Source: Rugalucina vietnamica
Taxonomy: Eukaryota > Mollusca > Bivalvia > Lucinida > Lucinidae
Length of the DNA: 64,000 nucleotides
Direction: 5' to 3'
Assembly (NCBI GenBank): GCA_964017185.1
Contig: OZ024874.1
Span: 56,399,356 to 56,463,355 of the forward strand
Position 1 is the stretch's first letter. Each line of letters begins with the position of its first letter. Shown piece after piece: positions 1 to 64,000 of this stretch. Position numbers and translations under genes: made by a program. The notes under the pieces were generated by a model that did not search any database, was not told where the DNA came from, and worked only from the letters and a program-made list of their open reading frames with translations.

Positions 1-850
1 TTTCGAAGTTTATGATACCGATAGCCCTGTTGGAGAAGTTTTGCCGTTAAACATTTATTTCGAGCGTTAAACATTTATTTCGAAAACTGTCAAGGGTTTT
101 TGCAAGCCATTATCATGAATACACCTCAAATCAAATGAGCAAAATTTCATTACTGTTTCATCCCTGTATTAATTGACATGACTATTCAACTATGCCAGTT
201 CCATAAACAAGAGATGCATATCTTAAAACTTTGATAGAAAATCAGTGGTAAAATTCCCGAATTTTGGAGAAATACACATGTTTGGCTATAGGGGATGTCT
301 AATTAGGCACATGAATTGGTCTGTCATGACGTCACAGAGATTAGTAGAAGGTCATGGTTTTGAATTTTGGAATGTTGAATAACAGTGCTTTCAAAAAGGC
401 AATAAACAATTTTTGTAAATTTCACAGTCTGAAAAATATATACACACATATCAAAATATGCTTAACTTTATGCCATTGCATGTAGTATACATGTATAGTA
501 TTGATATTACAATCGTCAATAAAATACGAAATATATAAGACACTTGATCATACAGTTAAAGCATAATATAAGCTATCCTTATACAGTGCAATGAAATAAC
601 TGCATATGTTTTGCTACAGTTGAAATTTCATCATGAACTTTCAAAAGCTAAAGAAATAAAAACAAAACACATTTTATACATATTTTCCGATCACCCTATG
701 TATTCATCATTCTAAACCCTTCTGCCGTAACAGCCATGACAATAATATTTCTTTTAATTCTATCTGGACCTGAATTCTATGAAAGTGTATAAAATATATT
801 TGTTGTTTTTTCTCCTATAAATTCCCTTTGTGGATTTGGAACTGCTAAAA
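1..850. other. Unassigned AT-rich sequence
   Basis: No reading frame, RNA gene or clear repeat copy is visible here. A short direct duplication of GTTAAACATTTATTTCGA lies near positions 47-82. The rest looks like ordinary AT-rich intergenic or intronic sequence. Confidence 0.5.
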
Positions 851-1027
851 CATTACGAAAACTTACCCATGTAATATACAAAGATTTTTTTCAGCATTAA
901 GAATTGAAAATTTCATTGGAAAATGTTTGATAATTGCACAAAACATTGATCATACATACCCCAATACTCCCCATTTTACTATATAAAATTGGGGTATATG
1001 GAGGTTAATATTACATGTACATGTTAG
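851..1027 (+). repeat. MITE-like family 1 copy (decayed, hairpin lost)
   Basis: Begins CATTACGAAAACTTACCCAT and ends near TTACATGTACATGTTAG, matching the outer parts of better copies at 22081-22365 and 7164-7518. The central hairpin with the CGAGGCGGTTCTAACGAG arm is missing. Includes the typical CCCCATTTTACTATATAAAATTGGGG stretch. Confidence 0.6.
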
Positions 1028-1378
1028 ATGATGTAAATGGACAAATTGAGCTAGCGCCAAGGATTTAATGATAGTACAAATAGCTTGAATTTTCTTTTAG
1101 ATCATATACGGTGCCTCAATATAATTACAGTAAGTAAGTAAGTAAGTAATCTTTTATTATAGTGACTTGTGTAACAAGTAATACAAACATTTGAATAAAT
1201 AAACATGTAAATAGTACACCCGGCCACATGGGCCTATAAGTCACTTTAAACATTTAATTCAACTAAGAAAGTAATTGTGTGATACTTTATCATATAATAC
1301 TCACAAGAGCATTATCTGTAGAGACATGCATGCGTTTACTTCAACATTTAGGAAATTACATACATATTTTCATGAAAT

Positions 1379-2320
1379 TCAATTATATAGAGAATTACGT
1401 CTTGCTATAAAGGATTGGGATATAAACTTTGCAACGTGTCTATATTCCTGTGTAATAAGACATTTAAATTTCTCATTTGAGTCCAGTAAGTGGAATTGTT
1501 GGCCTAAATGTCTAAAAAGGATCTGTCTTTGATTTGTATATGCATCACAACTTAGGATGAAATGTTTCTCATCCTCAATGTCACCACTGTCACAGAGCTG
1601 ACATACCCTTTCTTCAGGCTTAAGTCCGCTGAAGCGTCCGGTTTCTATCCTGAGTGGTAGAACCCCGCATCGCAACTGTGCTAAAAACGAACGTTCTTGT
1701 TTCGGTAAATATGCTTTCACATAGTCTTCAGTTTTGTATTGTGCTTTAAACGAAATATATGTCCTGAGTTTTGATACATCTTTAGTTTTATTTGACCAGT
1801 CTGAGCTATGATTTTGAAATAATTGTTTTTCACAATAAACTATATCACATAGTTCTTTATTTTGAAAGTTTTCCAGTAATGCTAATTTATTAAATATAGA
1901 TTTTATTTCTGAACACCAGGAATTATTCTTATTCCGATTAAAGTCATTCAGAAAGATCTTTTTAGTAAGTCTATCATCGTCCATGCTTACTAAATGGTTC
2001 CACAGTCTAAGCATATTTAGCCACCTCCTGTGTAGAGAGACTGGCCAATCCATATCTCCGTTGATAGATAGGATAGGGGTGAAGCGATGGACCCCTAGGA
2101 AATAACGTATCGCGCGATTTTGTACCATATCACCCTTAATAAAGTCTCTAAATCCCCATACGCCGGAGCAATAATCTGTCACTGGCACTACGCACGAATA
2201 ATAAAGTTTAGTATAGGTTTCGAACCCTACATCTTTGAAGTTATGAATCTTTGATATCATCGACCCGAGTGCTCTGCCACCCGAGTTGAATAATGTATCT
2301 ACAGTAATGTTAAAATCCAT
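1379..2320 (-). pseudogene. LINE1 reverse transcriptase C-terminal part
   Basis: This 313-codon stretch continues the LINE1 protein in a shifted frame (MDFNITVDTLFNSGGRAL follows directly on KYLGVVLSDK of the upstream part). It contains the thumb and connection region found in LINEs (YYSCVVPVTDYCSGVWG). Near the end lies a C2HC knuckle, CQLC followed by HFILSC, a common C-terminal feature of invertebrate LINE polyproteins. Stop codon at 1379-1381, leaving about 230 bp of 3' untranslated sequence before the tail repeat. Confidence 0.8.
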
Positions 2321-2322
2321 GT

Positions 2323-4488
2323 TTACTTATCAGATAACACAACACCTAAATATTTATAGGAACTAGCATAATCTATTGTTTTGTTTCCAATATGGAAAAC
2401 ATAATCACTTCTTTGCTTCCCTTTATTCCTGAAATGAATAATCGCAGATTTGGTATAATTAATTCGTATACACTTATTACACCAGTTTGATACATAGTCG
2501 AGCATACGCTGCATATTGTCTTCAGTATCCGATAATAACAGTAAGTCGTCGGCGTATAGGAGACAGCACAGAGATACACCATTTATGGAAATTCCGCAAT
2601 TCAACGTTTTTAGCTCTTCAGCAAGATCGTTAATGAAAAGAGCGAATAAAGTTGGCGATAAATTATCTCCTTGTTTAACACCGGAAGTACATGGGAACCA
2701 ACTTGACAACACACCATTTAGTTTTATAGAAGATTCCGTATTCGTATACATAGCTTTAACAGAGTTATAAAATTTCCCGTCAATTTTGTTCAACAAAAGT
2801 TTATACAATAAAGCATCTCTATCTACAAAGTCAAAGACTTTCTGAAGATCAATGAAGGTACCGAACGTACTCTTCTTTTCAGAAAGTCTGTCTCTTATCA
2901 CAGTACATGCCGAGAACACATGGTCCTGACACGATCTATCCGACCGAAACCCGTTCTGCTCGTCAACCAAGAGTCCATTGTTTTCCAAGTACGGTAGTAA
3001 TCTATTGTTAAGCACAGACGAATATGGCTTGCTTACAGTCGAAAGTAAACTAATACCTCGGTAATTGAGTGGAATACGAGGGTCTTTTGTGCTGTCTTTT
3101 GGGATGGGGGTAATAATGGCTTTCCTCCAGATGGAAGGGATCAAACCGGTATCTAGACAGAAATTGAATAATGAATGTAAAGAGTTAATGACACTCTGGA
3201 ATTTCAGTATTTCGTATGGGATTTTATCGGGTCCAACAGATTTTCCACGTTTTGCTTGGAATACAACCTTTTCGATTTCAGCCTTGCTAATAGGTAAATT
3301 TAGTGATTGTGTTTCGTTATATAAAGGGTCCTTCATGGCATCTTCAAGAAATAATTTGTGTTGTAACATATGGTCATAAAATTGATTATCGAAATCCTGT
3401 GTATCCTGATTATTGTACAAGTTCGAGAATTCCCACGTCCAAGTACTGTCGACGAATGATCTGTCACTTCGCACATTTCCGCTCTCGTCGTATACCTCAT
3501 ATGGAACGGAATGTTTACGTTTTGGTCCGAGCGATTTAAAGTGATCCCAGAATTCCTTAGGGTTATCCGTACAGTCAGCTTCAATGTCAATCATAAGCCC
3601 TCTTCTGTATGCGCGATCGGTTGAGCGTAAAACTTTATCAAACTTATTTCTGGATATAAGGAACTCCCGTTTTAATGCCAAATCACGTTCTCTACTCCCT
3701 TTGTGTCTCACGAAAGTACGTTCTTCAAGGCGCATCTCATTCCAGTGTTTATCAAGTTCCTCGTTCCAGTACGGTTTGAATGATTTAAAGCGCTTGCGTA
3801 CCGGTTTCGTGCAATCAAAATACGGCACAGAATAGTTCATTTCTCGAATAAGTGTATCACAAAAGGAGTCGTAGACTAAATCTATGTTATTCTGGTTTTC
3901 TCGACATAGTTCTATTCGATTTATCAGTTCTGTGAAGGCAGCTCGACATATATTCGAGTTCATAAAATTTGACGGAAGTCTGTTCAGTTTGTATTTACGC
4001 TCTATGAACGGTTTCTGTGTGTGTTCGGGCATCTCCGTACATGTATTATTGTCCGATGGAATACTATAGTAACTATAACTAAAGTCAAATGTTAAGAAAT
4101 AGTGATCAGGTAACTTGCTTCTAGGTCCCAGCAGATGCTGAAGGTTATGACGATGAACTAACGACTCAGGGGAAATAACTCGAAAATTAGAACAGTTTTT
4201 ATAACATTCATGGGGAACACAAATATAGTCAACTACAGCTTTGCCTCGTGTCGATACGGAAGTAAAATCATCGTTTTCAGAGCACAATCTTCAATTTAAA
4301 ACACAAAACTTTGAGTCATTCAAAAATTCTATAAACGTGTGTCCGTGTTGGTTTGTGGTCTGATCAATGGGGCTCCTTTGGGGAATATTATCTAACCCAG
4401 AAATAACATCGTTTGTTTGACCAATTCTGGAATTCAGATCTCCGCATAATAATATAGAGTCATATTCACTAAGCGTATAAATCTCAGC
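2323..4488 (-). pseudogene. LINE1 endonuclease remnant plus reverse transcriptase (first part)
   Basis: The read-through starts with the C-terminal half of an APE-type endonuclease: CGDLNSRIG (the GDxN motif) is coded near 4440. An in-frame TGA at 4291-4293 follows, and then an open stretch of 654 codons from 4287. The reverse transcriptase is clear: GKSVGPDKIPYEILK, the FIDLQKVFDFVD palm motif (V where A is usual), GVKQGDNLSPTLFALFINDL, and the catalytic LLYADDLLLLS. The frame ends at 2323 just after KYLGVVLSDK, where a one-base frameshift moves the rest of the protein into another frame. Without the endonuclease N-terminus and with two breaks it cannot make a working protein. Confidence 0.85.
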
Positions 4489-4496
4489 TAATTACA

Positions 4497-7080
4497 AATT
4501 TGCACTGTATTTAAATTCCATTCCTCAAACACTTCTACGCTTGGGGTAATCCCTAATGTTTTTGGATTCCCTTTGAGTCCAGTCCAGTTTAATTTCCCTA
4601 CAAAGTTGCCTTTTTGAGTAACTTAGCGAACTTTTTAAAATTGCTCTTGTCTTTTTGATGTTTATTTTAACCCTGCTATGGTACAGTATATGAAATACAT
4701 AATTTTAGAATATTTAGTTACTGTTTTAGTAGCTGCTCTGTACCGTCAGTCTATTTGCATCCCAAAATAAGTTTGTTCAATCATTTTCTATTTTTTGGGT
4801 CATACTTTTCTTAATACACTTTCTGTTTAATTTCCAAATTAAAAAAAGTAGTTTGAAGGCTTTTCTCCCATATCTTGATATATGTCTTTGACCTCAACAT
4901 AGCTCCTTCATTTTTGTCTTTTCTTATATCAATTAAACTTCGTTTCTTTTGTGAACGATTTATAATTTTATTTCCCACCGCATTAAAAAGTAATAGATTT
5001 CATCATCAAGTTATTTTATTTTCTGTTGTTATTTATATTCTTTTTCAAGTTTTCTTTTCTGTTCTTTTCTTGATTGAACAATACATTATGAAAACATGCC
5101 CATGCAAAATACAAAGAATTGTTTTAATATTAAGAATAAAAAAATGATTCGTAATCAGTTTATGCAAACAATAGAAATTCGGTTTGGCATTCATGTCCGT
5201 GTACCCATGTTGTTAAGGAATTTGTCTAAGCTACAATCAGATGCAAATTTTTGTTTCACCAGTTTTCAGAGGTGTTTTTTCAAAGTTGTTCCAGTGACTT
5301 TGTTTCCCTTTTTCCATAATCTACAGATTAAACAGTTTCGGAAAATATATACCTTTTTATCATTCTATGCCACAGAATTCCGTTATATCCAAAAATACTA
5401 TTTAAATTAATAAGTGAACCCACAAGGGTAACACATTGCTACACACAAAATATAACGCTTTAAGGCTCAAGGTTTTAGAAAGAATATTACAACTGATTCC
5501 ATAATCTAATGATTTTTCCTGCTGTGGTCATTCACAATTAGATAACGGTCACATTGTCAAAGTTTGACAAGCCGCTAGAATTTCAAAAGAAACAGCTGTG
5601 ACATTTTTCTTTTGATCACTAAATGTCCTTGAAATCAGGAGGTCAAAACCTCACATCAAAAGATGTTTTCTTTTCTATTTTGATACACTAAATGGCCATG
5701 TCCAGAGAAAAGGAAGAATATGCCATAATGAATTTTTATATGTTTTATCTTTATAAACATCATTACCATAAGCTTTAGAGTCATTCATTTCGAAGAAGAC
5801 GATTATCATCTAGATTTATTATGGAGCATTGCATCCTATTAAATGAAATAAACTGTCCATTCAAAAATGGTTAATGGCTATTTTGTCTTTTTACGTGACA
5901 CAGCTCTGTACTGCTACTATGCTGTCTTCCTGAGGTTACTTAGGTCATTTTATACTACAAAGGGTTTACACATCCTTTGAAAACAGATTTTACTGTTAGG
6001 AACAGGATGAAAGGTGGAGAAGCACGCAGTCCGATCTATAGTTCGATAATGAGCGGGTGGGAAAAGAATACACCTATTTTAGAGACGGTACTTGCATTTT
6101 TACGACAAAAATGTCGTTTATAAACCCATTCTCTGCTATTTTTGATCCAAACGATATAGCGCATACAGACGGTTATATCACACTGCACGTTCTGGTATAA
6201 AATTATGTCGCAATCATGTCTCATGCAGCACGCAAATATGCGCCAGTATAAATCAGCCCGTGAAAATTGTGGGTTTGAAATCAGACTACGTCATTATTTT
6301 GGCCAGATTGTTTTCCGGTATTTTGCAATCACTTGTGAAGAGGTAAGTGCAATTTGGACTACGTATTATTGTATACTTTAAATTACTATTTTTGTTTAAA
6401 GCCCCACACTTTTGAAAATATGTTGATATAAATCAATTACGTCGTCTCCTACGATGGAGGGGTTGAGTATACGTATACTTTTACGGAGGGGCATTCTTGT
6501 TTCATGAATGTTATTTTGATGTGGCTATGGGTTTTCGTCCAAGTCAACAGGTTTTTCAGTCATGTCGGGACGAAACCACTAATTCCTTGATGCTACACAG
6601 TTCCATGAAGGAGATAAAGTGTCTTGTGTATGGGCACAGCACGGCGAAGGTAGGTATTTTCTCGATCCTGACCCCCTGAGCTCTAAATATAAGGCACCCC
6701 ACTCCCCAGATGCATGTTAAATTCAATGTGAAACGCATAAACACTAACTAAGGATTATCCTTTCTCATTGTAAAAACAACAACAAAGGTTCTGATAAAAT
6801 CATTTGAACTTAGATCAGGAAAGTAAATTTCACTCCGCTCCGCTTCGGTATCTCGTTCTACTACCGTGTGAGGTTCGGGTAATTACAAAACAGCGACGGA
6901 AGATAATGAATGAGAAGATCTTGTAGCAATTTGTCATATTTCAAAAATGTGGCATCTTCGTTCGTTTAAATTTTGTTATATTATTTTTGGCCGGGGCGGG
7001 TGGGGGGAGGGGGCAAATCTACAATCAATGGGCAATTCTACAATTTTGTTAAATCCGATATCTAAACCTCTAGGCTGATT
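4497..7080. other. No gene seen
   Basis: About 2.6 kb of AT-rich sequence downstream of LINE1. The longest open frames (about 90-104 codons near 4875-5410) have low-complexity, AT-driven composition and no recognisable domain. Nothing here resembles an exon with good splice sites or an RNA gene. Confidence 0.5.
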
Positions 7081-7155
7081 GTGTGACTGTAAAGGTCGGT
7101 TTTTTTATCGGACATGATCGGAAACAAAATTGTTGGTTTTCACATGCAAAGGCTC
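7081..7155 (+). repeat. MITE-like family 2, 3' fragment
   Basis: GTGTGACTGTAAAGGTCGG followed by GGAAACAAAATTGTTGGTTTTC and GGCTCAGAG matches the 3' ends of the family 2 copies at 9696-9910, 26193-26427 and 28033-28203. The 5' part and hairpin are absent. Confidence 0.5.
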
Positions 7156-7163
7156 AGAGAATA

Positions 7164-7518
7164 TCATTACCAAAACTTGCCCATGCAATATACAGATAAT
7201 TTTTTTTTTCAGGTGTAAAAATTGAAGAAAAAATCCGTAGAAAAAAACTATTTATAATATATTTGCTAAAACATCGATTGTCGGTACACGCACAACCGCC
7301 TCGCCGAGGCGGTTTTAAGGAGTACCCACAATGTATGTTTGGGATCAAATATTGAAGAAAAATAGGTACAACCCTGTAATCCCCAATTTACGAGTACCCA
7401 CAACCTATGTTTTGGGTCAAATGTAAGAATAATAGGTATGCCACTGTAGTCCCCAATTTTACTGTATAAAATTGGGGTTCAATGGGGTATACAATTCATA
7501 AACATGTTTTCCTGATGG
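7164..7518 (+). repeat. MITE-like family 1 copy with partial internal duplication
   Basis: Starts CATTACCAAAACTTGCCCAT and ends CATGTTTTCCTGATGG. A central palindrome ACCGCCTCGCCGAGGCGGTT is present. The 3' half (GAGTACCCACAA...CCCCAATTT) occurs twice within the copy, so it is longer than the copy at 22081. Confidence 0.65.
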
Positions 7519-8005
7519 CTGCTGCTTTGAGATCGATCACGTGACAATTTACGTCAATCACTTAAAAGGATGTACATGAAGATTTCTGTCATTGTGCAAA
7601 ACGTTCAGACAATAGAGTCTGTATACACTTTAAAGTTTTAAAATCCACATAAAATCCAGGCAATTGGGTCAAATTTGTGATTATATCCCAAGGCCCGGAC
7701 CTGAACGATGACAATAATGAGAATCAACATCTGAAAGTAACTTAGTTGTTCTTATGACACACAGTATATTCGAGAGAGGCTTAGTAATTTGCATGTACGT
7801 GCACTAAAGTAAGCCCACGGCACATCCCCGGCACATCAGAAGTTAAATCCTAGCACGTAGGCCTCGTTTTCCCCGGTGGATACAAATGACTAGTGCGGAA
7901 CAAATTACTGCAAAAATAGGTAAATGTGTATTTTGAGCTGTAATAGTCTGTTTTAAGTTCAGCAATGTGTGTTCTTTTATACCAATGCCATAAATATACA
8001 TTATT
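7519..8005. other. No gene seen
   Basis: Unassigned sequence between two family 1 copies of opposite orientation. No coding or RNA signal. Confidence 0.5.
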
Positions 8006-8258
8006 CATCAGGAAAACATGTCCGTAATATGAATAACACATTGTTTCTCGCTTGTATATAGTAAAAATGGGGTATGCAGGGGTTAACCTATTTTTCTAAT
8101 GTTTTGTCGAAAACATCGATTGTGGGTACTCGTTAGAACAGCACCAGAGACGATCTATGTTTTGAGGAAAGTAATAAAAATATCAATTTTTCCTGGTGAA
8201 ATTTTCAATTTTTACATGTCAAAAAATGTCTGCGTATTGCATGGGCAAGTTTTCGCAC
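8006..8258 (-). repeat. MITE-like family 1 copy, reverse orientation
   Basis: Begins CATCAGGAAAACATGTCCG and ends GCATGGGCAAGTTTTCGC, the inverse of the 22081 copy. The hairpin is degraded: only ATTGTGGGTACTCGTTAGAAC is retained on one side. Confidence 0.6.
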
Positions 8259-8389
8259 AAGCGTTTGAAGTTATAACCATAAATCATTAAAATGTGCCCT
8301 TATATTTTCGGCATGGGCCATCAAATATACACTGACTGTAGGTGAAATCGACAAAATGAAATAAAATTCAATTATTATATAATAAGCTA

Positions 8390-9018
8390 GAATCTCACTG
8401 GCATGCGAATTTCAAGCGACTGTTTGCCAATTTTGTCTCGGGCTTTCGCACGACATTCGTGCGAGTGTCGCACAAGTATCTTGAAATTTTTCATGTGTCA
8501 AAAACTAGTCGCGAACTGGTCGCGAAGTTTTTAAACAGGTTTAAAAGATTTATGCAAATGTTTTCGTCAAAATATTTCGCAAGACTGTCGCGCGACTGTC
8601 GTAATAATGAAAATGAAAATAAGCCACATTCGCGGGAAAATCGTGAGACACTCTTCCGAATGTCTCGCGACTGTCGTGCGACAGTCGCGAGGTATATTTT
8701 CAAAATTAGACCGAAATTCGGGAATTTGTCGCATAAATGTCCATTCAATGAGAATGCAACGTAAAAGCTGTGTGTGTCTTATCGTTAATCTTTGTCGCGA
8801 AAGAGTCGAGAACTATTCGCGAACTAGTCTCCAGTTGTCACATACCAGTGAGCTAGGGGTCTTAAGCTAGTATCTCACTGGCATGCGAATTTCTCGCGAC
8901 TGTTTTGCGAATTTTGTCGCGGACATTCGCACGACATTCGTGCGAGTGTCGTGAGAATTTTCAAGTATCGCAATCTAGTCTCGAACTGGTCGCGAACTGG
9001 TCGCAAAGGTTTTAAACA
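8390..9018. repeat. CpG-rich TCGCGA-motif repeat, two diverged direct copies
   Basis: Two direct copies begin with TCTCACTGGCATGCGAATTT (near 8392 and 8872). Both contain GCACGACATTCGTGCGAGTG, CTGGTCGCGAA and a TTTAAACA(G/T)GTTTA end. Between them the sequence is saturated with TCGCGA, GTCGCGCGAC and GACAGTCGCGA. The high CpG density stands out in this AT-rich window. The short open frames on both strands are by-products of the motif. No protein signature seen. Confidence 0.6.
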
Positions 9019-9695
9019 TGTTTAAATTTTCATTTTTCATTTTAGTCAGCAACGTATGTAACCTTCGTATAGGCATTGTGCATTACAATAGCACAAACGT
9101 TAAACGTATTTTGTATGCTTTAAACAGCTTTACTGAAGATTTCAATATCCATCCCCTCCGGAAGAAAGGTACCTATTACAAATGCCACCTACGAAGAAAC
9201 TTCGTATACCTGAAAAAATCAGCCACGTGGCATCCCATCTTAATTTAGGATAGTATAGATCATTATTCGGCTACTGTGAAGGTCAGACATCATCAAAATT
9301 TGTACAGGTTAGATGGAATTGCTCGAAACTTGTCATTTCATGATGTCGCATGACAGAACAGGTAAGGCACAAAGCTTCGAATAAAATTTTGGCGCATCTA
9401 TCACGCTGTTTCTACGAAGTGTTGCAAGGTCATTTTCATATCAGTTTAAAGCTTATGAGATGCACTTTATACTGCGCATACACATATTACAACAACTATC
9501 TACAGAGAAATGAGTAAATATGATCTTACCTGGCAGATTCATTTTATCCATGGTTTGTTTACACAATTTATTCATCCCACCTATCCGGAAGTACGCTTTA
9601 AACCAACCCCTCCGTTCCGTCGCTCAGTTATTGATTGGACTGCGTGAGAAGGGAGAATTGAGAAAAGTCATTAGATTTCTTTACCAGTTGTATAT
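9019..9695. other. No gene seen
   Basis: Unassigned sequence. A 76-codon frame starting at 9018 has no recognisable domain and is probably chance. Confidence 0.45.
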
Positions 9696-9910
9696 GAGCC
9701 TCCTCATGAGAAAACCAACAATTTGCATATGCGAAAACAAAGGCGAAGCTGATCAGCACCTTTGTTTTCGCTACTTGGATAGTACAGTTCCTCTTCTACT
9801 TAAATCCGACATTTCAAGCTTCTAGCTATTTTTTGTGCTTGAATAGGCAACTGTATAGGTCAGTTTGTGTCGGACCTGTTCGGAAACCACATTGTTGGTT
9901 TTCCCGGCTC
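9696..9910 (+). repeat. MITE-like family 2 copy with inverted ends
   Basis: Starts GAGCC(N)4CATGAGAAAACCAACAAT and ends ATTGTTGGTTTTCCCGGCTC, so the ends are imperfect inverted repeats. ATAT lies on both sides. The inside holds GAAGCTGATCAGC, part of the hairpin seen intact at 19413 and 26193. Confidence 0.65.
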
Positions 9911-9949
9911 ATATGTGATTTTATCCATTGTAAGAATATGGAAGCTAAT

Positions 9950-10430
9950 GCCCCCGGGATGGGACCATTGTTGATCCCAGGGACATGATTAATAGGATTT
10001 ATGTAAAGCTTCACATAACATTGCTGTGTATTATAAGCATTGGATCTTGTGGTTTCAGAGAAGATTTGTTCATGTATTTCAAATTATAAGCGTGGCCTGC
10101 ATGAACCAATGAGCACGGTTGGCAGGATTTATAACGAGGTTTACCATACATTTCTATACATTACTACAAACAAAACATAAACGCCCTGGACCTTGCAGTT
10201 TCAGAGAAGACGATTTACGTTTTTCCCGTTCTGAGTCTATGGGATTTTATGACACCCGGGATGGAGCCGTTTGTAACTACAGGGGCTTGAAAGGCAGGAT
10301 TAATGTAGAGCTCCTCATAACATTTTTGCATACAAAACATACAAGCTTTTGGAATTGTGGTTTCAGATTATAAGAATTTTTAAGCATTTCATATTATAAG
10401 CCTAAAGCAGATAATCACGCTCCGGACGTC
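9950..10430 (+). repeat. Family 6 repeat units (TTTCAGAGAAGA motif)
   Basis: Several degenerate units, each carrying a (C)TTG(T/C)(G/A)GTTTCAGAGAAGA block followed by CCTATG...AAG and ATGGGACC(A/G)TTTGT...GGGGCATGATT-like text. The unit spacing is roughly 150 bp. The same family recurs at 15600-15740 and 16860-17500. Confidence 0.55.
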
Positions 10431-10676
10431 GCTTGCATATACAGTAAGGTCTGAATTAAAGTATACAGAAAGTGCACGTGGTAAGCACATTCTCTGAACT
10501 TCAGATGCACATTACTTTGCACGAGCTCTGAGAGTCAAGTGCACTTACCTAGAACTCCAGGTGCACGATACCTATCTGAGCCGAAAGTGAACTTGCTGTT
10601 AGCTCAGGTGTTATTCCAATTTTACAGGTAATTATCATAGGATGCATTTGTGTGACAATTGTGTCGAAATTAAAGA

Positions 10677-10679
<3 letters not shown>

Positions 10680-10709
<30 letters not shown>
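10680..10709 (+). repeat. (TC)n microsatellite
   Basis: Uninterrupted TC dinucleotide run inside the first unit of the 10.7-11.4 kb repeat. The second unit has the equivalent run at 11310-11374. Confidence 0.9.
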
Positions 10710-10711
<2 letters not shown>

Positions 10712-11309
10712 CTAAAATCTTGTAATACATGGTTTGAATGAGGCTTTCTTCAGGTTTTATACGGGATACTTTATCATTTTCATTTCTTATTCATGCATTC
10801 AAACTTAGCAACTAAATAAACTAAAATAAATAAATAAATAAAAATAAACAGCACGGCATTGTGTTTCAAGACATGACAGGAGTATATAATGTCACACAGG
10901 TATACAAAATAAATGAGCGCACAAGTTGCACTGTAAGCAAGCTACATGTGTTTTCGCCATAGTTTCAGTGCATTTTAAATAATATGATATAATATTGAAT
11001 TCACACATTTACCTGTCTAGATAACCAGTTAACATTTACCCGAGAACCATTCGAATATTTACTGAACCAGTCCCAGGTAAAACCAAAAGCTCTCTTTAAT
11101 TGTATTATTGTACGAGACACACTCCCACTGGTGGGTTATTGCTCATATTTTATGACAGGTGATAAATGGATTAAAGGACCATAAACCATGACGTTTGAGC
11201 TTCTTTACTTTTATTGAACAAAAAGAACAAATTTGCCCTGTATAAAATATTGAGGATTCTTGATCGATCTTAAATTTGTTCAAGAAGGCTAACGGAAATT
11301 AAAGAGACC
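10710..11309 (+). repeat. Complex repeat unit 1 (unoccupied LINE2 target)
   Basis: GCTTTCTTCAGGTTTTATA, then an AAAT run, then CACGGCATTGTGTTTCAAGA in unbroken order. The same order is seen in unit 2 except that LINE2 splits it (11398-11540 and 13333-13400). The later part (CATTTACC(C/T)GAGAACCATTC, CTCTCTTTAATTG, TTGATCGATCTTAAA) recurs near 14190 and 14580-14870. Confidence 0.7.
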
Positions 11310-11310
11310 A

Positions 11311-11374
<64 letters not shown>
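11310..11374 (+). repeat. (CT)n microsatellite
   Basis: About 60 bp of CT repeats with one TTT interruption near the start, in unit 2 of the complex repeat. Confidence 0.9.
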
Positions 11375-11375
<1 letters not shown>

Positions 11376-11397
11376 CTTTAAAAAATGTTGTAAAACA

Positions 11398-11493
11398 TGG
11401 TTTGAATGAGGCTTCCTTCAGGTTTTATATGGATACATTATCATTTTCCTTTCTTATTCATGCACTCAAACTTTGCAACTTAATAAACAAAAA

Positions 11494-11540
<47 letters not shown>
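11398..11540 (+). repeat. Complex repeat unit 2, left of the LINE2 insertion
   Basis: GGCTTCCTTCAGGTTTTATA through the (AAAT)n run parallels 10738-10850. The unit resumes at 13333 with ACACGGCATTGTGTTTCAAG. Confidence 0.7.
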
Positions 11541-13332
11541 CATAACATAACATAACATAACATAACATAAATTTATTCAGCATTAAACATTTTACAATGT
11601 TTTTAGCCTACAAATGATAGTAAAGAGAAATACATTTACAGAGAAGCAATGCAAATTACATATACTGGATAACATATATACATTATGTGAATTACAATCA
11701 ATACATATAAGTGTAGCAAAATAATGTATTACATGGACAAAATATAATAGTAAGTCTATGTTTAATTTCTAATACGGGCTTTTTCAGCATGGTAGACAAA
11801 TTTAGCTAAATTTAGAAGGGTTTTCTTTGAACTCGAGCTCATAAGACTATCAAATTTATTAAGATTTGGCCAATGACAGTAATACGGGGGTAGATATTTA
11901 CGCCTTAGTTCTAATAAGTTGGGGCAAACTAATAAAAAATGGTATTCACTTTCTACGACATTTAAATTACAAAATTGACAGATTCTATTTTCCCGAGAAA
12001 TATCAAGATGCCTTCCTTTTTCAATTGCTAGGTTATGAGCTGAAACACGGAATTTACACAGGGGTATTCTATATTTCTTTTCTGAGATGCAATCTAAGTA
12101 TTTTTCTTGTGTGAATGCATGTTTAAATCTGCAATATGAACTAAGTCTAGACGAGTTATTTATCTCGGTATACCATGTTTGCTGAAACACATCAATGATT
12201 CTCTGTTTTACTGCTGAGAACGGCACACCGTAAACATCTTGGGTTAACCATAAATTTGAAAAGCCATGAGACTGTAGTATATCTTTAATTTGCGATGCCC
12301 AGTTGGTGCCCCCATAGTTGACATTTTTATCTGCGTCTGATCTAAGCATGCGATATATCATGTTTGTTAGAGAATTTTCATGGTCATTTACTATTTTGAA
12401 CCAATATCTGATCATGTTTATTTTTCGTATAACATTAAGTGGTACACGACCGAATTCACCATACAAACAACTTAAGTTTGTCGATTGTCTGACGTATAAA
12501 ATTTTCCTACAAAACTTATTATGGACAATTTCAATGTCATTTGCTTCATGGCCACCCCAGACTTCTGAGCCGTAATTCAAGATAGATCCTACAAGTGCAT
12601 CGAACAATTTACATTTTTGGGAGGTGGGTAACTCTACGCGGGTAAACAAAGAAAAAAGATTATGTAGTGCAAAAGAAGCATGTTCTGCAATGTATTTTTG
12701 TGTCCGGTGCCAGTTTCCATTCTTGAAAAAATGCACACCCAGGTATTTAAACGACTTTACAACTTCAAGTTTGGTATTGTTAAGATAAAAATCATAACTT
12801 GTGTGGCGACCATTTTCAAATATCACTGTTTTTGTTTTTGCAGTATTGATTTTTAGACACCATGTTTTACAATATTGTTCAATATCTGATAACATTGCTT
12901 GTAGTGTTTCTGGAGACTTAGCAAAAATGACCTGATCATCGGCATATAGAAGAAGGAATAGTTTAATATCATCTACCGTGAAAATTCCATTAAGATTATC
13001 ATTTTTGCATTGGTTAATATCGTTGATAAACATCATAAAAAGCATCGGTGAACTCGGGTCACCTTGTTTGACGCCAATATTTGATTCAATATATTCAGAA
13101 AGTCGGCCATTATGTCTTATACAATTTTTAACGACAGAGTACATGGATTTTAGTGCATTTACCATCTTGCTGCTAACATTTTCTATAAGAAGTTTATGCC
13201 ACAGCGTAACCCGGTCTATTTTATCGAAGGCCTTCTCAAAATCAATGAATACACAATATAATTTTTGTTTTGAATTAAGAACTTTGGAAATTATAGCTTG
13301 AAGGATAAAGATACAATCTGTGGTGGATTTTA
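11541..13332 (-). mobile_element. LINE2: 5'-truncated non-LTR retrotransposon
   Basis: A minus-strand LINE cut off inside the reverse transcriptase and ending in a (TTATG)n tail (seen as ATAAC repeats at 11537-11570). It interrupts a repeat unit whose uninterrupted paralogue is at 10820-10880, so both ends can be placed. The words beside the junctions (AAATAACA) are compatible with a short target duplication, but the low-complexity AAAT context makes that uncertain. Confidence 0.8.
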
Positions 13333-13334
13333 TA
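11762..13334 (-). pseudogene. LINE2 reverse transcriptase (N-terminus lost)
   Basis: An open frame of about 520 LINE codons. It begins at STTDCIFILQ (just upstream of palm motif A) and shows FIDFEKAFDKID, GVKQGDPSSPMLFMMFINDI and the catalytic FLLLYADDQVIFA. A C-terminal CQFC...HFLLVC knuckle follows. The frame runs about 23 codons further upstream to 13402, but those codons lie in the flanking repeat and are not LINE sequence. There is no endonuclease or ORF1, so it is 5'-truncated and non-autonomous. The uninterrupted frame suggests a fairly young insertion. It resembles LINE1 in motif style but is clearly a different family. Confidence 0.85.
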
Positions 13335-13400
13335 AATAACACGGCATTGTGTTTCAAGACATGACAGAAGAAGATAATGTCACACAGGTATACCTGTACC
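13333..13400 (+). repeat. Complex repeat unit 2, right of the LINE2 insertion
   Basis: ACACGGCATTGTGTTTCAAG and GTCACACAGGTATAC match 10849-10905, completing unit 2 after the LINE2 insertion. Confidence 0.7.
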
Positions 13401-13701
13401 ATCCTGTATAATGTTTGTTTGCCAATAAAAGTGCTCAGCGGCTATTAGAATGATTAACATGTCTTATCTCACCTTGTTAATATCAGGCACACTTCATAAT
13501 TGGTTTCAATAGACAAATTAATCGGTTTGGTTATGATTACAGAATGTTTGGTTTCTTTTTACCTGAGATACACATATTGTATAGAATGCTCAAAGGATGT
13601 TATATGCTATTTACTTGTTATAAATTATTTTACATTTTCCTAAAACAGAAAATAATAAGTTTAATTAAAAACTTTATTTTATCTTCAACTATTATGTTTT
13701 G

Positions 13702-13806
13702 AATGAATGAATGAATGAATGAATGAATGAATGAATGAATGAATGAATGAATGAATGGATGGATGGATGGATGGATGGATGGATGGATGGATGGATGGAT
13801 GGATGG
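13702..13806 (+). repeat. Compound microsatellite (GAAT)n(GGAT)n
   Basis: About 55 bp of GAAT repeats pass directly into about 50 bp of GGAT repeats. Confidence 0.9.
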
Positions 13807-13999
13807 ATTATTAATGGTGAACTTTTGTCCAGTTTTTTGACATGTCTTATCTCACCTTGTTAATATCAGACACACTTCAAAAATGGTTCAAATAAACAAA
13901 TAACATTTTCCTAAAACAATAAATATATTTAAACACTTTCAGTTTATTTTCAACTTTCATATTTTATCTTTTCAATGAATGAATGTGGAATGTGGATTG

Positions 14000-14092
14000 A
14001 ATGAAATGAATGAATGAATGAATGAATGAATGAATGAATGAATGAATGAATGAATGAATGAATGAATGAATGAATGAATGAATGAATGAACT
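14000..14092 (+). repeat. (GAAT)n microsatellite
   Basis: About 90 bp of GAAT repeats, in the same position relative to the repeat copy as the run at 13702. Confidence 0.9.
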
Positions 14093-14549
14093 GGTGAACC
14101 TTTGTCAAGTTTCTTATTTTGTCAAATTTTCTTCACCTGTTCCCTGAAAACTATCATGCTTTCCAGCAAGAAAATCTTTTTTACATAAAATAAACAGTCA
14201 ACATTTACCTGAGAACCATTCAATTATTTACTGAACCAGTCCCAGGTAAAACAAATGAATTTTCATAATGATTAACATGTCTTATCTCACCTTGTTAATA
14301 TATGGCACACTTCACAATGGGTTTCAGTGGACGAATTAATCGGTTTGGTCATAATTAGAGAATGTTTGGTTACTTTTTACCTCAGATACGCATATTGTAT
14401 AGAATGTTGAATGTTGTTAAATTTTATTTACTTGATATAAATCATTTTACATTTTCCTAAAACATTATATAAGAAATATAATTAGAAACTTTTTTTTATT
14501 TTCAATGTTGCTTTACTTAAATCTTTTGCTTAAATCTGCTTCCCAGCAT

Positions 14550-14890
14550 GAAAATCCTTTAGTTACCTGTCTAAATAACCAGTCAACATTTACCTGAGAA
14601 CCATTCAATTAATTACTGAACCAGTCACAGGTAAAAACAAATGCTCTCTTTAATTGAATTATTGTACAGTAGACACACTTCCACTGTGATGAATGATTAC
14701 AGATGAGTTATTGCTCATATTTTATGACAGGTTATAAAATGGATTAAAGAACCATAAACCTCGAAGTTTGAGCTTATTTAATTTTATTGAACAAATGTGT
14801 ACTTGATAAGATATTGAGTATACTTGATCGATCTTAAAATTATTCAAAAGAAGGCTTACGGAAATTAATGATTCTGTTCGCTTGACAAAC
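14550..14890 (+). repeat. Further copy of the complex repeat (3' part)
   Basis: TTACCTGTCTAAATAACCAG through CTTGATCGATCTTAAAAT closely follows 11010-11290 of unit 1, including the CATTTACCTGAGAACCATTC and TATTGCTCATATTTTATGAC blocks. Confidence 0.65.
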
Positions 14891-14943
14891 CTTGACTGCT
14901 GTCTTTGGATCTCCACTGCAGTCCTCTGATTTCAATCGATTCG

Positions 14944-14945
14944 AA

Positions 14946-14988
<43 letters not shown>

Positions 14989-14992
14989 AAAT
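14944..14992 (+). repeat. (AAAT)n microsatellite
   Basis: A run of AAAT repeats following the complex repeat copy, as in units 1 and 2. Confidence 0.9.
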
Positions 14993-15311
14993 AAAAATTG
15001 GGTTATGTTCTGAAAACAAAATCCTATATTCAAGGATATATAGACGTTTACATGAGTTCCTTTGATTAAACCTTGCGGAATAGGATTATATATTTGACAA
15101 AATTTTGCAAAGCCGAGAGAAAGAAAAGACAGATTAAAAAAGAAAGAAAGTAATAATGACTACAGAAGATTAATTAACAAAAAAGAAATAGAAACAAAAC
15201 ATAGAGAAAGGAAAACAAATGTATGTAAATTGCTTATTTTCCCCAAAGGAACATTAAATTAGAGGAGATACAATGTATTATACTAGAAAAATAAAATTAA
15301 AATAAGGCAAA

Positions 15312-15316
<5 letters not shown>

Positions 15317-15349
<33 letters not shown>
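15317..15349 (+). repeat. Poly-T run
   Basis: More than 30 consecutive T. It could be the poly-A tail of a minus-strand retroposed copy, but no body is recognisable next to it. Confidence 0.8.
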
Positions 15350-15350
<1 letters not shown>

Positions 15351-15599
15351 CAAAACCATTTCATTATCCTGTACTGCTGATACAGCAAATACAGGTTAGT
15401 GGTATCATCAAACACCAGCCAAAGTGAACTACAGACTACTGGTACAGGTAGTGGTATAGAGGTGCCAGAACTTGGAGTGCACTTGAAATGAACATCAGGT
15501 GCAACTCATGTCTCAGATTAAGCTCACGCAAAGTGCACATGGCGAGCACATGATGTGCACAAGGGTGTATACATTAGTTCAGACTTCACTGTACCACAG

Positions 15600-15740
15600 G
15601 GGCACTGTTGACAGGATTTGCGAGTTTTAGAGACGAAGATTTTTCTTATGTTTTTCCTATTGCAAGGCTACGGGAGATACAGGGCTTATTTGACCACATG
15701 GACATGATTGGCAGTATTTATGTATAAAGGTACAAGTAGG
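15600..15740 (+). repeat. Family 6 repeat unit
   Basis: GGGGCACTGTTGACAGGATTTG, AGAGACGAAGATTT and CACATGGACATGATTGGCAG match the family 6 units at 9950-10430. It lies just outside the right end of the 10.4-15.6 kb candidate element, as the other copy lies outside the left end. Confidence 0.5.
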
Positions 15741-16185
15741 CAATGATCAGGAAAAGGCGCAATCAGAAAGAAATTCCCACACCAAAAACCGAGGCGGGTG
15801 GGAAAAACCTTATTTGGCAATTCGGTACTTAAACTTAGAAAACATATCGTAAATCGAGTGAGCAGCTATTTGTCAATAGGCGGCCACTCAGTTAGTACCC
15901 GAACTTAACTAAAACTGTGAAAACGTACATAGGTTCTAACTGCACAAAATTCGACTCCAAAACATACAACAAATAGAACCACAACATGTGTATCTCCTTG
16001 GAACGATCAGTAATATAAAATTACGGGGGGGGGGGGGGGGTAAACCGATTTAATAGGACCTAAACCTCAACCTCACAGCGTTCAGACAATATTATTGTCT
16101 ACGCGCGTAGACTACTCTAAAGTTTGAGATTGACCTACTTACAAGACAACTCATACACCTCGCTACAACTGCAACTGCACGTTTG
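15741..16185. other. No gene seen; G-run at 16024-16040
   Basis: Unassigned sequence with a G homopolymer of about 17 bases near 16024-16040. No coding signal. Confidence 0.5.
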
Positions 16186-16355
16186 AGTCTAGTGGCTTGA
16201 CAATCGTGTTAGTAGGATTCCGGGTCGTTTCGCCAAGGACCGTGTAAACACCCAAACACCCAAGGAAGCCTCCCTTTGGCTGGTAACATTTGTACCAATG
16301 GTGCAGTAGGTACCAAAAATGGGGCAAATTGTAAAATTCGTGAAACTGGTGCTTG

Positions 16356-16555
16356 ATTGCATTCTATCTAAGCAACAATGGAATGAAATGAACCGGCGGT
16401 ATTGTGACGCTATATGGTCAGGTATGCAAGCTTTGACCGCGCCCCACCTGCCGTGTAGCCAATTACATTCTATCCAAGCCACAATGGAATGAAATGAACC
16501 GACAGTATTGTGACGGTCGATTGTCAGGTATGAATACTTTGACCGCGCAGCGTTT
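16356..16555 (+). repeat. Tandem duplication, ~109-bp period
   Basis: Two copies starting CATTCTATC(T/C)AAGC(A/C)ACAA and sharing GGAATGAAATGAACCG, TATTGTGACG and CTTTGACCGCGC. The open frame on the minus strand across this block is not convincing as a gene. Confidence 0.65.
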
Positions 16556-16859
16556 TATTTCTGTTCAGTCACATGAACCACGATGAAATGGGAGTACGGT
16601 CAGATTCTTTGACATTCTAGTTTATATATGCGAAGCGTAGACCAAGCTTTTTGTTAAAGCTTATACTTGTACAAAAGTACCACTAAGTAACGTGTATAAC
16701 TGAAAGCAGGTAAGGTGGTCACACTGCTAGCTTGGACAAAACAAGTAAAATACAGAGGGCTAAGTGAACAGACAAATTATATTTGGATGGTCACAAAGTC
16801 ATGCAACATAAAACTCACTTCTGGAATAGCTTGGATAAATGTGAACAACAGCAACAGTT

Positions 16860-17500
16860 CCGCCTTGGAACGGTCATTTATACATAACTGGGGGGCTCCT
16901 GCTAAAGCCTCACATGCCAACGCAGCGCTGCATACCAAATACAGACGCTTTTGGCTTTGTGACTTCAGAGAAGAAGATTATTTCAATATGTCATGTCTGT
17001 CATGTATTTCCTATTATAAGCCTATGGCAAACAATTATGACCCAGGGACGGGGCCTGTATAGACCCCTAAGGCACGGTTGACGGGATATATATTAAGAAT
17101 TACATTGCTACATAAAAATATGAGATATGTGGGCCTTGCAGAATTCAAGAAGATTTTTTTGTTTGTTTGTTTTGTTTTGTGTTGTTTATTTTTTTCACAT
17201 CGTAAGTATTTGGGAGCTTTCAGGGCCTTGTAGATTCAGAGAAGAAGATGTTTTTTATACATTCCTTTACATTGTAAGTCTATGGGAGTTTTCTGTTGCC
17301 ATGGAAACAAGCGTTCTGATCCGAACTGGCCCACGGAATATTCCCTGAAGGGAGTTTTCAATAATGCTTATGATAAAATTTGATTGCAATTGGCATAGTG
17401 CTCTTAAAGACATTCATGTTGATAGTGTAGACAGACGCTGGCTGGAAAACCACCATACATTGTATAAGCTCACATTGTGAGCCTTCGGCTCAGGTGATCC
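16860..17500 (+). repeat. Family 6 repeat with terminal hairpin
   Basis: At least three units with TTCAGAGAAGAAGAT-type blocks (16970, 17143, 17234), followed by a unique tail ending GCTCACATTGTGAGCCTTCGGCTCAGGTGA. The GAGCC-TTC-GGCTC hairpin a few bases before the end is a known end type in invertebrate repeats and loosely resembles a Helitron 3' end, but a CTRR terminus is not intact here. Open frames of 115 and 73 codons in this block are repeat-derived. Confidence 0.55.
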
Positions 17501-17851
17501 AACAACTTCAAAGAGAAAAAAAACAACAGTGATCCATACGACAAGAATGTTTACCGAGCATTTGGTAATTTTAAAAAACAGTCATTAGTGTAGTATATTT
17601 TCTCTGACAGTATATGTTTACCCATCATATTCAATGAACACTGATCGGTTCAGCAATAACAAGTAGGTCTAAAGTAATTATCCAAGTGAAAGCTACCTAT
17701 GTTTAAATGGAATGGCCAATTTTGTCATTGTCAATCGAAATTTTAAAGGCCATGCCTTCAGTATTGGGTGAAAAAATCTGCCTGTATTAATAAGGCACTG
17801 TCCTTTTTAGTACCGCATACTCGTATGAGTCACTATATGGGCGACACCTCA

Positions 17852-18130
17852 TAAAATTACGAAAACACACCCATGTTACAATATACAGATTTTTCCAGAG
17901 TTGTTAAAATTGAAAATTTTCATTGGAAAATGTTTGATATTTTTCTTATTTTTGCTCAAAACATAAATTGTGGTTACACGTTAGAACCGCCTTCTAACGA
18001 GTACCCACAATCTATATTTTAGAGCAAAATTAAGAAAAAAATATATATATACCCCTGCATACCCCAGATTTACTATATAAAAGTAGGGGTTGAGGGTGTG
18101 TACATCACACGGACATGTGTTTTGATGAAT
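17852..18130 (+). repeat. MITE-like family 1 copy
   Basis: Begins AAATTACGAAAACACACCCAT, keeps ATTGTGGTTACACGTTAGAA and GAGTACCCACAATCTAT on either side of the hairpin centre, and ends CACACGGACATGTGTTTTGATG. Confidence 0.65.
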
Positions 18131-18504
18131 ACTTTTGGACAAGACTACTTTTGACATAAGTTAACGCTAAAGGCAAAAGACCCAACTCAAAAATATACCG
18201 TAACAAATATAAATGAAATGCAAAACTACATGATTCATTTGGATTGGGCAAAATAAAGGTAACTGATTTTGTAATAATAAGCATGAAACGGTGGGTTACG
18301 CTTACTGAGTTCGACTTTATTATGATTTCCCGATAAGCCGATCACGCCCAGATATGAGTATTAGACATTTTCACTTAAAATTAAGCGTGGACTCCGACGC
18401 GGACACCTATGCTGACTGTTTTGCGTACTTATTGTAGCGGGATAATGTCCAAATTATATTAGGTATCTGGATCACACTGTGTTTAAGGTGGTACGGCCGG
18501 GAAA

Positions 18505-18625
18505 AATTATCTTTTGTTTAATTTTTACGCCCCTTTCACTATTAATGCAGTCATATGAGATCGGTCAATCAGTAGGTTGGGTAAAAACGTGAGTGCTCCG
18601 AAAAAACACCTAGCCCACCCGCAAT
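18505..18625 (+). repeat. Family 3 short dispersed repeat
   Basis: TTTACGCCCCTTTCACTAT, CATATGAGATCGGTCAATCAG and CACCTAGCCCACCCGCAATC match copies at 29168-29295 and 41985-42105. All three are about 120 bp, in the same orientation. Confidence 0.65.
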
Positions 18626-18639
18626 CAGAAATGAGCTTG

Positions 18640-18765
18640 TCCAACAAGTGTCCCGAAAACGAACTGGAAAAGGCGATGAGATGATCGAATGATTAAGAGC
18701 GGTGAAATTTGCATCGGAGACCTCAAGTTAACCACTCGGCCCGGGGACGGCGCCCCGGAATTACC
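18640..18765 (-). repeat. tRNA-like SINE remnant
   Basis: On the minus strand GGGCCGAGTGGTTAAC is a good polymerase III A box of tRNA-Ser/Leu type. It is followed by GAGGTCTCCGATGCAAATTTCACCGCTCTTAA, which has the layout of bivalve tRNA-derived SINE heads. A B box is not convincing, and the left end merges into a family 3 repeat. Not a functional tRNA: acceptor pairing and the T arm are absent. Confidence 0.4.
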
Positions 18766-19029
18766 AGGTCGATATTTCTTCTTTGAATTTTACAGCAGGT
18801 AATGTCATGTTTAGACGTTAGTTAATTTGTGACGGACACGACGCTTCCTACTTATTTGACCAGGGCACAGTTTCATCAAAACATTTAGGACACTTTTTAT
18901 CCTGCGTATGTTGTATATGCAGTTTCGGGCATACAGACGGACATACATAAATACAGACGGAGTGACAGGGGTCGATGCGCGGACAGACAGGCCGGCGGGC
19001 GGGCAGGCAGGCAGGTATATACAGAGTGG

Positions 19030-19388
19030 GTTTCTTGGACATTTAAATGACGCTCAACAATTTGCATTAATGGATCAGCTTGGAACAGATCTGGAGTTTC
19101 CAGATAATTGTTACATGTATTTACTGGGTGATAATCTTACCCAAATCGAGGAAACGTTGTTACACAGTTTACGGTACAGCAAATTGCTCGAAAGCCCGGG
19201 AATTAAAGAAGGAACTGCTTAAAATTCAACTAGTTCGTTCAGCGATAGAACATGCCATTGCAGAATTAAAAACATGTAAATCTGTTGGATCTCTGTGGCG
19301 ACACCAGCGCTCATATCTATCTTCGGTAACATGTATATGTGCCGGAATTGTTTGCAGAAAAACAGAACTTGGGCTAATTTTATAAGAT
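19030..19388 (+). pseudogene. DDE-transposase C-terminal remnant (PIF/Harbinger or ISL2EU-like)
   Basis: Two frames that overlap by a frameshift near 19215 together read like the end of a DDE_Tnp_4-type nuclease. A first part contains YMYLLGDNLTQIEETLLHSL. A second part contains VRSAIEHAIAELKTCKSVGS, then WRHQR and VTCICAGIVCRK. The (I/V)EHAI..LK motif holds the last catalytic glutamate in PIF/Harbinger and related nucleases, and the WRH block follows it in ISL2EU-like proteins. No upstream catalytic aspartates, no second gene and no inverted ends were found. Assignment is by motif only. Confidence 0.4.
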
Positions 19389-19412
19389 TTTCAAAAGCTT
19401 CGTCTTATATTT

Positions 19413-19605
19413 GAGCCGTCGCACGAGAAAACCAACAATCTGCCATATACGAAAACAAAGGTGCAGATCAGCTTCGCGGTAGCCGCGAAGCTGACCAGCG
19501 CATTTGTTTTCTCTACACGGATGGAACAATCCCTCCCCTTTCTAAATCCAAATTTTACGCCTCTAGCTTTCTCCTGTGGCTGTACAGCCTGATTTGTCTA
19601 AGACA
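19413..19605 (+). repeat. MITE-like family 2 copy with intact hairpin
   Basis: GAGCC(N)4CACGAGAAAACCAACAAT start, then the hairpin GATCAGCTTCGCGG / CCGCGAAGCTGACC, then the family's CCCTTTCTAAATC and TGTACAGCCTGATTTGT. The 3' inverted end is missing. Confidence 0.6.
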
Positions 19606-19759
19606 TGTCTCCGAGGTTATAAAACTTTTTTTTCTAGCTCAGCTCAGCTGATACTAAAATTTATTTTGCCCATAAATGTTAAATGCCAACAATTGTTGGC
19701 ATTTTAACGTTTATTTACAGGATAAATTACATGCTTTGGCATTCTAAACACTGAATTCT

Positions 19760-20035
19760 AGTATACAGTACAAGCCAGGTGGATTTTTGTTTTCCCACCT
19801 GACACAGTGGCGCGGACTTAGGGTGGGGTCACGTGATTTTAGCATTTTTTCCACTCATAGGGGTGGGTTACTAATAAGTGCTTAATAAGATAATTACCCT
19901 CCCGCCACCGTGGATCTGACATACACTCATCGCAGTGTTTCCGCGGTGGTATTGATAAATGCATACCTGTATTCATTAAGTTAGCCAGACTGCATGTGTT
20001 TCATGTTGACCACCCTCCACCGCGGACGTACTAAT
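19760..20035 (+). repeat. Family 7 repeat (CCACCGTGG / CCGCGGTGG motif)
   Basis: Starts TATACAGTACAAGCCAGGTGG, whose reverse complement ends the block at 31550-31765. Contains CCACCGTGGA, CCGCGGTGG and CCACCGCGG motifs at intervals. No coding content. Confidence 0.5.
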
Positions 20036-22080
20036 TACTTTCGAGATAAATGGAGTCCTTATCACCTCTTGACATCAGATATATTATCATTAGTCGTTGC
20101 ATTTCATATGTTTTAGATGTTCCATGAAACATGTTTCATGAAACTGGAAGAAATAAACTTTGACATGTTTTAAATTCGATTTGTTGGTGACGCGAGTTTA
20201 GCCGCACCCGGCGATGAGTGATGAAACATACACATCGTCAACGACAAATATTTCTTAGGACTTAAATTATTCCGCTGCTAATGAACATCAAAACTCACCA
20301 AGAATGCGTTTACTATACTTTCCAAACAATTCCCAACGCAACTAGTAATAATTTGTTAAATATTTCAAGAATCAAACAACTGAGAGCCTTCAAATTTTCT
20401 ACACGCTGACAATAACCATTTGTGGACAGAATGCTGGAAATGTATTGCAATCGGTGACTTCTGTCGAAAATAAGCGAAATATTGGGTATCCACACCCTTC
20501 GTTCGAAAAATCGGAAGATGCTAAAATAGCAAAAACCGAATTGATAGCCCTGTGAAAATCGCAAGTAAAGAGCCAGTCCCACTGGGTCGTAAGCAATCGT
20601 ACGATTGTCTAATTATACGTTTATTGATAAGACTGCGTAAGCCAAATTTGTAAAATGTTTTCCAACGTGTTTCTGTTTTCTTAATTTGCTAAACGAGGTC
20701 AAAGAAATGACCCCTAAATTAATATCAAAACAATCGTATAGCGATTTTAAGCAATCTTAAGCGCAGTGGGACCGGGACTTTAAGTTCAACACCATGATCT
20801 ATGCAATAATTTTATTCAATTGAGTAAAAAGAACAACACACATTAACATGAAAGTCAGTATTTTATCGCAAGTAAGCGTCTCAAAAAGTCTGGTAATTAA
20901 CATTTTGGTTCCAGATCGATTTTTCACGCACAGTCAGTACCTGGTGGCTTCAACAATTCCTTTTGCTCTTGCTAGCGCTAAAAACGATTTCACATTGACA
21001 AATCTTTAGCATTTTTATAATGTTAGCCCACTCAGCATCGCAGATTTGAAACAAAACGTTTACCACTTGCATTAGAATCTTTGCAATGTGTGACAACGTC
21101 TAAGGACGACAGGCAGAAGTAAAAGTGACGGAAAACGCCAACATAAGAAGGATCGGTCGACGCACAAACGAGATTTAGTATGATACCGTGCGACTTGTTC
21201 ATGTTGTTACAGTAAAAAAGCAAAAGAAAAACGACCTCGTTCCATTGACTTTAAACGTATTATAAACGTTCTATGCTAAATGAGCTACCCACCGTCTACT
21301 TAGCCGGGCGCTCTAGCTATTTTTTTTCGAAAGAGAGGCGAATTATTTTTTCCACTTCCATTCTACAAACTACAAACTTTCTGATTTTATTCAAAGATTA
21401 CCAAAAGACAATCGCCACGATACGATCAGCACGTGCAGAAAATCTGTTTTTGCATGATCTCATTATGCCGTGGTGACATGATTATATGTATTTGAAATAA
21501 TCAAGTGGTTATGCGTCTATGTTCGACATGTATCAAAAAAGATGAATGCGACAAAGTCTGCATCTGCCGATAATAGGTACAGAAAGGCACGGTTATAATT
21601 TCCACCATGCCGATAAACATGTGATGACGTATCAGGCCTGAATCGCTTGCGCTATAAATACTAATAGCTTATGGGGTAGGTAAATCACATCTGCAGCACC
21701 ATCTGTATCGCACAGCAGGCATGGAATTGGCGTAATTAAACCTCTTATTAGACCAGTTCTTTGTACATGTGTGTTGTGTTTGACCGCTGTCACTAGTTCT
21801 AAACATACAAAGAGACACAATTTGAATTAAAGTCTTTACAATTTAGAAAAGATAGATGTATTTCTTAAACTACTGCACAAGCAAGGCGAGAACGCATTTT
21901 TTTTCATCATTGAAGACAAAACCCAATTCGCATGCGCAAAAAGCACATATTCAAATTTACTCCGGTGCACAATGTTGCTCTTGTGCACAAATCAAACTCT
22001 GAATAAAGTTAACTTGCGCTCTAATGTTGTGCCTAGGGGTTACAAAACAAAAGAAAATCATGAAACTATCATGAAACTTC
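20036..22080. other. No gene seen
   Basis: Two kilobases with only short open frames (up to about 89 codons, minus strand near 20313-20582), none with recognisable motifs or paired splice signals. Nothing further can be supported. Confidence 0.5.
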
Positions 22081-22365
22081 CATTACGAAAACTTGCCCAT
22101 GCAATAAACAAAGATTTTTAAAGTTGTAAAAAATGAAAATTTTCAGTAGAAAATTTTTGATATTTTTCTTATTTTTGCTCAAAACATAGATTGTGGGTAC
22201 TCGTTAGAACTGCCTCGACGAGGCGGGTCTAACGAGTACCCACAATCTATCATACGGTTTTGGAGCAAAAATAAGAAAAATAGATATACCCCTGCATACC
22301 CCAGTTTTGCTATATAAAAGTGGGGCTTAAGGGGGAATACATTTCACGGACATGTTTTCCTGATG
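22081..22365 (+). repeat. MITE-like family 1, best copy, near-perfect central hairpin
   Basis: Starts CATTACGAAAACTTGCCC and ends ACGGACATGTTTTCCTGATG, imperfect inverted ends over about 30 bp. At the centre (about 22188-22248) AGATTGTGGGTACTCGTTAG pairs with CTAACGAGTACCCACAATCT through a GC-rich stem with almost no loop, giving roughly 28-bp arms. This copy is the reference for the family in this window. Confidence 0.75.
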
Positions 22366-22795
22366 TCGTAATCGAAAGCAGACTCTGCAACCAAAATTGA
22401 CTTAACAATGCATGGGTGCAAATTATCGTCACGCTCGCATTTTAATAACATTCATCTACACGGTAAATGACATATACCCTGTTTAGACTTTAACAATTTT
22501 ATTTAGTTTAGTTTTATCCGCAGTATTAAACACACCGTTCATCATGATACAATAAACCGTACTTAAACCGGGGCAACCCGACCTGCCCCGTGACGACACC
22601 TCGGTGGATCGGGATAACCGTGTCAACGACGGTTTAATCTTTTACAAGACCGGTGCTACACCGCGGTAATATCGTTACTGTGAGAACGCGATCTGTTTTG
22701 TAACAAAGATACCTGGTTATCGCGGTACACAGGTTTGTATTCACTGGGACATTTGAACCGAGGTCAGAACCGAGCCATCATCATGCAAACATATC
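22366..22795. other. No gene seen
   Basis: Moderately GC-richer sequence with CCGCGGTAAT and ACCGGGGC-type words, possibly a decayed repeat. No coding signal. Confidence 0.4.
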
Positions 22796-22800
22796 CATGC

Positions 22801-23380
22801 CACGGGTGGTAAAGTTTGGAACGACCTCCAAAAAGAGGTAGTGAATTTCTGTTCCAATCGCACATCCGGGAATTCGCGAGGTTGGTCCAAAGGCTAGAAA
22901 CGGATAAACAAAGGTAGGTGTCTGTGGTTCTTATGATTTTTTCTCAGTTTCTAGCGAAAAATGGATAATTATGGCAATGCTATGTCGTGTAAAGATGACT
23001 TCTCAATGCATACGGCCCAAAACTGCGGTTGAAACCGAAATAATTTCCGCTGGGTCGTTTTTAAAAGTTCGAACACGCTGTAGCTTTTTCACAACAGTTT
23101 GTCAACGACTGACACCTTTTTGCAAAATTTGAGGTTTTCCACGATGAATACAGCCCCGGTACGCACGCCCTGGGGAAACGAGCACTCTGTATTACATATC
23201 CTGTTAAAAATGGCAACGGGGTGCATTATTTAAACAAATGATTGAGAAAATTCAAGTAGAGGTCGTTCCAATAAGTTGGAGCTTGTTCCAATTTGAATGA
23301 GATCGTTCCCAGTGCTCTCCTGTTTTATACAATGAAATTAATAACTGTGATATCAGACCAACCAAACTCAGACAAAAATG
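22801..23380 (+). repeat. Element A left inverted arm
   Basis: Reverse complement of 24557-25137. Carries internal direct echoes such as GGAACGACCTC near the outer end and GAGGTCGTTCC near 23263, so the arm also folds on itself. Confidence 0.85.
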
Positions 23381-24556
23381 GGCGGTTGACATTTATTGAA
23401 TCCGGATAAACATTGTGTCAGCAACATGGCAGGCATATCCCGGATCGGGTAAAGCTGGCAAGCCGCATATGCTGAAATTGGCGATCCAGAATTTTATACA
23501 TGTAATTCTATTGTATAATTTGCCAATGATGATTGATATGTAGCAATGTTACATAGAAAAGTATTTGTATTAAACAAGATTGTCAAATTTTGCTTATATT
23601 GACTTTTTTCTGTGTTTTAATTGTCCATTTTTGCCTTTTTTACATTCGTGTTGTGAAAAACACAGCAAAATAGTCAATAACAGCAAATTTTTGATAATTT
23701 TGTTTAATGCAAATACTTTTCTGTGTTACAATTGTTCCTTCTCATTCCTCATTGACAAAGTATATAATAGGATACAAAAAATTCATCTGCCCTGGGTCCT
23801 CAATTTCAGCTAATTTCAGCTCGCTGGCTCGCTAGCTGTGCCAGTCATACCCGACCATATCCCAGCCGGGGATCGAACACGTAGCCTCTCATAGTCCACT
23901 TGTAATGATTGAATATCGTTCCAAATTATATGAAATTGTTTGCAGTGTTTCCTTATATAGAAATGAAATTGTAGACTACACTCTTCTTTGATACTTCTTA
24001 TCTTTATTTGTTTTATTTTATTTTACTAGACATCTCAGAAAGAGATGATGCGTTATGAAAATGATTCATTCGTGTTTCTTAAACTCTACGCTTGGATCCC
24101 TTCAATTGCATTTTTGTATATTTCAGATGCTTTTTGTTGGAGTGTATGTGTAGCTTTTTCATTTTTGTTTAATACATTTAACAACAGAAAGAGCGAAACA
24201 ATTTACGACACGAAAACCCGACAAAGCAAGAATCGCATGCGCTGTCTTTGCAATAGTTTTTTGATACTTTTTTTTTTTTTCAAAATCAACCTTTCCTGAA
24301 ATACATAAAAATATGATCGTGTCACAATCCTTTTGCGTTCCAAAAGTCTTAAAAAGAGCAAGAAAACATGAAAATCGGTTTACACATAAAAGTAGGAATA
24401 AGAAACTATCTCTGCAAAGAACAATTTGTTCTCTGCAAAGAACAATTCAAGTTTAAATCACAAGCCAGAAACCGCTTACAAACGGTCATTAGCAAGCTAT
24501 CAGTCGTAGGAGAATCGCTTTCAAACCCCAAAATGTTACACTATTTCAAACGCCAT

Positions 24557-25137
24557 CATTTTTGTCTGAGTTTGGCTGGTCTTCTATCACAGATATTAAT
24601 TTCATTGTATAAAACAGGATAGCACTGGGAACGATCTCATTCAAATTGGAACAAGCTCCAACTTATTGGAACGACCTCTACTGGAATTTTCTCAATCATT
24701 TGTTTAAATAATGCACCCCGTTGCCATTTTTAACAGGATATGTAATACAGAGTGCTCGTTTCCCCAGGGCGAGCTTACCGGGGCTGTATGCTTCGTGGAA
24801 ATCCACAAATTTTGCAAGAAGGTGTCAGTTGTTGACAAACTGTTGTGAAAAAGCTACATCGTGTTCGAACTTTTAAAAACGACCCAGCGGAAATTAATTC
24901 GGTTTCAACCGCAGTTTTGGGCCGTATGCATCGAGAAGTCATCTTTACACGACATAGCATTGCCATAATTATCCATTTTTCGCTAGAAACTGAGAAAAAA
25001 ATCATAAGAACCACCGACACCTACCTTTGTTTATCCGTTTCTAGCCTTTGGACCAACCTCGCGAGTTCCCGGATGTGCGATTGGAACAGAAATTCACTAC
25101 CTCTTTTTGGAGGTCGTTCCAAACTTTACCACCCGTG
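24557..25137 (-). repeat. Element A right inverted arm
   Basis: Mirror of the left arm. The open frames of 81-108 codons that cross it on both strands are shadows: in the left arm the same frames are interrupted. Confidence 0.85.
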
Positions 25138-25189
25138 CATGCATTCCACTTTATATCCCACCGTTATTTAGTGTAAGTAGTGTTTACAG

Positions 25190-25320
25190 GGCTATAGTTT
25201 TTGCTCCAAAACAAAGCTTATGGGTACCGCATTCAGTTGGCGAGGCGGTTCTAACGTGTACCAACAATCAATATTTGAACAAAAAATTCTTCATATTGCA
25301 TGTGCAAGTTTTCGTAATGA
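25190..25320 (-). repeat. MITE-like family 1, truncated copy
   Basis: TTTTTGCTCCAAAACAAAGC, GGCGAGGCGGTTCTAACG and GCATGTGCAAGTTTTCGTAATG match one half of the family in reverse orientation. It lies 50 bp outside element A. Confidence 0.6.
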
Positions 25321-26192
25321 AAAGAGCGTGATTCAAGTAAGTTTTAACTGCACTCAATTTACTGGTGTTCTTTGTTTTTCTTTCTTTTTCGTCTCTCCTT
25401 CCTACTGAGATATGGCATATCGAACTGTGGTAAATCTGGATGCAATGCCGGCCATACTGATATCCCATTATAATTATATTGTTTTGATCATCGTCAAATG
25501 CAGAGACACAGCGGGAGCAACATTGTTTTATAATGGTTAATCTCATTCCGGTATAAGAAGAAACGTAAAACAATTAGCAATAATCTATGATCTCAGATAA
25601 CAATGATTAAATATACATAGGCTGTGCGATGATGCTCATTAGACTATTCGCGATAATTATTCTCAAAAAATGCTTCCTTCTCTTTTTGTAGTACTCCATT
25701 TTCGAACAAATGCAATATTTATTTATTTATTTATTTATCAAGTTATTTATTTATTTATTTCACAGGACTGGAAAAAAGAATATGACTTCACGCCGTTTCG
25801 AACCCAGGGTTTTTGTTTAATTTCATCTCTCTTATAGCTGGCTCATTGCTTCATTCGGTATTTGGGAACCATCATTAATGACACAAAGTTTTGACTCACT
25901 TTAAAGGATTTAAAAGGCACTTATTTGTTTTAAATACCAGTATGCAATATCAATGAATCAAATTATACTTCACTGAATCATGGAATGTGTATGTAATGTA
26001 CAAGTATAGTAGGGCCTGCAAATAGTGCTTGCATTTTAGAACGCATGAAGGCTACATGGTAGAATAGCAGTAAACGTTTTTACTGTACCCTCTCAATATA
26101 CTCGTAATGTAATTATATAAATTAATAAATGCATATATAATAATCTAAAGCAAATTGAATCGCATTTTATACCTTGACGTTAATTTATAATT
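25321..26192. other. No gene seen; (TTTA)n at 25716-25760
   Basis: Unassigned sequence. A B-box-like GGGTTCGAAACGG on the minus strand near 25795 hints at a decayed tRNA-derived repeat, but there is no matching A box at the right distance. Confidence 0.4.
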
Positions 26193-26427
26193 CAGCCGCC
26201 GCATGAGAAAACAACCGATTTGCATATGCGAAAACAAAGACGCAGATCAGCTGTGCAGTAACTGCACAGCTGATCAGCTTCTTTGTTTTCGCCATACGTG
26301 TAGTACTATTCCTCTTCTACTTATATCTAAAGTTTCAAGCTTCTAGCTTTATGCTGTCACTGTACAGCTTGGTTTGTGCCTGACCTGGTCGAAAACCCAT
26401 ATTGTTGATTTTCTCATGCACAGGCTC
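26193..26427 (+). repeat. MITE-like family 2 copy, complete
   Basis: Starts CAGCC(N)4CATGAGAAAACAACCGATT and ends ATTGTTGATTTTCTCATGCA CAGGCTC. The hairpin GATCAGCTGTGCAG / CTGCACAGCTGATC is perfect around AGTAA; its stem letters differ from the copy at 19413 but pairing is kept. Confidence 0.7.
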
Positions 26428-28032
26428 ATATACAGTGTACGCAAATGTTCTTTCCATCTTAATTGATAGTTTTGTACGCTTGTACACATGTATGAAGTCA
26501 GTCCGAATCTATTGCATGTTTCACATGTTTAGTGTTGCGTAAATACAATGTACGAACTTGGTTTTGCGTCTTTGTTAACCTTTTGCAGTACATTTTTTTA
26601 TAATTCAGTCACAAGATATAAGATTTGTTTCCCTTTGTTTGAAATAATTATCTTAAATGTCACTTCCTCGGGTGATTATTTTGATCTATCAAATCACTTG
26701 CATAGGTGATTTAAGTAAATAAGAAAAAGGGACAGTGCTGTCTGTTCATTTTGCCAGGCACAAATGCCAACATGTTAAGGGAGATGACGAGCATTGTCAG
26801 CAAAGATGAAACCAAAAAACATAGAAGCCATGTCGAGTTTTGTGGTTTTTATTTCATTGAGAAAGTGTTACTTGAAACAGTGATCGGCCAAACCGAGCAA
26901 TGGCCGATCACGATGGGGAGTGATTTTTTGGGGTTACCCTTCAACTTTTAACCCACTGCGCGCAGTACTTATTTGAATGCGCGCACCACACTTTCTTTTC
27001 ACTATTCAACGAACAAGACTCCAAACTTATCAGAAAAAATAGGCGCTGTCTTCACAAAAAATAGGAAATCCTTCAAAACTGAACTTGAAAATCACGAAAA
27101 TTTCACATAAAATTCACAGTTTTTCTCGATTTTCTCTGCGATGCTTACACTTTGGCTGCCTCTGACCATGTGACTGAATGGCGCGTCTTTGCATTGACCC
27201 CTCGCATAGCTTAGAATTAGGAAAACAGCTCGAAATTCAAAATAAAACAAAAAAAAAGTAGGCATTTATTCATGCTATTGCAGTCTTCTCTTGGAGCCAA
27301 AAAATCACCCGATAACGTGATTTTAAGATCACTTGTTTAAGTAAGTGCTCTGACTAACAGCATATTGCTACAATGCATTTCGTATTTTGGCTTGTTATCG
27401 GTAAAATGTACGCATTGTTTGCGATAGAATATCAAGTCTGAACTGTCTATCATTGCATCACAAAAATGCGATTAGAATATACATGTAAGCATAACTTTGC
27501 CGGACTTTGTCTAAAGAACAAGATTTTGCGTACATGAAATTATTTCTGATGCAGGAATGTGGTTAAGTCAAACCATCATGCGAATATTTCTTTTTGATTT
27601 GTTAACAGAGTTGGAACATGGCATCATAATGCTGGATAGGAATTCAATACATGTCCCGACATGGGCATCACTGTTGACTTGGGCGTTAAGCAATAAATAA
27701 AGCAAACAATACATGTGTATTCTTTGATTGTTGCAATAATTATAGTGAAACACTGCACTATTTGGTCAAGGCAATTAATACATGTAGCAACTTGTTAGTT
27801 AAAATGGAAAGGGGATAGGAGTTTTTGTTGTCGTACTGCTTTTTTAATATCATAATTCTAAGTCATGCTGTCGTTCGTTCTGTTAATATATGAATACTTA
27901 GTTTTGGGGTTCCCACATAATCATACACAAACAATGATATCTCGAATTTAAACTTCGGATTTGTAAGCACTGGAGTAATAGAATTACACATGTATCCCTT
28001 ATGTTGCTAAACCCGTGTGCCCTTATACGTGT
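26428..28032. other. No gene seen
   Basis: Unassigned. A 66-codon frame at 26751-26951 and a 61-codon frame at 27568-27753 have no recognisable motif. GATCGGCCA/TGGCCGATC near 26882-26912 is a small inverted repeat. Confidence 0.45.
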
Positions 28033-28203
28033 AGGCAACCGCGAAGCTGATCAGCGCCTTTGTTTTCGCTACAGGTATAGTACACTTCCTCTACTTTCTA
28101 AATCTAAAATTTCCAGTCTCTGGTCATCTTCTGTGACTGTACAGCCTGATTTGTGTCGGACCTGTTCGGAAACCACATTGTTGGTTTTCCCACGAGGCGG
28201 CTC
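28033..28203 (+). repeat. MITE-like family 2 copy, 5'-truncated
   Basis: Starts inside the hairpin (GGCAACCGCGAAGCTGATCAG) and runs to the inverted end CCACATTGTTGGTTTTCCCA CGAGGCGGCTC. Confidence 0.65.
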
Positions 28204-29165
28204 ATTTATTGAAAGAAAGTAACATAAGAAATCCAAGTCATTTCGATTTCGCAAACTCTTCAATGCTATTGTGTTGGAAGTTCTATATGTTCATTGGGCG
28301 AAAGCGTTTGCGAAAAACTAAATAACCATGATTCTAAATGATACTTTCATTCAATATATGATCAATTTCTGCATTGACTGCACCTATCTATCAGTCAATA
28401 GAGTAAACGCTATAGGAGACAACTAGAATTTGGCATCTCAACTCGTATAGAATTGCATTGTGCGTCACCAATTCCATACCTGTGTTATTGTTGACTATGC
28501 ATCGGTTCGGCGGAACGTAGGTCGCATCACGACATAATCTGCCTTCAAGACATCCGACGAGGCGTTTAGTTTAAAAGACTTGATTATATACATGCTTAGT
28601 ATGAATGTTGCACTATGTGTGCAGCTAAAACAAAGGAGGTTTGTGTGTTCAGGTGTTAGGGAGCGACCTTTTGATTTTTATTGGGGTTGGTGGATTATGC
28701 TTTCGGGCCTGGATTTAATTTTCACTCGACGCGCGATTATGTCTTTTTATTTACATATAAAACAGTGCTTACATTCAACAGATTTTACCTGTCCTAGATA
28801 TTTGGTCAGGCCAAATTGGTCCTGGGTTGTTTTTTCAACATATATTCCAGCCCCCCCCCCCCCTCCTATAAATCAAATTGTCGCTCTCTTAGTGCACAGC
28901 GGATGGAGCGTTTACTTTGGCAAAACAGGATTTTCTCATGATGCAGTTTTATAGTGTCTTGCAGCAATTTGAGGAATATTGTAATTGTTTGTGTCTTTGA
29001 CTTTCAGTTAATAAAAGAAAATATACATGTATAATATACCACGTGTCAGGTTATGATTTCTACCGTGCTCGAATTGCAATAGAACCAAGACATTCTACAG
29101 TGAATACTCCTTCATGAACTTAAAAAGCAAATGCGCTGAATAGAATTAGACCATTTTTTATGATT
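28204..29165. other. No gene seen; C-run at 28851-28862
   Basis: The 124-codon frame at 28580-28954 has no domain signature and crosses a C homopolymer, so it is probably chance. Confidence 0.45.
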
Positions 29166-29167
29166 AA

Positions 29168-29295
29168 GTTAACGTCCATTTCAAGATTATTTCAGCCCAT
29201 ATGAGTCGGGCCAATCAGTAAGTGGGGCGAAAACGGGACCCCCCCCCCCCCTTGAGAAAAATCACCTGGTACACCCGCAAGCAGATCTTAGCTTG
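29168..29295 (+). repeat. Family 3 short dispersed repeat
   Basis: TTAACGTCCATTTCAAGATT, CATATGAGTCGGGCCAATCAG, a C-run, and CACCTGGTACACCCGCAAGC. Same layout as 41985-42105. Confidence 0.65.
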
Positions 29296-30571
29296 TCTCA
29301 CGTGATCATACATGCTACTTGCTTATTTAATCACTTACAAATGTTTAATGACGTCTACATCACATGCATCATTTCGAATTGTATTGTTGTTATGTACCTG
29401 AAAGCTGTATTAGTCTCGAAGTTCTAGTACTAGTATTACGTGTATTAAGTCTGTACTATATCATGCGAAATGGTCTCGTATAAACGTATCGACCAGTCCG
29501 TATTATACTATCATAAGCTTTATTGTCTAATTTATTCATTGCTTTTTACGAGGGAATGACAGTACATTTATACATGTACGCATTGCGTTCATTGGCTGGA
29601 TTCAGTGATGATCGTAATAAATGATTCTATGGTTTAACATTACAGTCAACAATTCTTTGTCAGCCATTTCGTGACAGAGCCGCCGCCTCCTGGGTATTAA
29701 CCTGGGTCTACCCTAAGTACATGACTTGGAAAAGAAAACTCCATTTATACAATAAGTGCATTTACACTATGGAAAAAAGACAACTTTCTTTCTCCACGAC
29801 CGATGTTTTTAATCCTACACAGTTTACCAACAAACTCGGAAACATAATTTAGCATACAATACCTCCTACAAATGAAATTAAGTACCATAGCATCTTAAGC
29901 GCCGCGTCAAGATATACGCTTTGCAATCTGTTCCTTCAGTATATACGGAATTATAACGCTTAAGCATTATTTGCCATTTTGATGTATTCTTTGTCTCTGT
30001 GCCATTTTTAGCTTTGGCACGACTCAAAATACATTTGACAACTAGCCGATGGTGCTTTCTGGCAAACTTATCACAAAAAATGACGCTCTGTACCTCAGTG
30101 AATAGGCGTTGTAGTCCGAGTGAAAACGCATCTTTCCCGCCATTTTGCCCATTCGGTCGAGGGTAAACTAGCAGGTCAATATCGCTTTGACTTAATCATT
30201 ATTAGAAAGTCATAATTAGCCAGAAACATTACGGATTTCTTACATTGAGTTCAAGAAATACTCAAGATCAGAATGTAAATGCAAAGCTATTATGAAAATT
30301 GTGACTTTGTTTTTGTATTTTTCACTTTTACATCAGGAATAGCCAACTACGGCGTAATAATACCGCCTGTATTATTACGACATGCGCCGATGACGAATAT
30401 TCCATGCAAACATTTTGCAGAAAACTCTTAATTCATTGCGTTCTACTCAACCGCGTTTAGATAGAGAGCAAACACGCACTATCTCGTATTAGCACAGCTT
30501 ACAATACTGCACATACGATTGTGTTGTCCAGTAATAATCATATAAACTAGAAATGCGTGTTTGTAAAACAC
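29296..30571. other. No gene seen
   Basis: Unassigned AT-rich sequence without long open frames or recognisable repeats. Confidence 0.5.
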
Positions 30572-30573
30572 TA

Positions 30574-31406
30574 TGCCCCCAACTGTATGCTTGCCCCTAA
30601 ACCGGCAGCTTGTATGATTCATTTCATTCGAATGAAGTGAAATTTAATTCCATGAGGAAGCTGTTCGGATGCCTCTGTTTTAACCTCGTTACAGAACTTT
30701 TACATACAAATTAGAAATGGAGTGAAAATTTCAAAATTGAGTAATTTTGTCAAAGTTTGAAAGTCCTCAAAAATTAATCAGGTGATCATCTTCTCAGCCC
30801 CAACCAGTATACCAAATATGAAGGCTCTAGCTTTAATACTTTTTGAGATATCTTGCACACAAGATTTTCAAATTTTGTTTTGAAAGGGGCATAACTCCAA
30901 ACAGGGGCATAACTCGGACATGAAAAAAAATATGGGTCAACTATTTTTTCATGAGAAATCTGTATATGAAATTTCAAAACCCTAACATTCACCTTTCAAA
31001 AATTTCAAATTTCACCGAAAAGTGAAAAAATCAATCAAAATTTCAAAATTCCGTATTTTTGTCAAAATTTGACGGAAAGTTCTCAAAACTTAATCAGGTC
31101 ATCTACTCCTCAGCCCCAATCAGTATACCAAATATGAAGGCTCTAGCTCAAATACTTTTTGAGATATCTTGCACACAAGATTTTCATATTTTGTTTTCAA
31201 AGGGACATAACTCAGAAAAGGGGCATAACTCGGACATGAAAAAAAAATACGGGTCAACTATTTTTTCATGAGGAATACACACATGAAATTTCAAAACCCT
31301 ACCATTCACCGTTCAAAAGTTAACGGACGCACACACACACAGACAGACAGACAGACAGACAAGCCAAAAGCAATATGCCCTTCCAACTTTTTCAAAGTTG
31401 GGGGCA
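30574..31406. mobile_element. Element D: TA-flanked short element with TGCCCCCAACT ends
   Basis: TGCCCCCAACT at the left end and AGTTGGGGGCA at the right are perfect 11-bp inverted ends. TA lies directly outside both (30572-30573 and 31407-31408), as in Tc1/mariner-type insertions. The inside is mostly two direct copies of a ~360-bp unit (from about 30715 and 31045), sharing GGGGCATAACTCGGACATGA and CTTGCACACAAGATTTTCA. A (CAGA)n run follows at 31341-31361. The last 45 bp also form a local hairpin, CCAACTTTTTCAAAGTTGG. No coding sequence: the short frames inside are not conserved between the two units. Confidence 0.65.
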
Positions 31407-31549
31407 TAAAAAAAGTCCGACATAGTTCAAATCTCAACTCAAAAACGTACGTATATAGTAAGTAAAAATAATAATTTCTATGTACGTTCTTTTAAAATGG
31501 GTTTACTCTTCCCTGGTCTACCTCCTTTCATTTATCATGCTGTGCCTTA

Positions 31550-31765
31550 ATTAGCAATCCACGGTGGCTTGCTAATGATATCAGAACAATCGCGGTGGGG
31601 TTACGGTTATTTGATTAGCGAGTCCACGGTGTTGCGTGTAAACAAGGTCCACCGTGTTTCCACTGCGACGACCACGGTGGAAATATTACAAGGTCCCGCG
31701 TGGACACTGATAAGAGGCCCGCGGTGGCGAGTGGAGAAAAAAAATCCACCTGGCTTGTACTGTAT
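31550..31765 (-). repeat. Family 7 repeat, reverse orientation
   Basis: Ends CCACCTGGCTTGTACTGTATA, the reverse complement of the start of 19760-20035. Rich in CCACGGTGG, CCGCGGTGG and CCACCGTG. Confidence 0.5.
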
Positions 31766-31879
31766 ATAAGCTATTTTGGTATTTATGAGCAGTTTAAATT
31801 TTATTCTCAGCTGTGTTGAGCACGAAAAAAGTTGTGTAACTTCGGTACCTGGTCGGATACCAAATTGTTAGTTTTGTCT

Positions 31880-32214
31880 CGCGACGACTCAGTCTTTTCA
31901 GACCTAATGTTTCTTATTTCTTGTTCATAAATGTGTATCGTAATGAGGGCACTACAGAATCGAAAGGAGTACGTGGTCTTTTTGTGAATGCACCCTAGAC
32001 GTCCAGAACCTGTTTCTGGTTACCCATCGTAAAGCGAAGAAAGTCTTACTCGGCCGTTGCACAAAAAAAAATAAAAAATAAAAAAAAAAATAAAAAATAA
32101 ATAAATAAATAAATAAATAAAAGAAAACAATTTTTCAGACCTTTTGCTGTCGACGCATGGTCTCTCAGTTTGCCTCACACATATTAAGGTTTCTCGTTGA
32201 CTGCCTTATAGTTA
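31880..32214. other. No gene seen; A-rich/(AAAT)n run at 32068-32122
   Basis: Unassigned sequence ending in an A-rich simple repeat. Confidence 0.45.
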
Positions 32215-33470
32215 AGCATAGGTTACATTTGCCCCGATCATCATACGATTTTTTCGGTCTGCGATTTTCATACGATTTTGTAGACATCGTAGGTGATCGT
32301 GGGCTGCGACGGATGTGTTTACAATTCATACGGTCATCGTACGATTTCTTGATCTGCCTTTTGTTGACGCTGATACAAAAACGCAAGGCGATCGTACGAT
32401 AGTCGTAGGTCTCCGAAGATTCGAAGTGGATATCGTACGAGGCCCGTGCGATGTCCGTATGGAGTCCCTATACGTTCTGATACAGAACGCAAAGCGATCG
32501 TAAGGTAGTCGTAGGGTCTCCGCAGCCTTTAAGTGGATATCGTACGGAGTCCCTTGGAATTCTGACTGATGCCTTTGTTACATTTGGTCTACGATTAGCT
32601 GGTGATGATCGTACGATGCCAATTTTTGCATTTTCGTGCGGTCTCCGCCTAGTAGGTTTCACTTGCCCCAATCATTGTACGATTTTCGGTTTGCGATTTT
32701 CCCTACGATATTTTTGACATTGTAGGTGATAATGGCCTACGACGTAGGTTTATAAAATAATGCGGGCATCATACGATTTCTTGTTCTGGCTTTCTTCGAT
32801 GTTCCGAGTAAGAACCGTACGGAGATCGTAGGGAAATCGTAGGGTCTCCGCACACTTGCGGTCTCCCTACGATAGCCGTGCGATGTTAGGTGTCCGCCCG
32901 TCTTTCGTGCACGACCATACGTGAACAACCTCACAGTGCATCATGGCTCCCCCGAAAGAAAAGACAAGCGCTCCTATTGAAACCTAATGGTGAAATGCAA
33001 CCATATCCCATCAAAAATAGACAGCAATCACATGGCGGCCGCACGATGAACGCGCGGACGCCGTGGTATGTCCGTATAATGACCGCACGATATCCGCACG
33101 ATTTTAATAACCTTGCGATATAGCCGTACGGATGCCGTACGATCACCCTCAAGGTCTGTGATTATGTTACGATTTTAGTCCTAAAATGATCATAAAGCCG
33201 TGCGGTGACCGCATGATCATCACAGAATTTCCTTGCGGCACCAGCACGATGCTACCTACGACATGTCTACGGGCTACGGTCTTACGATTTTTTAAAAAAA
33301 AAATGTAAAAGTGCAGACTACTACAAAATCGTAGAGGCTACGGAGATCGTAGCAAGCCGTAGGAAGCCGTAGAATCGTTGGGACTTCGTAGGGTCACCCT
33401 GCGGAGAACGCGCGAAAATGAAAAAAAAAAAAAAAAAAAAAATGGCATCGTACGATCATCGGAAGCTAAT
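32215..33470. repeat. CGTACGAT-saturated repeat block
   Basis: ATCGTACGAT, TCGTAGGGTCTCCGCA, CCGTACGGA and close variants recur throughout on both strands. Two degenerate direct units start TAGGTTACATTTGCCCCGATCA (about 32219) and TAGGTTTCACTTGCCCCAATCA (about 32653), giving a period of about 435 bp. The right part (33030-33420) repeats CCGCACGAT and CCGTACG words more irregularly. Six overlapping small frames on both strands are explained by the motif and are not genes. CpG is abundant, unlike the rest of the window apart from 8390-9018. Confidence 0.6.
33418..33442 (+). repeat. Poly-A run
   Basis: More than 20 consecutive A with one interruption, at the right end of the CGTACGAT block. Confidence 0.85.
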
Positions 33471-33897
33471 CGTTCGCCAATTGTAACATAGGCTTTAGTA
33501 CTCAAGCGATTATTTAAGGCAATCTCATTCATTTTATGCTACTTTGTTCCTCGTATGACACAGCTTTATTGACCGTCTGACGCGGCTCATTAGCATTTTC
33601 GAAGACAGCATTTACATCGGATACACATGAAATATCCCCTTGTTAAATTTAGTCAGCGTAGGTGTCCATATCGGAGTTCACGCCTAAATGAAAATGTCTA
33701 TTATGCTCATGAGAACCAAACTGAACCGCATTGTGAGAGTATCATCTTTCAAGTAACACAAGCAAGATTGTTTAGCCATGATAAATTGCTAGTGAATTGA
33801 ACTTTCAGAATTTTGAGCTGAACACATTTTATTCTAAAGCGTGAAAACATGCCGATTATCTTTGAGCTCTTTTGCCTTTTTACACATTTTTAAAAGT

Positions 33898-34075
33898 AAG
33901 TTGAAGAGGCTTTTAAAAGTAGCCGAAACCGCGGTATCGCCCGTTCCTTTTCGTCTTATTATGCTCACTGCTCTTAAAGGATTTCAGTTTTGTTTTATTC
34001 GCTATAACTGCAGTTGGTGTTGTATCGTGTGGCGGCCCTTAAAAGTCTCCCGTACATCATTCATAGTGCAGATAA
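33898..34075 (+). repeat. Repeat R, left part (split by LINE3)
   Basis: AGCCGAAACCGCGGTAT, TGCTCACTGCTCTTAAAGGA, GTGTGGCGGCCCT and TAGTGCAGATAATATTTTCC match 63040-63206 in order. At the 63-kb locus the sequence continues directly into the part found here at 37771-38070. Confidence 0.7.
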
Positions 34076-35462
34076 TATTTTCCCTTCTTTCTTTATATAC
34101 TGTCATACGCCTTCGCAGGCATTCTGGACAGGTGTGCGCTGTCATTGCTGAAATAAAAGATGAGTAAATGAGATAAAGTGCAAGATAAGATAGTGAGGTG
34201 AGCAAAGATGAGAGGTTAAAAGTAGGTGAGAAGAGGGTTAAAATAAAATTAAAAGCACCAGAGTGGTGCAGCTTACCAACTGCTTCCTTGAACGCATCAA
34301 GGGTTGGCAAGCACACCACCCACTCTGGGGGATCATTCCACTGGACAATTGCCAGGGGATAAAAGGAGTATTTGTAATAGTCTGCTGAGGTGTGGACTTG
34401 GCGGAAGGCCATTGAGTGGCAATATCTGGACACGCGGATATTGGGCTGGATGTATTCAGGCATGGGTATTGCCACAAGTCCATAGACATCACGGTAGAAG
34501 ACACAGAGGCGTGCATCTGCTAGTTTCTGTTGGAGGGATCGCCAGCCAAGTTTTTCCAGCATCGCTGTAACACTTGACCTAGTGATAAAATCACTTGTGG
34601 TCCAGCGAGCCGCTCTCTTTTGGATCTTTTCTATCTGGAGTATTTTCTTTTTGGAGGAGGGGTCCCATATGGGGGAGGCATACTCCAGTTTGGGCCGTAC
34701 TAGGGTGTTGTAGGCAGTCTCTTTCACCTTGGGTAGTTTAGTACGAATGTTTCTTCTTATAAAACCGAGAGTACAATTTGCGTTTCCAGTGATCCTGTCT
34801 ATGTGAGAATTCCAGGACAAGACACTGGAGATTTCCACCCCCAAGTACCTAGCACTGGTGACAACCTCCAGGACTTGTTCATGCAGGTGATACATATAAT
34901 TAATTGGGTTTCTGGAGGTTGTCACCCTTACCACCTGGCACTTTGAGGGATTAAACTCCATGTCCCACCTGGACTCCCACACAGCCAGTGTGTCAAGGTT
35001 ATTTTGGAGTACTCGGCCACTATCCTCGCCGTCCATAGTGAGATAGACAGCAGTGTCGTCTGCAAAAAGTCCCACCTTGGATACCAACCGCTCTGGCAAA
35101 TCATTAATATAGGTAAGAAACAGGATAGGGCCCAGGACAGAGCCCTGTGGGACTCCTGATGCCACTGGGACCGACCCTGATTCTTCACCCTCGAGAATTA
35201 CAGACTGCGGTCTATTTCCCAGGAAGGTGCGAATCCAGCCAAGTGCTTTGCCTCTGATCCCGTGCTGATAGAGCTTCCAAATAAGCTTTGAATGATTGAC
35301 TTTATCAAATGCCTTTGAAAAGTCCAGCAGCACTAGATCAGTCTGTTTACCTGCACTTGCATTCCGGGCCAGGTCCTCAATAAGCATAATGAGCTGGGTC
35401 TCACATGTCCGGTTTTCTTTAAAACCACGTTGAAGCTCGTACAGTAAGTCATGTGAGTTCAT
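34002..35462 (-). pseudogene. LINE3 reverse transcriptase, main part
   Basis: A 486-codon open stretch beginning at NSHDLLYELQRGFKENRTCE. Palm motifs: LVLLDFSKAFDKVNH, SGVPQGSVLGPILFLTYIND, and the catalytic LFADDTAVYL (FADD, normal for CR1/jockey-type LINEs), followed by thumb sequence ARYLGVEISSVLSWNSHID. The last 25 or so codons (after 34076) run into the flanking repeat R, so the native C-terminus lies upstream of the frame's stop. It is separated from the N-terminal RT part by a stop near 35473 and a frameshift. Non-functional as it stands. Confidence 0.85.
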
Positions 35463-35502
35463 AAGTTTAACCAGCTAGGAAGCGATAATATGTTCAAGGA
35501 CC

Positions 35503-35865
35503 CTACACAGAATGCATGTGAGGGAGATCGGTCTGTAGTTTGCAGCCGATGACTTGTCCCCCCCCCCCCACGAAAACTGGCGCCACGAAGGTTCGGTACC
35601 AACCTGCAGGAAGCCTACCCGAATGAAGATACTGCTCAAATATTATTTGTAATATAGGAGCTATCTCCACCCGTAATTCCCGCAGTAAAAGGGGTTTTAT
35701 TTTGTCTGGACCAGCCGCTTTTCCAGGTTTGAGATTTGACAGAAGCTTCAGGACACCCTCCACTGACACACTGAACTCTTCCATGGCTGGGTTAGGGCTC
35801 AGAGTGTCAGCAGATAGGCTATCCAGTTCTATTTTACCTTCATCAGCCAAGTCCTGAAGCTTCAT
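35503..35865 (-). pseudogene. LINE3 reverse transcriptase, N-terminal part
   Basis: The finger region of the RT: SVEGVLKLLSNLKPGKAAGPDKIKP, then LQIIFEQYLHSGRLPAGW, a conserved block just ahead of the palm in CR1-like LINEs. The frame is lost at a C-run (35561-35571 on the + strand, read as G's on the coding strand), after which the text VGGGG is out of register. Confidence 0.8.
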
Positions 35866-35866
35866 T

Positions 35867-36115
35867 TTACAGATAATAAATAATCATCTTACAGAGTCTG
35901 AACAATGAAAGTGGTTCTTTGTTTGTGAATACAGACTGAAATTGTTTGTTATGCAGGTCAGCTTTTTGGGTGGTGTCTGATACGAGGTCGTCATTGTGTA
36001 TAAATGGAGGGGAGCCACACTGGTCTTGTCGGGAGTTTTTAAGGAATGAGAATAGCTTCTTGCTATTGCACTGTGAAGCTTCCTCATTTAAGCCAAGGAG
36101 ACCTTCAATGTACAT
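35867..36115 (-). pseudogene. LINE3 linker between endonuclease and RT
   Basis: Reads YIEGLLGLNEEASQ, then KKLFSFLKNSRQDQCGSPPF and KADLHNKQFQSVFTNKEP. This is the usual spacer of CR1/jockey-like polyproteins (KKFWSFIK...KA..LN.QF.SVFT). It is separated from the preceding endonuclease part by about 290 bp of unrelated sequence. Confidence 0.75.
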
Positions 36116-36410
36116 CAGATGAGATTATTTAATTTTGCCCAGGAGAAGTGGTTTTCGGCGTTGTGCCTGGTAAAAACGTTAAGTTGTGTCCCAGATAGAG
36201 TGATTTGTTTTTATCATACTTGTCCCCTGTTGGAACGATAATCGGTGTCCCAGGAAAAGTGGTTTATCTTCATTATACTACTGTTTATTGTGCATACCTC
36301 TCTGTGGTACTCGTTCCCTTTCGTTCCTGTTGAAACCTAGCCGGATGGCTACCTTGTAAGGAAAGAGCTAGTCATTCTGCTCTTCGAGTGTGTTGTCGGA
36401 AAATGTTTTG
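36116..36410. other. Insertion inside LINE3
   Basis: About 290 bp that breaks the LINE3 linker. It contains two related blocks, GAGAAGTGGTTTTCGGCG and GAAAAGTGGTTTATCTTC, with TCCCAG(A/G)-type words, but no clear inverted ends or duplication were found. Origin unknown. Confidence 0.45.
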
Positions 36411-37584
36411 TTGTGTTTTATGTATTTTCGTTCCCACCCGCTGTCTATGTTGGGACTTTAAATTTAATTGCATCGATTCCTGGTCCCTCTATTCTTACTT
36501 TTCCTATGTGCTCTGCTATGAATCTGTCTTTAAAATCAGCCATTAAAGACTTCAGTTTGGGCCAGTCCGCTTTTCAGAATAGCTGGACTCTTCTGGGTTT
36601 CTGTTTATGAACAGAGGGTTTTAGAGAACTTTGGGCAGTGACCAAATCATGGTCTCCAAGGCCAGCATGACACCCTATGTGGTTAACTAGTGTGGGATTT
36701 GTGCAAAGAAACAGGTCTAGAATGTTGTTTTGGCGAGTGGGTTCTGTAACCATCTGAACAAAGTTAAAGTCCTCTATCAGGTCTAGGAAATTTTCATACA
36801 CAGTGTTTAGAGAAAAATCTGGTTTAAGCAGTGGCTGGTTGTCCGGCCATGTGAGATTTGGAAAGTTAAAATCCCCAAGAAGACAGATGTTGCCTTTTGC
36901 ATGCTTCTGTACATCTTCAAGAGATCTTGTCAGTTCTAAAATACTGGTCAGGTCCTCCTCATTGGGTCTATAGAATGCCCCAATAAACAGAGGATGAGTG
37001 CCCTTAACCTCAAGCTTTACCCATATCAACTCACAGTCAGTCTGAAATTGTGGCTGTTCAGAGCAAATATAGTCATTGCGAACTAAGACAAAGACTCCGC
37101 CACCTCTGCCAGTCTTTCTGCGATATGGTGTATAGCCCAAGGGAAATATTTCACTACTTGAAATCTCAGGGGATAACCAGGATTCTGTACCAACTACCAC
37201 ATCAGGCTTCTCGGTTTCGATAATGCAGTGAAAGTCAGGATTTTTATTTACTATTGACTGGAAGTTTATGTTCATAATCTTCAATGTAGAAACTGGTTTT
37301 GAATTTGACTTAGGTTTCATTGGAGTAGAAGTTAGGGGTGAGAGAGACTGCTCTAGGACACTGTATTTACTGGATGTACTCAATATAGCACTATCAGTAA
37401 ACACGGATGAATTAAAGTTGGGAAGGCCACACTGAAGGCAGGTCCACGAGTAACTTTCATGCACAGCCAAAACATCATGAATTCCGAGGTTCATTCCTTG
37501 ACACTGAATGTGATACCATGTGTCACATGAATCACACTGGATGCTGTTCTGGTTTTGTCGAACAGCTTTAGAACAAGTACCACA
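36411..37584 (-). pseudogene. LINE3 PHD finger and APE-type endonuclease
   Basis: The coding stretch starts with a Cys4-His-Cys3 PHD finger: PCGTCSKAV (37587 down), QCDSCDTWYHIQCQG and WTCLQCG. An endonuclease follows: NINFQSIVNK, TESWLS, GGVFVLVRND, the GDFNFPNLTW motif and a GLGDHDLVTA end (catalytic DH). PHD fingers next to the endonuclease are known in some CR1/L2-like LINEs and are thought to bind chromatin or nucleic acid. A frameshift near 36574 moves the last part (FRKADWPKLKSLMADFKDRF) into another frame. Confidence 0.8.
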
Positions 37585-37602
37585 TGGTTACTTTGGGGGT
37601 CT

Positions 37603-37693
37603 TGGGCCTGGGTTCGTCTGCACATCATGAGAGAGTGTAACAAGGAGAAGGCTGATATACAAAAGAGCAGTACCATTGGCACCTCTCTGTGGA
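37603..37693 (-). other. 2A-like ribosome-skipping motif region of LINE3
   Basis: In one minus-strand frame the text ALLYISLLLVTLS runs directly into HDVQTNPGP, coded at 37603-37629. The 2A consensus is D(V/I)ExNPGP, with Q here in place of E. A hydrophobic stretch before the motif is typical of 2A-like sequences reported at the N-terminus of CR1-like LINE proteins. Five codons later there is an in-frame stop (37588-37590), then the PHD finger in the same frame. The Q at the E position might weaken skipping. Confidence 0.6.
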
Positions 37694-37770
37694 CATGTGT
37701 AGAGATTCCTAAGTTTCAGAATCATATCCAAGAGTTTAGAATTTAATGCACTGAGGCAGAGAAATTTAAA

Positions 37771-38070
37771 TGGGTCCTTTTGGCCCTTTGAGTTCAGCGA
37801 GGGTATTCTGAGAAAACAGAAATTCGTTATCGGTTTAGATTCATTTTCTAACCAATGTTTTATTATTTGGCTCTGTTTGGATAATACTTAGGCTAGTCTT
37901 TGTATCGACTATCGTTTTGAAAGGTGCAAAATTACAGTATTTATCTTTGGCTCCATTTTGCCAAATCTAAAGGGTCACTGAAGAGCCTTAAGTAAGCGAA
38001 ACCAAAGTATGATCCATCCATTTTCTCATTAATATGCTCACTTCTCTTAAAGGATCTAATTTTTTTTATT
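37771..38070 (+). repeat. Repeat R, right part (split by LINE3)
   Basis: TCCTTTTGGCCCTTTGAGTT, TTCATTTTCTAACCAATGTTT, CTTTGGCTCCATTTTGCCAA and CTAAAGGGTCACTGAAGAGCC match 63207-63505. Confidence 0.7.
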
Positions 38071-38884
38071 TATTCGACTCACGAGATAAAAAGGTACAAA
38101 TAGGCATTGGAATGCTATAAATGCTGTATTTATATGTATACTATTATGATGCAAAGTTTTGCTTCTTTTCGTAAATTTGAATGTGCAAATTTATCATTCA
38201 TATTTAGTATCAAAATGACCACAAAGCAGAGCAAAAACAGAATTTGTTAATTTTATGCTACATTTATAAGATTTTAATCAGTGAGATGAATTTCTTCTAA
38301 TTTTACAGATTTGAAGCAAAGGAATAATTCTTTTAACTCTTGATTTTTGTTACTTGTTTTATCATAGCTTTTGACATGTGTTGATGTTGAATTAAGAGAT
38401 TGTACATAGAAGCCGTGGATTGTATTGTACACTACGTCTAAAACTTCTCACTTTGTTATACAAACATGTTAATTGTTACTGAGATGCAAATCCTACTTAA
38501 TGCGACAGTTTGGCAGCGGAAGCCATACTGTTATTATTTGTTTGCATATTGTGAGTTGAAATAAGTAACTTATGTTAATGCTGCAATTGCATTGGTTATT
38601 TTTACAATTTTCGTACAAACGATGGGCGTAACAGTTTCTGAGGTTTTCAAAAATGATTGTCTAATAGTCAGTTTTCGGAGTTCCGTACAACAGTCAACAC
38701 GTTTTATAGTTTGGACTTTGCCAACTATTGTTTTACTTAAGATTAAGGAAAAATTGGATATTTACCAATTACATATTAACGTTTCAAAGTTACATTTGTG
38801 TAAATGTTTATGAACTTGATTTCAATGTTCTAACGGATCTGGACTTCCAGTATCAACATTTATCTGTAATTAAGAACAAACATT
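38071..38884. other. No gene seen
   Basis: AT-rich sequence between copies of repeat R. Frames of 67-73 codons near 38592-38931 have no domain signature. Confidence 0.45.
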
Positions 38885-39120
38885 CAACATTGTCTTACCA
38901 ATGTTTAATATATTTGGTCCCATTTAGATAATACTAGTCTTTGTATCGACTACCATGTTGAAAGTTTTAAAATTTCAGTAATTCTCTTTGGCTCCATGTT
39001 GCCATATCTAAAGGGTCACTGACGAGACTTTAATAGTCGAAACCGCGGTATGGCCCATCCCCTTTCTCATAAATGTGTTCGCTGCTCTTAAATGATCTCA
39101 GTTTTAATTTTTATTCAAGT
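38885..39120 (+). repeat. Repeat R, partial copy
   Basis: ATATTTGGTCCCATTTAGAT, CTCTTTGGCTCCATGTTGCC, CTAAAGGGTCACTGACGAGAC and AACCGCGGTATGGCCCATCC: one half-unit of repeat R. Confidence 0.65.
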
Positions 39121-41080
39121 AAAAGTTTTAAAGTGACATTTGTTTTCATTCCGACGATTCCCCCAAAATTACGACAAATAACGGCGTTGGACGTTCGTTA
39201 AAATACTCCTAGTGCTATGTATTCATTTCAATCCATTATAATTTTATTAAAGCCATGTTTTGAATTCCCATTCCACATCAAATTACACATCTTCGAGTCG
39301 ATATAAATACGTTTCTATTAATCCATTTTAATTCATTATAATCTTGTCAAAGTCATGCTTTGAATTACCACAGCACATCAAATTACACATCTTTGAATTG
39401 GTATATTTAAAGGAAAATGCAATGAAAAACAACAATTATACATCTTACCGTAGCATCTAATCACAGCAAACAGTTTGATGCAAAGTCTGTGCAAATCATT
39501 CAAGGAATAAGGGAGGACACGGCTTTTAACATTATAGACCATATTGTCCTACATGTCCGTCATTTGAATATATTTAATTAACGTATTACTCAGTGGGCCA
39601 GGAGGGCTCACCATGCACCCCTAAGGATCCTCTAAAAGTGGGATAACATTGTTCACTGGACCTCTCTGATTAAAGACACATTTTGCATGGCATAACACCC
39701 TAATGACCTTCAGCAGACCACTGATAAGAAATCACAGGTAATGCAAGGGTGGCTTGACAGGTAGGGGCCATGAAAGGGAACCTAAAATCAATACCTGTGC
39801 AATATGTATTTGTACTTGTACTTGTATTGTATAACAGAGCTCTGATTATTGTCATTATCATTTTGGTAATTTAGATGATCTGTCCCTTTGGGTCTAATTC
39901 AGAAAAAAAGAATAATGCAAATTTATTTATTTATTTATTTATTTATTTATTATTTATGTATTTATTCAACAAAGCGTTTTCATTGAATAATTGGCACACA
40001 CTTGAAAGTCTTGTGTCTAATAGCACTATTCCAATAAATAAATAAATAAATAAAATAAAATAAAATAAAATAAAAATAGCACTTGTCACAGTTTAGAAGG
40101 TTCCTAAATCCAGTCTGTCCAGTTTGCTCATAACATGAATGTTGCATGAATAATTGAAATGGAAAACTATCATAAAACCAATTTACATTGAAACAAGGAT
40201 TTTCACACGTTTTGACAGATACTAAACAAACACAGACTTAGTGGAAGACAGTGAGTACATGAAATTATGTTGGTTTGTTGAAGGTGTGAAAAACAGATGG
40301 CCACTTCACCAAATTTAAATTAATGACACTTCATTCATTTCTAGTTAGAAGTTTAGAGTTACAAGTCTCTGTGAGATTTATGAACAAATGTTTGGATATC
40401 ATTCTAGTGATACAAAAAAGGAACCTATATGTGCAGTGTGACATGACACATTTATTTCTATTTGGAATATGGATATTATTATAATAATTATTATTATGTT
40501 GTTATTGCGAAACTTTTCTTCAGTTAAATCTTTTTTAGAAAGTATATAAGCATTCAATGAACTTTTGAGAGAATGATACATGGTCTAGGCCTGCTCTTTC
40601 TAAAATAGAATTTAGGTAACTCAATTTAGAACATTAAATGAGTTTAAATGCAAAAACTGAAAATGAGATTAGAAACTATAAGAAAGTAAAACATGTTCTA
40701 AAGTTACATTTTTGACACTTCTCAATTATATTAAAGTTCCCTTTAAGTGGCCCCCTCAAGGCAGAGACCTATGGCCCAATAATCACTTAGATAAGATAAA
40801 CCTTTGATGTGCACTATGCCTCTTGGACTGTTTATTGGGGGTCATTAGACCAGGCCAAACCAGGTAAAGAAGCAGCAAAATGTGTCTTTAAGAATCAAGA
40901 TGTTAACACAAGATATCTTAGTTCCGACCCGCCGTTTAGGACGGTTTTCAAGATGGCCGCCATGCAAAAATGGAAAAGCGCAAGTTTTGTAAAACAGAAC
41001 TCTCACAACTTCAAATGTGCTTACTTTTATGAGCAGAACATGCACGAATAAGGGTCTCGACACCATTTATGGCATAACGT
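39121..41080. other. No gene seen; simple repeats at 39919-39965 and 40035-40078
   Basis: Two similar stretches TTTGAATT(C/A)CCA(T/C)(T/A)(C/G)CACATCAAATTACACATCTT (39258 and 39359) form a ~100-bp direct duplication. The (TTTA)n run near 39925 and the (AAAT)n run near 40035 lie in inverse orientation. TTCAAGATGGCCGCCATGC at 40948 resembles a YY1-like site. No exon could be supported. Confidence 0.45.
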
Positions 41081-41085
41081 AAACT

Positions 41086-41235
41086 TGCCGAGGCGGTTCT
41101 AACGAGTACCCACAATCTATGTTTTGGTGCAAAAATAAGAAACAAAATAGGTATACCCCTGCATACCCCAGTTTTGCCATATAAAATTGAGGTAAGGGGG
41201 TATATATTACATGGACACGTTTTCCTGATGGGAGC
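41086..41235 (+). repeat. MITE-like family 1, 3' half
   Basis: Starts at the hairpin centre CTTGCCGAGGCGGTTCTAAC and runs through GAGTACCCACAATCTATGTT to CATGGACACGTTTTCCTGATGG. Confidence 0.65.
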
Positions 41236-41984
41236 GGTGCATTATGAGCCCTCCTGGCCCCCGGAGGATAAGAGGAGGTTTCCATACCGCTGCATAACAC
41301 AAAGGGGTGTTGCCATAGCGACAGTCGTAGAAATGGCGATATTTTTCCACGTAAATGTCGATTAACCCACGTATATTAGGGTTTTGCTTGCACTTGAAAG
41401 AGAAGATTAACATTAAAGTATCAGCCGTCGCATATCATATAAACAAGTGTACGACATGATACATGACTTTTAAGTAGATAAAAGCATTTTGTAAGCAATA
41501 GATATGAAATTACATGTCATTTGGTATACTTCAATTAATAGATGACGAAAACCCTTAATTTCATTTTCTTATCTCTTATTTATTTGCTGTGTCATACATA
41601 TTTTTACAATCATAGTTTATTTAAATTTGCTGTAATCGTATAAAGTTTAGACAGATTCTTCGTAATCAAACTAACCATTCTGTGTTTAAGCATCATGCCA
41701 CTATCATACCGACTTTAAGATGAACAAAATTTTACTATTTGTGATCATTCAGCATATAAGAACCGGAGGTGAGTATGACATTGATTTTCATTTAAACTAC
41801 GAGTTATGCACCAGTCATTTGTATCCACGCCCCCCCCTGGGGCCGGGGAATAGCCTGGCGTTTAACTTGTCCTGGGTCAGGCTACCCGGAGGCTGAAAAC
41901 AATGTGGAACAACAGCTGAGAGTTGTTCAAATGTTACTCTAATGAAAACATATGAAAGTGGGGCTTGAATTTCTAATTTTTTTT
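41236..41984. other. No gene seen
   Basis: Unassigned sequence without coding or RNA signals. Confidence 0.45.
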
Positions 41985-42105
41985 TAGTTCAGTTTTACGT
42001 CCCTTTCAAGATTATTTCAGCTCATATGAGACGGGCCAATAAGTAGGTGGGCGAAAAAGGGAGAACCCCGAAAAAAAACACCTGGCACACCCGCAATTGA
42101 ATTTT
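41985..42105 (+). repeat. Family 3 short dispersed repeat
   Basis: CAGTTTTACGTCCCTTTCAAG, CATATGAGACGGGCCAATAAG and CACCTGGCACACCCGCAATT. The best-preserved of the three copies. Confidence 0.65.
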
Positions 42106-42713
42106 TATATGTATGCAATGTTCAGGTTTTACGTACATTTGCAAATTAAATGACGATAAAACTAATTAAATGTTAAAATACAATATCTGATTTGAATGAA
42201 TGTGACCATGTCAGTATTGGCGGGAAATTAAAATTCCGGCACATCCTCGGCACTGTCAGGACTCATCAGAGGTTAAATCCCGAACCTTTAGTCTCGCTGT
42301 GTCCCCATTATCCCCGGCCCTAGGTGGGGGGTCGGGTATACAAATGACTGGTGCATTACACATACTACATATTGTGACAGCTACACGTACATGTACATGT
42401 ATGTCCAGCCCAAAGCGATCTCCCTAAAAATTGCGATAACGTTTTCTGTCGTTAAAAATATCGGATTGAAATCGAGACACGAAACACCATACTCATTTAT
42501 GCTAATCAAAATTAATGTCGTAGTTAAATTGCATCAAGCGCAATCGTATAGACAGAAATTCACTATAATGTACATGGAACGCTTGAAAGATTTCAAGCTT
42601 CATTCCAAATTAAATTTCAAATTTAAAACTTTTCCTACCAAGTGCGAAAAAAAAAATAAAATAAAATAAAAAAATAAACGCTTCAAAACACAGGCAGGAA
42701 AAACTGCTATAAC

Positions 42714-43278
42714 CACCGTGTCCATTCGAAACGCATGAAAAGAGGTCGTAACGCATGATCGGCGGCATTTTCACGTATGATTGCGGTAGTTTCCTTCGGA
42801 TTCGCCGCCATTTTTGGAGGAAACTTTAGCGGTAAGTTTTTACAAACTTTTATTTGAATTATTTAAATAGACTTTTCCAACGAACGATCTAGCCTATCCG
42901 GATCTACATACGTGCCTCTAATTGCCGAGTGTTCTACTGATGCATATGCTTCGATAGGACTCGCAAACATTCGAGGAGATTATTGTTTTGCAAGTTCGGC
43001 CATACACGAAAATAACATTCGCCCAAAAACGTTTCGTACTTTTCTCATTTTCTTCAAAGTTTTGACTAACTGTTGGATGATTTTGCTTTTTGACATCACA
43101 CTTTAACTTAAGAAGCCAATTTCTCATGATTTTTTCCCGAACAACCACGGGTTAAAACAAAATACGTCAAAATTAAAGTAACGCACGATAATACGGCAAC
43201 CTGGTCTTTCGAACTTTGCAAGTATTTACAATGAATAACATATTTTAAGGGGTAAAAGCAAGCCAAACGCTCATTTGT
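42714..43278 (+). repeat. Element B left inverted arm
   Basis: Reverse complement of 45294-45860. It contains GCCGCCATTTTTGGAG and, just inside, GCGGTAAGTTTT, which looks like a splice donor when read inward. This may be chance. Confidence 0.85.
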
Positions 43279-45293
43279 CTCCAGTTTACACGTTTGGTGC
43301 CCGTCAATTGTACAAAGCTGAATCCTTGCTGTAAAACAGTAATTTGCTGACCATGTTGCTCGGTTGCTCTGTTGGCATAGCTATCAAAGAAGCAGAAGAA
43401 GAATGTGGCCCGACCAGGGCACGAACCAAGGGTCTCTCTCTTACCGTTTGAGCATATAGTTAGTCCATTACTTTGAGACTGTCAGTAATAAATTACAGAG
43501 AGATTAAATCAAATATATGGACAGACCTCCTCCCTTTCCACAATTTATCTATATTCTGATGTTGACCGAGTCATATAAATTACTGGAATGACCCCGAGTG
43601 GGTACTCTGACATTTTCGCCATCTCTATACATAGGCATGGCCTATTTTTTTTGAGTCAACATTTCGAATTTCGGTATTTTGGGGGTTTTCAGAAAAATGG
43701 CTATCTTGGGGGTAGGGAGATTTAAATGGATACTTTGTTGCCCATTGTTTATTTTATTTTTTTTTTTTGGGGGGGGGGGGGGCGGGGGTTTGTTTAATGT
43801 CAAATTTAAGTTGTTTTTCATTGTTTTTTCTGCAATTTCAAATATCTTTTTGAAAAGGTTAAGATTTCATTAATTGGGGGGGGGGATAGCCCGTCATACC
43901 CGCTATTTTAAGGTTGTACAGAGCAAGGTAGGTGCTGGAATCCAGCAACTCTCAGATTAGCCCCCGGGGGAATTACCTCTCATTCTCTGATTTCCTGTGC
44001 TGAAATGGAAATACCATGATGAATACCAATAGTGATCTAATATTGAGTTCCCTTGAGCTATGCAAAAATTCAAAAGAAGAGGTTGGGCCAGACAGATCTG
44101 TTTCGAGTAATAAATTCTCCTCAGTGACCCTGAATAAACTGGCAATGAACAGATAAAATATGTACAGTAATTTCAAGCTTCAGCAATGCAGTCAATCAAA
44201 AGACTGATATAAATCAAATGGTATCCGAATAGTAAAACCTGTAAAAACTCAGCTCAAATTAAACCATCAGTCAATCAATTGTATTTGGGAGGGATTTAAT
44301 CATTGCTCAATATATCAGTATTTACACAGAAGTGTGCTACTTTCGTTTTCATGAAAATCGTCTTTTTTCTCTTTTCTTTCTTTCTTACTATATATACTGA
44401 CTTACTGACTATCGATTGTGAATTCTTTTAATCGATTGCCGCTGTTGACTCGCCGCATAACACTTCTAGATAAGGCTGTAGCAGCATGTATGTATAGGTG
44501 GTACCCCCCCCCCCCCTTATAATACACCATCCTGGCTGCGTGAAAGAAACATTGAAACAAATCTGAAACTGTTTTATTATTTGGGCATAAATAGAATACA
44601 GTATTCACAACTTGTGGTTAAACGACCACCGACTTCTGGTCATCTTGATTGGACCATGCAATTGCAGTAGGCCATACGCGCATGCCGAGAGATCTGCCCG
44701 AGCCTTTCCTGATCTTTGACTATTCTGCTATTGATGATGGTTGACACATTATCATACACTTAAGATAGCGATGTGAGATTGCGAGCATCTCTTGGAAAAG
44801 CTTATTTTTTGTTGAATATACATTGTGAAAAGATGATTGAGCGTATATGCGGCGTGACTATTTATGCAATGCGCTCTAGACCAGGGGTCCATAACCAACT
44901 CGCACGTGCACCTGGCACATGAACACACTATGTTAATATGACCTATGTTTATCTCGTCAAGATTGACACAGAGATTAACGAAAAAGAGGACAAACAAAAT
45001 TTACGCGCATGCCTCTTACAAAGATTGGCTTTTGTTCTATTGGCTACCGACCTCAGACCTTGCTGCCCTCATAGTCCAGAAGCACATGATACGGTATTTT
45101 ATTTAAGATTAAACTATGGAATGTTAATTAATGTTAAAATAAATAAGACGTCGCACAGAGTCAACATTCATAAATTGTTGAAGCCCTTTTATATGCTGTT
45201 TATGGACAAGGGATGGAATGCAACTTCAGTAAGATATTACACCTGGAAATGAAGTAACCTGGACCTTACTTCAAACTACAACGGAACTTGACA
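43279..45293. other. Element B interior
   Basis: No recognisable coding sequence. Near 43400-43460 the minus strand reads CTCAAACGGTAAGAG and, 12 bases on, GGTTCGTGCCC, like A- and B-box remnants of a tRNA-derived SINE but too close together for a tRNA. G-runs lie at 43768-43787 and 43877-43885, and a C-run at 44505-44516. Confidence 0.5.
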
Positions 45294-45860
45294 ACAAATG
45301 AGCATTTGGCTTGCTTTTACCCCTTAAAATATGTTATTCATTGTAAATACTTGCAAAGTTCGAAAGACCAGGTTGCCGTATTATCGTGCGTTATTTTAAT
45401 TTTGACGTATTTTGTTTTAACCCGTGGTTGTTCGGGAAAAAAAATCATGAGAAATTGGCTTCTTAAGTTAAAGTGTGATGTCAAAAAGCAAAATCATCCA
45501 ACAGTTAGTCAAAACTTTGAAGAAAATGAGAAAAGTACGAAACGTTTTTGGGCGAATGTTATTTTCGTGTATGGCCGAACTTGCAAAACAATAATCTTCT
45601 CGAATGTTTGCGAGTCCTATCGAAGCCTATGCATCAGTAGAACACACGGCAATTAGAGGCATGTATGTAGATCCGGATAGGCTAGATCGTTCGTTGGAAA
45701 GGTATATTTAAGTAATTCAAATAAAAGTTTGTAAAAACTTACCGCTAAAGTTTCCTCCAAAAATGGCGGCGAATCCGAAGGAAACTACCGCAATCATACG
45801 TGAAAATGCCGCCGATCATGCGTTACGACCTCTTTTCATGCGTTTCGAATGGACACGGTG
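45294..45860 (-). repeat. Element B right inverted arm
   Basis: Mirror of the left arm. A frame reading outward across both arms (122 codons here, 76 in the left arm) is nearly conserved. However, all three base differences inspected in its last part change the amino acid, so there is no sign of protein-level constraint. Confidence 0.85.
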
Positions 45861-45865
45861 ATAAC

Positions 45866-46197
45866 GATACATTTTCAAAATTGCAACTACATCTAATATT
45901 TTCGCTATTTAGCATTTTAAACCACAATGCATGAACAATTATATAAACTAATTTAACGTTTCAAAATTATTGGGATCACTCCTTATCACGAGTTTTGCAT
46001 AGACAAACCTGTTTTGAAAGATTGCATGTTTTAAATTGTTGTTTGCATATTCTGGGCTTCATGTTAATTTATTTATATCTGACTGATCGGAAGACAACGA
46101 TCTTATTGTTTTAAGCATTGGTTTCAAGGGGCGGGCGTTTTCTCCCAATTAGGCTTTATGCCGCACGTATCTATAATATAGGTCATGGTATTTGTAG
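45866..46197. other. Probable intron upstream of the MAM exon
   Basis: No coding signal between element B and the exon acceptor at 46196-46197. The stretch before the acceptor is only moderately pyrimidine-rich. Confidence 0.4.
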
Positions 46198-46356
46198 AAT
46201 TAACAAGTGTGCTTGACTGCGACTTCGAGTCACCAACACTATGCGGCTACGTACAAGATCATACAGATGAGTTCGACTGGACACGCAGTTTGGGACAGGG
46301 GTATACTGGTTTACTTCATGGACCAGCTTTTGATCACACGCTGTCTAACACAGCAG
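46198..46356 (+). CDS. MAM-domain exon of a host gene (partial)
   Basis: The 159-bp exon encodes the N-terminal part of a MAM domain: LDCDFESPTLCGYVQDHTDE, then FDWTRSLGQG and GPAFDHTLSNTAG. CDFE, the LCGY/W cysteine, FDW(T/S)R and GP..DHT are the conserved start of MAM (meprin, A-5, receptor phosphatase mu) domains. These are extracellular adhesion modules with disulfide-bonded cysteines. A splice acceptor TTTGTAG precedes the exon and a donor GCAG/GTGTGT follows. Both introns fall after the first codon base (phase 1-1), usual for shuffled extracellular modules. The length is a whole number of codons. The remaining MAM part and other exons were not found; a family 1 MITE starts 19 bp into the next intron. 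The protein could be a secreted or membrane MAM protein, or the exon could be a lone relic. Confidence 0.75.
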
Positions 46357-46374
46357 GTGTGTACAAATGTTTGT

Positions 46375-46612
46375 CATCAGGAAAACATACCCGTGTAATG
46401 TATACCCCATTGAGCCCCAATTTTATATAGCAAAACTGGGGTATGCAGGAGTATACCTATTTTGCTTATTTTTGCGAGGCGGTTCTAACGTGTACCCACA
46501 ATCTATTTTTTGAGCAAAATAAGAAAATTATAAAAAAAAAATCTGATGAAATTTTCATCTTTTACAACTGAAAAAAAAATCTGTATATTGCATGGGCAAG
46601 TTTTCGTAATGT
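46375..46612 (-). repeat. MITE-like family 1 copy, reverse orientation, in intron
   Basis: Begins CATCAGGAAAACATACCCG, contains GCGAGGCGGTTCTAACGTG and TACCCACAATCTA, and ends GCATGGGCAAGTTTTCGTAATG. Confidence 0.7.
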
Positions 46613-47941
46613 GTCAGAAATAGGATGGCCTTTCGTCACAAGTTGATAACGGCTGACGAAAAAACTGAACCGACTTAAATACAATACAATCTTGTTTCTG
46701 AAAAGTTGGTCACTTATAGTTGTTTAAGTGTCAGTTGGTGATATTTTACATGTATATTGGTTAAATTTAGTTGGTTACATGTATATGATTTCATTCGGTC
46801 CTTTGAGATCAGTAAGAATATACTGAGTATAAAAAAAAATAGGGACGGTATTTTTCGCTGTTTAGGGACACCCCAAAATCGTTCAACAATTAAAAAAAAA
46901 TGATTTTTCAAAAAACACTACATCCGCAATTTAGACATTGTATGGCAAAACAGCTGCTGATTTAATAACACAATATAGCAAACTATTCAACAGTCAGGGA
47001 CATAACCTAAACAGGTTATAAAAATAATAACTGAATCAAGTTATAAAAGCATTTAAAATTATTTCCCTTTCTTGGTTGTGAGAGTTAACTTTTTTCTTTG
47101 TTTAACTCATTTAAAGACAGGGCTGGGGTATAAAAGGCCACACAGGTATACCTGTGTCATTCTTTCTCTAACTGCTGAAGTGTTAACATCAATACCAGAG
47201 ATTTGATTGGTTGTCAGTTTCAGGCCTCAGGGACTGATAAAATGATTGACAGGTATTATCCCTCCTGGTTGTTTATTGCATCCAATTATAACACATGATC
47301 AGTTTTATGACCCCTAAAGTTAGCCAGTTACCTGTGTGAAAGCTCCGCCCACTACTAGGACTGGCTACCTGTTTAACTTTAAGCTGGAAACCAGACCCCC
47401 CGGCATGAAAACCCTGTCTTTAAGTTAATTTGTAAAAGTTGCAAGTATTACAAAATAAGTTAAATAGGTTATAAAGTATTTTTTATGAACTTTAGACCCC
47501 CTGCGTAGTACTTTCTAGATGATGCGTAGTAAATATTGGCTGTAACAGATCTTTTATAGAAAATTGTCCACTTGCCCCTGAAAATTGTGCTAAGGCTACA
47601 ATTGGAAGATGAAAAAAGGTGACAAATGGGCGTATAACTTAAATAAGTTATCTAAGCAATACTTAATAAGTTATCTAAGCAATACTTAATATATATATAT
47701 ATACTAGGCAAAATAAATTTAGCAATTTTCATAACATTCGCCTGTCTCAGCACATAATGAATAAAAGTCATATTTTGGAATATGAGAGTAAGTGCTTATT
47801 TTTCGGCAAGAACTTGTTAGCGAAAACTTTCGAAAAAATCAAACCTTTCGGCGATACTGCCGTGACGTTACAATTTAAGGCACTTGATCAAAACTTGCAG
47901 GTCTGCTTAAAGTGAGAAACCAAAATCATGCTTAAGAAACT
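46613..47941. other. No gene seen
   Basis: AT-rich sequence with poly-A-like runs and a (TA)n stretch near 47690-47702. No second MAM exon or other coding signal could be identified. It may be intron. Confidence 0.45.
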
Positions 47942-47947
47942 GTTTAG

Positions 47948-48391
47948 TACGGAAGCGTATATGTGCACCTAGTTGTTGCTTAAGTTGGTATCATCTCGAC
48001 TTTGCGTTTGTCGATTTGTTTAGTTGATCTACCAAATCTCGACAAATTAATGTCTAGATGTCGAGTTAAAATGACACAAATCGATATACTTTCATTCTGA
48101 TAGGATTTAAAGTTACAATAATCATCTCGATAATCGAATTGATTATGTTAATCGTCTAGAATTATCTTGTAAAACATAATCATAGTGTTATCTTTAATCT
48201 AAATAATGCAACTTCTAGAGATGATTATGTCGAAATAACACATTGTAACGAAACAGTTTGAAATGAATTTCGCACCGATCAGAGTTATATTGCAATATAC
48301 TTCTCGACTTATCCAACTCATTTTGTTAGTCGATATAAGTTAAGTTGTATAATAACATAATAAAACCAGAAGGGCGCCAGTAGATACCTGT
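47948..48391 (+). repeat. Element C left terminal inverted repeat
   Basis: Reverse complement of 61178-61611, by eye about 90% identical with a few short indels. It also contains its own TCGA-centred inverted words (CTCGAC...GTCGAG). Confidence 0.85.
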
Positions 48392-48700
48392 AGCATACAA
48401 CAACTGAAAGTGAGGTATCGGACTGGCAGGTACTTGTAGACTACCAGAACTGACAATAGGGTATCGGTATATACCTGTAGCCTACTACAGTTGACAGTAG
48501 GGTACCTGTAGTTTCCTGTAGCCTACAACAAATGAAAGTAGGATATCGGTCAATACCTTTAGCCTATCACAACTGATAGTAGGGTACCAACAGGTACCTC
48601 TAGCCTATCACAATAATTATTGATAGAAATATTGGTAGGTACTTGTAGCCTACCACAGCTGACAGTACGATACCGGTAGGTACATGCTGATACCCCGACA
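48384..48700 (+). repeat. Element C minisatellite, forward array
   Basis: Seven or so degenerate units of about 42 bp, consensus-like (A/G)(T/A)ACCTGTAGCCTACCACAAC then TGA(C/T)AGTAGGGTA(T/C)C. The array starts at the inner edge of the terminal inverted repeat. Confidence 0.8.
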
Positions 48701-48702
48701 TT

Positions 48703-48833
48703 GACTTGCTCTACTTGCAACCGACAGTTTAGAGCCAGAATTGGCCTAGTCAGCCATCAAAGAAGTCACCAACACACACGAACCTATTCAAGAAATAATG
48801 ATGATCTTTCTCATTAGTGAGAGACGAACGACC
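48703..48833 (+). mobile_element. LINE4-type 3' end fragment, plus orientation
   Basis: TTGACTTGCTCTACTTGCAA through GAGAGACGAAC is the 3' end of the same LINE family as 55933-60120 but on the opposite strand. It encodes the end of the C2H2 finger (CSTCNRQFRARIGLVSHQ). Only the last ~130 bp are present, flanked by minisatellite on both sides. Confidence 0.75.
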
Positions 48834-49031
48834 AGGGGTAGGTATATGTAGCCTACCACAACTGATAGTAGGATACCAATAGGTACATGTAGCCTACCAC
48901 AACTGAAGCATACCGGCCGGTAACACTAGCCTTTCTATCAGTTGTGAGGTTAGAGGTACCTGTTGGTACCCTACCATCAGTTGTGGTAGGCTAAAGGTAC
49001 TGAGCGGTATCCTACTTTCAGTTGCAGTAGG
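48834..49031. repeat. Element C minisatellite with orientation switch
   Basis: Two forward units, then CCGGCCGG (48912-48919), then about two inverted units (CCTACCATCAGTTGTGGTAGG type) up to the 5' LTR. The switch marks the axis of the palindrome. Confidence 0.7.
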
Positions 49032-49435
49032 TGTTATGTATGACAGTTACTTATTGAAAGATGTGCATTCAGTACTGGTAAACTTCCCAAGGGAGTATGC
49101 CCAGGAAAGTATGATGTTATACATATGATGTTTACTTGTTGTCCTTAGCAATTATTTACTTTTAGTGTCCCAGATATTGGACATAAACAGGTTGTTTACT
49201 TCAGAATTTTCTAGAAATTTCAAATTGTTCTTTGACAGAAAAATCTGGAAGAACCAAAGATGTAGAATCTTCTAGAAAAATCTTTTTTTTATGTCAAAAG
49301 AATATTGTGGAATTTTCTGGAGGGATAATGGCCTCTCTAGAATATTCTAAAACATTAAATTTTGGTAAACAACTTGTTATTTTTAGTATATGATATCATA
49401 GAATTTGCTGGAAGAATCCTGTATGTTCCTCAGTG

Positions 49436-49445
49436 CTATATAAGG
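49436..49445 (+). promoter_or_regulatory. LTR TATA box
   Basis: CTATATAAGG, 405 bp into the LTR, is a strong TATA-box match placed well upstream of the AATAAA signal, as expected for the U3/R boundary. The 3' LTR has the same word at 55513-55522. Confidence 0.6.
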
Positions 49446-49759
49446 GCTACAAATTTTCATAAGGACAATCTTTGGGTACTGTTACTATTAAGAAGTCAAA
49501 ATCTATCTTACTGGAATTTAAACTTATTCTTGGATTACTTTGTGATATTCGATTCTGGATTGGGACATAGTGCTATTTTGAAACAAACTTTAATTCTTGG
49601 GATCAGAAACTGATACAGACTTGTGTTAAAAAATTCTGAGGGACATTCAGACATTCTTAAGGGAATTAACATCTTGAAAGGTATTGTACATTCATTTTTG
49701 TTTGATTGTATATATGCTTTTGATTGTTTCACCTGTAATTACTGGTTAAATCACTTCTA

Positions 49760-49765
49760 AATAAA
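49760..49765 (+). terminator. LTR polyadenylation signal
   Basis: AATAAA about 85 bp before the LTR end; the functional copy would be the one in the 3' LTR at 55837-55842. Confidence 0.55.
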
Positions 49766-49853
49766 TTTGTTAAATTTTAAACAAAGCTTGTTGCTGGCTA
49801 ACCAACTTGTTGGTTTCCTTAATCTTCTAGTTACGCCTGGCACGTAACAGAAT

Positions 49854-49873
49854 TGGGGGCTCGAGTCCGGGAT
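49854..49873 (+). promoter_or_regulatory. Primer-binding site, tRNA-Pro-like
   Basis: TGGGGGCTCGAGTCCGGGAT begins 4 bases after the 5' LTR. It equals the known proline-tRNA type site TGGGGGCTCG-TCCGGGAT with two extra bases (AG) in the middle. The first ten bases complement the 3' CCA end of tRNA-Pro perfectly. Confidence 0.65.
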
Positions 49874-49962
49874 TGAAATTTCTTGTGCACCAAATTTATT
49901 TAAAATTCTAAAGTATCTTCACTGTTTGCTGTTTAAATAGCTAAAGCCAGCAAAAAGCAACC

Positions 49963-52900
49963 ATGTCATTCAAACTAAGTGACTTTATTGCTGCGCCTTC
50001 TCAGGAGCTGTTAGATAAGGCCAAAAAGAGTGACCTCTTAGACATAGCTGATCATTATAATAATGGGTTGTCAAATATCAAGACTTCCATGTTAAAACAT
50101 GAAATTAAGAACATTTTGATTCAGTTTTTTGTTGACGAGGAAATTTTTGATTCCTCGGCTACTTCTCAGATTCTAGTCACTCAGACTGACTTGCAGTTGA
50201 GGGAACTAGAAATCAAAAGACAAATTGAGATGGAAAAACTAAAATTTGAGTATGAAGAAAGAATAAGGTTGGCAACTTTAGAACGGGATGAAAGAATAAG
50301 GGCAGAAAAGGCCGAAAGGGAAGAAAGAATAAGATTGGAAACTTTAGAACGGGAAGAAAGAATGCATAAACAAAAGTTAGAAATGGAAGAACGAGAGAAG
50401 GAAAAACAAAGAGAATTAGAACGAGAAAAAATTGAGTTAGAAAAAGAAAAATTAGAAAGAGAAGAAAGGCTTGAAAAAGAAAAATTAGAACGAGAAGAAC
50501 GGCTCGAAATTGAAAAAGAAAAATTGAGATTTGAAAATGAAGAAAAAGAAAGAGAAAGGCAATTTCAGTTACGAATGAAGGAAATTGAACTTAATGACAA
50601 ATCAAAATCAAAATCTTTGCCTTTGGCTACTAGTACAGTATTTGATGTCACAAAACACATTCGTCTCGTTCCTCCATTTCAAGAAAAAGAGGTTGATAAA
50701 TATTTTCTACATTTTGAGAAGGTAGCAGAAAACTTGAAATGGCCAAAAGGGCATTGGACCTTGCTTTTGCAAAGTGTTGTAATTTGTAAAGCTCGAGAAA
50801 TTTACACTCAGCTTTCTCTTGAGCAAAGCTCAGATTATGATACAGTAAAGGAATTTATTCTTAAGGCTTATGAGCTGGTCCCTGAGGCATACAGGCAGAA
50901 ATTTAGAGACTGTAGAAAAGAACATGACCAGACTCATGTTGAGTTTGCTAGAACAAAAGAGCAACTATTTGATAGATGGTGTTCTTCAAACAAAGTAGGT
51001 TCTGATCATGCAAAGCTAAGGCAGCTCATGCTTGTTGAGGAATTCAAACGGTGCATAAATTCTGATGTTAAGGCTTTCTTGAACGAAAGAGAAGTTGAAA
51101 ACTTGGAAACAGCAGCACGTTTAGCTGATGACTATGCTTTGACTCATAAGGCTTCATTTGTCAACAAGCCATATCCTAGGAAACCATATAATCCTCAATC
51201 AAAGCAAATTACCCCTCAGTCAAAACCATATTCCCCTCAGTCCGGTCCCAAAGCCAATCCCAGTAATCCAACTGACAATTCCAGTCCAAAACCCAAATTT
51301 TCTAGTGAAAACAAAGGACAAAATCCCTTATCCCAGCCAATTTGTAATTATTGTAAGAAAACTGGCCACATTATTTCTGAATGTTTGGCACTGAAACGAA
51401 AGAAAGAAAGAGAAAATCTAGATAGTGCTAAACCGACAGGTCTCACCTCCTTAAAGGATAAACCACAGTCTTGTATCCAGGAAGAAAACCCAATACTGAC
51501 CAGAACTTGTAAAGAGTCAGTCTCTGAGGATTCTATTATGGAGATTTATGAACCATTCTTATCAGATGGTTTTGTGTCACTTAACAGTGACTCTGCCCAG
51601 TCTACCCCTATCAAAATCTTACGAGATACCGGAGCTTCTCAATCCCTTATCTTGGCAGATACCTTGCCATTTTCCGAGAAGTCTTCTTCTGGGACAAGTG
51701 TCCTTATCCAGGGCGTAGAGTGTGGATTTGTTAATGTACCGCTCCATAATATCTATTTGTCCTCAGACTTAGTTAAAGGTCCCGTGGCTGTAGGTATTAG
51801 ACCTTCCTTACCCTTTAAAGGTATTCATTTGCTGTTAGGCAATGATTTGGCAGGAGATAAGGTTGTGGTAAACCCACTTTTGACCAGCACACCATGTGTT
51901 GATCAACCGCCTGATCCCATTGAGCAGGAAATTCCTGACCTTTACCCTTCTTGTGCTGTTACTAGGGCAATGGCTAAGAAAGCCAAATTATATGATGGGA
52001 TGCAGGACATAAATTTAACTGACACTTTGATAGGTCAGTCCTTTAATAAAGAGTTTTCAACATCTCTTTCCCCTAGTCAGTCTGATATTCAGACTGACCC
52101 TAGCAATCCAAGGTCAGGGTCAGAAAATGACCTTTCACCTTCCAACTCAAATGACCAAGGTCATGACCAGCTGTCAAGGTCACAGCTTTGTAAAGAACAA
52201 CACAGTGATCCTGAGATCTCGCCTTTATTTGAAAGGGCTTTTAATGAAAATGAAATATCCCAGGTTCCTGTTTGCTATTATGTCAAAAATGGCATTTTGA
52301 TGAGAAAATGGCGTCCTCCGGATGTCTCCGCAGCAGATGAGTGGACTGTTAACCACCAAATTGTGGTTCCTAGGGTTTATCGCCCTGAAATCTTAAACTT
52401 GGCTCATGAAACACCCATGTCAGGCCATTTAGGTGTAAATAAGACCTATCACAAGATTCTAAATCATTTCTACTGGCCAGGATTAAAATCTGATGTTTCA
52501 CAGCATTGCAAATCCTGCCACACTTGTCAAATGGTAGGAAAGCCCAATCAGACCATTCCAAAAGCTCAATTGCAGCCCATTCCTGCCTTTGATGAACCTT
52601 TCAGCAGAGTGATTATTGATTGTGTAGGTCCCTTACCCAAAACAAAGAAAGGTTGTGAATATCTTCTGACCATAATGTGTGCTTCAACTCGCTTTCCTGA
52701 AGCTATCCCACTCAGAAATATCAAGGCTAAAACAATAGTTAATGCACTTGTGAAGTTCTTCACATTTGTAGGCCTCCCAAAATCTATCCAGTCAGACCAG
52801 GGCTCAAATTTTATGTCAGGAATTTTTCAGCAAGTCATGTACGAACTTGGAATTAAGCAATACAAGTCATCGGCTTACCACCCTGAAAGCCAAGGTGCCT

Positions 52901-54963
52901 TAGAAAGATTCCATCAAACTTTGAAAAACATGATCAGATCTTACTGCTTTGACACTGAAAAAGATTGGGATGAAGGCATACACTTGCTTCTATTTGCTGT
53001 AAGAGAATCTGTACAAGAGTCTCTGGGGTTCAGCCCATTTGAGCTTGTTTTTGGGCACACTGTACGTGGACCGTTAAAACTTCTAAAAGAGAAATTTCTC
53101 TCAGATGATGACAGTTCTTTGAACTTACTTCAGTATGTGTCTGATTTCAAAAACAGACTATCAAAGGCCTGTGCTGCTCGGTCCAATCTCAAATCTACTC
53201 AAAGCAAAATGAAGATTCGTTATGATGAAAATGCTAAAGACAGAAATTTTGAACCTGGAGACAAGGTACTTGCTCTCTTGCCCATTCCTGGCAGACCTTT
53301 ACAAGCTAGATATTATGGCCCGTATACTGTTGACAAAAAGTTAAGTGACGTGAATTACATTGTTAACACTCCTGGGAGGCGCAAGCAAAAACAGCTATGT
53401 CACATTAATATGCTCAAGAAGTATATTGATAGGGATAGTTCTGTTATTTCATCAGTAAATATAGTTAATTCTGTCCCTCATGAACAAAATCAAATGGACT
53501 CTGAGGACTTCAACTTGGAGAAATCTGATCCCTCGTCATCGAAACTCCAGAATTCTGACATACTACAAAATCTTGATCAGAAACTGTCTCACCTTGATTC
53601 AGACAAAAGACTTGAACTGAAACAGTTAGTTCTCGAATATGAGCACTTATTTCCGGACATTCCATCCAGAACTGACAAAATCTATCATGGTGTTGACATT
53701 ATTGAAGGTTCAAAACCTGTAAAGCAACATCCTTACAGAATGAACCCTGTAAAACAGCAATATCTCAGGGAAGAAGTTCAATATTTGCTGGACAATGATT
53801 TCATTGAACCCAGCCAAAGTGAATGGAGTTCTCCTTGTATTCTTGTACTAAAGCCAGACGGGACATTTAGAATGTGCACAGACTATCGAAAAGTCAATTC
53901 TGTCACTAAAACAGACACTTTTCCCATCCCACGAATGGATGACTGCATTGATAATATTGGACATGCCAAGTATGTTACAAAGTTCGATCTGCTAAAGGGA
54001 TTTTGGCAGATACCCCTCACGGACAGAGCAAAGGAGATCTCGGCATTTGTTACACCAGATGGACTGTACCAGTATAAAGTCATGCCATTTGGAATGAAGA
54101 ACTCGCCTGCGACTTTTCAGCGGCTGGTCAACAGTTTGATTTCCAATCTGGATGGCTGTAAAGCCTATATCGACGACGCTATTATCTTCAGTGAGGAGTG
54201 GCAACAACACTTGCAGACAATCAGAACATTCTTTGACCGGCTAAGTGATGCTAAACTAACTGTGAACTTGGCAAAAAGTGAATTTTGCCATGCAAACTTG
54301 ACATTTCTTGGACACATTGTAGGTCAATGTCAGGTAAAACCTGTAGAAGCTAAAGTTGAGGCTATCTCAGATTTTCCTGTACCTACTAGCAAAAGACAAC
54401 TGATGCGCTTTCTGGGTATGGCTGGATATTACAGGAAATTCTGCAACAACTTCTCGGCTATAGCTGAGCCTCTGACAAACTTGCTTGGTAAGAAGGCCAA
54501 GTATGTTTGGACAGATGACTACCAGAAGTCATTTGATAAGCTCAAGGCCATACTTAGAAGTGCTCCGGTTCTCTTAGCACCAAGTTTTGACAAAGAGTTT
54601 GACAAAGTTGGCTGTAATGTTGGTGCAGGCAGTGTATTGTTGCAAGAAGATGACAATGGTGTTGACCATCCTGTTTGTTATTTTTCCAAAAAGTTTAACA
54701 AGCATCAGAGAAATTACTCTACCATAGAGAAAGAATGCCTATCTCTAATCCTTGCGCTTCAGCACTTTGAAGTTTACTTAGCTTCTTCAAATGCACCAAT
54801 TGTTGTCTTCAGTGACCACAATCCACTGACTTTCATACATAAAATGAAAAACAAGAAACAGCGTTTACTCAGGTGGAGTCTCATGTTGCAAGAGCACAAT
54901 CTTGACATCAGACATATCCGAGGAAGAGATAATATCATTCCAGACACCCTAAGCAGAGCTTAA
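49963..54963 (+). CDS. Gag-Pol polyprotein of Gmr1-like retrotransposon (1666 aa)
   Basis: One uninterrupted frame encodes everything for a cytoplasmic particle and its enzymes. In order: a Leu/Lys-rich helical N-terminus (1-65); a long charged coiled coil (about 70-215); a SCAN-like capsid region (about 227-400, with EAYRQKFRDCRK and FARTKEQLFDRWC); a CCHC knuckle CNYCKKTGHIISEC (461-474); protease LRDTGAS (active D555); integrase HHCC finger (H815, CKSCHTC), catalytic D886, D945 and E981 (D-35-E) and YYGPY (1117-1121); then reverse transcriptase from about 1250, with YIDD at 1402-1405; and RNase H (about 1535-1666) with E1591, D1618, D1661. Oddities: the integrase lies before the RT, there is no gag/pol frameshift, and V1549 stands where the first RNase H aspartate is expected. 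The start ATG at 49963 is in context AACCATGTC. Confidence 0.95.
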   Translation: MSFKLSDFIAAPSQELLDKAKKSDLLDIADHYNNGLSNIKTSMLKHEIKNILIQFFVDEEIFDSSATSQILVTQTDLQLRELEIKRQIEMEKLKFEYEERIRLATLERDERIRAEKAEREERIRLETLEREERMHKQKLEMEEREKEKQRELEREKIELEKEKLEREERLEKEKLEREERLEIEKEKLRFENEEKERERQFQLRMKEIELNDKSKSKSLPLATSTVFDVTKHIRLVPPFQEKEVDKYFLHFEKVAENLKWPKGHWTLLLQSVVICKAREIYTQLSLEQSSDYDTVKEFILKAYELVPEAYRQKFRDCRKEHDQTHVEFARTKEQLFDRWCSSNKVGSDHAKLRQLMLVEEFKRCINSDVKAFLNEREVENLETAARLADDYALTHKASFVNKPYPRKPYNPQSKQITPQSKPYSPQSGPKANPSNPTDNSSPKPKFSSENKGQNPLSQPICNYCKKTGHIISECLALKRKKERENLDSAKPTGLTSLKDKPQSCIQEENPILTRTCKESVSEDSIMEIYEPFLSDGFVSLNSDSAQSTPIKILRDTGASQSLILADTLPFSEKSSSGTSVLIQGVECGFVNVPLHNIYLSSDLVKGPVAVGIRPSLPFKGIHLLLGNDLAGDKVVVNPLLTSTPCVDQPPDPIEQEIPDLYPSCAVTRAMAKKAKLYDGMQDINLTDTLIGQSFNKEFSTSLSPSQSDIQTDPSNPRSGSENDLSPSNSNDQGHDQLSRSQLCKEQHSDPEISPLFERAFNENEISQVPVCYYVKNGILMRKWRPPDVSAADEWTVNHQIVVPRVYRPEILNLAHETPMSGHLGVNKTYHKILNHFYWPGLKSDVSQHCKSCHTCQMVGKPNQTIPKAQLQPIPAFDEPFSRVIIDCVGPLPKTKKGCEYLLTIMCASTRFPEAIPLRNIKAKTIVNALVKFFTFVGLPKSIQSDQGSNFMSGIFQQVMYELGIKQYKSSAYHPESQGALERFHQTLKNMIRSYCFDTEKDWDEGIHLLLFAVRESVQESLGFSPFELVFGHTVRGPLKLLKEKFLSDDDSSLNLLQYVSDFKNRLSKACAARSNLKSTQSKMKIRYDENAKDRNFEPGDKVLALLPIPGRPLQARYYGPYTVDKKLSDVNYIVNTPGRRKQKQLCHINMLKKYIDRDSSVISSVNIVNSVPHEQNQMDSEDFNLEKSDPSSSKLQNSDILQNLDQKLSHLDSDKRLELKQLVLEYEHLFPDIPSRTDKIYHGVDIIEGSKPVKQHPYRMNPVKQQYLREEVQYLLDNDFIEPSQSEWSSPCILVLKPDGTFRMCTDYRKVNSVTKTDTFPIPRMDDCIDNIGHAKYVTKFDLLKGFWQIPLTDRAKEISAFVTPDGLYQYKVMPFGMKNSPATFQRLVNSLISNLDGCKAYIDDAIIFSEEWQQHLQTIRTFFDRLSDAKLTVNLAKSEFCHANLTFLGHIVGQCQVKPVEAKVEAISDFPVPTSKRQLMRFLGMAGYYRKFCNNFSAIAEPLTNLLGKKAKYVWTDDYQKSFDKLKAILRSAPVLLAPSFDKEFDKVGCNVGAGSVLLQEDDNGVDHPVCYFSKKFNKHQRNYSTIEKECLSLILALQHFEVYLASSNAPIVVFSDHNPLTFIHKMKNKKQRLLRWSLMLQEHNLDIRHIRGRDNIIPDTLSRA

Positions 54964-55098
54964 GTGCCTCTACAATGCTGATGTCCAGCTTTGTGCTGTT
55001 GTATTTGATTAGTTTTGCACAAATTTTGCTAAACATATTGTATACAATTATCCAGTATTGCAAAAGAAAGCTTTATTTTATAAAACTTTCTTTTCTTT

Positions 55099-55110
55099 GA
55101 AGAGGGGAAG
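55099..55110 (+). promoter_or_regulatory. Polypurine tract
   Basis: GAAGAGGGGAAG lies directly against the 3' LTR, the usual plus-strand primer position. Confidence 0.85.
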
Positions 55111-55926
55111 TGTTATGTATGACAGTTACTTGTTGAAAGATGTGCATTCAGTACTGGTAAACTTCCCAAGGGAGTATGCCCAGGAAAGTATGATGTTATA
55201 CATATGATGTTTACTTGTTGTCCTTAGCAATTATTTACTTTTAGTGTCCCAGATATTGGACATAAACAGGTTGTTTACTTCAGAATTTTCTAGAAATTTC
55301 AAATTGTTCTTTGACAGAAAAATCTGGAAGAACCAAAGATGTAGAATCTTCTAGAAAAATCTTTTTTTATGTCAAAAGAATATTGTGGAATTTTCTGGAG
55401 GGATAATGGCCTCTCTAGAATATTCTAAAACATTAAAGTTTGGTAAACAACTTGTTATTTTAGTATATGATATCATAGAATTTGCTGGAAGAATCCTGTA
55501 TGTTCCTCAGTGCTATATAAGGGCTACAAATTTTCATAAGGACAATCTTTGGGTACTGTTACTATTAAGAAGTCAAAATCTATCTTACTGGAATTTAAAC
55601 TTATTCTTGGATTACTTTGTGATATTCGATTCTGGATTGGGACATAGTGCTATTTTGAAACAAACTTTAATTCTTGGGATCAGAAACTGATACAGACTTG
55701 TGTTAAAAAATTCTGAGGGACATTCAGACATTCTTAAGGGAATTAACATCTTGAAAGGTATTGTACATTCATTTTTGTTTGATTGTATATATGCTTTTGA
55801 TTGTTTCACCTGTAATTACTGGTTAAATCACTTCTAAATAAATTTGTTAAATTTTAAACAAAGCTTGTTGCTGGCTAACCAACTTGTTGGTTTCCTTAAT
55901 CTTCTAGTTACGCCTGGCACGTAACA
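55111..55926 (+). repeat. 3' LTR
   Basis: 816 bp, same TG...CA ends. Compared with the 5' LTR it has TTGTTGAAAG for TTATTGAAAG and ATTAAAGTTTG for ATTAAATTTTG, and is one T shorter in each of two T-runs. Confidence 0.93.
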
Positions 55927-55963
55927 GTGATAGTTCGTCTCTCACTAATGAGAAAGACCATCA

Positions 55964-58900
55964 TTATTTCTTGAATAGTGCTGATGTGTGTTGGTGAGTT
56001 CTTTGATGGCTGACTAGGCCAATTCTGGCTCTAAACTGTCGGTTGCAAGTAGAGCAAGTCAATGTCATAGAGTCTGATGGTGGCACATTTGTTTTGGCTT
56101 TGCGCTCTCTTCGCTTTCTTTCAGCTTCACAGATTCTCTTCTTTTCATAAAGAGCTGCTCCTTTGTTGATGAGACCTCGCCACTTTGATCGCTCCTGTGC
56201 AGTCTGTTCCCAGGACCCCATTGGTATTTCGAAATCCTTCAGAGAGGCTTTGAGGGTGTCTTTGTAGCGTTTCTTCTGGCCACCTTGAGAGCGCTTTCCC
56301 TCCTGTAGTTCTCCATAGAAAACTTTCTTTGGAAGTCGCGCATCAGGCATTCTTATAACATGGCCAGTCCATCTTAGCTGTGCTAGCTTTAAGACTGTAT
56401 GCATGCTTTGCATCCCTGCTTTCGTCAGGACCTCTGTGTCTGGAATCTTGTCCTGCCACTTGATTTTTAACAACTTTCTCAAACAGCTTAAGTGGAAATG
56501 GTTAAGTCTTTTTGCATGGCGTTGGTATACTGTCCAGGTCTCACATGCATACAAGAGGATTGGCAGTACCACAGCCTTGTAGACTTTCAGCTTGGTGTCA
56601 AGCTTGATTCCATTTCGCTCCCAGACATTTGCACGGAGTCGTCCGAATGCCACACTAGCCTTTGCAATTCTGGCAGTGATCTCATCATCAATATGCACTG
56701 CTCTGGAGAGAGTGCTTCCCAGGTAGGTGAACTTGTCAACAACTTTCAGTTTTTGCCCATTCACAGTGATGGTTGGTTCATTATATGGCTTTCCGGGCGC
56801 TGGTTGGTGTACAACCTCTGTCTTTTTTGTGCTGATTGTGAGATCATAGTTATCACATGACTGTGAGACTTGATCCATGGCTCTTTGCATTTTTGCCTCT
56901 GTGCTGGCATTCTTATCCATATCATCTGCATAGAGGAGCTCATCTAGCACATCAGTCTGGACCTTAGTTTTGGCTTGCAACCTTCTGAGGTTGAATATGT
57001 TGCCATCAAAACGGTACCTGATTGGAAAACCAGTGTCACTGTCCTGAAAAGCATCCATAAGCATGGCAGAAAACATCATGCTGAACAGTGTTGGTGCCAG
57101 AACACAGCCTTGTTTGACCCCATTTGTTACTTCAAATGGTTCAGAGAACTCTCCATCATTTTGCACACGTGCCTGCATGCCATCATGAAACTGCCGCACC
57201 ATTGCTATGAATCTGGGTGGACAGCCAAACTTGGCCATGATTTTCCAGAGTCCATCACGACTAACAGTGTCAAAAGCTTTGGTGAGGTCAACAAACGTCA
57301 TGTATAGATCTACATTCTGTTCTTGGCATTTCTCCTGAAGCTGTCTTGCTGTGAAGATCATGTCTATTGTCCCTCTGTCTTTTCTGAATCCACATTGACT
57401 TTCTGGGATAAGTCCCGTCTGATCAAGATGAACATTCAGACGATTCAACAGAATTTTTGCAAGTATCTTCCCAGCAATTGATAGGAGGGAGATGCCTCTG
57501 TGATTGTCACAGACTTGAGGATTTCCTTTCCGCTTGTATAGGTGGATTATGGATGCATCCTTAAATTCTTGTGGGATAGCCTCCTTTCTCCACATACAGT
57601 GAAACAACTCTGTCAGTTTCTCTGCCATGGGTAGCCCCCCAGCCTTGTAAACTTCGGCAGGAATTGCATCTGCACCTGGGGCTTTGCCAGATGATAGTTG
57701 TTGAACTGCTTTTCTTGTTTCCGTAACGGTAGGAAATTCATCTAACAGAACATTGCACTCTATCTGTGGAAGTCTGTCGATTGCATCCTCATTGATGCTT
57801 GATGGTCGATTAAGCACACTATTGAAGTGTTCTGCCCACCTTTCCAAGATAGCTTCTTTATCTGTGAGAAGAGTGTTACCATCTGCACTTAGCAATGTGG
57901 TGGCTCCAGAACTCTTTGGACCATAAATGGTTTTCAGTGCATCATGAAATTTCTTCATGTCCTTTCTATCCGCAAAAGACTGAATTTCTTCTGTTTTCTT
58001 CCTCAGCCAGAAATCTTGCATGTCCCTAAGCTTGGTCTGGACTGTCTTACAAATGTTGCTGTAGGCTGCTTTCTTTGATACTGAGCTAGTATCATCTTGA
58101 TGTGCCTTGTGCAATCGGTGCTTTTCTTCAAGAAGCCTCTGAATTTCGTCATCATTCTCATCAAACCAGTCTTGATGTTTGCGAGATGGATGGCCTAAGG
58201 TGCTTGCAGCTGAAGAAAGAACTGTTTTATGGAAAACTGTCCAGTTTTCTTCGGGGTCCTCTGAACTGAGATTCATTGCATCCAGTTGGTTGCAAATGTC
58301 TGTTAAGAAATCTTGTCTCATGCTGTCTTTATTCAGCTTTGAGACATCCAGTCTCTTAGGAGCTTTCTTGCCTTGAGGTCGCCTCGCAGGCTGTATTCTT
58401 AGGTTGAGTTTGCTGACAACCAGTCTATGATCTGTCCAGCAGTCTGCACCACACATAGTCTTTGTCACTTTAACATCCTGCCTGTCTGTTCTCCGCACTA
58501 TGACATAGTCTATGAGATGCCAGTGTTTGGAACGGGGATGCATCCAGGATGTTTTGTTCCTATTAGGTAGACGGAAGACTGTGTTGGTGATTAGAAGGTC
58601 ATGTTCAGCACACTTCCTGAGAAGCAAGAGACCATTGCTGTTGCACTTTCCAACCCCTTCTGGACCTATAACTCCTTCCCAGGTCTGGTGGTCTGTACCC
58701 ACTCTGGCATTAAAGTCGCCAAGAAGGATAAGCTTGTCTGTGCGGGGTGTTGCAGAAATAACATTGTCTAGGTCATCATAGAACTTGTCCTTGACCTCAT
58801 CTGGATTGGTCATTGTGGGTGCATAAGCACTGACAATAGTTGCATGTTTATTGCCTGACAGAGGAAGTCTCAATGTCATTAGACGGTCATTAATGCCTTT

Positions 58901-59155
58901 TGGCAATCCTGACAGCTTACCAACAAGTTCTGTTTTGATGGCAAAGCCAACTCCTGCTTCACGCCTCTCTTCACTTTTGCGTCCACTCCAGAAGAAGGTG
59001 TATCCAGCACCAACTTCTTTGATCTCCCCAACATCTGCGAACCGAGTCTCACTCAATGCAGCTATCTGTATATCATACCTCCCAAGTTCTCTGCCCACAA
59101 GGGCCGTTCTACGCTGTGGTCTATCTGACCCAGCATTGTCCATTAAAGTACGCAC
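55964..59155 (-). CDS. LINE4 endonuclease-reverse transcriptase polyprotein with C-terminal C2H2 finger
   Basis: Domains in order: APE-type endonuclease from the N-terminus (AALSETRFAD, LLGDFNARVGTD, and WTDHRLVVSK holding the catalytic Asp-His); linker; reverse transcriptase (SGKAPGADAIPAEVY, FVDLTKAFDTVSRDG, NGVKQGCVLAPTLFS, catalytic LLYADDMDK); a thumb region (YLGSTLSRAVHIDDEI); and a final C2H2 zinc finger CSTCNRQF...LVSHQRTH with C-x2-C-x12-H-x3-H spacing. All catalytic motifs look intact. The first codon used here is GTG. The frame is open upstream to a stop near 59240 (reading ...VIPLRIGAWNVRTL) without an ATG, and the first in-frame ATG is at 59143. The true start is therefore uncertain. 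The protein nicks target DNA and copies its own RNA there. The style resembles RTE- or I-group elements, but the clade is not assigned. Confidence 0.9.
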   Translation of the reverse strand: MRTLMDNAGSDRPQRRTALVGRELGRYDIQIAALSETRFADVGEIKEVGAGYTFFWSGRKSEERREAGVGFAIKTELVGKLSGLPKGINDRLMTLRLPLSGNKHATIVSAYAPTMTNPDEVKDKFYDDLDNVISATPRTDKLILLGDFNARVGTDHQTWEGVIGPEGVGKCNSNGLLLLRKCAEHDLLITNTVFRLPNRNKTSWMHPRSKHWHLIDYVIVRRTDRQDVKVTKTMCGADCWTDHRLVVSKLNLRIQPARRPQGKKAPKRLDVSKLNKDSMRQDFLTDICNQLDAMNLSSEDPEENWTVFHKTVLSSAASTLGHPSRKHQDWFDENDDEIQRLLEEKHRLHKAHQDDTSSVSKKAAYSNICKTVQTKLRDMQDFWLRKKTEEIQSFADRKDMKKFHDALKTIYGPKSSGATTLLSADGNTLLTDKEAILERWAEHFNSVLNRPSSINEDAIDRLPQIECNVLLDEFPTVTETRKAVQQLSSGKAPGADAIPAEVYKAGGLPMAEKLTELFHCMWRKEAIPQEFKDASIIHLYKRKGNPQVCDNHRGISLLSIAGKILAKILLNRLNVHLDQTGLIPESQCGFRKDRGTIDMIFTARQLQEKCQEQNVDLYMTFVDLTKAFDTVSRDGLWKIMAKFGCPPRFIAMVRQFHDGMQARVQNDGEFSEPFEVTNGVKQGCVLAPTLFSMMFSAMLMDAFQDSDTGFPIRYRFDGNIFNLRRLQAKTKVQTDVLDELLYADDMDKNASTEAKMQRAMDQVSQSCDNYDLTISTKKTEVVHQPAPGKPYNEPTITVNGQKLKVVDKFTYLGSTLSRAVHIDDEITARIAKASVAFGRLRANVWERNGIKLDTKLKVYKAVVLPILLYACETWTVYQRHAKRLNHFHLSCLRKLLKIKWQDKIPDTEVLTKAGMQSMHTVLKLAQLRWTGHVIRMPDARLPKKVFYGELQEGKRSQGGQKKRYKDTLKASLKDFEIPMGSWEQTAQERSKWRGLINKGAALYEKKRICEAERKRRERKAKTNVPPSDSMTLTCSTCNRQFRARIGLVSHQRTHQHTSALFKK

Positions 59156-59872
59156 ATTCCATGCGCCAATCCGTAAGGGGATTACTCTAGCTTTTTTCTT
59201 TGTATTTCGACCGCTTAAGGGGATCCCCGCTGATCGCGGTTAACCAGCCAGGGGGTTTGAAGCAGGCAATTGTTTAGGGCACCTTTTCTAGCCCCTTCCC
59301 CATGCTACGGGGGTGAGCAGTGCGGTCCTAAATAGGTCTGCTCAGTCGCTCAGCCGACTGCCGAATTCTGCTTACTGCTTCTCCTCACAGAAAACGACCA
59401 TTAGAACTGAGCCGCCTGTGTGCAGGTCTGCAACTACAGCTCCCAGTGTGTCCTACACCTGCTGCTTCGCCACTCGCCCATCGCCACAGGACTTTGTAGG
59501 TATGTGGGTGCAAGTGTGATGAAATTGTTGTGTATGCAAGTGCTTGTGTGTTGAGAAATAAGATGACATGCGCTATGAAATTAGATTATAGTGAGGAAGA
59601 GGTGCGCAACGTCAACCTCACTCTCTAGTCCTCGCCCAGCTGCGCCCAGAGGCAAGACACAGGTCAAGACGTCTGGAGTTGGGTTTAGATGCAGTGGATG
59701 ACCGTAACATCTTTAGTGCCTTGTCACGCTCTGCATGTTCCACAACATGTTGCTGTATCGCTTTCTGAACCGTTGAATCAGGTGATTTCTTCCGCTCCAT
59801 CTACCGAAACAGTCTTTGCATATCTGGACTAGGCATATCCAGACACACAGGTTTGATTTTTGAGTTTCCTTC
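59156..59872 (-). other. LINE4 5' leader with small open frame
   Basis: Sequence between the 5' repeats and the main frame. It contains a 60-codon frame (59618-59800, starting MERKKSPDSTVQKAIQQHVV) that begins with ATG and is highly charged. It could be an ORF1 remnant, an upstream ORF or chance. Confidence 0.4.
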
Positions 59873-60072
59873 TCCTAGATGAATTGCTGGCCACAGCTGA
59901 AGAGCTCCATCTACCCTTTCTTAGGTTTTGTTTAGAGACCTGTAAACTCCTAGGAGGACTGTCAACCAAGACTAATGAGTTCCCCCTGCCCAGCTAGATT
60001 TTTGTGTAGAGAACTAGCTTAACTCCTAGATGAGTTGCCTTCCAAGGCTAACGAGCCCCATCTGCACCGCAT
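59873..60072 (-). repeat. LINE4 5' leader monomers, ~76 bp
   Basis: Three direct units beginning CTCCTAG(A/G)(T/G)GA (59873, 59949, 60026 approximately), each followed by GAG(C/T)(T/C)CC(A/C)-type text and TTTAGAGA/GTAGAGAAC. Tandem 5' monomers act as promoters in some LINEs. Confidence 0.65.
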
Positions 60073-60124
60073 GACAACAGGTAGTACTGATTACATGTTA
60101 CAGTAGCAGTTAAACTGACCTGAC

Positions 60125-60255
60125 CTGACGTAACAGTAGGCTACAGGAAACTACAGGTGCCCTACTGACAACTGTGGTAGGCTACAGGTACCTGCCGGTC
60201 AGTTGTTGTAAGTGAGATGTACCAACCGGTACCATACTGTCAGTTTTGAATGCTA
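60125..60255 (-). repeat. Element C minisatellite, inverted array
   Basis: CAGTAGGCTACAGGAAACTAC, CTACTGACAACTGTGGTAGG and ACCGGTACCATACTGTCAG: units of the 48384-48700 array in opposite orientation. Confidence 0.75.
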
Positions 60256-61177
60256 CACGGGTCAGCCAAGATCAGATGAAAATTTTTATTTTATCAAGTG
60301 TAATGCAGTTGTGTAAAAAATACTTCAACACTAACATACTTGCGTAAGTTAGTAAGTTGAATTGCAGGATGTCAGAATCAAGTATCTCTCCCTGGCCTAA
60401 AAATTTCATGTTGATTGGACAAGCCATTTTTCACAGTTTAAGTTTAAATAACCAAAAATACCCCGAAAACAGGTGTTATACTGTCTCGCTTGAACATTGC
60501 TTCTTTTTATGTTTAAGGGGATTAAAACTGACACTTTATGTACATAGTCTGTAGTTAGTAAACAATCATATCCCCTTTATTCTGCCGTTTATTTGAATGG
60601 GCTACGATTATTTGTTTTTGAGTTATGCAATGATTACTAAAACTGCTGACATGTGTCAAACTGGGATATTCTAAAGTGATGAAGGAGTGGCTGTCTGATA
60701 AGTCAGCCTGCTACATCCAATACTATTTTCAAGGGGTTATAAACAATATTTGGGCATACCTAAAATAACCAGTCGTTAGGATTACTATTATCACTGGATA
60801 GAAATTTATAACCCAACTAATGAAGACGATGTAACAAAAAAGTGTCCTGTCCGTAAGACATTCATTATTCTATGATGTCATATACTTCTGGAAGTTTAAA
60901 ATCACATGGGGGATGAAGTCTTCAGAACTGATAATTGTTATAAGAATAATATTATACCAGCACCAATGACAATGCAGAATTATAGAAATAATAATTCGGT
61001 CAAAAATGCCCTATCCGTAGAGAAAATATTTACAACAAAAAAGTAAAATTTCTGAAACCAATAAACCCAGAGCCATCAAATTTGCTTTTTAGCGGGACAA
61101 ACGTTTCATTAGAATATAGGATGGAATATATCAAAACTCAACATCAAAAATTTGCATCTGATCGTAGCTGAGACGTA
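60256..61177. other. Element C right-arm sequence, unassigned
   Basis: About 920 bp between minisatellite and right terminal repeat, with no counterpart in the left arm. Only a 65-codon unrecognised frame (60357-60554) is present. Confidence 0.5.
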
Positions 61178-61611
61178 CAGGTATCTACTGGTGCCCTTCT
61201 GGTTTCATTATGTTATAATACGACTTAACTAATATCGACTAATAAAATCAGTTAAATAAGTCGAGAAGTATATCGCCATATAACTCTGATCGGTGCGAAA
61301 TTTATTTCAAACTGTTTCGTTTAAATATGTTATTTCGACATAATCATCTCTAGAAGTTGCATTATTTAAATGAAGATAACACTACGATTATATTTCACAA
61401 GATAATTTGAGACGATTAACATGATCAATTCGATTATCCTAGAAGATTATTGCAACTTTAAATCCTATCAGAATGAAAGTATATCGATTTGTGTCATTTT
61501 AACTCGACATCTAGACAATAATTTGTCGAGATCAACTAAACAAATCGACAAACACAAAGTCGAGATGATGCCAACTAAAGCAACAACTAGGTGCACATAT
61601 ACGCTTCCGTA
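61178..61611 (-). repeat. Element C right terminal inverted repeat
   Basis: Mirror of 47948-48391, ending ATATACGCTTCCGTA just before the GTTTAG duplication. Confidence 0.85.
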
Positions 61612-61617
61612 GTTTAG

Positions 61618-61984
61618 TCATCAAAACAAAGAAAAACATTTAAAACGTTTGGAAACAAAATTTTATCGGCGAGAAATAAAGATCGTAAGTTTTTGAATTC
61701 GACGTTATTTCTTTCGCTCCTACATTATCGCCTTACAATTACGTTTCTAATTGGAATTTCCCAAAAATCGACAATGCGTTTACATGTCTGATGCATAACG
61801 ATATGTTTAAATAATAGTGGAGCTGCTTAATGAGAAAATACTTCAGTTGATGATACAAGCATGAAATTTTCACCATCTGTTCTTTACATAACACACATTA
61901 AATTCTGATCCCTGGCCACTTGAAATTCCGCCATTTTCAAGATGGCCGCCAAAAAAAAATTGCCGACAGTTATGAAAGGAATAC
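61618..61984. other. No gene seen
   Basis: Unassigned. Includes TTTTCAAGATGGCCGCC at about 61934, similar to the word at 40948. Confidence 0.45.
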
Positions 61985-62640
61985 ATGTAGTAAATTGCTC
62001 ATATCTCAGGTTGTTTTCATCATAGAACAACAATATTGATACCAAAATAAAGCTAAATGGTTGTTCTTTCAAATAAAGTTCCAATATGCAAATTACCTAA
62101 TTTTCATATTTATGAATATTAATGAGATCTTACTTTTTTGGCTAAAAATTGAGAAAAAAACACATCTTATTTTCTGAACGATGTAAAATGTTAAATCAAA
62201 TGGATAACTATGGTTTTGATATTGATAGACCATAAATTATCATAAATTAACAAAAGCTAATTAGCATGTTCATGAATATTCATTTTAAAACATTTTAAGA
62301 CTTTGTAAGCCCTTATCTATTAGTTTAGTTTAAAAAGTTCATACAGTTTTGCTTATAGCTTAGGTCCTGTTCATCATAGAACATCAGTATTGATACCAAA
62401 ATGAAGCGTAATGATTATTCTTTCCAATGGAGTTCAATTATGCAAATTACTTCATTTGCATATTTATGATATTAAAAGGTCTTATTTTGTTGCCGAAAAA
62501 CTTGAAAAAAAATCACATCTCATTCTCCGAATGATGTAAAATGTTAAATGAGATTTATAACTGTGGCTTTGATATTTCTACACCATAAATTAACAACAGC
62601 CAATTAGCATATTCATGAATATTCATTTTTAATTACTTCA
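61985..62640 (+). repeat. Two direct copies of a ~350-bp AT-rich repeat
   Basis: GTTTTCATCATAGAACAACA / CTGTTCATCATAGAACATCA, TATTGATACCAAAAT(A/G)AAGC, TATGCAAATTAC, GATGTAAAATGTTAAAT and TTCATGAATATTCATTTT occur in the same order in both (from about 62007 and 62360). Each unit carries octamer-like ATGCAAAT words. Confidence 0.75.
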
Positions 62641-62966
62641 AGACTGTATCAGTTTAGTTAAAAAAATTCAAACTGTAAACTGTCTATAAATATCACTTTC
62701 ATTGTAAAATAAGTGTCATTAATACAAGATATATGTCATTGTACTTTCTTTCTAAGCTCGCATGTGTTCACTGGCTAACTGAATATCAAGACGCATTAAT
62801 AATATAAAAACGCATTATTTTTGTAGTGAGCTTCCCACGATTAAATTATTTCCCATCAATTATTTGCTTGCATCTACTAAGTCTGACCAGTCATACCATC
62901 ATCATATCCTTTTTATAGTCTTTTGTCCTCATCTGAGTGTTGGACTTGTTTGACAAGTCTCCTTCT
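62641..62966. other. No gene seen
   Basis: Unassigned AT-rich sequence. Confidence 0.45.
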
Positions 62967-63505
62967 GTTAAAAGTTTCAAACTTACAGCAATTCTCTTTG
63001 GCTCCATGTCGCAAAATCTAAAGGGTCACTTCAATAGGGATTGAATAGCCGAAACCGTAGTATGGTCCATCACCTTTCTCACAAATATACTCACTGCTCT
63101 TAAAGGATCTCAGTTTTATTTTTATTTGCTGTTACTGCAACTGGTGTTATGCCGTGTGGCGGCCCTACAAAGTCTCCCCGTACATCATTGATAGTGCAGA
63201 TTATATTTTCCTTTTGGTCCTTTGATATCAGAGAGGGTATTTTGAGAAATCAGAAAATTATTATTGGTTAAGATTCATTTTCTAACCAACGTTTACTGTA
63301 TTTGGCCCCATTTTGATAAAACAAGTCTTTATTATTGACTACCCTGTTAAAAGTTGCAAAATTACAGCAATTCTCTTTTGCTCCATGTTGCCAATTCTAA
63401 AGGGTCACTGAAGAGGCTTGAATAGCCGAAATCGGGGTATGGCCCATCCCCTTTCTCACAAATATACTGACTGCTTTTAAAGGATCTCAGTTTTATTTTT
63501 ATTCT
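62967..63505 (+). repeat. Repeat R, uninterrupted copy (two units)
   Basis: Two tandem units of about 375 bp, each with CTCT(T)TTGGCTCCATGT, CTAAAGGGTCACT and (C/A)CTTTCTCACAAATATACT(C/G)ACTGC. The first unit includes GTGTGGCGGCCCT and the junction TATATTTTCC-TTTTGGTCC, where LINE3 interrupts the paralogue at 34 kb. Confidence 0.75.
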
Positions 63506-63815
63506 TAGACGACCTCTCCACTCTGAGCGATTCTACGGATCGGCAGTAACCATTCTAACCTCCTTTTCGTCGTCCAACAACACTTCAGGGAAGATTTCCT
63601 TAGCTTGCCGGATCTATTCTGTGCAACTACATTTAGCTTGCATACTTGAGAAATAAAGACTTTAATGTGCTCTACATGTCCATACCATCTTATCTTGCTG
63701 GAGTGAAGCACTACATCTATATCCTGAAGTCCAAGCTTTGAGAGCAGGGAGTCTGAGCTTACTTCATCATTCGCCTTGAAATTACAGATCCAGCACATCA
63801 TTGCACGGTCATTGC
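63505..63815 (-). pseudogene. LINE5: C-terminal fragment of a reverse transcriptase
   Basis: Minus-strand reading NDRAMMCWICNFKANDEVSS followed by LLSKLGLQDIDVVLHSSKIR and WYGHVEH matches the widespread end of LINE polyproteins (NDRAM.RWIC..., L..LG..D.......RWFGHVER). No palm motifs precede it in the window, so it is a short 3' relic. The weakly conserved last part (RSGKLRKSSLKCCW) corresponds to the GRGRPRK.W region. Confidence 0.65.
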
Positions 63816-64000
63816 ACTACAAGCGACAAAGTGTAGCCAGTCATTGATCATGTTTCTGCTGCATGAGGCAGTACATTGGTGAATACACTCGACCTCAAGT
63901 CAAACGTGGCATATTGCGATTTGTGTGGAGAGGGAGTTGTTGGCGGAACTTGCCCTAAGCCGATTTGCAGTGCGTGACTGCAGCCGCCAGTTCACAACCT
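63816..64000. other. No feature seen at window end
   Basis: Possibly the upstream part of the LINE5 relic, but no convincing motif was read. Confidence 0.35.

Follow-up and report, generated by a model that had tools for sequence, protein, structure and literature searches.

Elements of the Gmr1 clade, among them cod Gmr1, Lamellibrachia LGF3 and crustacean GyRex4 with its kin, are described as gypsy-type retrotransposons with the integrase located upstream of the reverse transcriptase (RT) (PMC6238403, PMC8220671, PMC3587641). A SCAN domain in gag has been tied to Gmr1 elements (PMC4131045, PMC3424704), a finding that in print refers only to those of frogs, more than 50 % of which carry the domain, and the SCAN domain of vertebrate transcription factors is traced there to the SCAN capsid (PMC3424704). 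Gmr1 elements were published from crustaceans in 2013 and from an annelid in 2021, and no report of one from a mollusc was found in the literature searched, which was available in part. Positions 49032-55926 of the 64,000-nucleotide stretch of DNA analysed here (the window) hold an LTR retrotransposon with LTRs, primer site, polypurine tract and a single open gag-pol frame. With a probability of roughly 0.93, this is a Ty3/gypsy element of the Gmr1 clade residing in a heterodont, perhaps lucinid, bivalve. The assignment, already proposed in an earlier note made from the letters alone, is supported at the sequence level because RT and integrase are of the gypsy type (bit scores), form one branch with their integrase-first relatives in both trees, stand in permuted order relative to Ty3 and are accompanied by a SCAN-type capsid. 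Cod Gmr1 was compared by description, and echinoderm relatives served as stand-ins for deuterostome Gmr1 members in the RT and integrase trees.

The 1666-aa frame encodes gag with a SCAN capsid, protease, integrase, RT and RNase H, in this order (Table 1). The succession from protease to RNase H in one frame had been read correctly in the earlier note, as evidenced by the open frame, the Pfam matches and the comparison with Ty3. Of the motifs listed there, DTGA at 555, H/H/C/C from 815, D886, D945 and E981 (35 residues between the latter two) and YIDD at 1402 were recovered, and the G of GPY had to be moved from 1117 to 1119. Pfam placed H2C2 at aa 802-858, rve at 879-974, the integrase C-terminal module at 1119-1153, RVT_1 at 1296-1453 and RNase H at 1516-1644; the protease profile matched weakly (RVP, E=0.011, 16.5 bits, below the cut-off of 20.7). 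The charged N-terminal part of gag, judged by eye, probably forms a coiled coil. Structure prediction yielded an all-helical capsid model (50620-51222; pLDDT 82.7, pTM 0.51), and a sequence-only search of the capsid against solved structures returned nothing useful. SCAN also scored above its cut-off in relatives P0085, P0101, P0113 and P0150. The primer-binding site is putatively of the tRNA-Pro type; one further copy (C12) has this site without the two additional bases of the window copy. The polypurine tract AAGAGGGGAAG also precedes the 3' LTR in six further copies. No envelope gene, a retrovirus trait, follows pol: the stop codon (54963) and the 3' LTR (55111) are just 147 bp apart. The two LTRs of the window copy differ by 2 substitutions and 2 single-base indels. 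The first catalytic motif of RNase H, retained in most relatives, is absent from the window copy, which is probably defective.

Table 1 Features of the retrotransposon and of the adjoining LINE (window positions)
Feature	Position	Strand	Remarks
Target-site duplication, left copy GTAGG	49027..49031	.	identical to 60136-60140
5' LTR, TGTTA...TAACA, 818 bp	49032..49849	+	
Primer-binding site, 2-nt interruption	49854..49874	+	read from sequence
gag-pol frame, single, 1666 aa	49963..54963	+	
33-bp (11-aa) tandem repeat, charged N-terminal part of gag	50254..50385	+	
Capsid C-terminal (SCAN) domain	50881..51150	+	Pfam SCAN E=9.7e-11; aa 307-396
CCHC zinc knuckle (nucleocapsid), C461 C464 H469 C474	51343..51384	+	sequence; alignment columns (near-)invariant
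Aspartic protease, DTGA at aa 555, LLGND at aa 624	51577..51942	+	
Integrase (H2C2 zinc domain, D886/D945/E981 core, GPY module), between protease and RT	52366..53421	+	
RT segment (search query), YIDD at aa 1402	53680..54342	+	
RNase H	54508..54894	+	
Polypurine tract AAGAGGGGAAG	55100..55110	+	
3' LTR, 816 bp	55111..55926	+	
LINE target-site duplication, left copy ACGTAACAGT, overlapping end of 3' LTR	55919..55928	.	
Younger LINE, inserted at extreme end of 3' LTR	55929..60127	-	endonuclease-RT frame 55964-59155
LINE target-site duplication, right copy	60128..60137	.	
Retrotransposon target-site duplication, right copy	60136..60140	.	separated by LINE

Aligned with yeast Ty3, the window protein matched over RT-RNase H and over integrase (i-Evalues 7.5e-86 and 1.3e-34, respectively) with the two blocks in swapped order, and the window frame terminates at the point where Ty3 goes from RNase H into integrase. 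Judged from these alignments, the integrase-first arrangement is not a product of chance, and the element carries the gypsy pol order in permuted form. Among the 120 matches listed (of 1946 under the E-value limit), integrase comes first in all 104 relatives showing both integrase and RT, while 16 are devoid of an RT match. In all 110 relatives whose RNase H end could be read, the protein ends 0-7 residues past the LSR motif (164 proteins examined, 54 without a readable end). Within the same genome, 30 ordinary gypsies were fetched, and all 28 that show integrase within the fetched stretch have the order RT-RNase H-integrase; in the window family the GPY module precedes RT in 30 of 30 copies and the integrase core does so in 28 of 30.

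Both enzymes are of the Ty3/gypsy type. The window RT, matched by RVT_1 and by Ty3, scored 151-177 bits against all six gypsies of its own genome and had no match at E<1 among four copia loci (phmmer), and the copia profile RVT_2 was not detected in the frame at E up to 0.1 (Pfam). The integrase, which carries the gypsy zinc domain and a GPY-type module and likewise matches Ty3, scored 101-140 bits against the six own-genome gypsies versus 10-32 bits against the four copia loci. A copia origin of RT or integrase, named in the earlier note as one outcome that would speak against its reading, was rejected on these scores. Copia RT is rare in the host genome (32 matches among 42 candidates).

For the phylogenetic analyses, RT and integrase segments of sufficient length were available for 160 rows (L005, L010, L012, L013, L014, L049, L066 and L071 were left out as too short; L076 was fetched and not used). 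An 86 % identity cut with named rows always retained left 76 integrase-first representatives (of 123 plus the window) and 14 ordinary ones (of 36). The RT-only and integrase-only trees suggested earlier were built with 36 of the 76, including the 11 labelled rows, and a quick RT+integrase tree with all 76 plus three ordinary rows. Integrase-first rows form one branch with RT (100/99) as well as with integrase (100/98). A chimera, in which a gypsy RT had been joined to an integrase from copia or another gypsy clade, would fit the copia-like order and the best copia-rooted integrase tree, where the integrase-first branch adjoins copia; the ordinary rows are joined only weakly there (79/13), with long-branch warnings, and it is the bit scores rather than this tree that argue against copia. 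The ordinary rows represent three broad groups (own-genome animal gypsies, Ty3 and chromovirus-like), which cannot reveal exchange between finer gypsy clades. Considering the integrase scores, its gypsy-type modules and the single branch in both trees, a chimera is nevertheless very improbable.

The window copy was suspected from its flanks (GTAGG/GTGAT) to be without a target-site duplication, which was rejected: the right-hand copy is apparently missing because a LINE later entered the end of the 3' LTR and split the duplication. An empty-site match was found as well, and together with the duplication it marks a genuine insertion into host repeats. The duplication comprises 5 bp in the window copy and 4 bp in four of five further readable copies, with none seen in the fifth (C11). 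LTR ends were examined in six further copies, one of which (C6) was excluded from the duplication, primer-site and LTR counts as its 5' LTR was not found whole.

The copy count called for in the earlier note gave 3246 first-look candidates of the window family in the 1.09-Gb host assembly; all 150 places scored have 97-100 % RT identity, 149 of them are free of internal stops and 47 contain open frames spanning 1640 aa or more. LTR pairs of six copies differ by 1-3 substitutions per about 820 bp. The family is young and very abundant in the clam genome. COX1 on the mitochondrial contig of the assembly groups with heterodont bivalves (100/98) on a long branch (32 rows, bootstrap not settled), which makes a clam, perhaps a lucinid, the most likely host. 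Among the 120 COX1 matches listed, the closest reaches 86 % identity and those with species names 64-68 %. The bivalve host presumed in the earlier note thus stands, but the extension of the clade to lophotrochozoans that it derived from this host is not new, being already in print with the annelid report of 2021. Several relatives in public data bear bacterial or archaeal names, apparently through contamination with animal DNA, and could prompt the view that the window element, too, is a contaminant or an assembly artefact. The location of the scored copies on contigs C1-C17 of the host assembly and the bivalve COX1 rule out the vertebrate contamination considered earlier, and with the insertion into host repeats they render any foreign or artefactual origin exceedingly improbable.

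The youth of the copies would agree with a recent horizontal transfer into the clam from a different phylum and a burst thereafter, although a young burst is possible without transfer. The best 150 genome places retrieved with a scallop RT query all have 66-67 % identity and all belong to the window family, behind which a less similar family could be hidden. Whole-protein identity to the window is 57 % for Pinctada, 55 % for Pecten and 51-56 % for sea cucumbers, such that these two bivalves are no nearer, and echinoderm proteins reach at most 56 % among the matches listed. The window falls into a 25-row set of the integrase tree (86/84) to which Holothuria, Lytechinus and a single Apostichopus row also belong, but not Pinctada and Pecten; neither this tree nor the whole-protein identities support a bivalve grouping. 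By contrast, the RT tree places Pinctada in the group of the window (97/86) and the echinoderms outside, and the quick RT+integrase tree unites Pinctada, Pecten, both Thiodiazotropha rows and the window in one 36-row group (SH-aLRT 83), with the named echinoderms in three other groups. Close relatives were not confirmed in viral_contigs, nor in genome_contigs with integrase included as query; a subsequent search yielded 11 loci. On balance, recent transfer appears unlikely.

In the proposed life cycle of this Gmr1 element, RNA would be copied starting in the 5' LTR, particles would be formed by the single polyprotein via its SCAN-type capsid, and the protease would release integrase and RT-RNase H, whose order in the precursor would no longer matter once they are cut apart. 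Reverse transcription would then be primed by a Pro-type tRNA and the copy inserted by integrase with a 4-5 bp duplication. A single event in the clade's ancestor may have produced the integrase-first order: the complete integrase block, zinc domain through GPY, would have left its place downstream of RNase H and come to lie between protease and RT. Tandem duplication of pol and subsequent loss of the outer pieces would be the simplest route. The window copy would afterwards have lost the RNase H catalytic motif and also received the LINE. Integrase showed greater similarity than RT in 2618 of the 2850 pairs among integrase-first representatives, compared to 196 of 351 among own-genome ordinary elements and 5 of 91 among ordinary representatives, pairs not being independent. 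It is conceivable, if somewhat short of an even chance, that order and SCAN-type capsid arose once before the protostome/deuterostome split and were kept since, the SCAN capsid being ancestral to bilaterians and integrase, along with its shift, becoming more strongly conserved than RT. If so, the SCAN capsid behind vertebrate transcription-factor domains would be an ancestral part of bilaterian retrotransposons. The integrase-first gypsy clade, known above all from deuterostomes such as fish and frogs, has more than a marginal presence in molluscs; the window family provides material on the age of the pol rearrangement and of the SCAN-type capsid, and one clam genome with both pol orders among its gypsies offers a clean natural comparison.

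Compared to known systems, Ty3 possesses RT-RNase H and integrase that are homologous along their length to those of the window element, but its integrase is last instead of between protease and RT. Ty1/copia elements of the same genome share the position of integrase before RT, whereas their RT is without a match to the window RT at the four loci and their integrase matches weakly. The Gmr1 clade agrees in gypsy-type RT and integrase, integrase before RT and SCAN in gag. From its named members, compared by description, the window element differs in its bivalve host, one open gag-pol frame, the 11-aa gag repeat and a very high recent copy number, and it adds a new member to Gmr1 without constituting a new element type.

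The window contains a complete LTR retrotransposon, the interior of which consists of a single open frame of 1666 aa. Pfam domains within this frame follow the order SCAN, H2C2 zinc domain, integrase core, integrase C-terminal module, RVT_1 and RNase H, and a protease was recognised from the motifs DTGA and LLGND plus a sub-threshold RVP match. In comparison with the solved Ty3 polyprotein, residues 1239–1666 align with Ty3 583–1009 and residues 791–1160 with Ty3 1079–1450. Since these two match blocks are swapped, the frame ends at the very point where the Ty3 polyprotein, in contrast, continues beyond RNase H to integrase. On these alignments, the element has the pol blocks of ordinary gypsies (RT-RNase H-integrase) in permuted order. 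The order protease-integrase-RT-RNase H in one frame, proposed in the earlier note, thus agrees with the Pfam order, the protease motifs and the Ty3 block swap; the catalytic residues lie as placed there, but the GPY motif does not (its G is residue 1119 of the frame). Among related database proteins, integrase is located ahead of RT in 104 of the 104 in which both were detected (among 120 listed), and the stop follows 0–7 residues past the LSR motif in all 110 with a readable RNase H end (164 examined).

Features of the window (positions in nucleotides)
Feature	Position	Strand	Remarks
LTR retrotransposon	49032-55926		complete
LTRs of the element			818 bp and 816 bp; start TGTTA, finish TAACA; 2 substitutions and 2 single-base indels between them
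Primer-binding site	49854-49874		adjoins LTR
Polypurine tract	55100-55110		adjoins LTR
LINE	55929-60127	minus	10-bp duplication ACGTAACAGT at 55919 and 60128
Piece of same LINE family	48697-48829		~134 bp
13.7-kb unit	47949-61610		~445-bp terminal inverted repeats, 91% alike, starting ACGGAAGCG
Further frames, LINE-like by eye	1379-4287; 11762-13402; 34002-37494	minus	

As a control from the same host assembly (1.09 Gb), the 30 top-scoring copies of the element's family were set beside the 30 best ordinary gypsy loci, retrieved with an insect RT segment as query. GPY is located ahead of RT in 30/30 family copies and the integrase core in 28/30, whereas all 28 ordinary loci showing integrase have the order RT-RNase H-integrase. 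Copia elements are scarce in this genome (42 candidates, 32 matches). No RT match at E<1 was found between the element and four host copia loci, and their integrase matches are weak (10–32 bits), as compared to 151–177 bits (RT) and 101–140 bits (integrase) with six ordinary host gypsies.

Separate RT and integrase trees, as suggested in the earlier note for its assignment to the Gmr1 clade, comprised 36 integrase-first and 14 ordinary rows, and in each the integrase-first rows form one side of a branch (branch support 100/99 for RT, 100/98 for integrase). Addition of two copia rows to the integrase tree leaves the integrase-first rows together at 97/92 but the ordinary rows at only 79/13, with long branches flagged; due to this weak joining of the ordinary rows, the integrase-first branch adjoins copia in the best tree. 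A copia affinity of the integrase was rejected on the bit scores, which decide here, and not on the copia-containing tree. Comparison of integrase and RT segments (window aa 795–985 vs 1240–1465) showed integrase to be the more similar of the two in 2618 of 2850 pairs within the integrase-first representatives; ordinary representatives behave the opposite way (5/91 pairs), and ordinary elements of the own genome are intermediate (196/351).

Relationships suggested within the integrase-first clade are mixed between trees. In the RT tree, the window element stands beside two proteins labelled Candidatus Thiodiazotropha and is joined by Pinctada (97/86), with Pecten and echinoderms outside. The integrase tree places it in a 25-row set (86/84) with Holothuria, Lytechinus and one Apostichopus row among others, and Pinctada and Pecten outside. 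In a quick two-domain tree of 79 rows, one 36-row group (SH-aLRT 83) contains Pinctada and Pecten together with the window element and both Thiodiazotropha rows, and the named echinoderms fall in three other groups. Among the matches listed, the bivalves Pinctada (57% identity) and Pecten (55%) stand no closer to the window element than sea cucumbers (51–56%), and descent of the family in the bivalve line is a guess. Candidatus Thiodiazotropha are symbionts of lucinid clams, and the proteins so labelled are probably host DNA inside symbiont assemblies. Gmr1-type elements also occur in records named Heimdallarchaeota and Campylobacter, next to those named Thiodiazotropha (locus L001; proteins P0019, P0028, P0041), and most likely represent animal DNA in those assemblies.

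The earlier note took the host as a probable mollusc and considered a bivalve, in accord with COX1 of its mitochondrial contig, which joins the heterodont bivalves Panopea, Ensis and Novaculina (100/98; long branch, bootstrap unsettled) separate from the protobranch Acharax. This contig is large (30,680 bp) and its COX1 fast-evolving, named relatives being 64–68% identical (among 120 listed).

The immediate flanks of the element show no target-site duplication at first sight, because a LINE has inserted at the extreme end of the 3' LTR, within its final bases. In the right copy of the LINE duplication, the LTR-end bases are followed by GTAGG, which likewise precedes the 5' LTR, and the joined flanks align across the junction with another copy of the host repeat (90% over 110 bases). 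The LINE harbours an open 1063-aa endonuclease-RT frame with a weak, below cut-off match to a C-terminal C2H2 finger. Retrotransposon and LINE are nested inside the 13.7-kb unit, which has internal sub-repeats and GTTTAGT at both sides (one additional A on the right).

Scoring covered 150 family copies, located on contigs C1–C17. Besides the window copy, six copies were inspected at their ends, all with an identical polypurine tract; of the five readable at both LTRs (loci L089, L091, L093, L095, L097), four have 4-bp duplications and the fifth none. The primer site of the window contains two extra bases (AG), also present in four of these five and absent from one; the family has multiplied despite this interruption. 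LTR substitutions amount to 1–3 per ~820 bp in the five, and 30 copies including the window's differ by a median of 1.44% (0.44–16.0%; 3638 columns), making this a mostly young family. The first RNase H catalytic motif is present in 24 of 30 copies, unreadable by pattern in 4, and read and absent in the window copy and one other; lacking it, the window copy is probably defective, its open frame notwithstanding. Frames of at least 1640 aa occur in 47/150 scored copies, mostly of 1647–1651 and 1669–1673 aa, a 22-aa step that would correspond to two copies of the 11-aa repeat in gag.

The lucinid Indoaustriella scarlatoi is reported to have 17 chromosomes and 42.66% LTR elements (PMC11830101). 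Taken with COX1, the contigs C1–C17 and the Thiodiazotropha-labelled relatives, the host is at best guess a lucinid-like clam. Gmr1 is described as the gypsy clade having integrase upstream of RT (PMC6238403). For frogs, a SCAN domain is given for over half of the Gmr elements only (PMC4131045); an origin from a Gmr1-like gag is stated for the SCAN domain of vertebrates (PMC3424704). In the 2018 mollusc survey, Gmr1 is mentioned once, as background, and is missing from the table of 21 gypsy clades (PMC6238403). The name does not occur in the main text of the papers on a clam genome (PMC8905726), a bivalve transposon survey (PMC10294476) and Troyka (PMC12440569). Among the titles and abstract openings listed for the open-access literature, none reports Gmr1 from a mollusc, and nothing was found there on SCAN domain, retrotransposon and mollusc combined. 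A mollusc host may therefore be unreported in that literature; the database contains integrase-first members from Pinctada and Pecten. Crustacean Gmr1 was reported in 2013 as the first in protostomes (PMC3587641), and a wider polychaete study names Gmr1 among clades of several phyla but absent from its own analysis (PMC8556966). The extension to lophotrochozoans, drawn in the earlier note on condition of a bivalve host, agrees with presence in a probable bivalve but is not new, since Gmr1 of the annelid Lamellibrachia, reportedly supported by RNase H, RT and integrase trees, was published in 2021 (PMC8220671); from annelid to mollusc is a small step. As a general finding, the exact pol permutation common to bivalve-linked and echinoderm elements stands out most strongly, and the window element is a well-documented addition to the Gmr1 elements already known.
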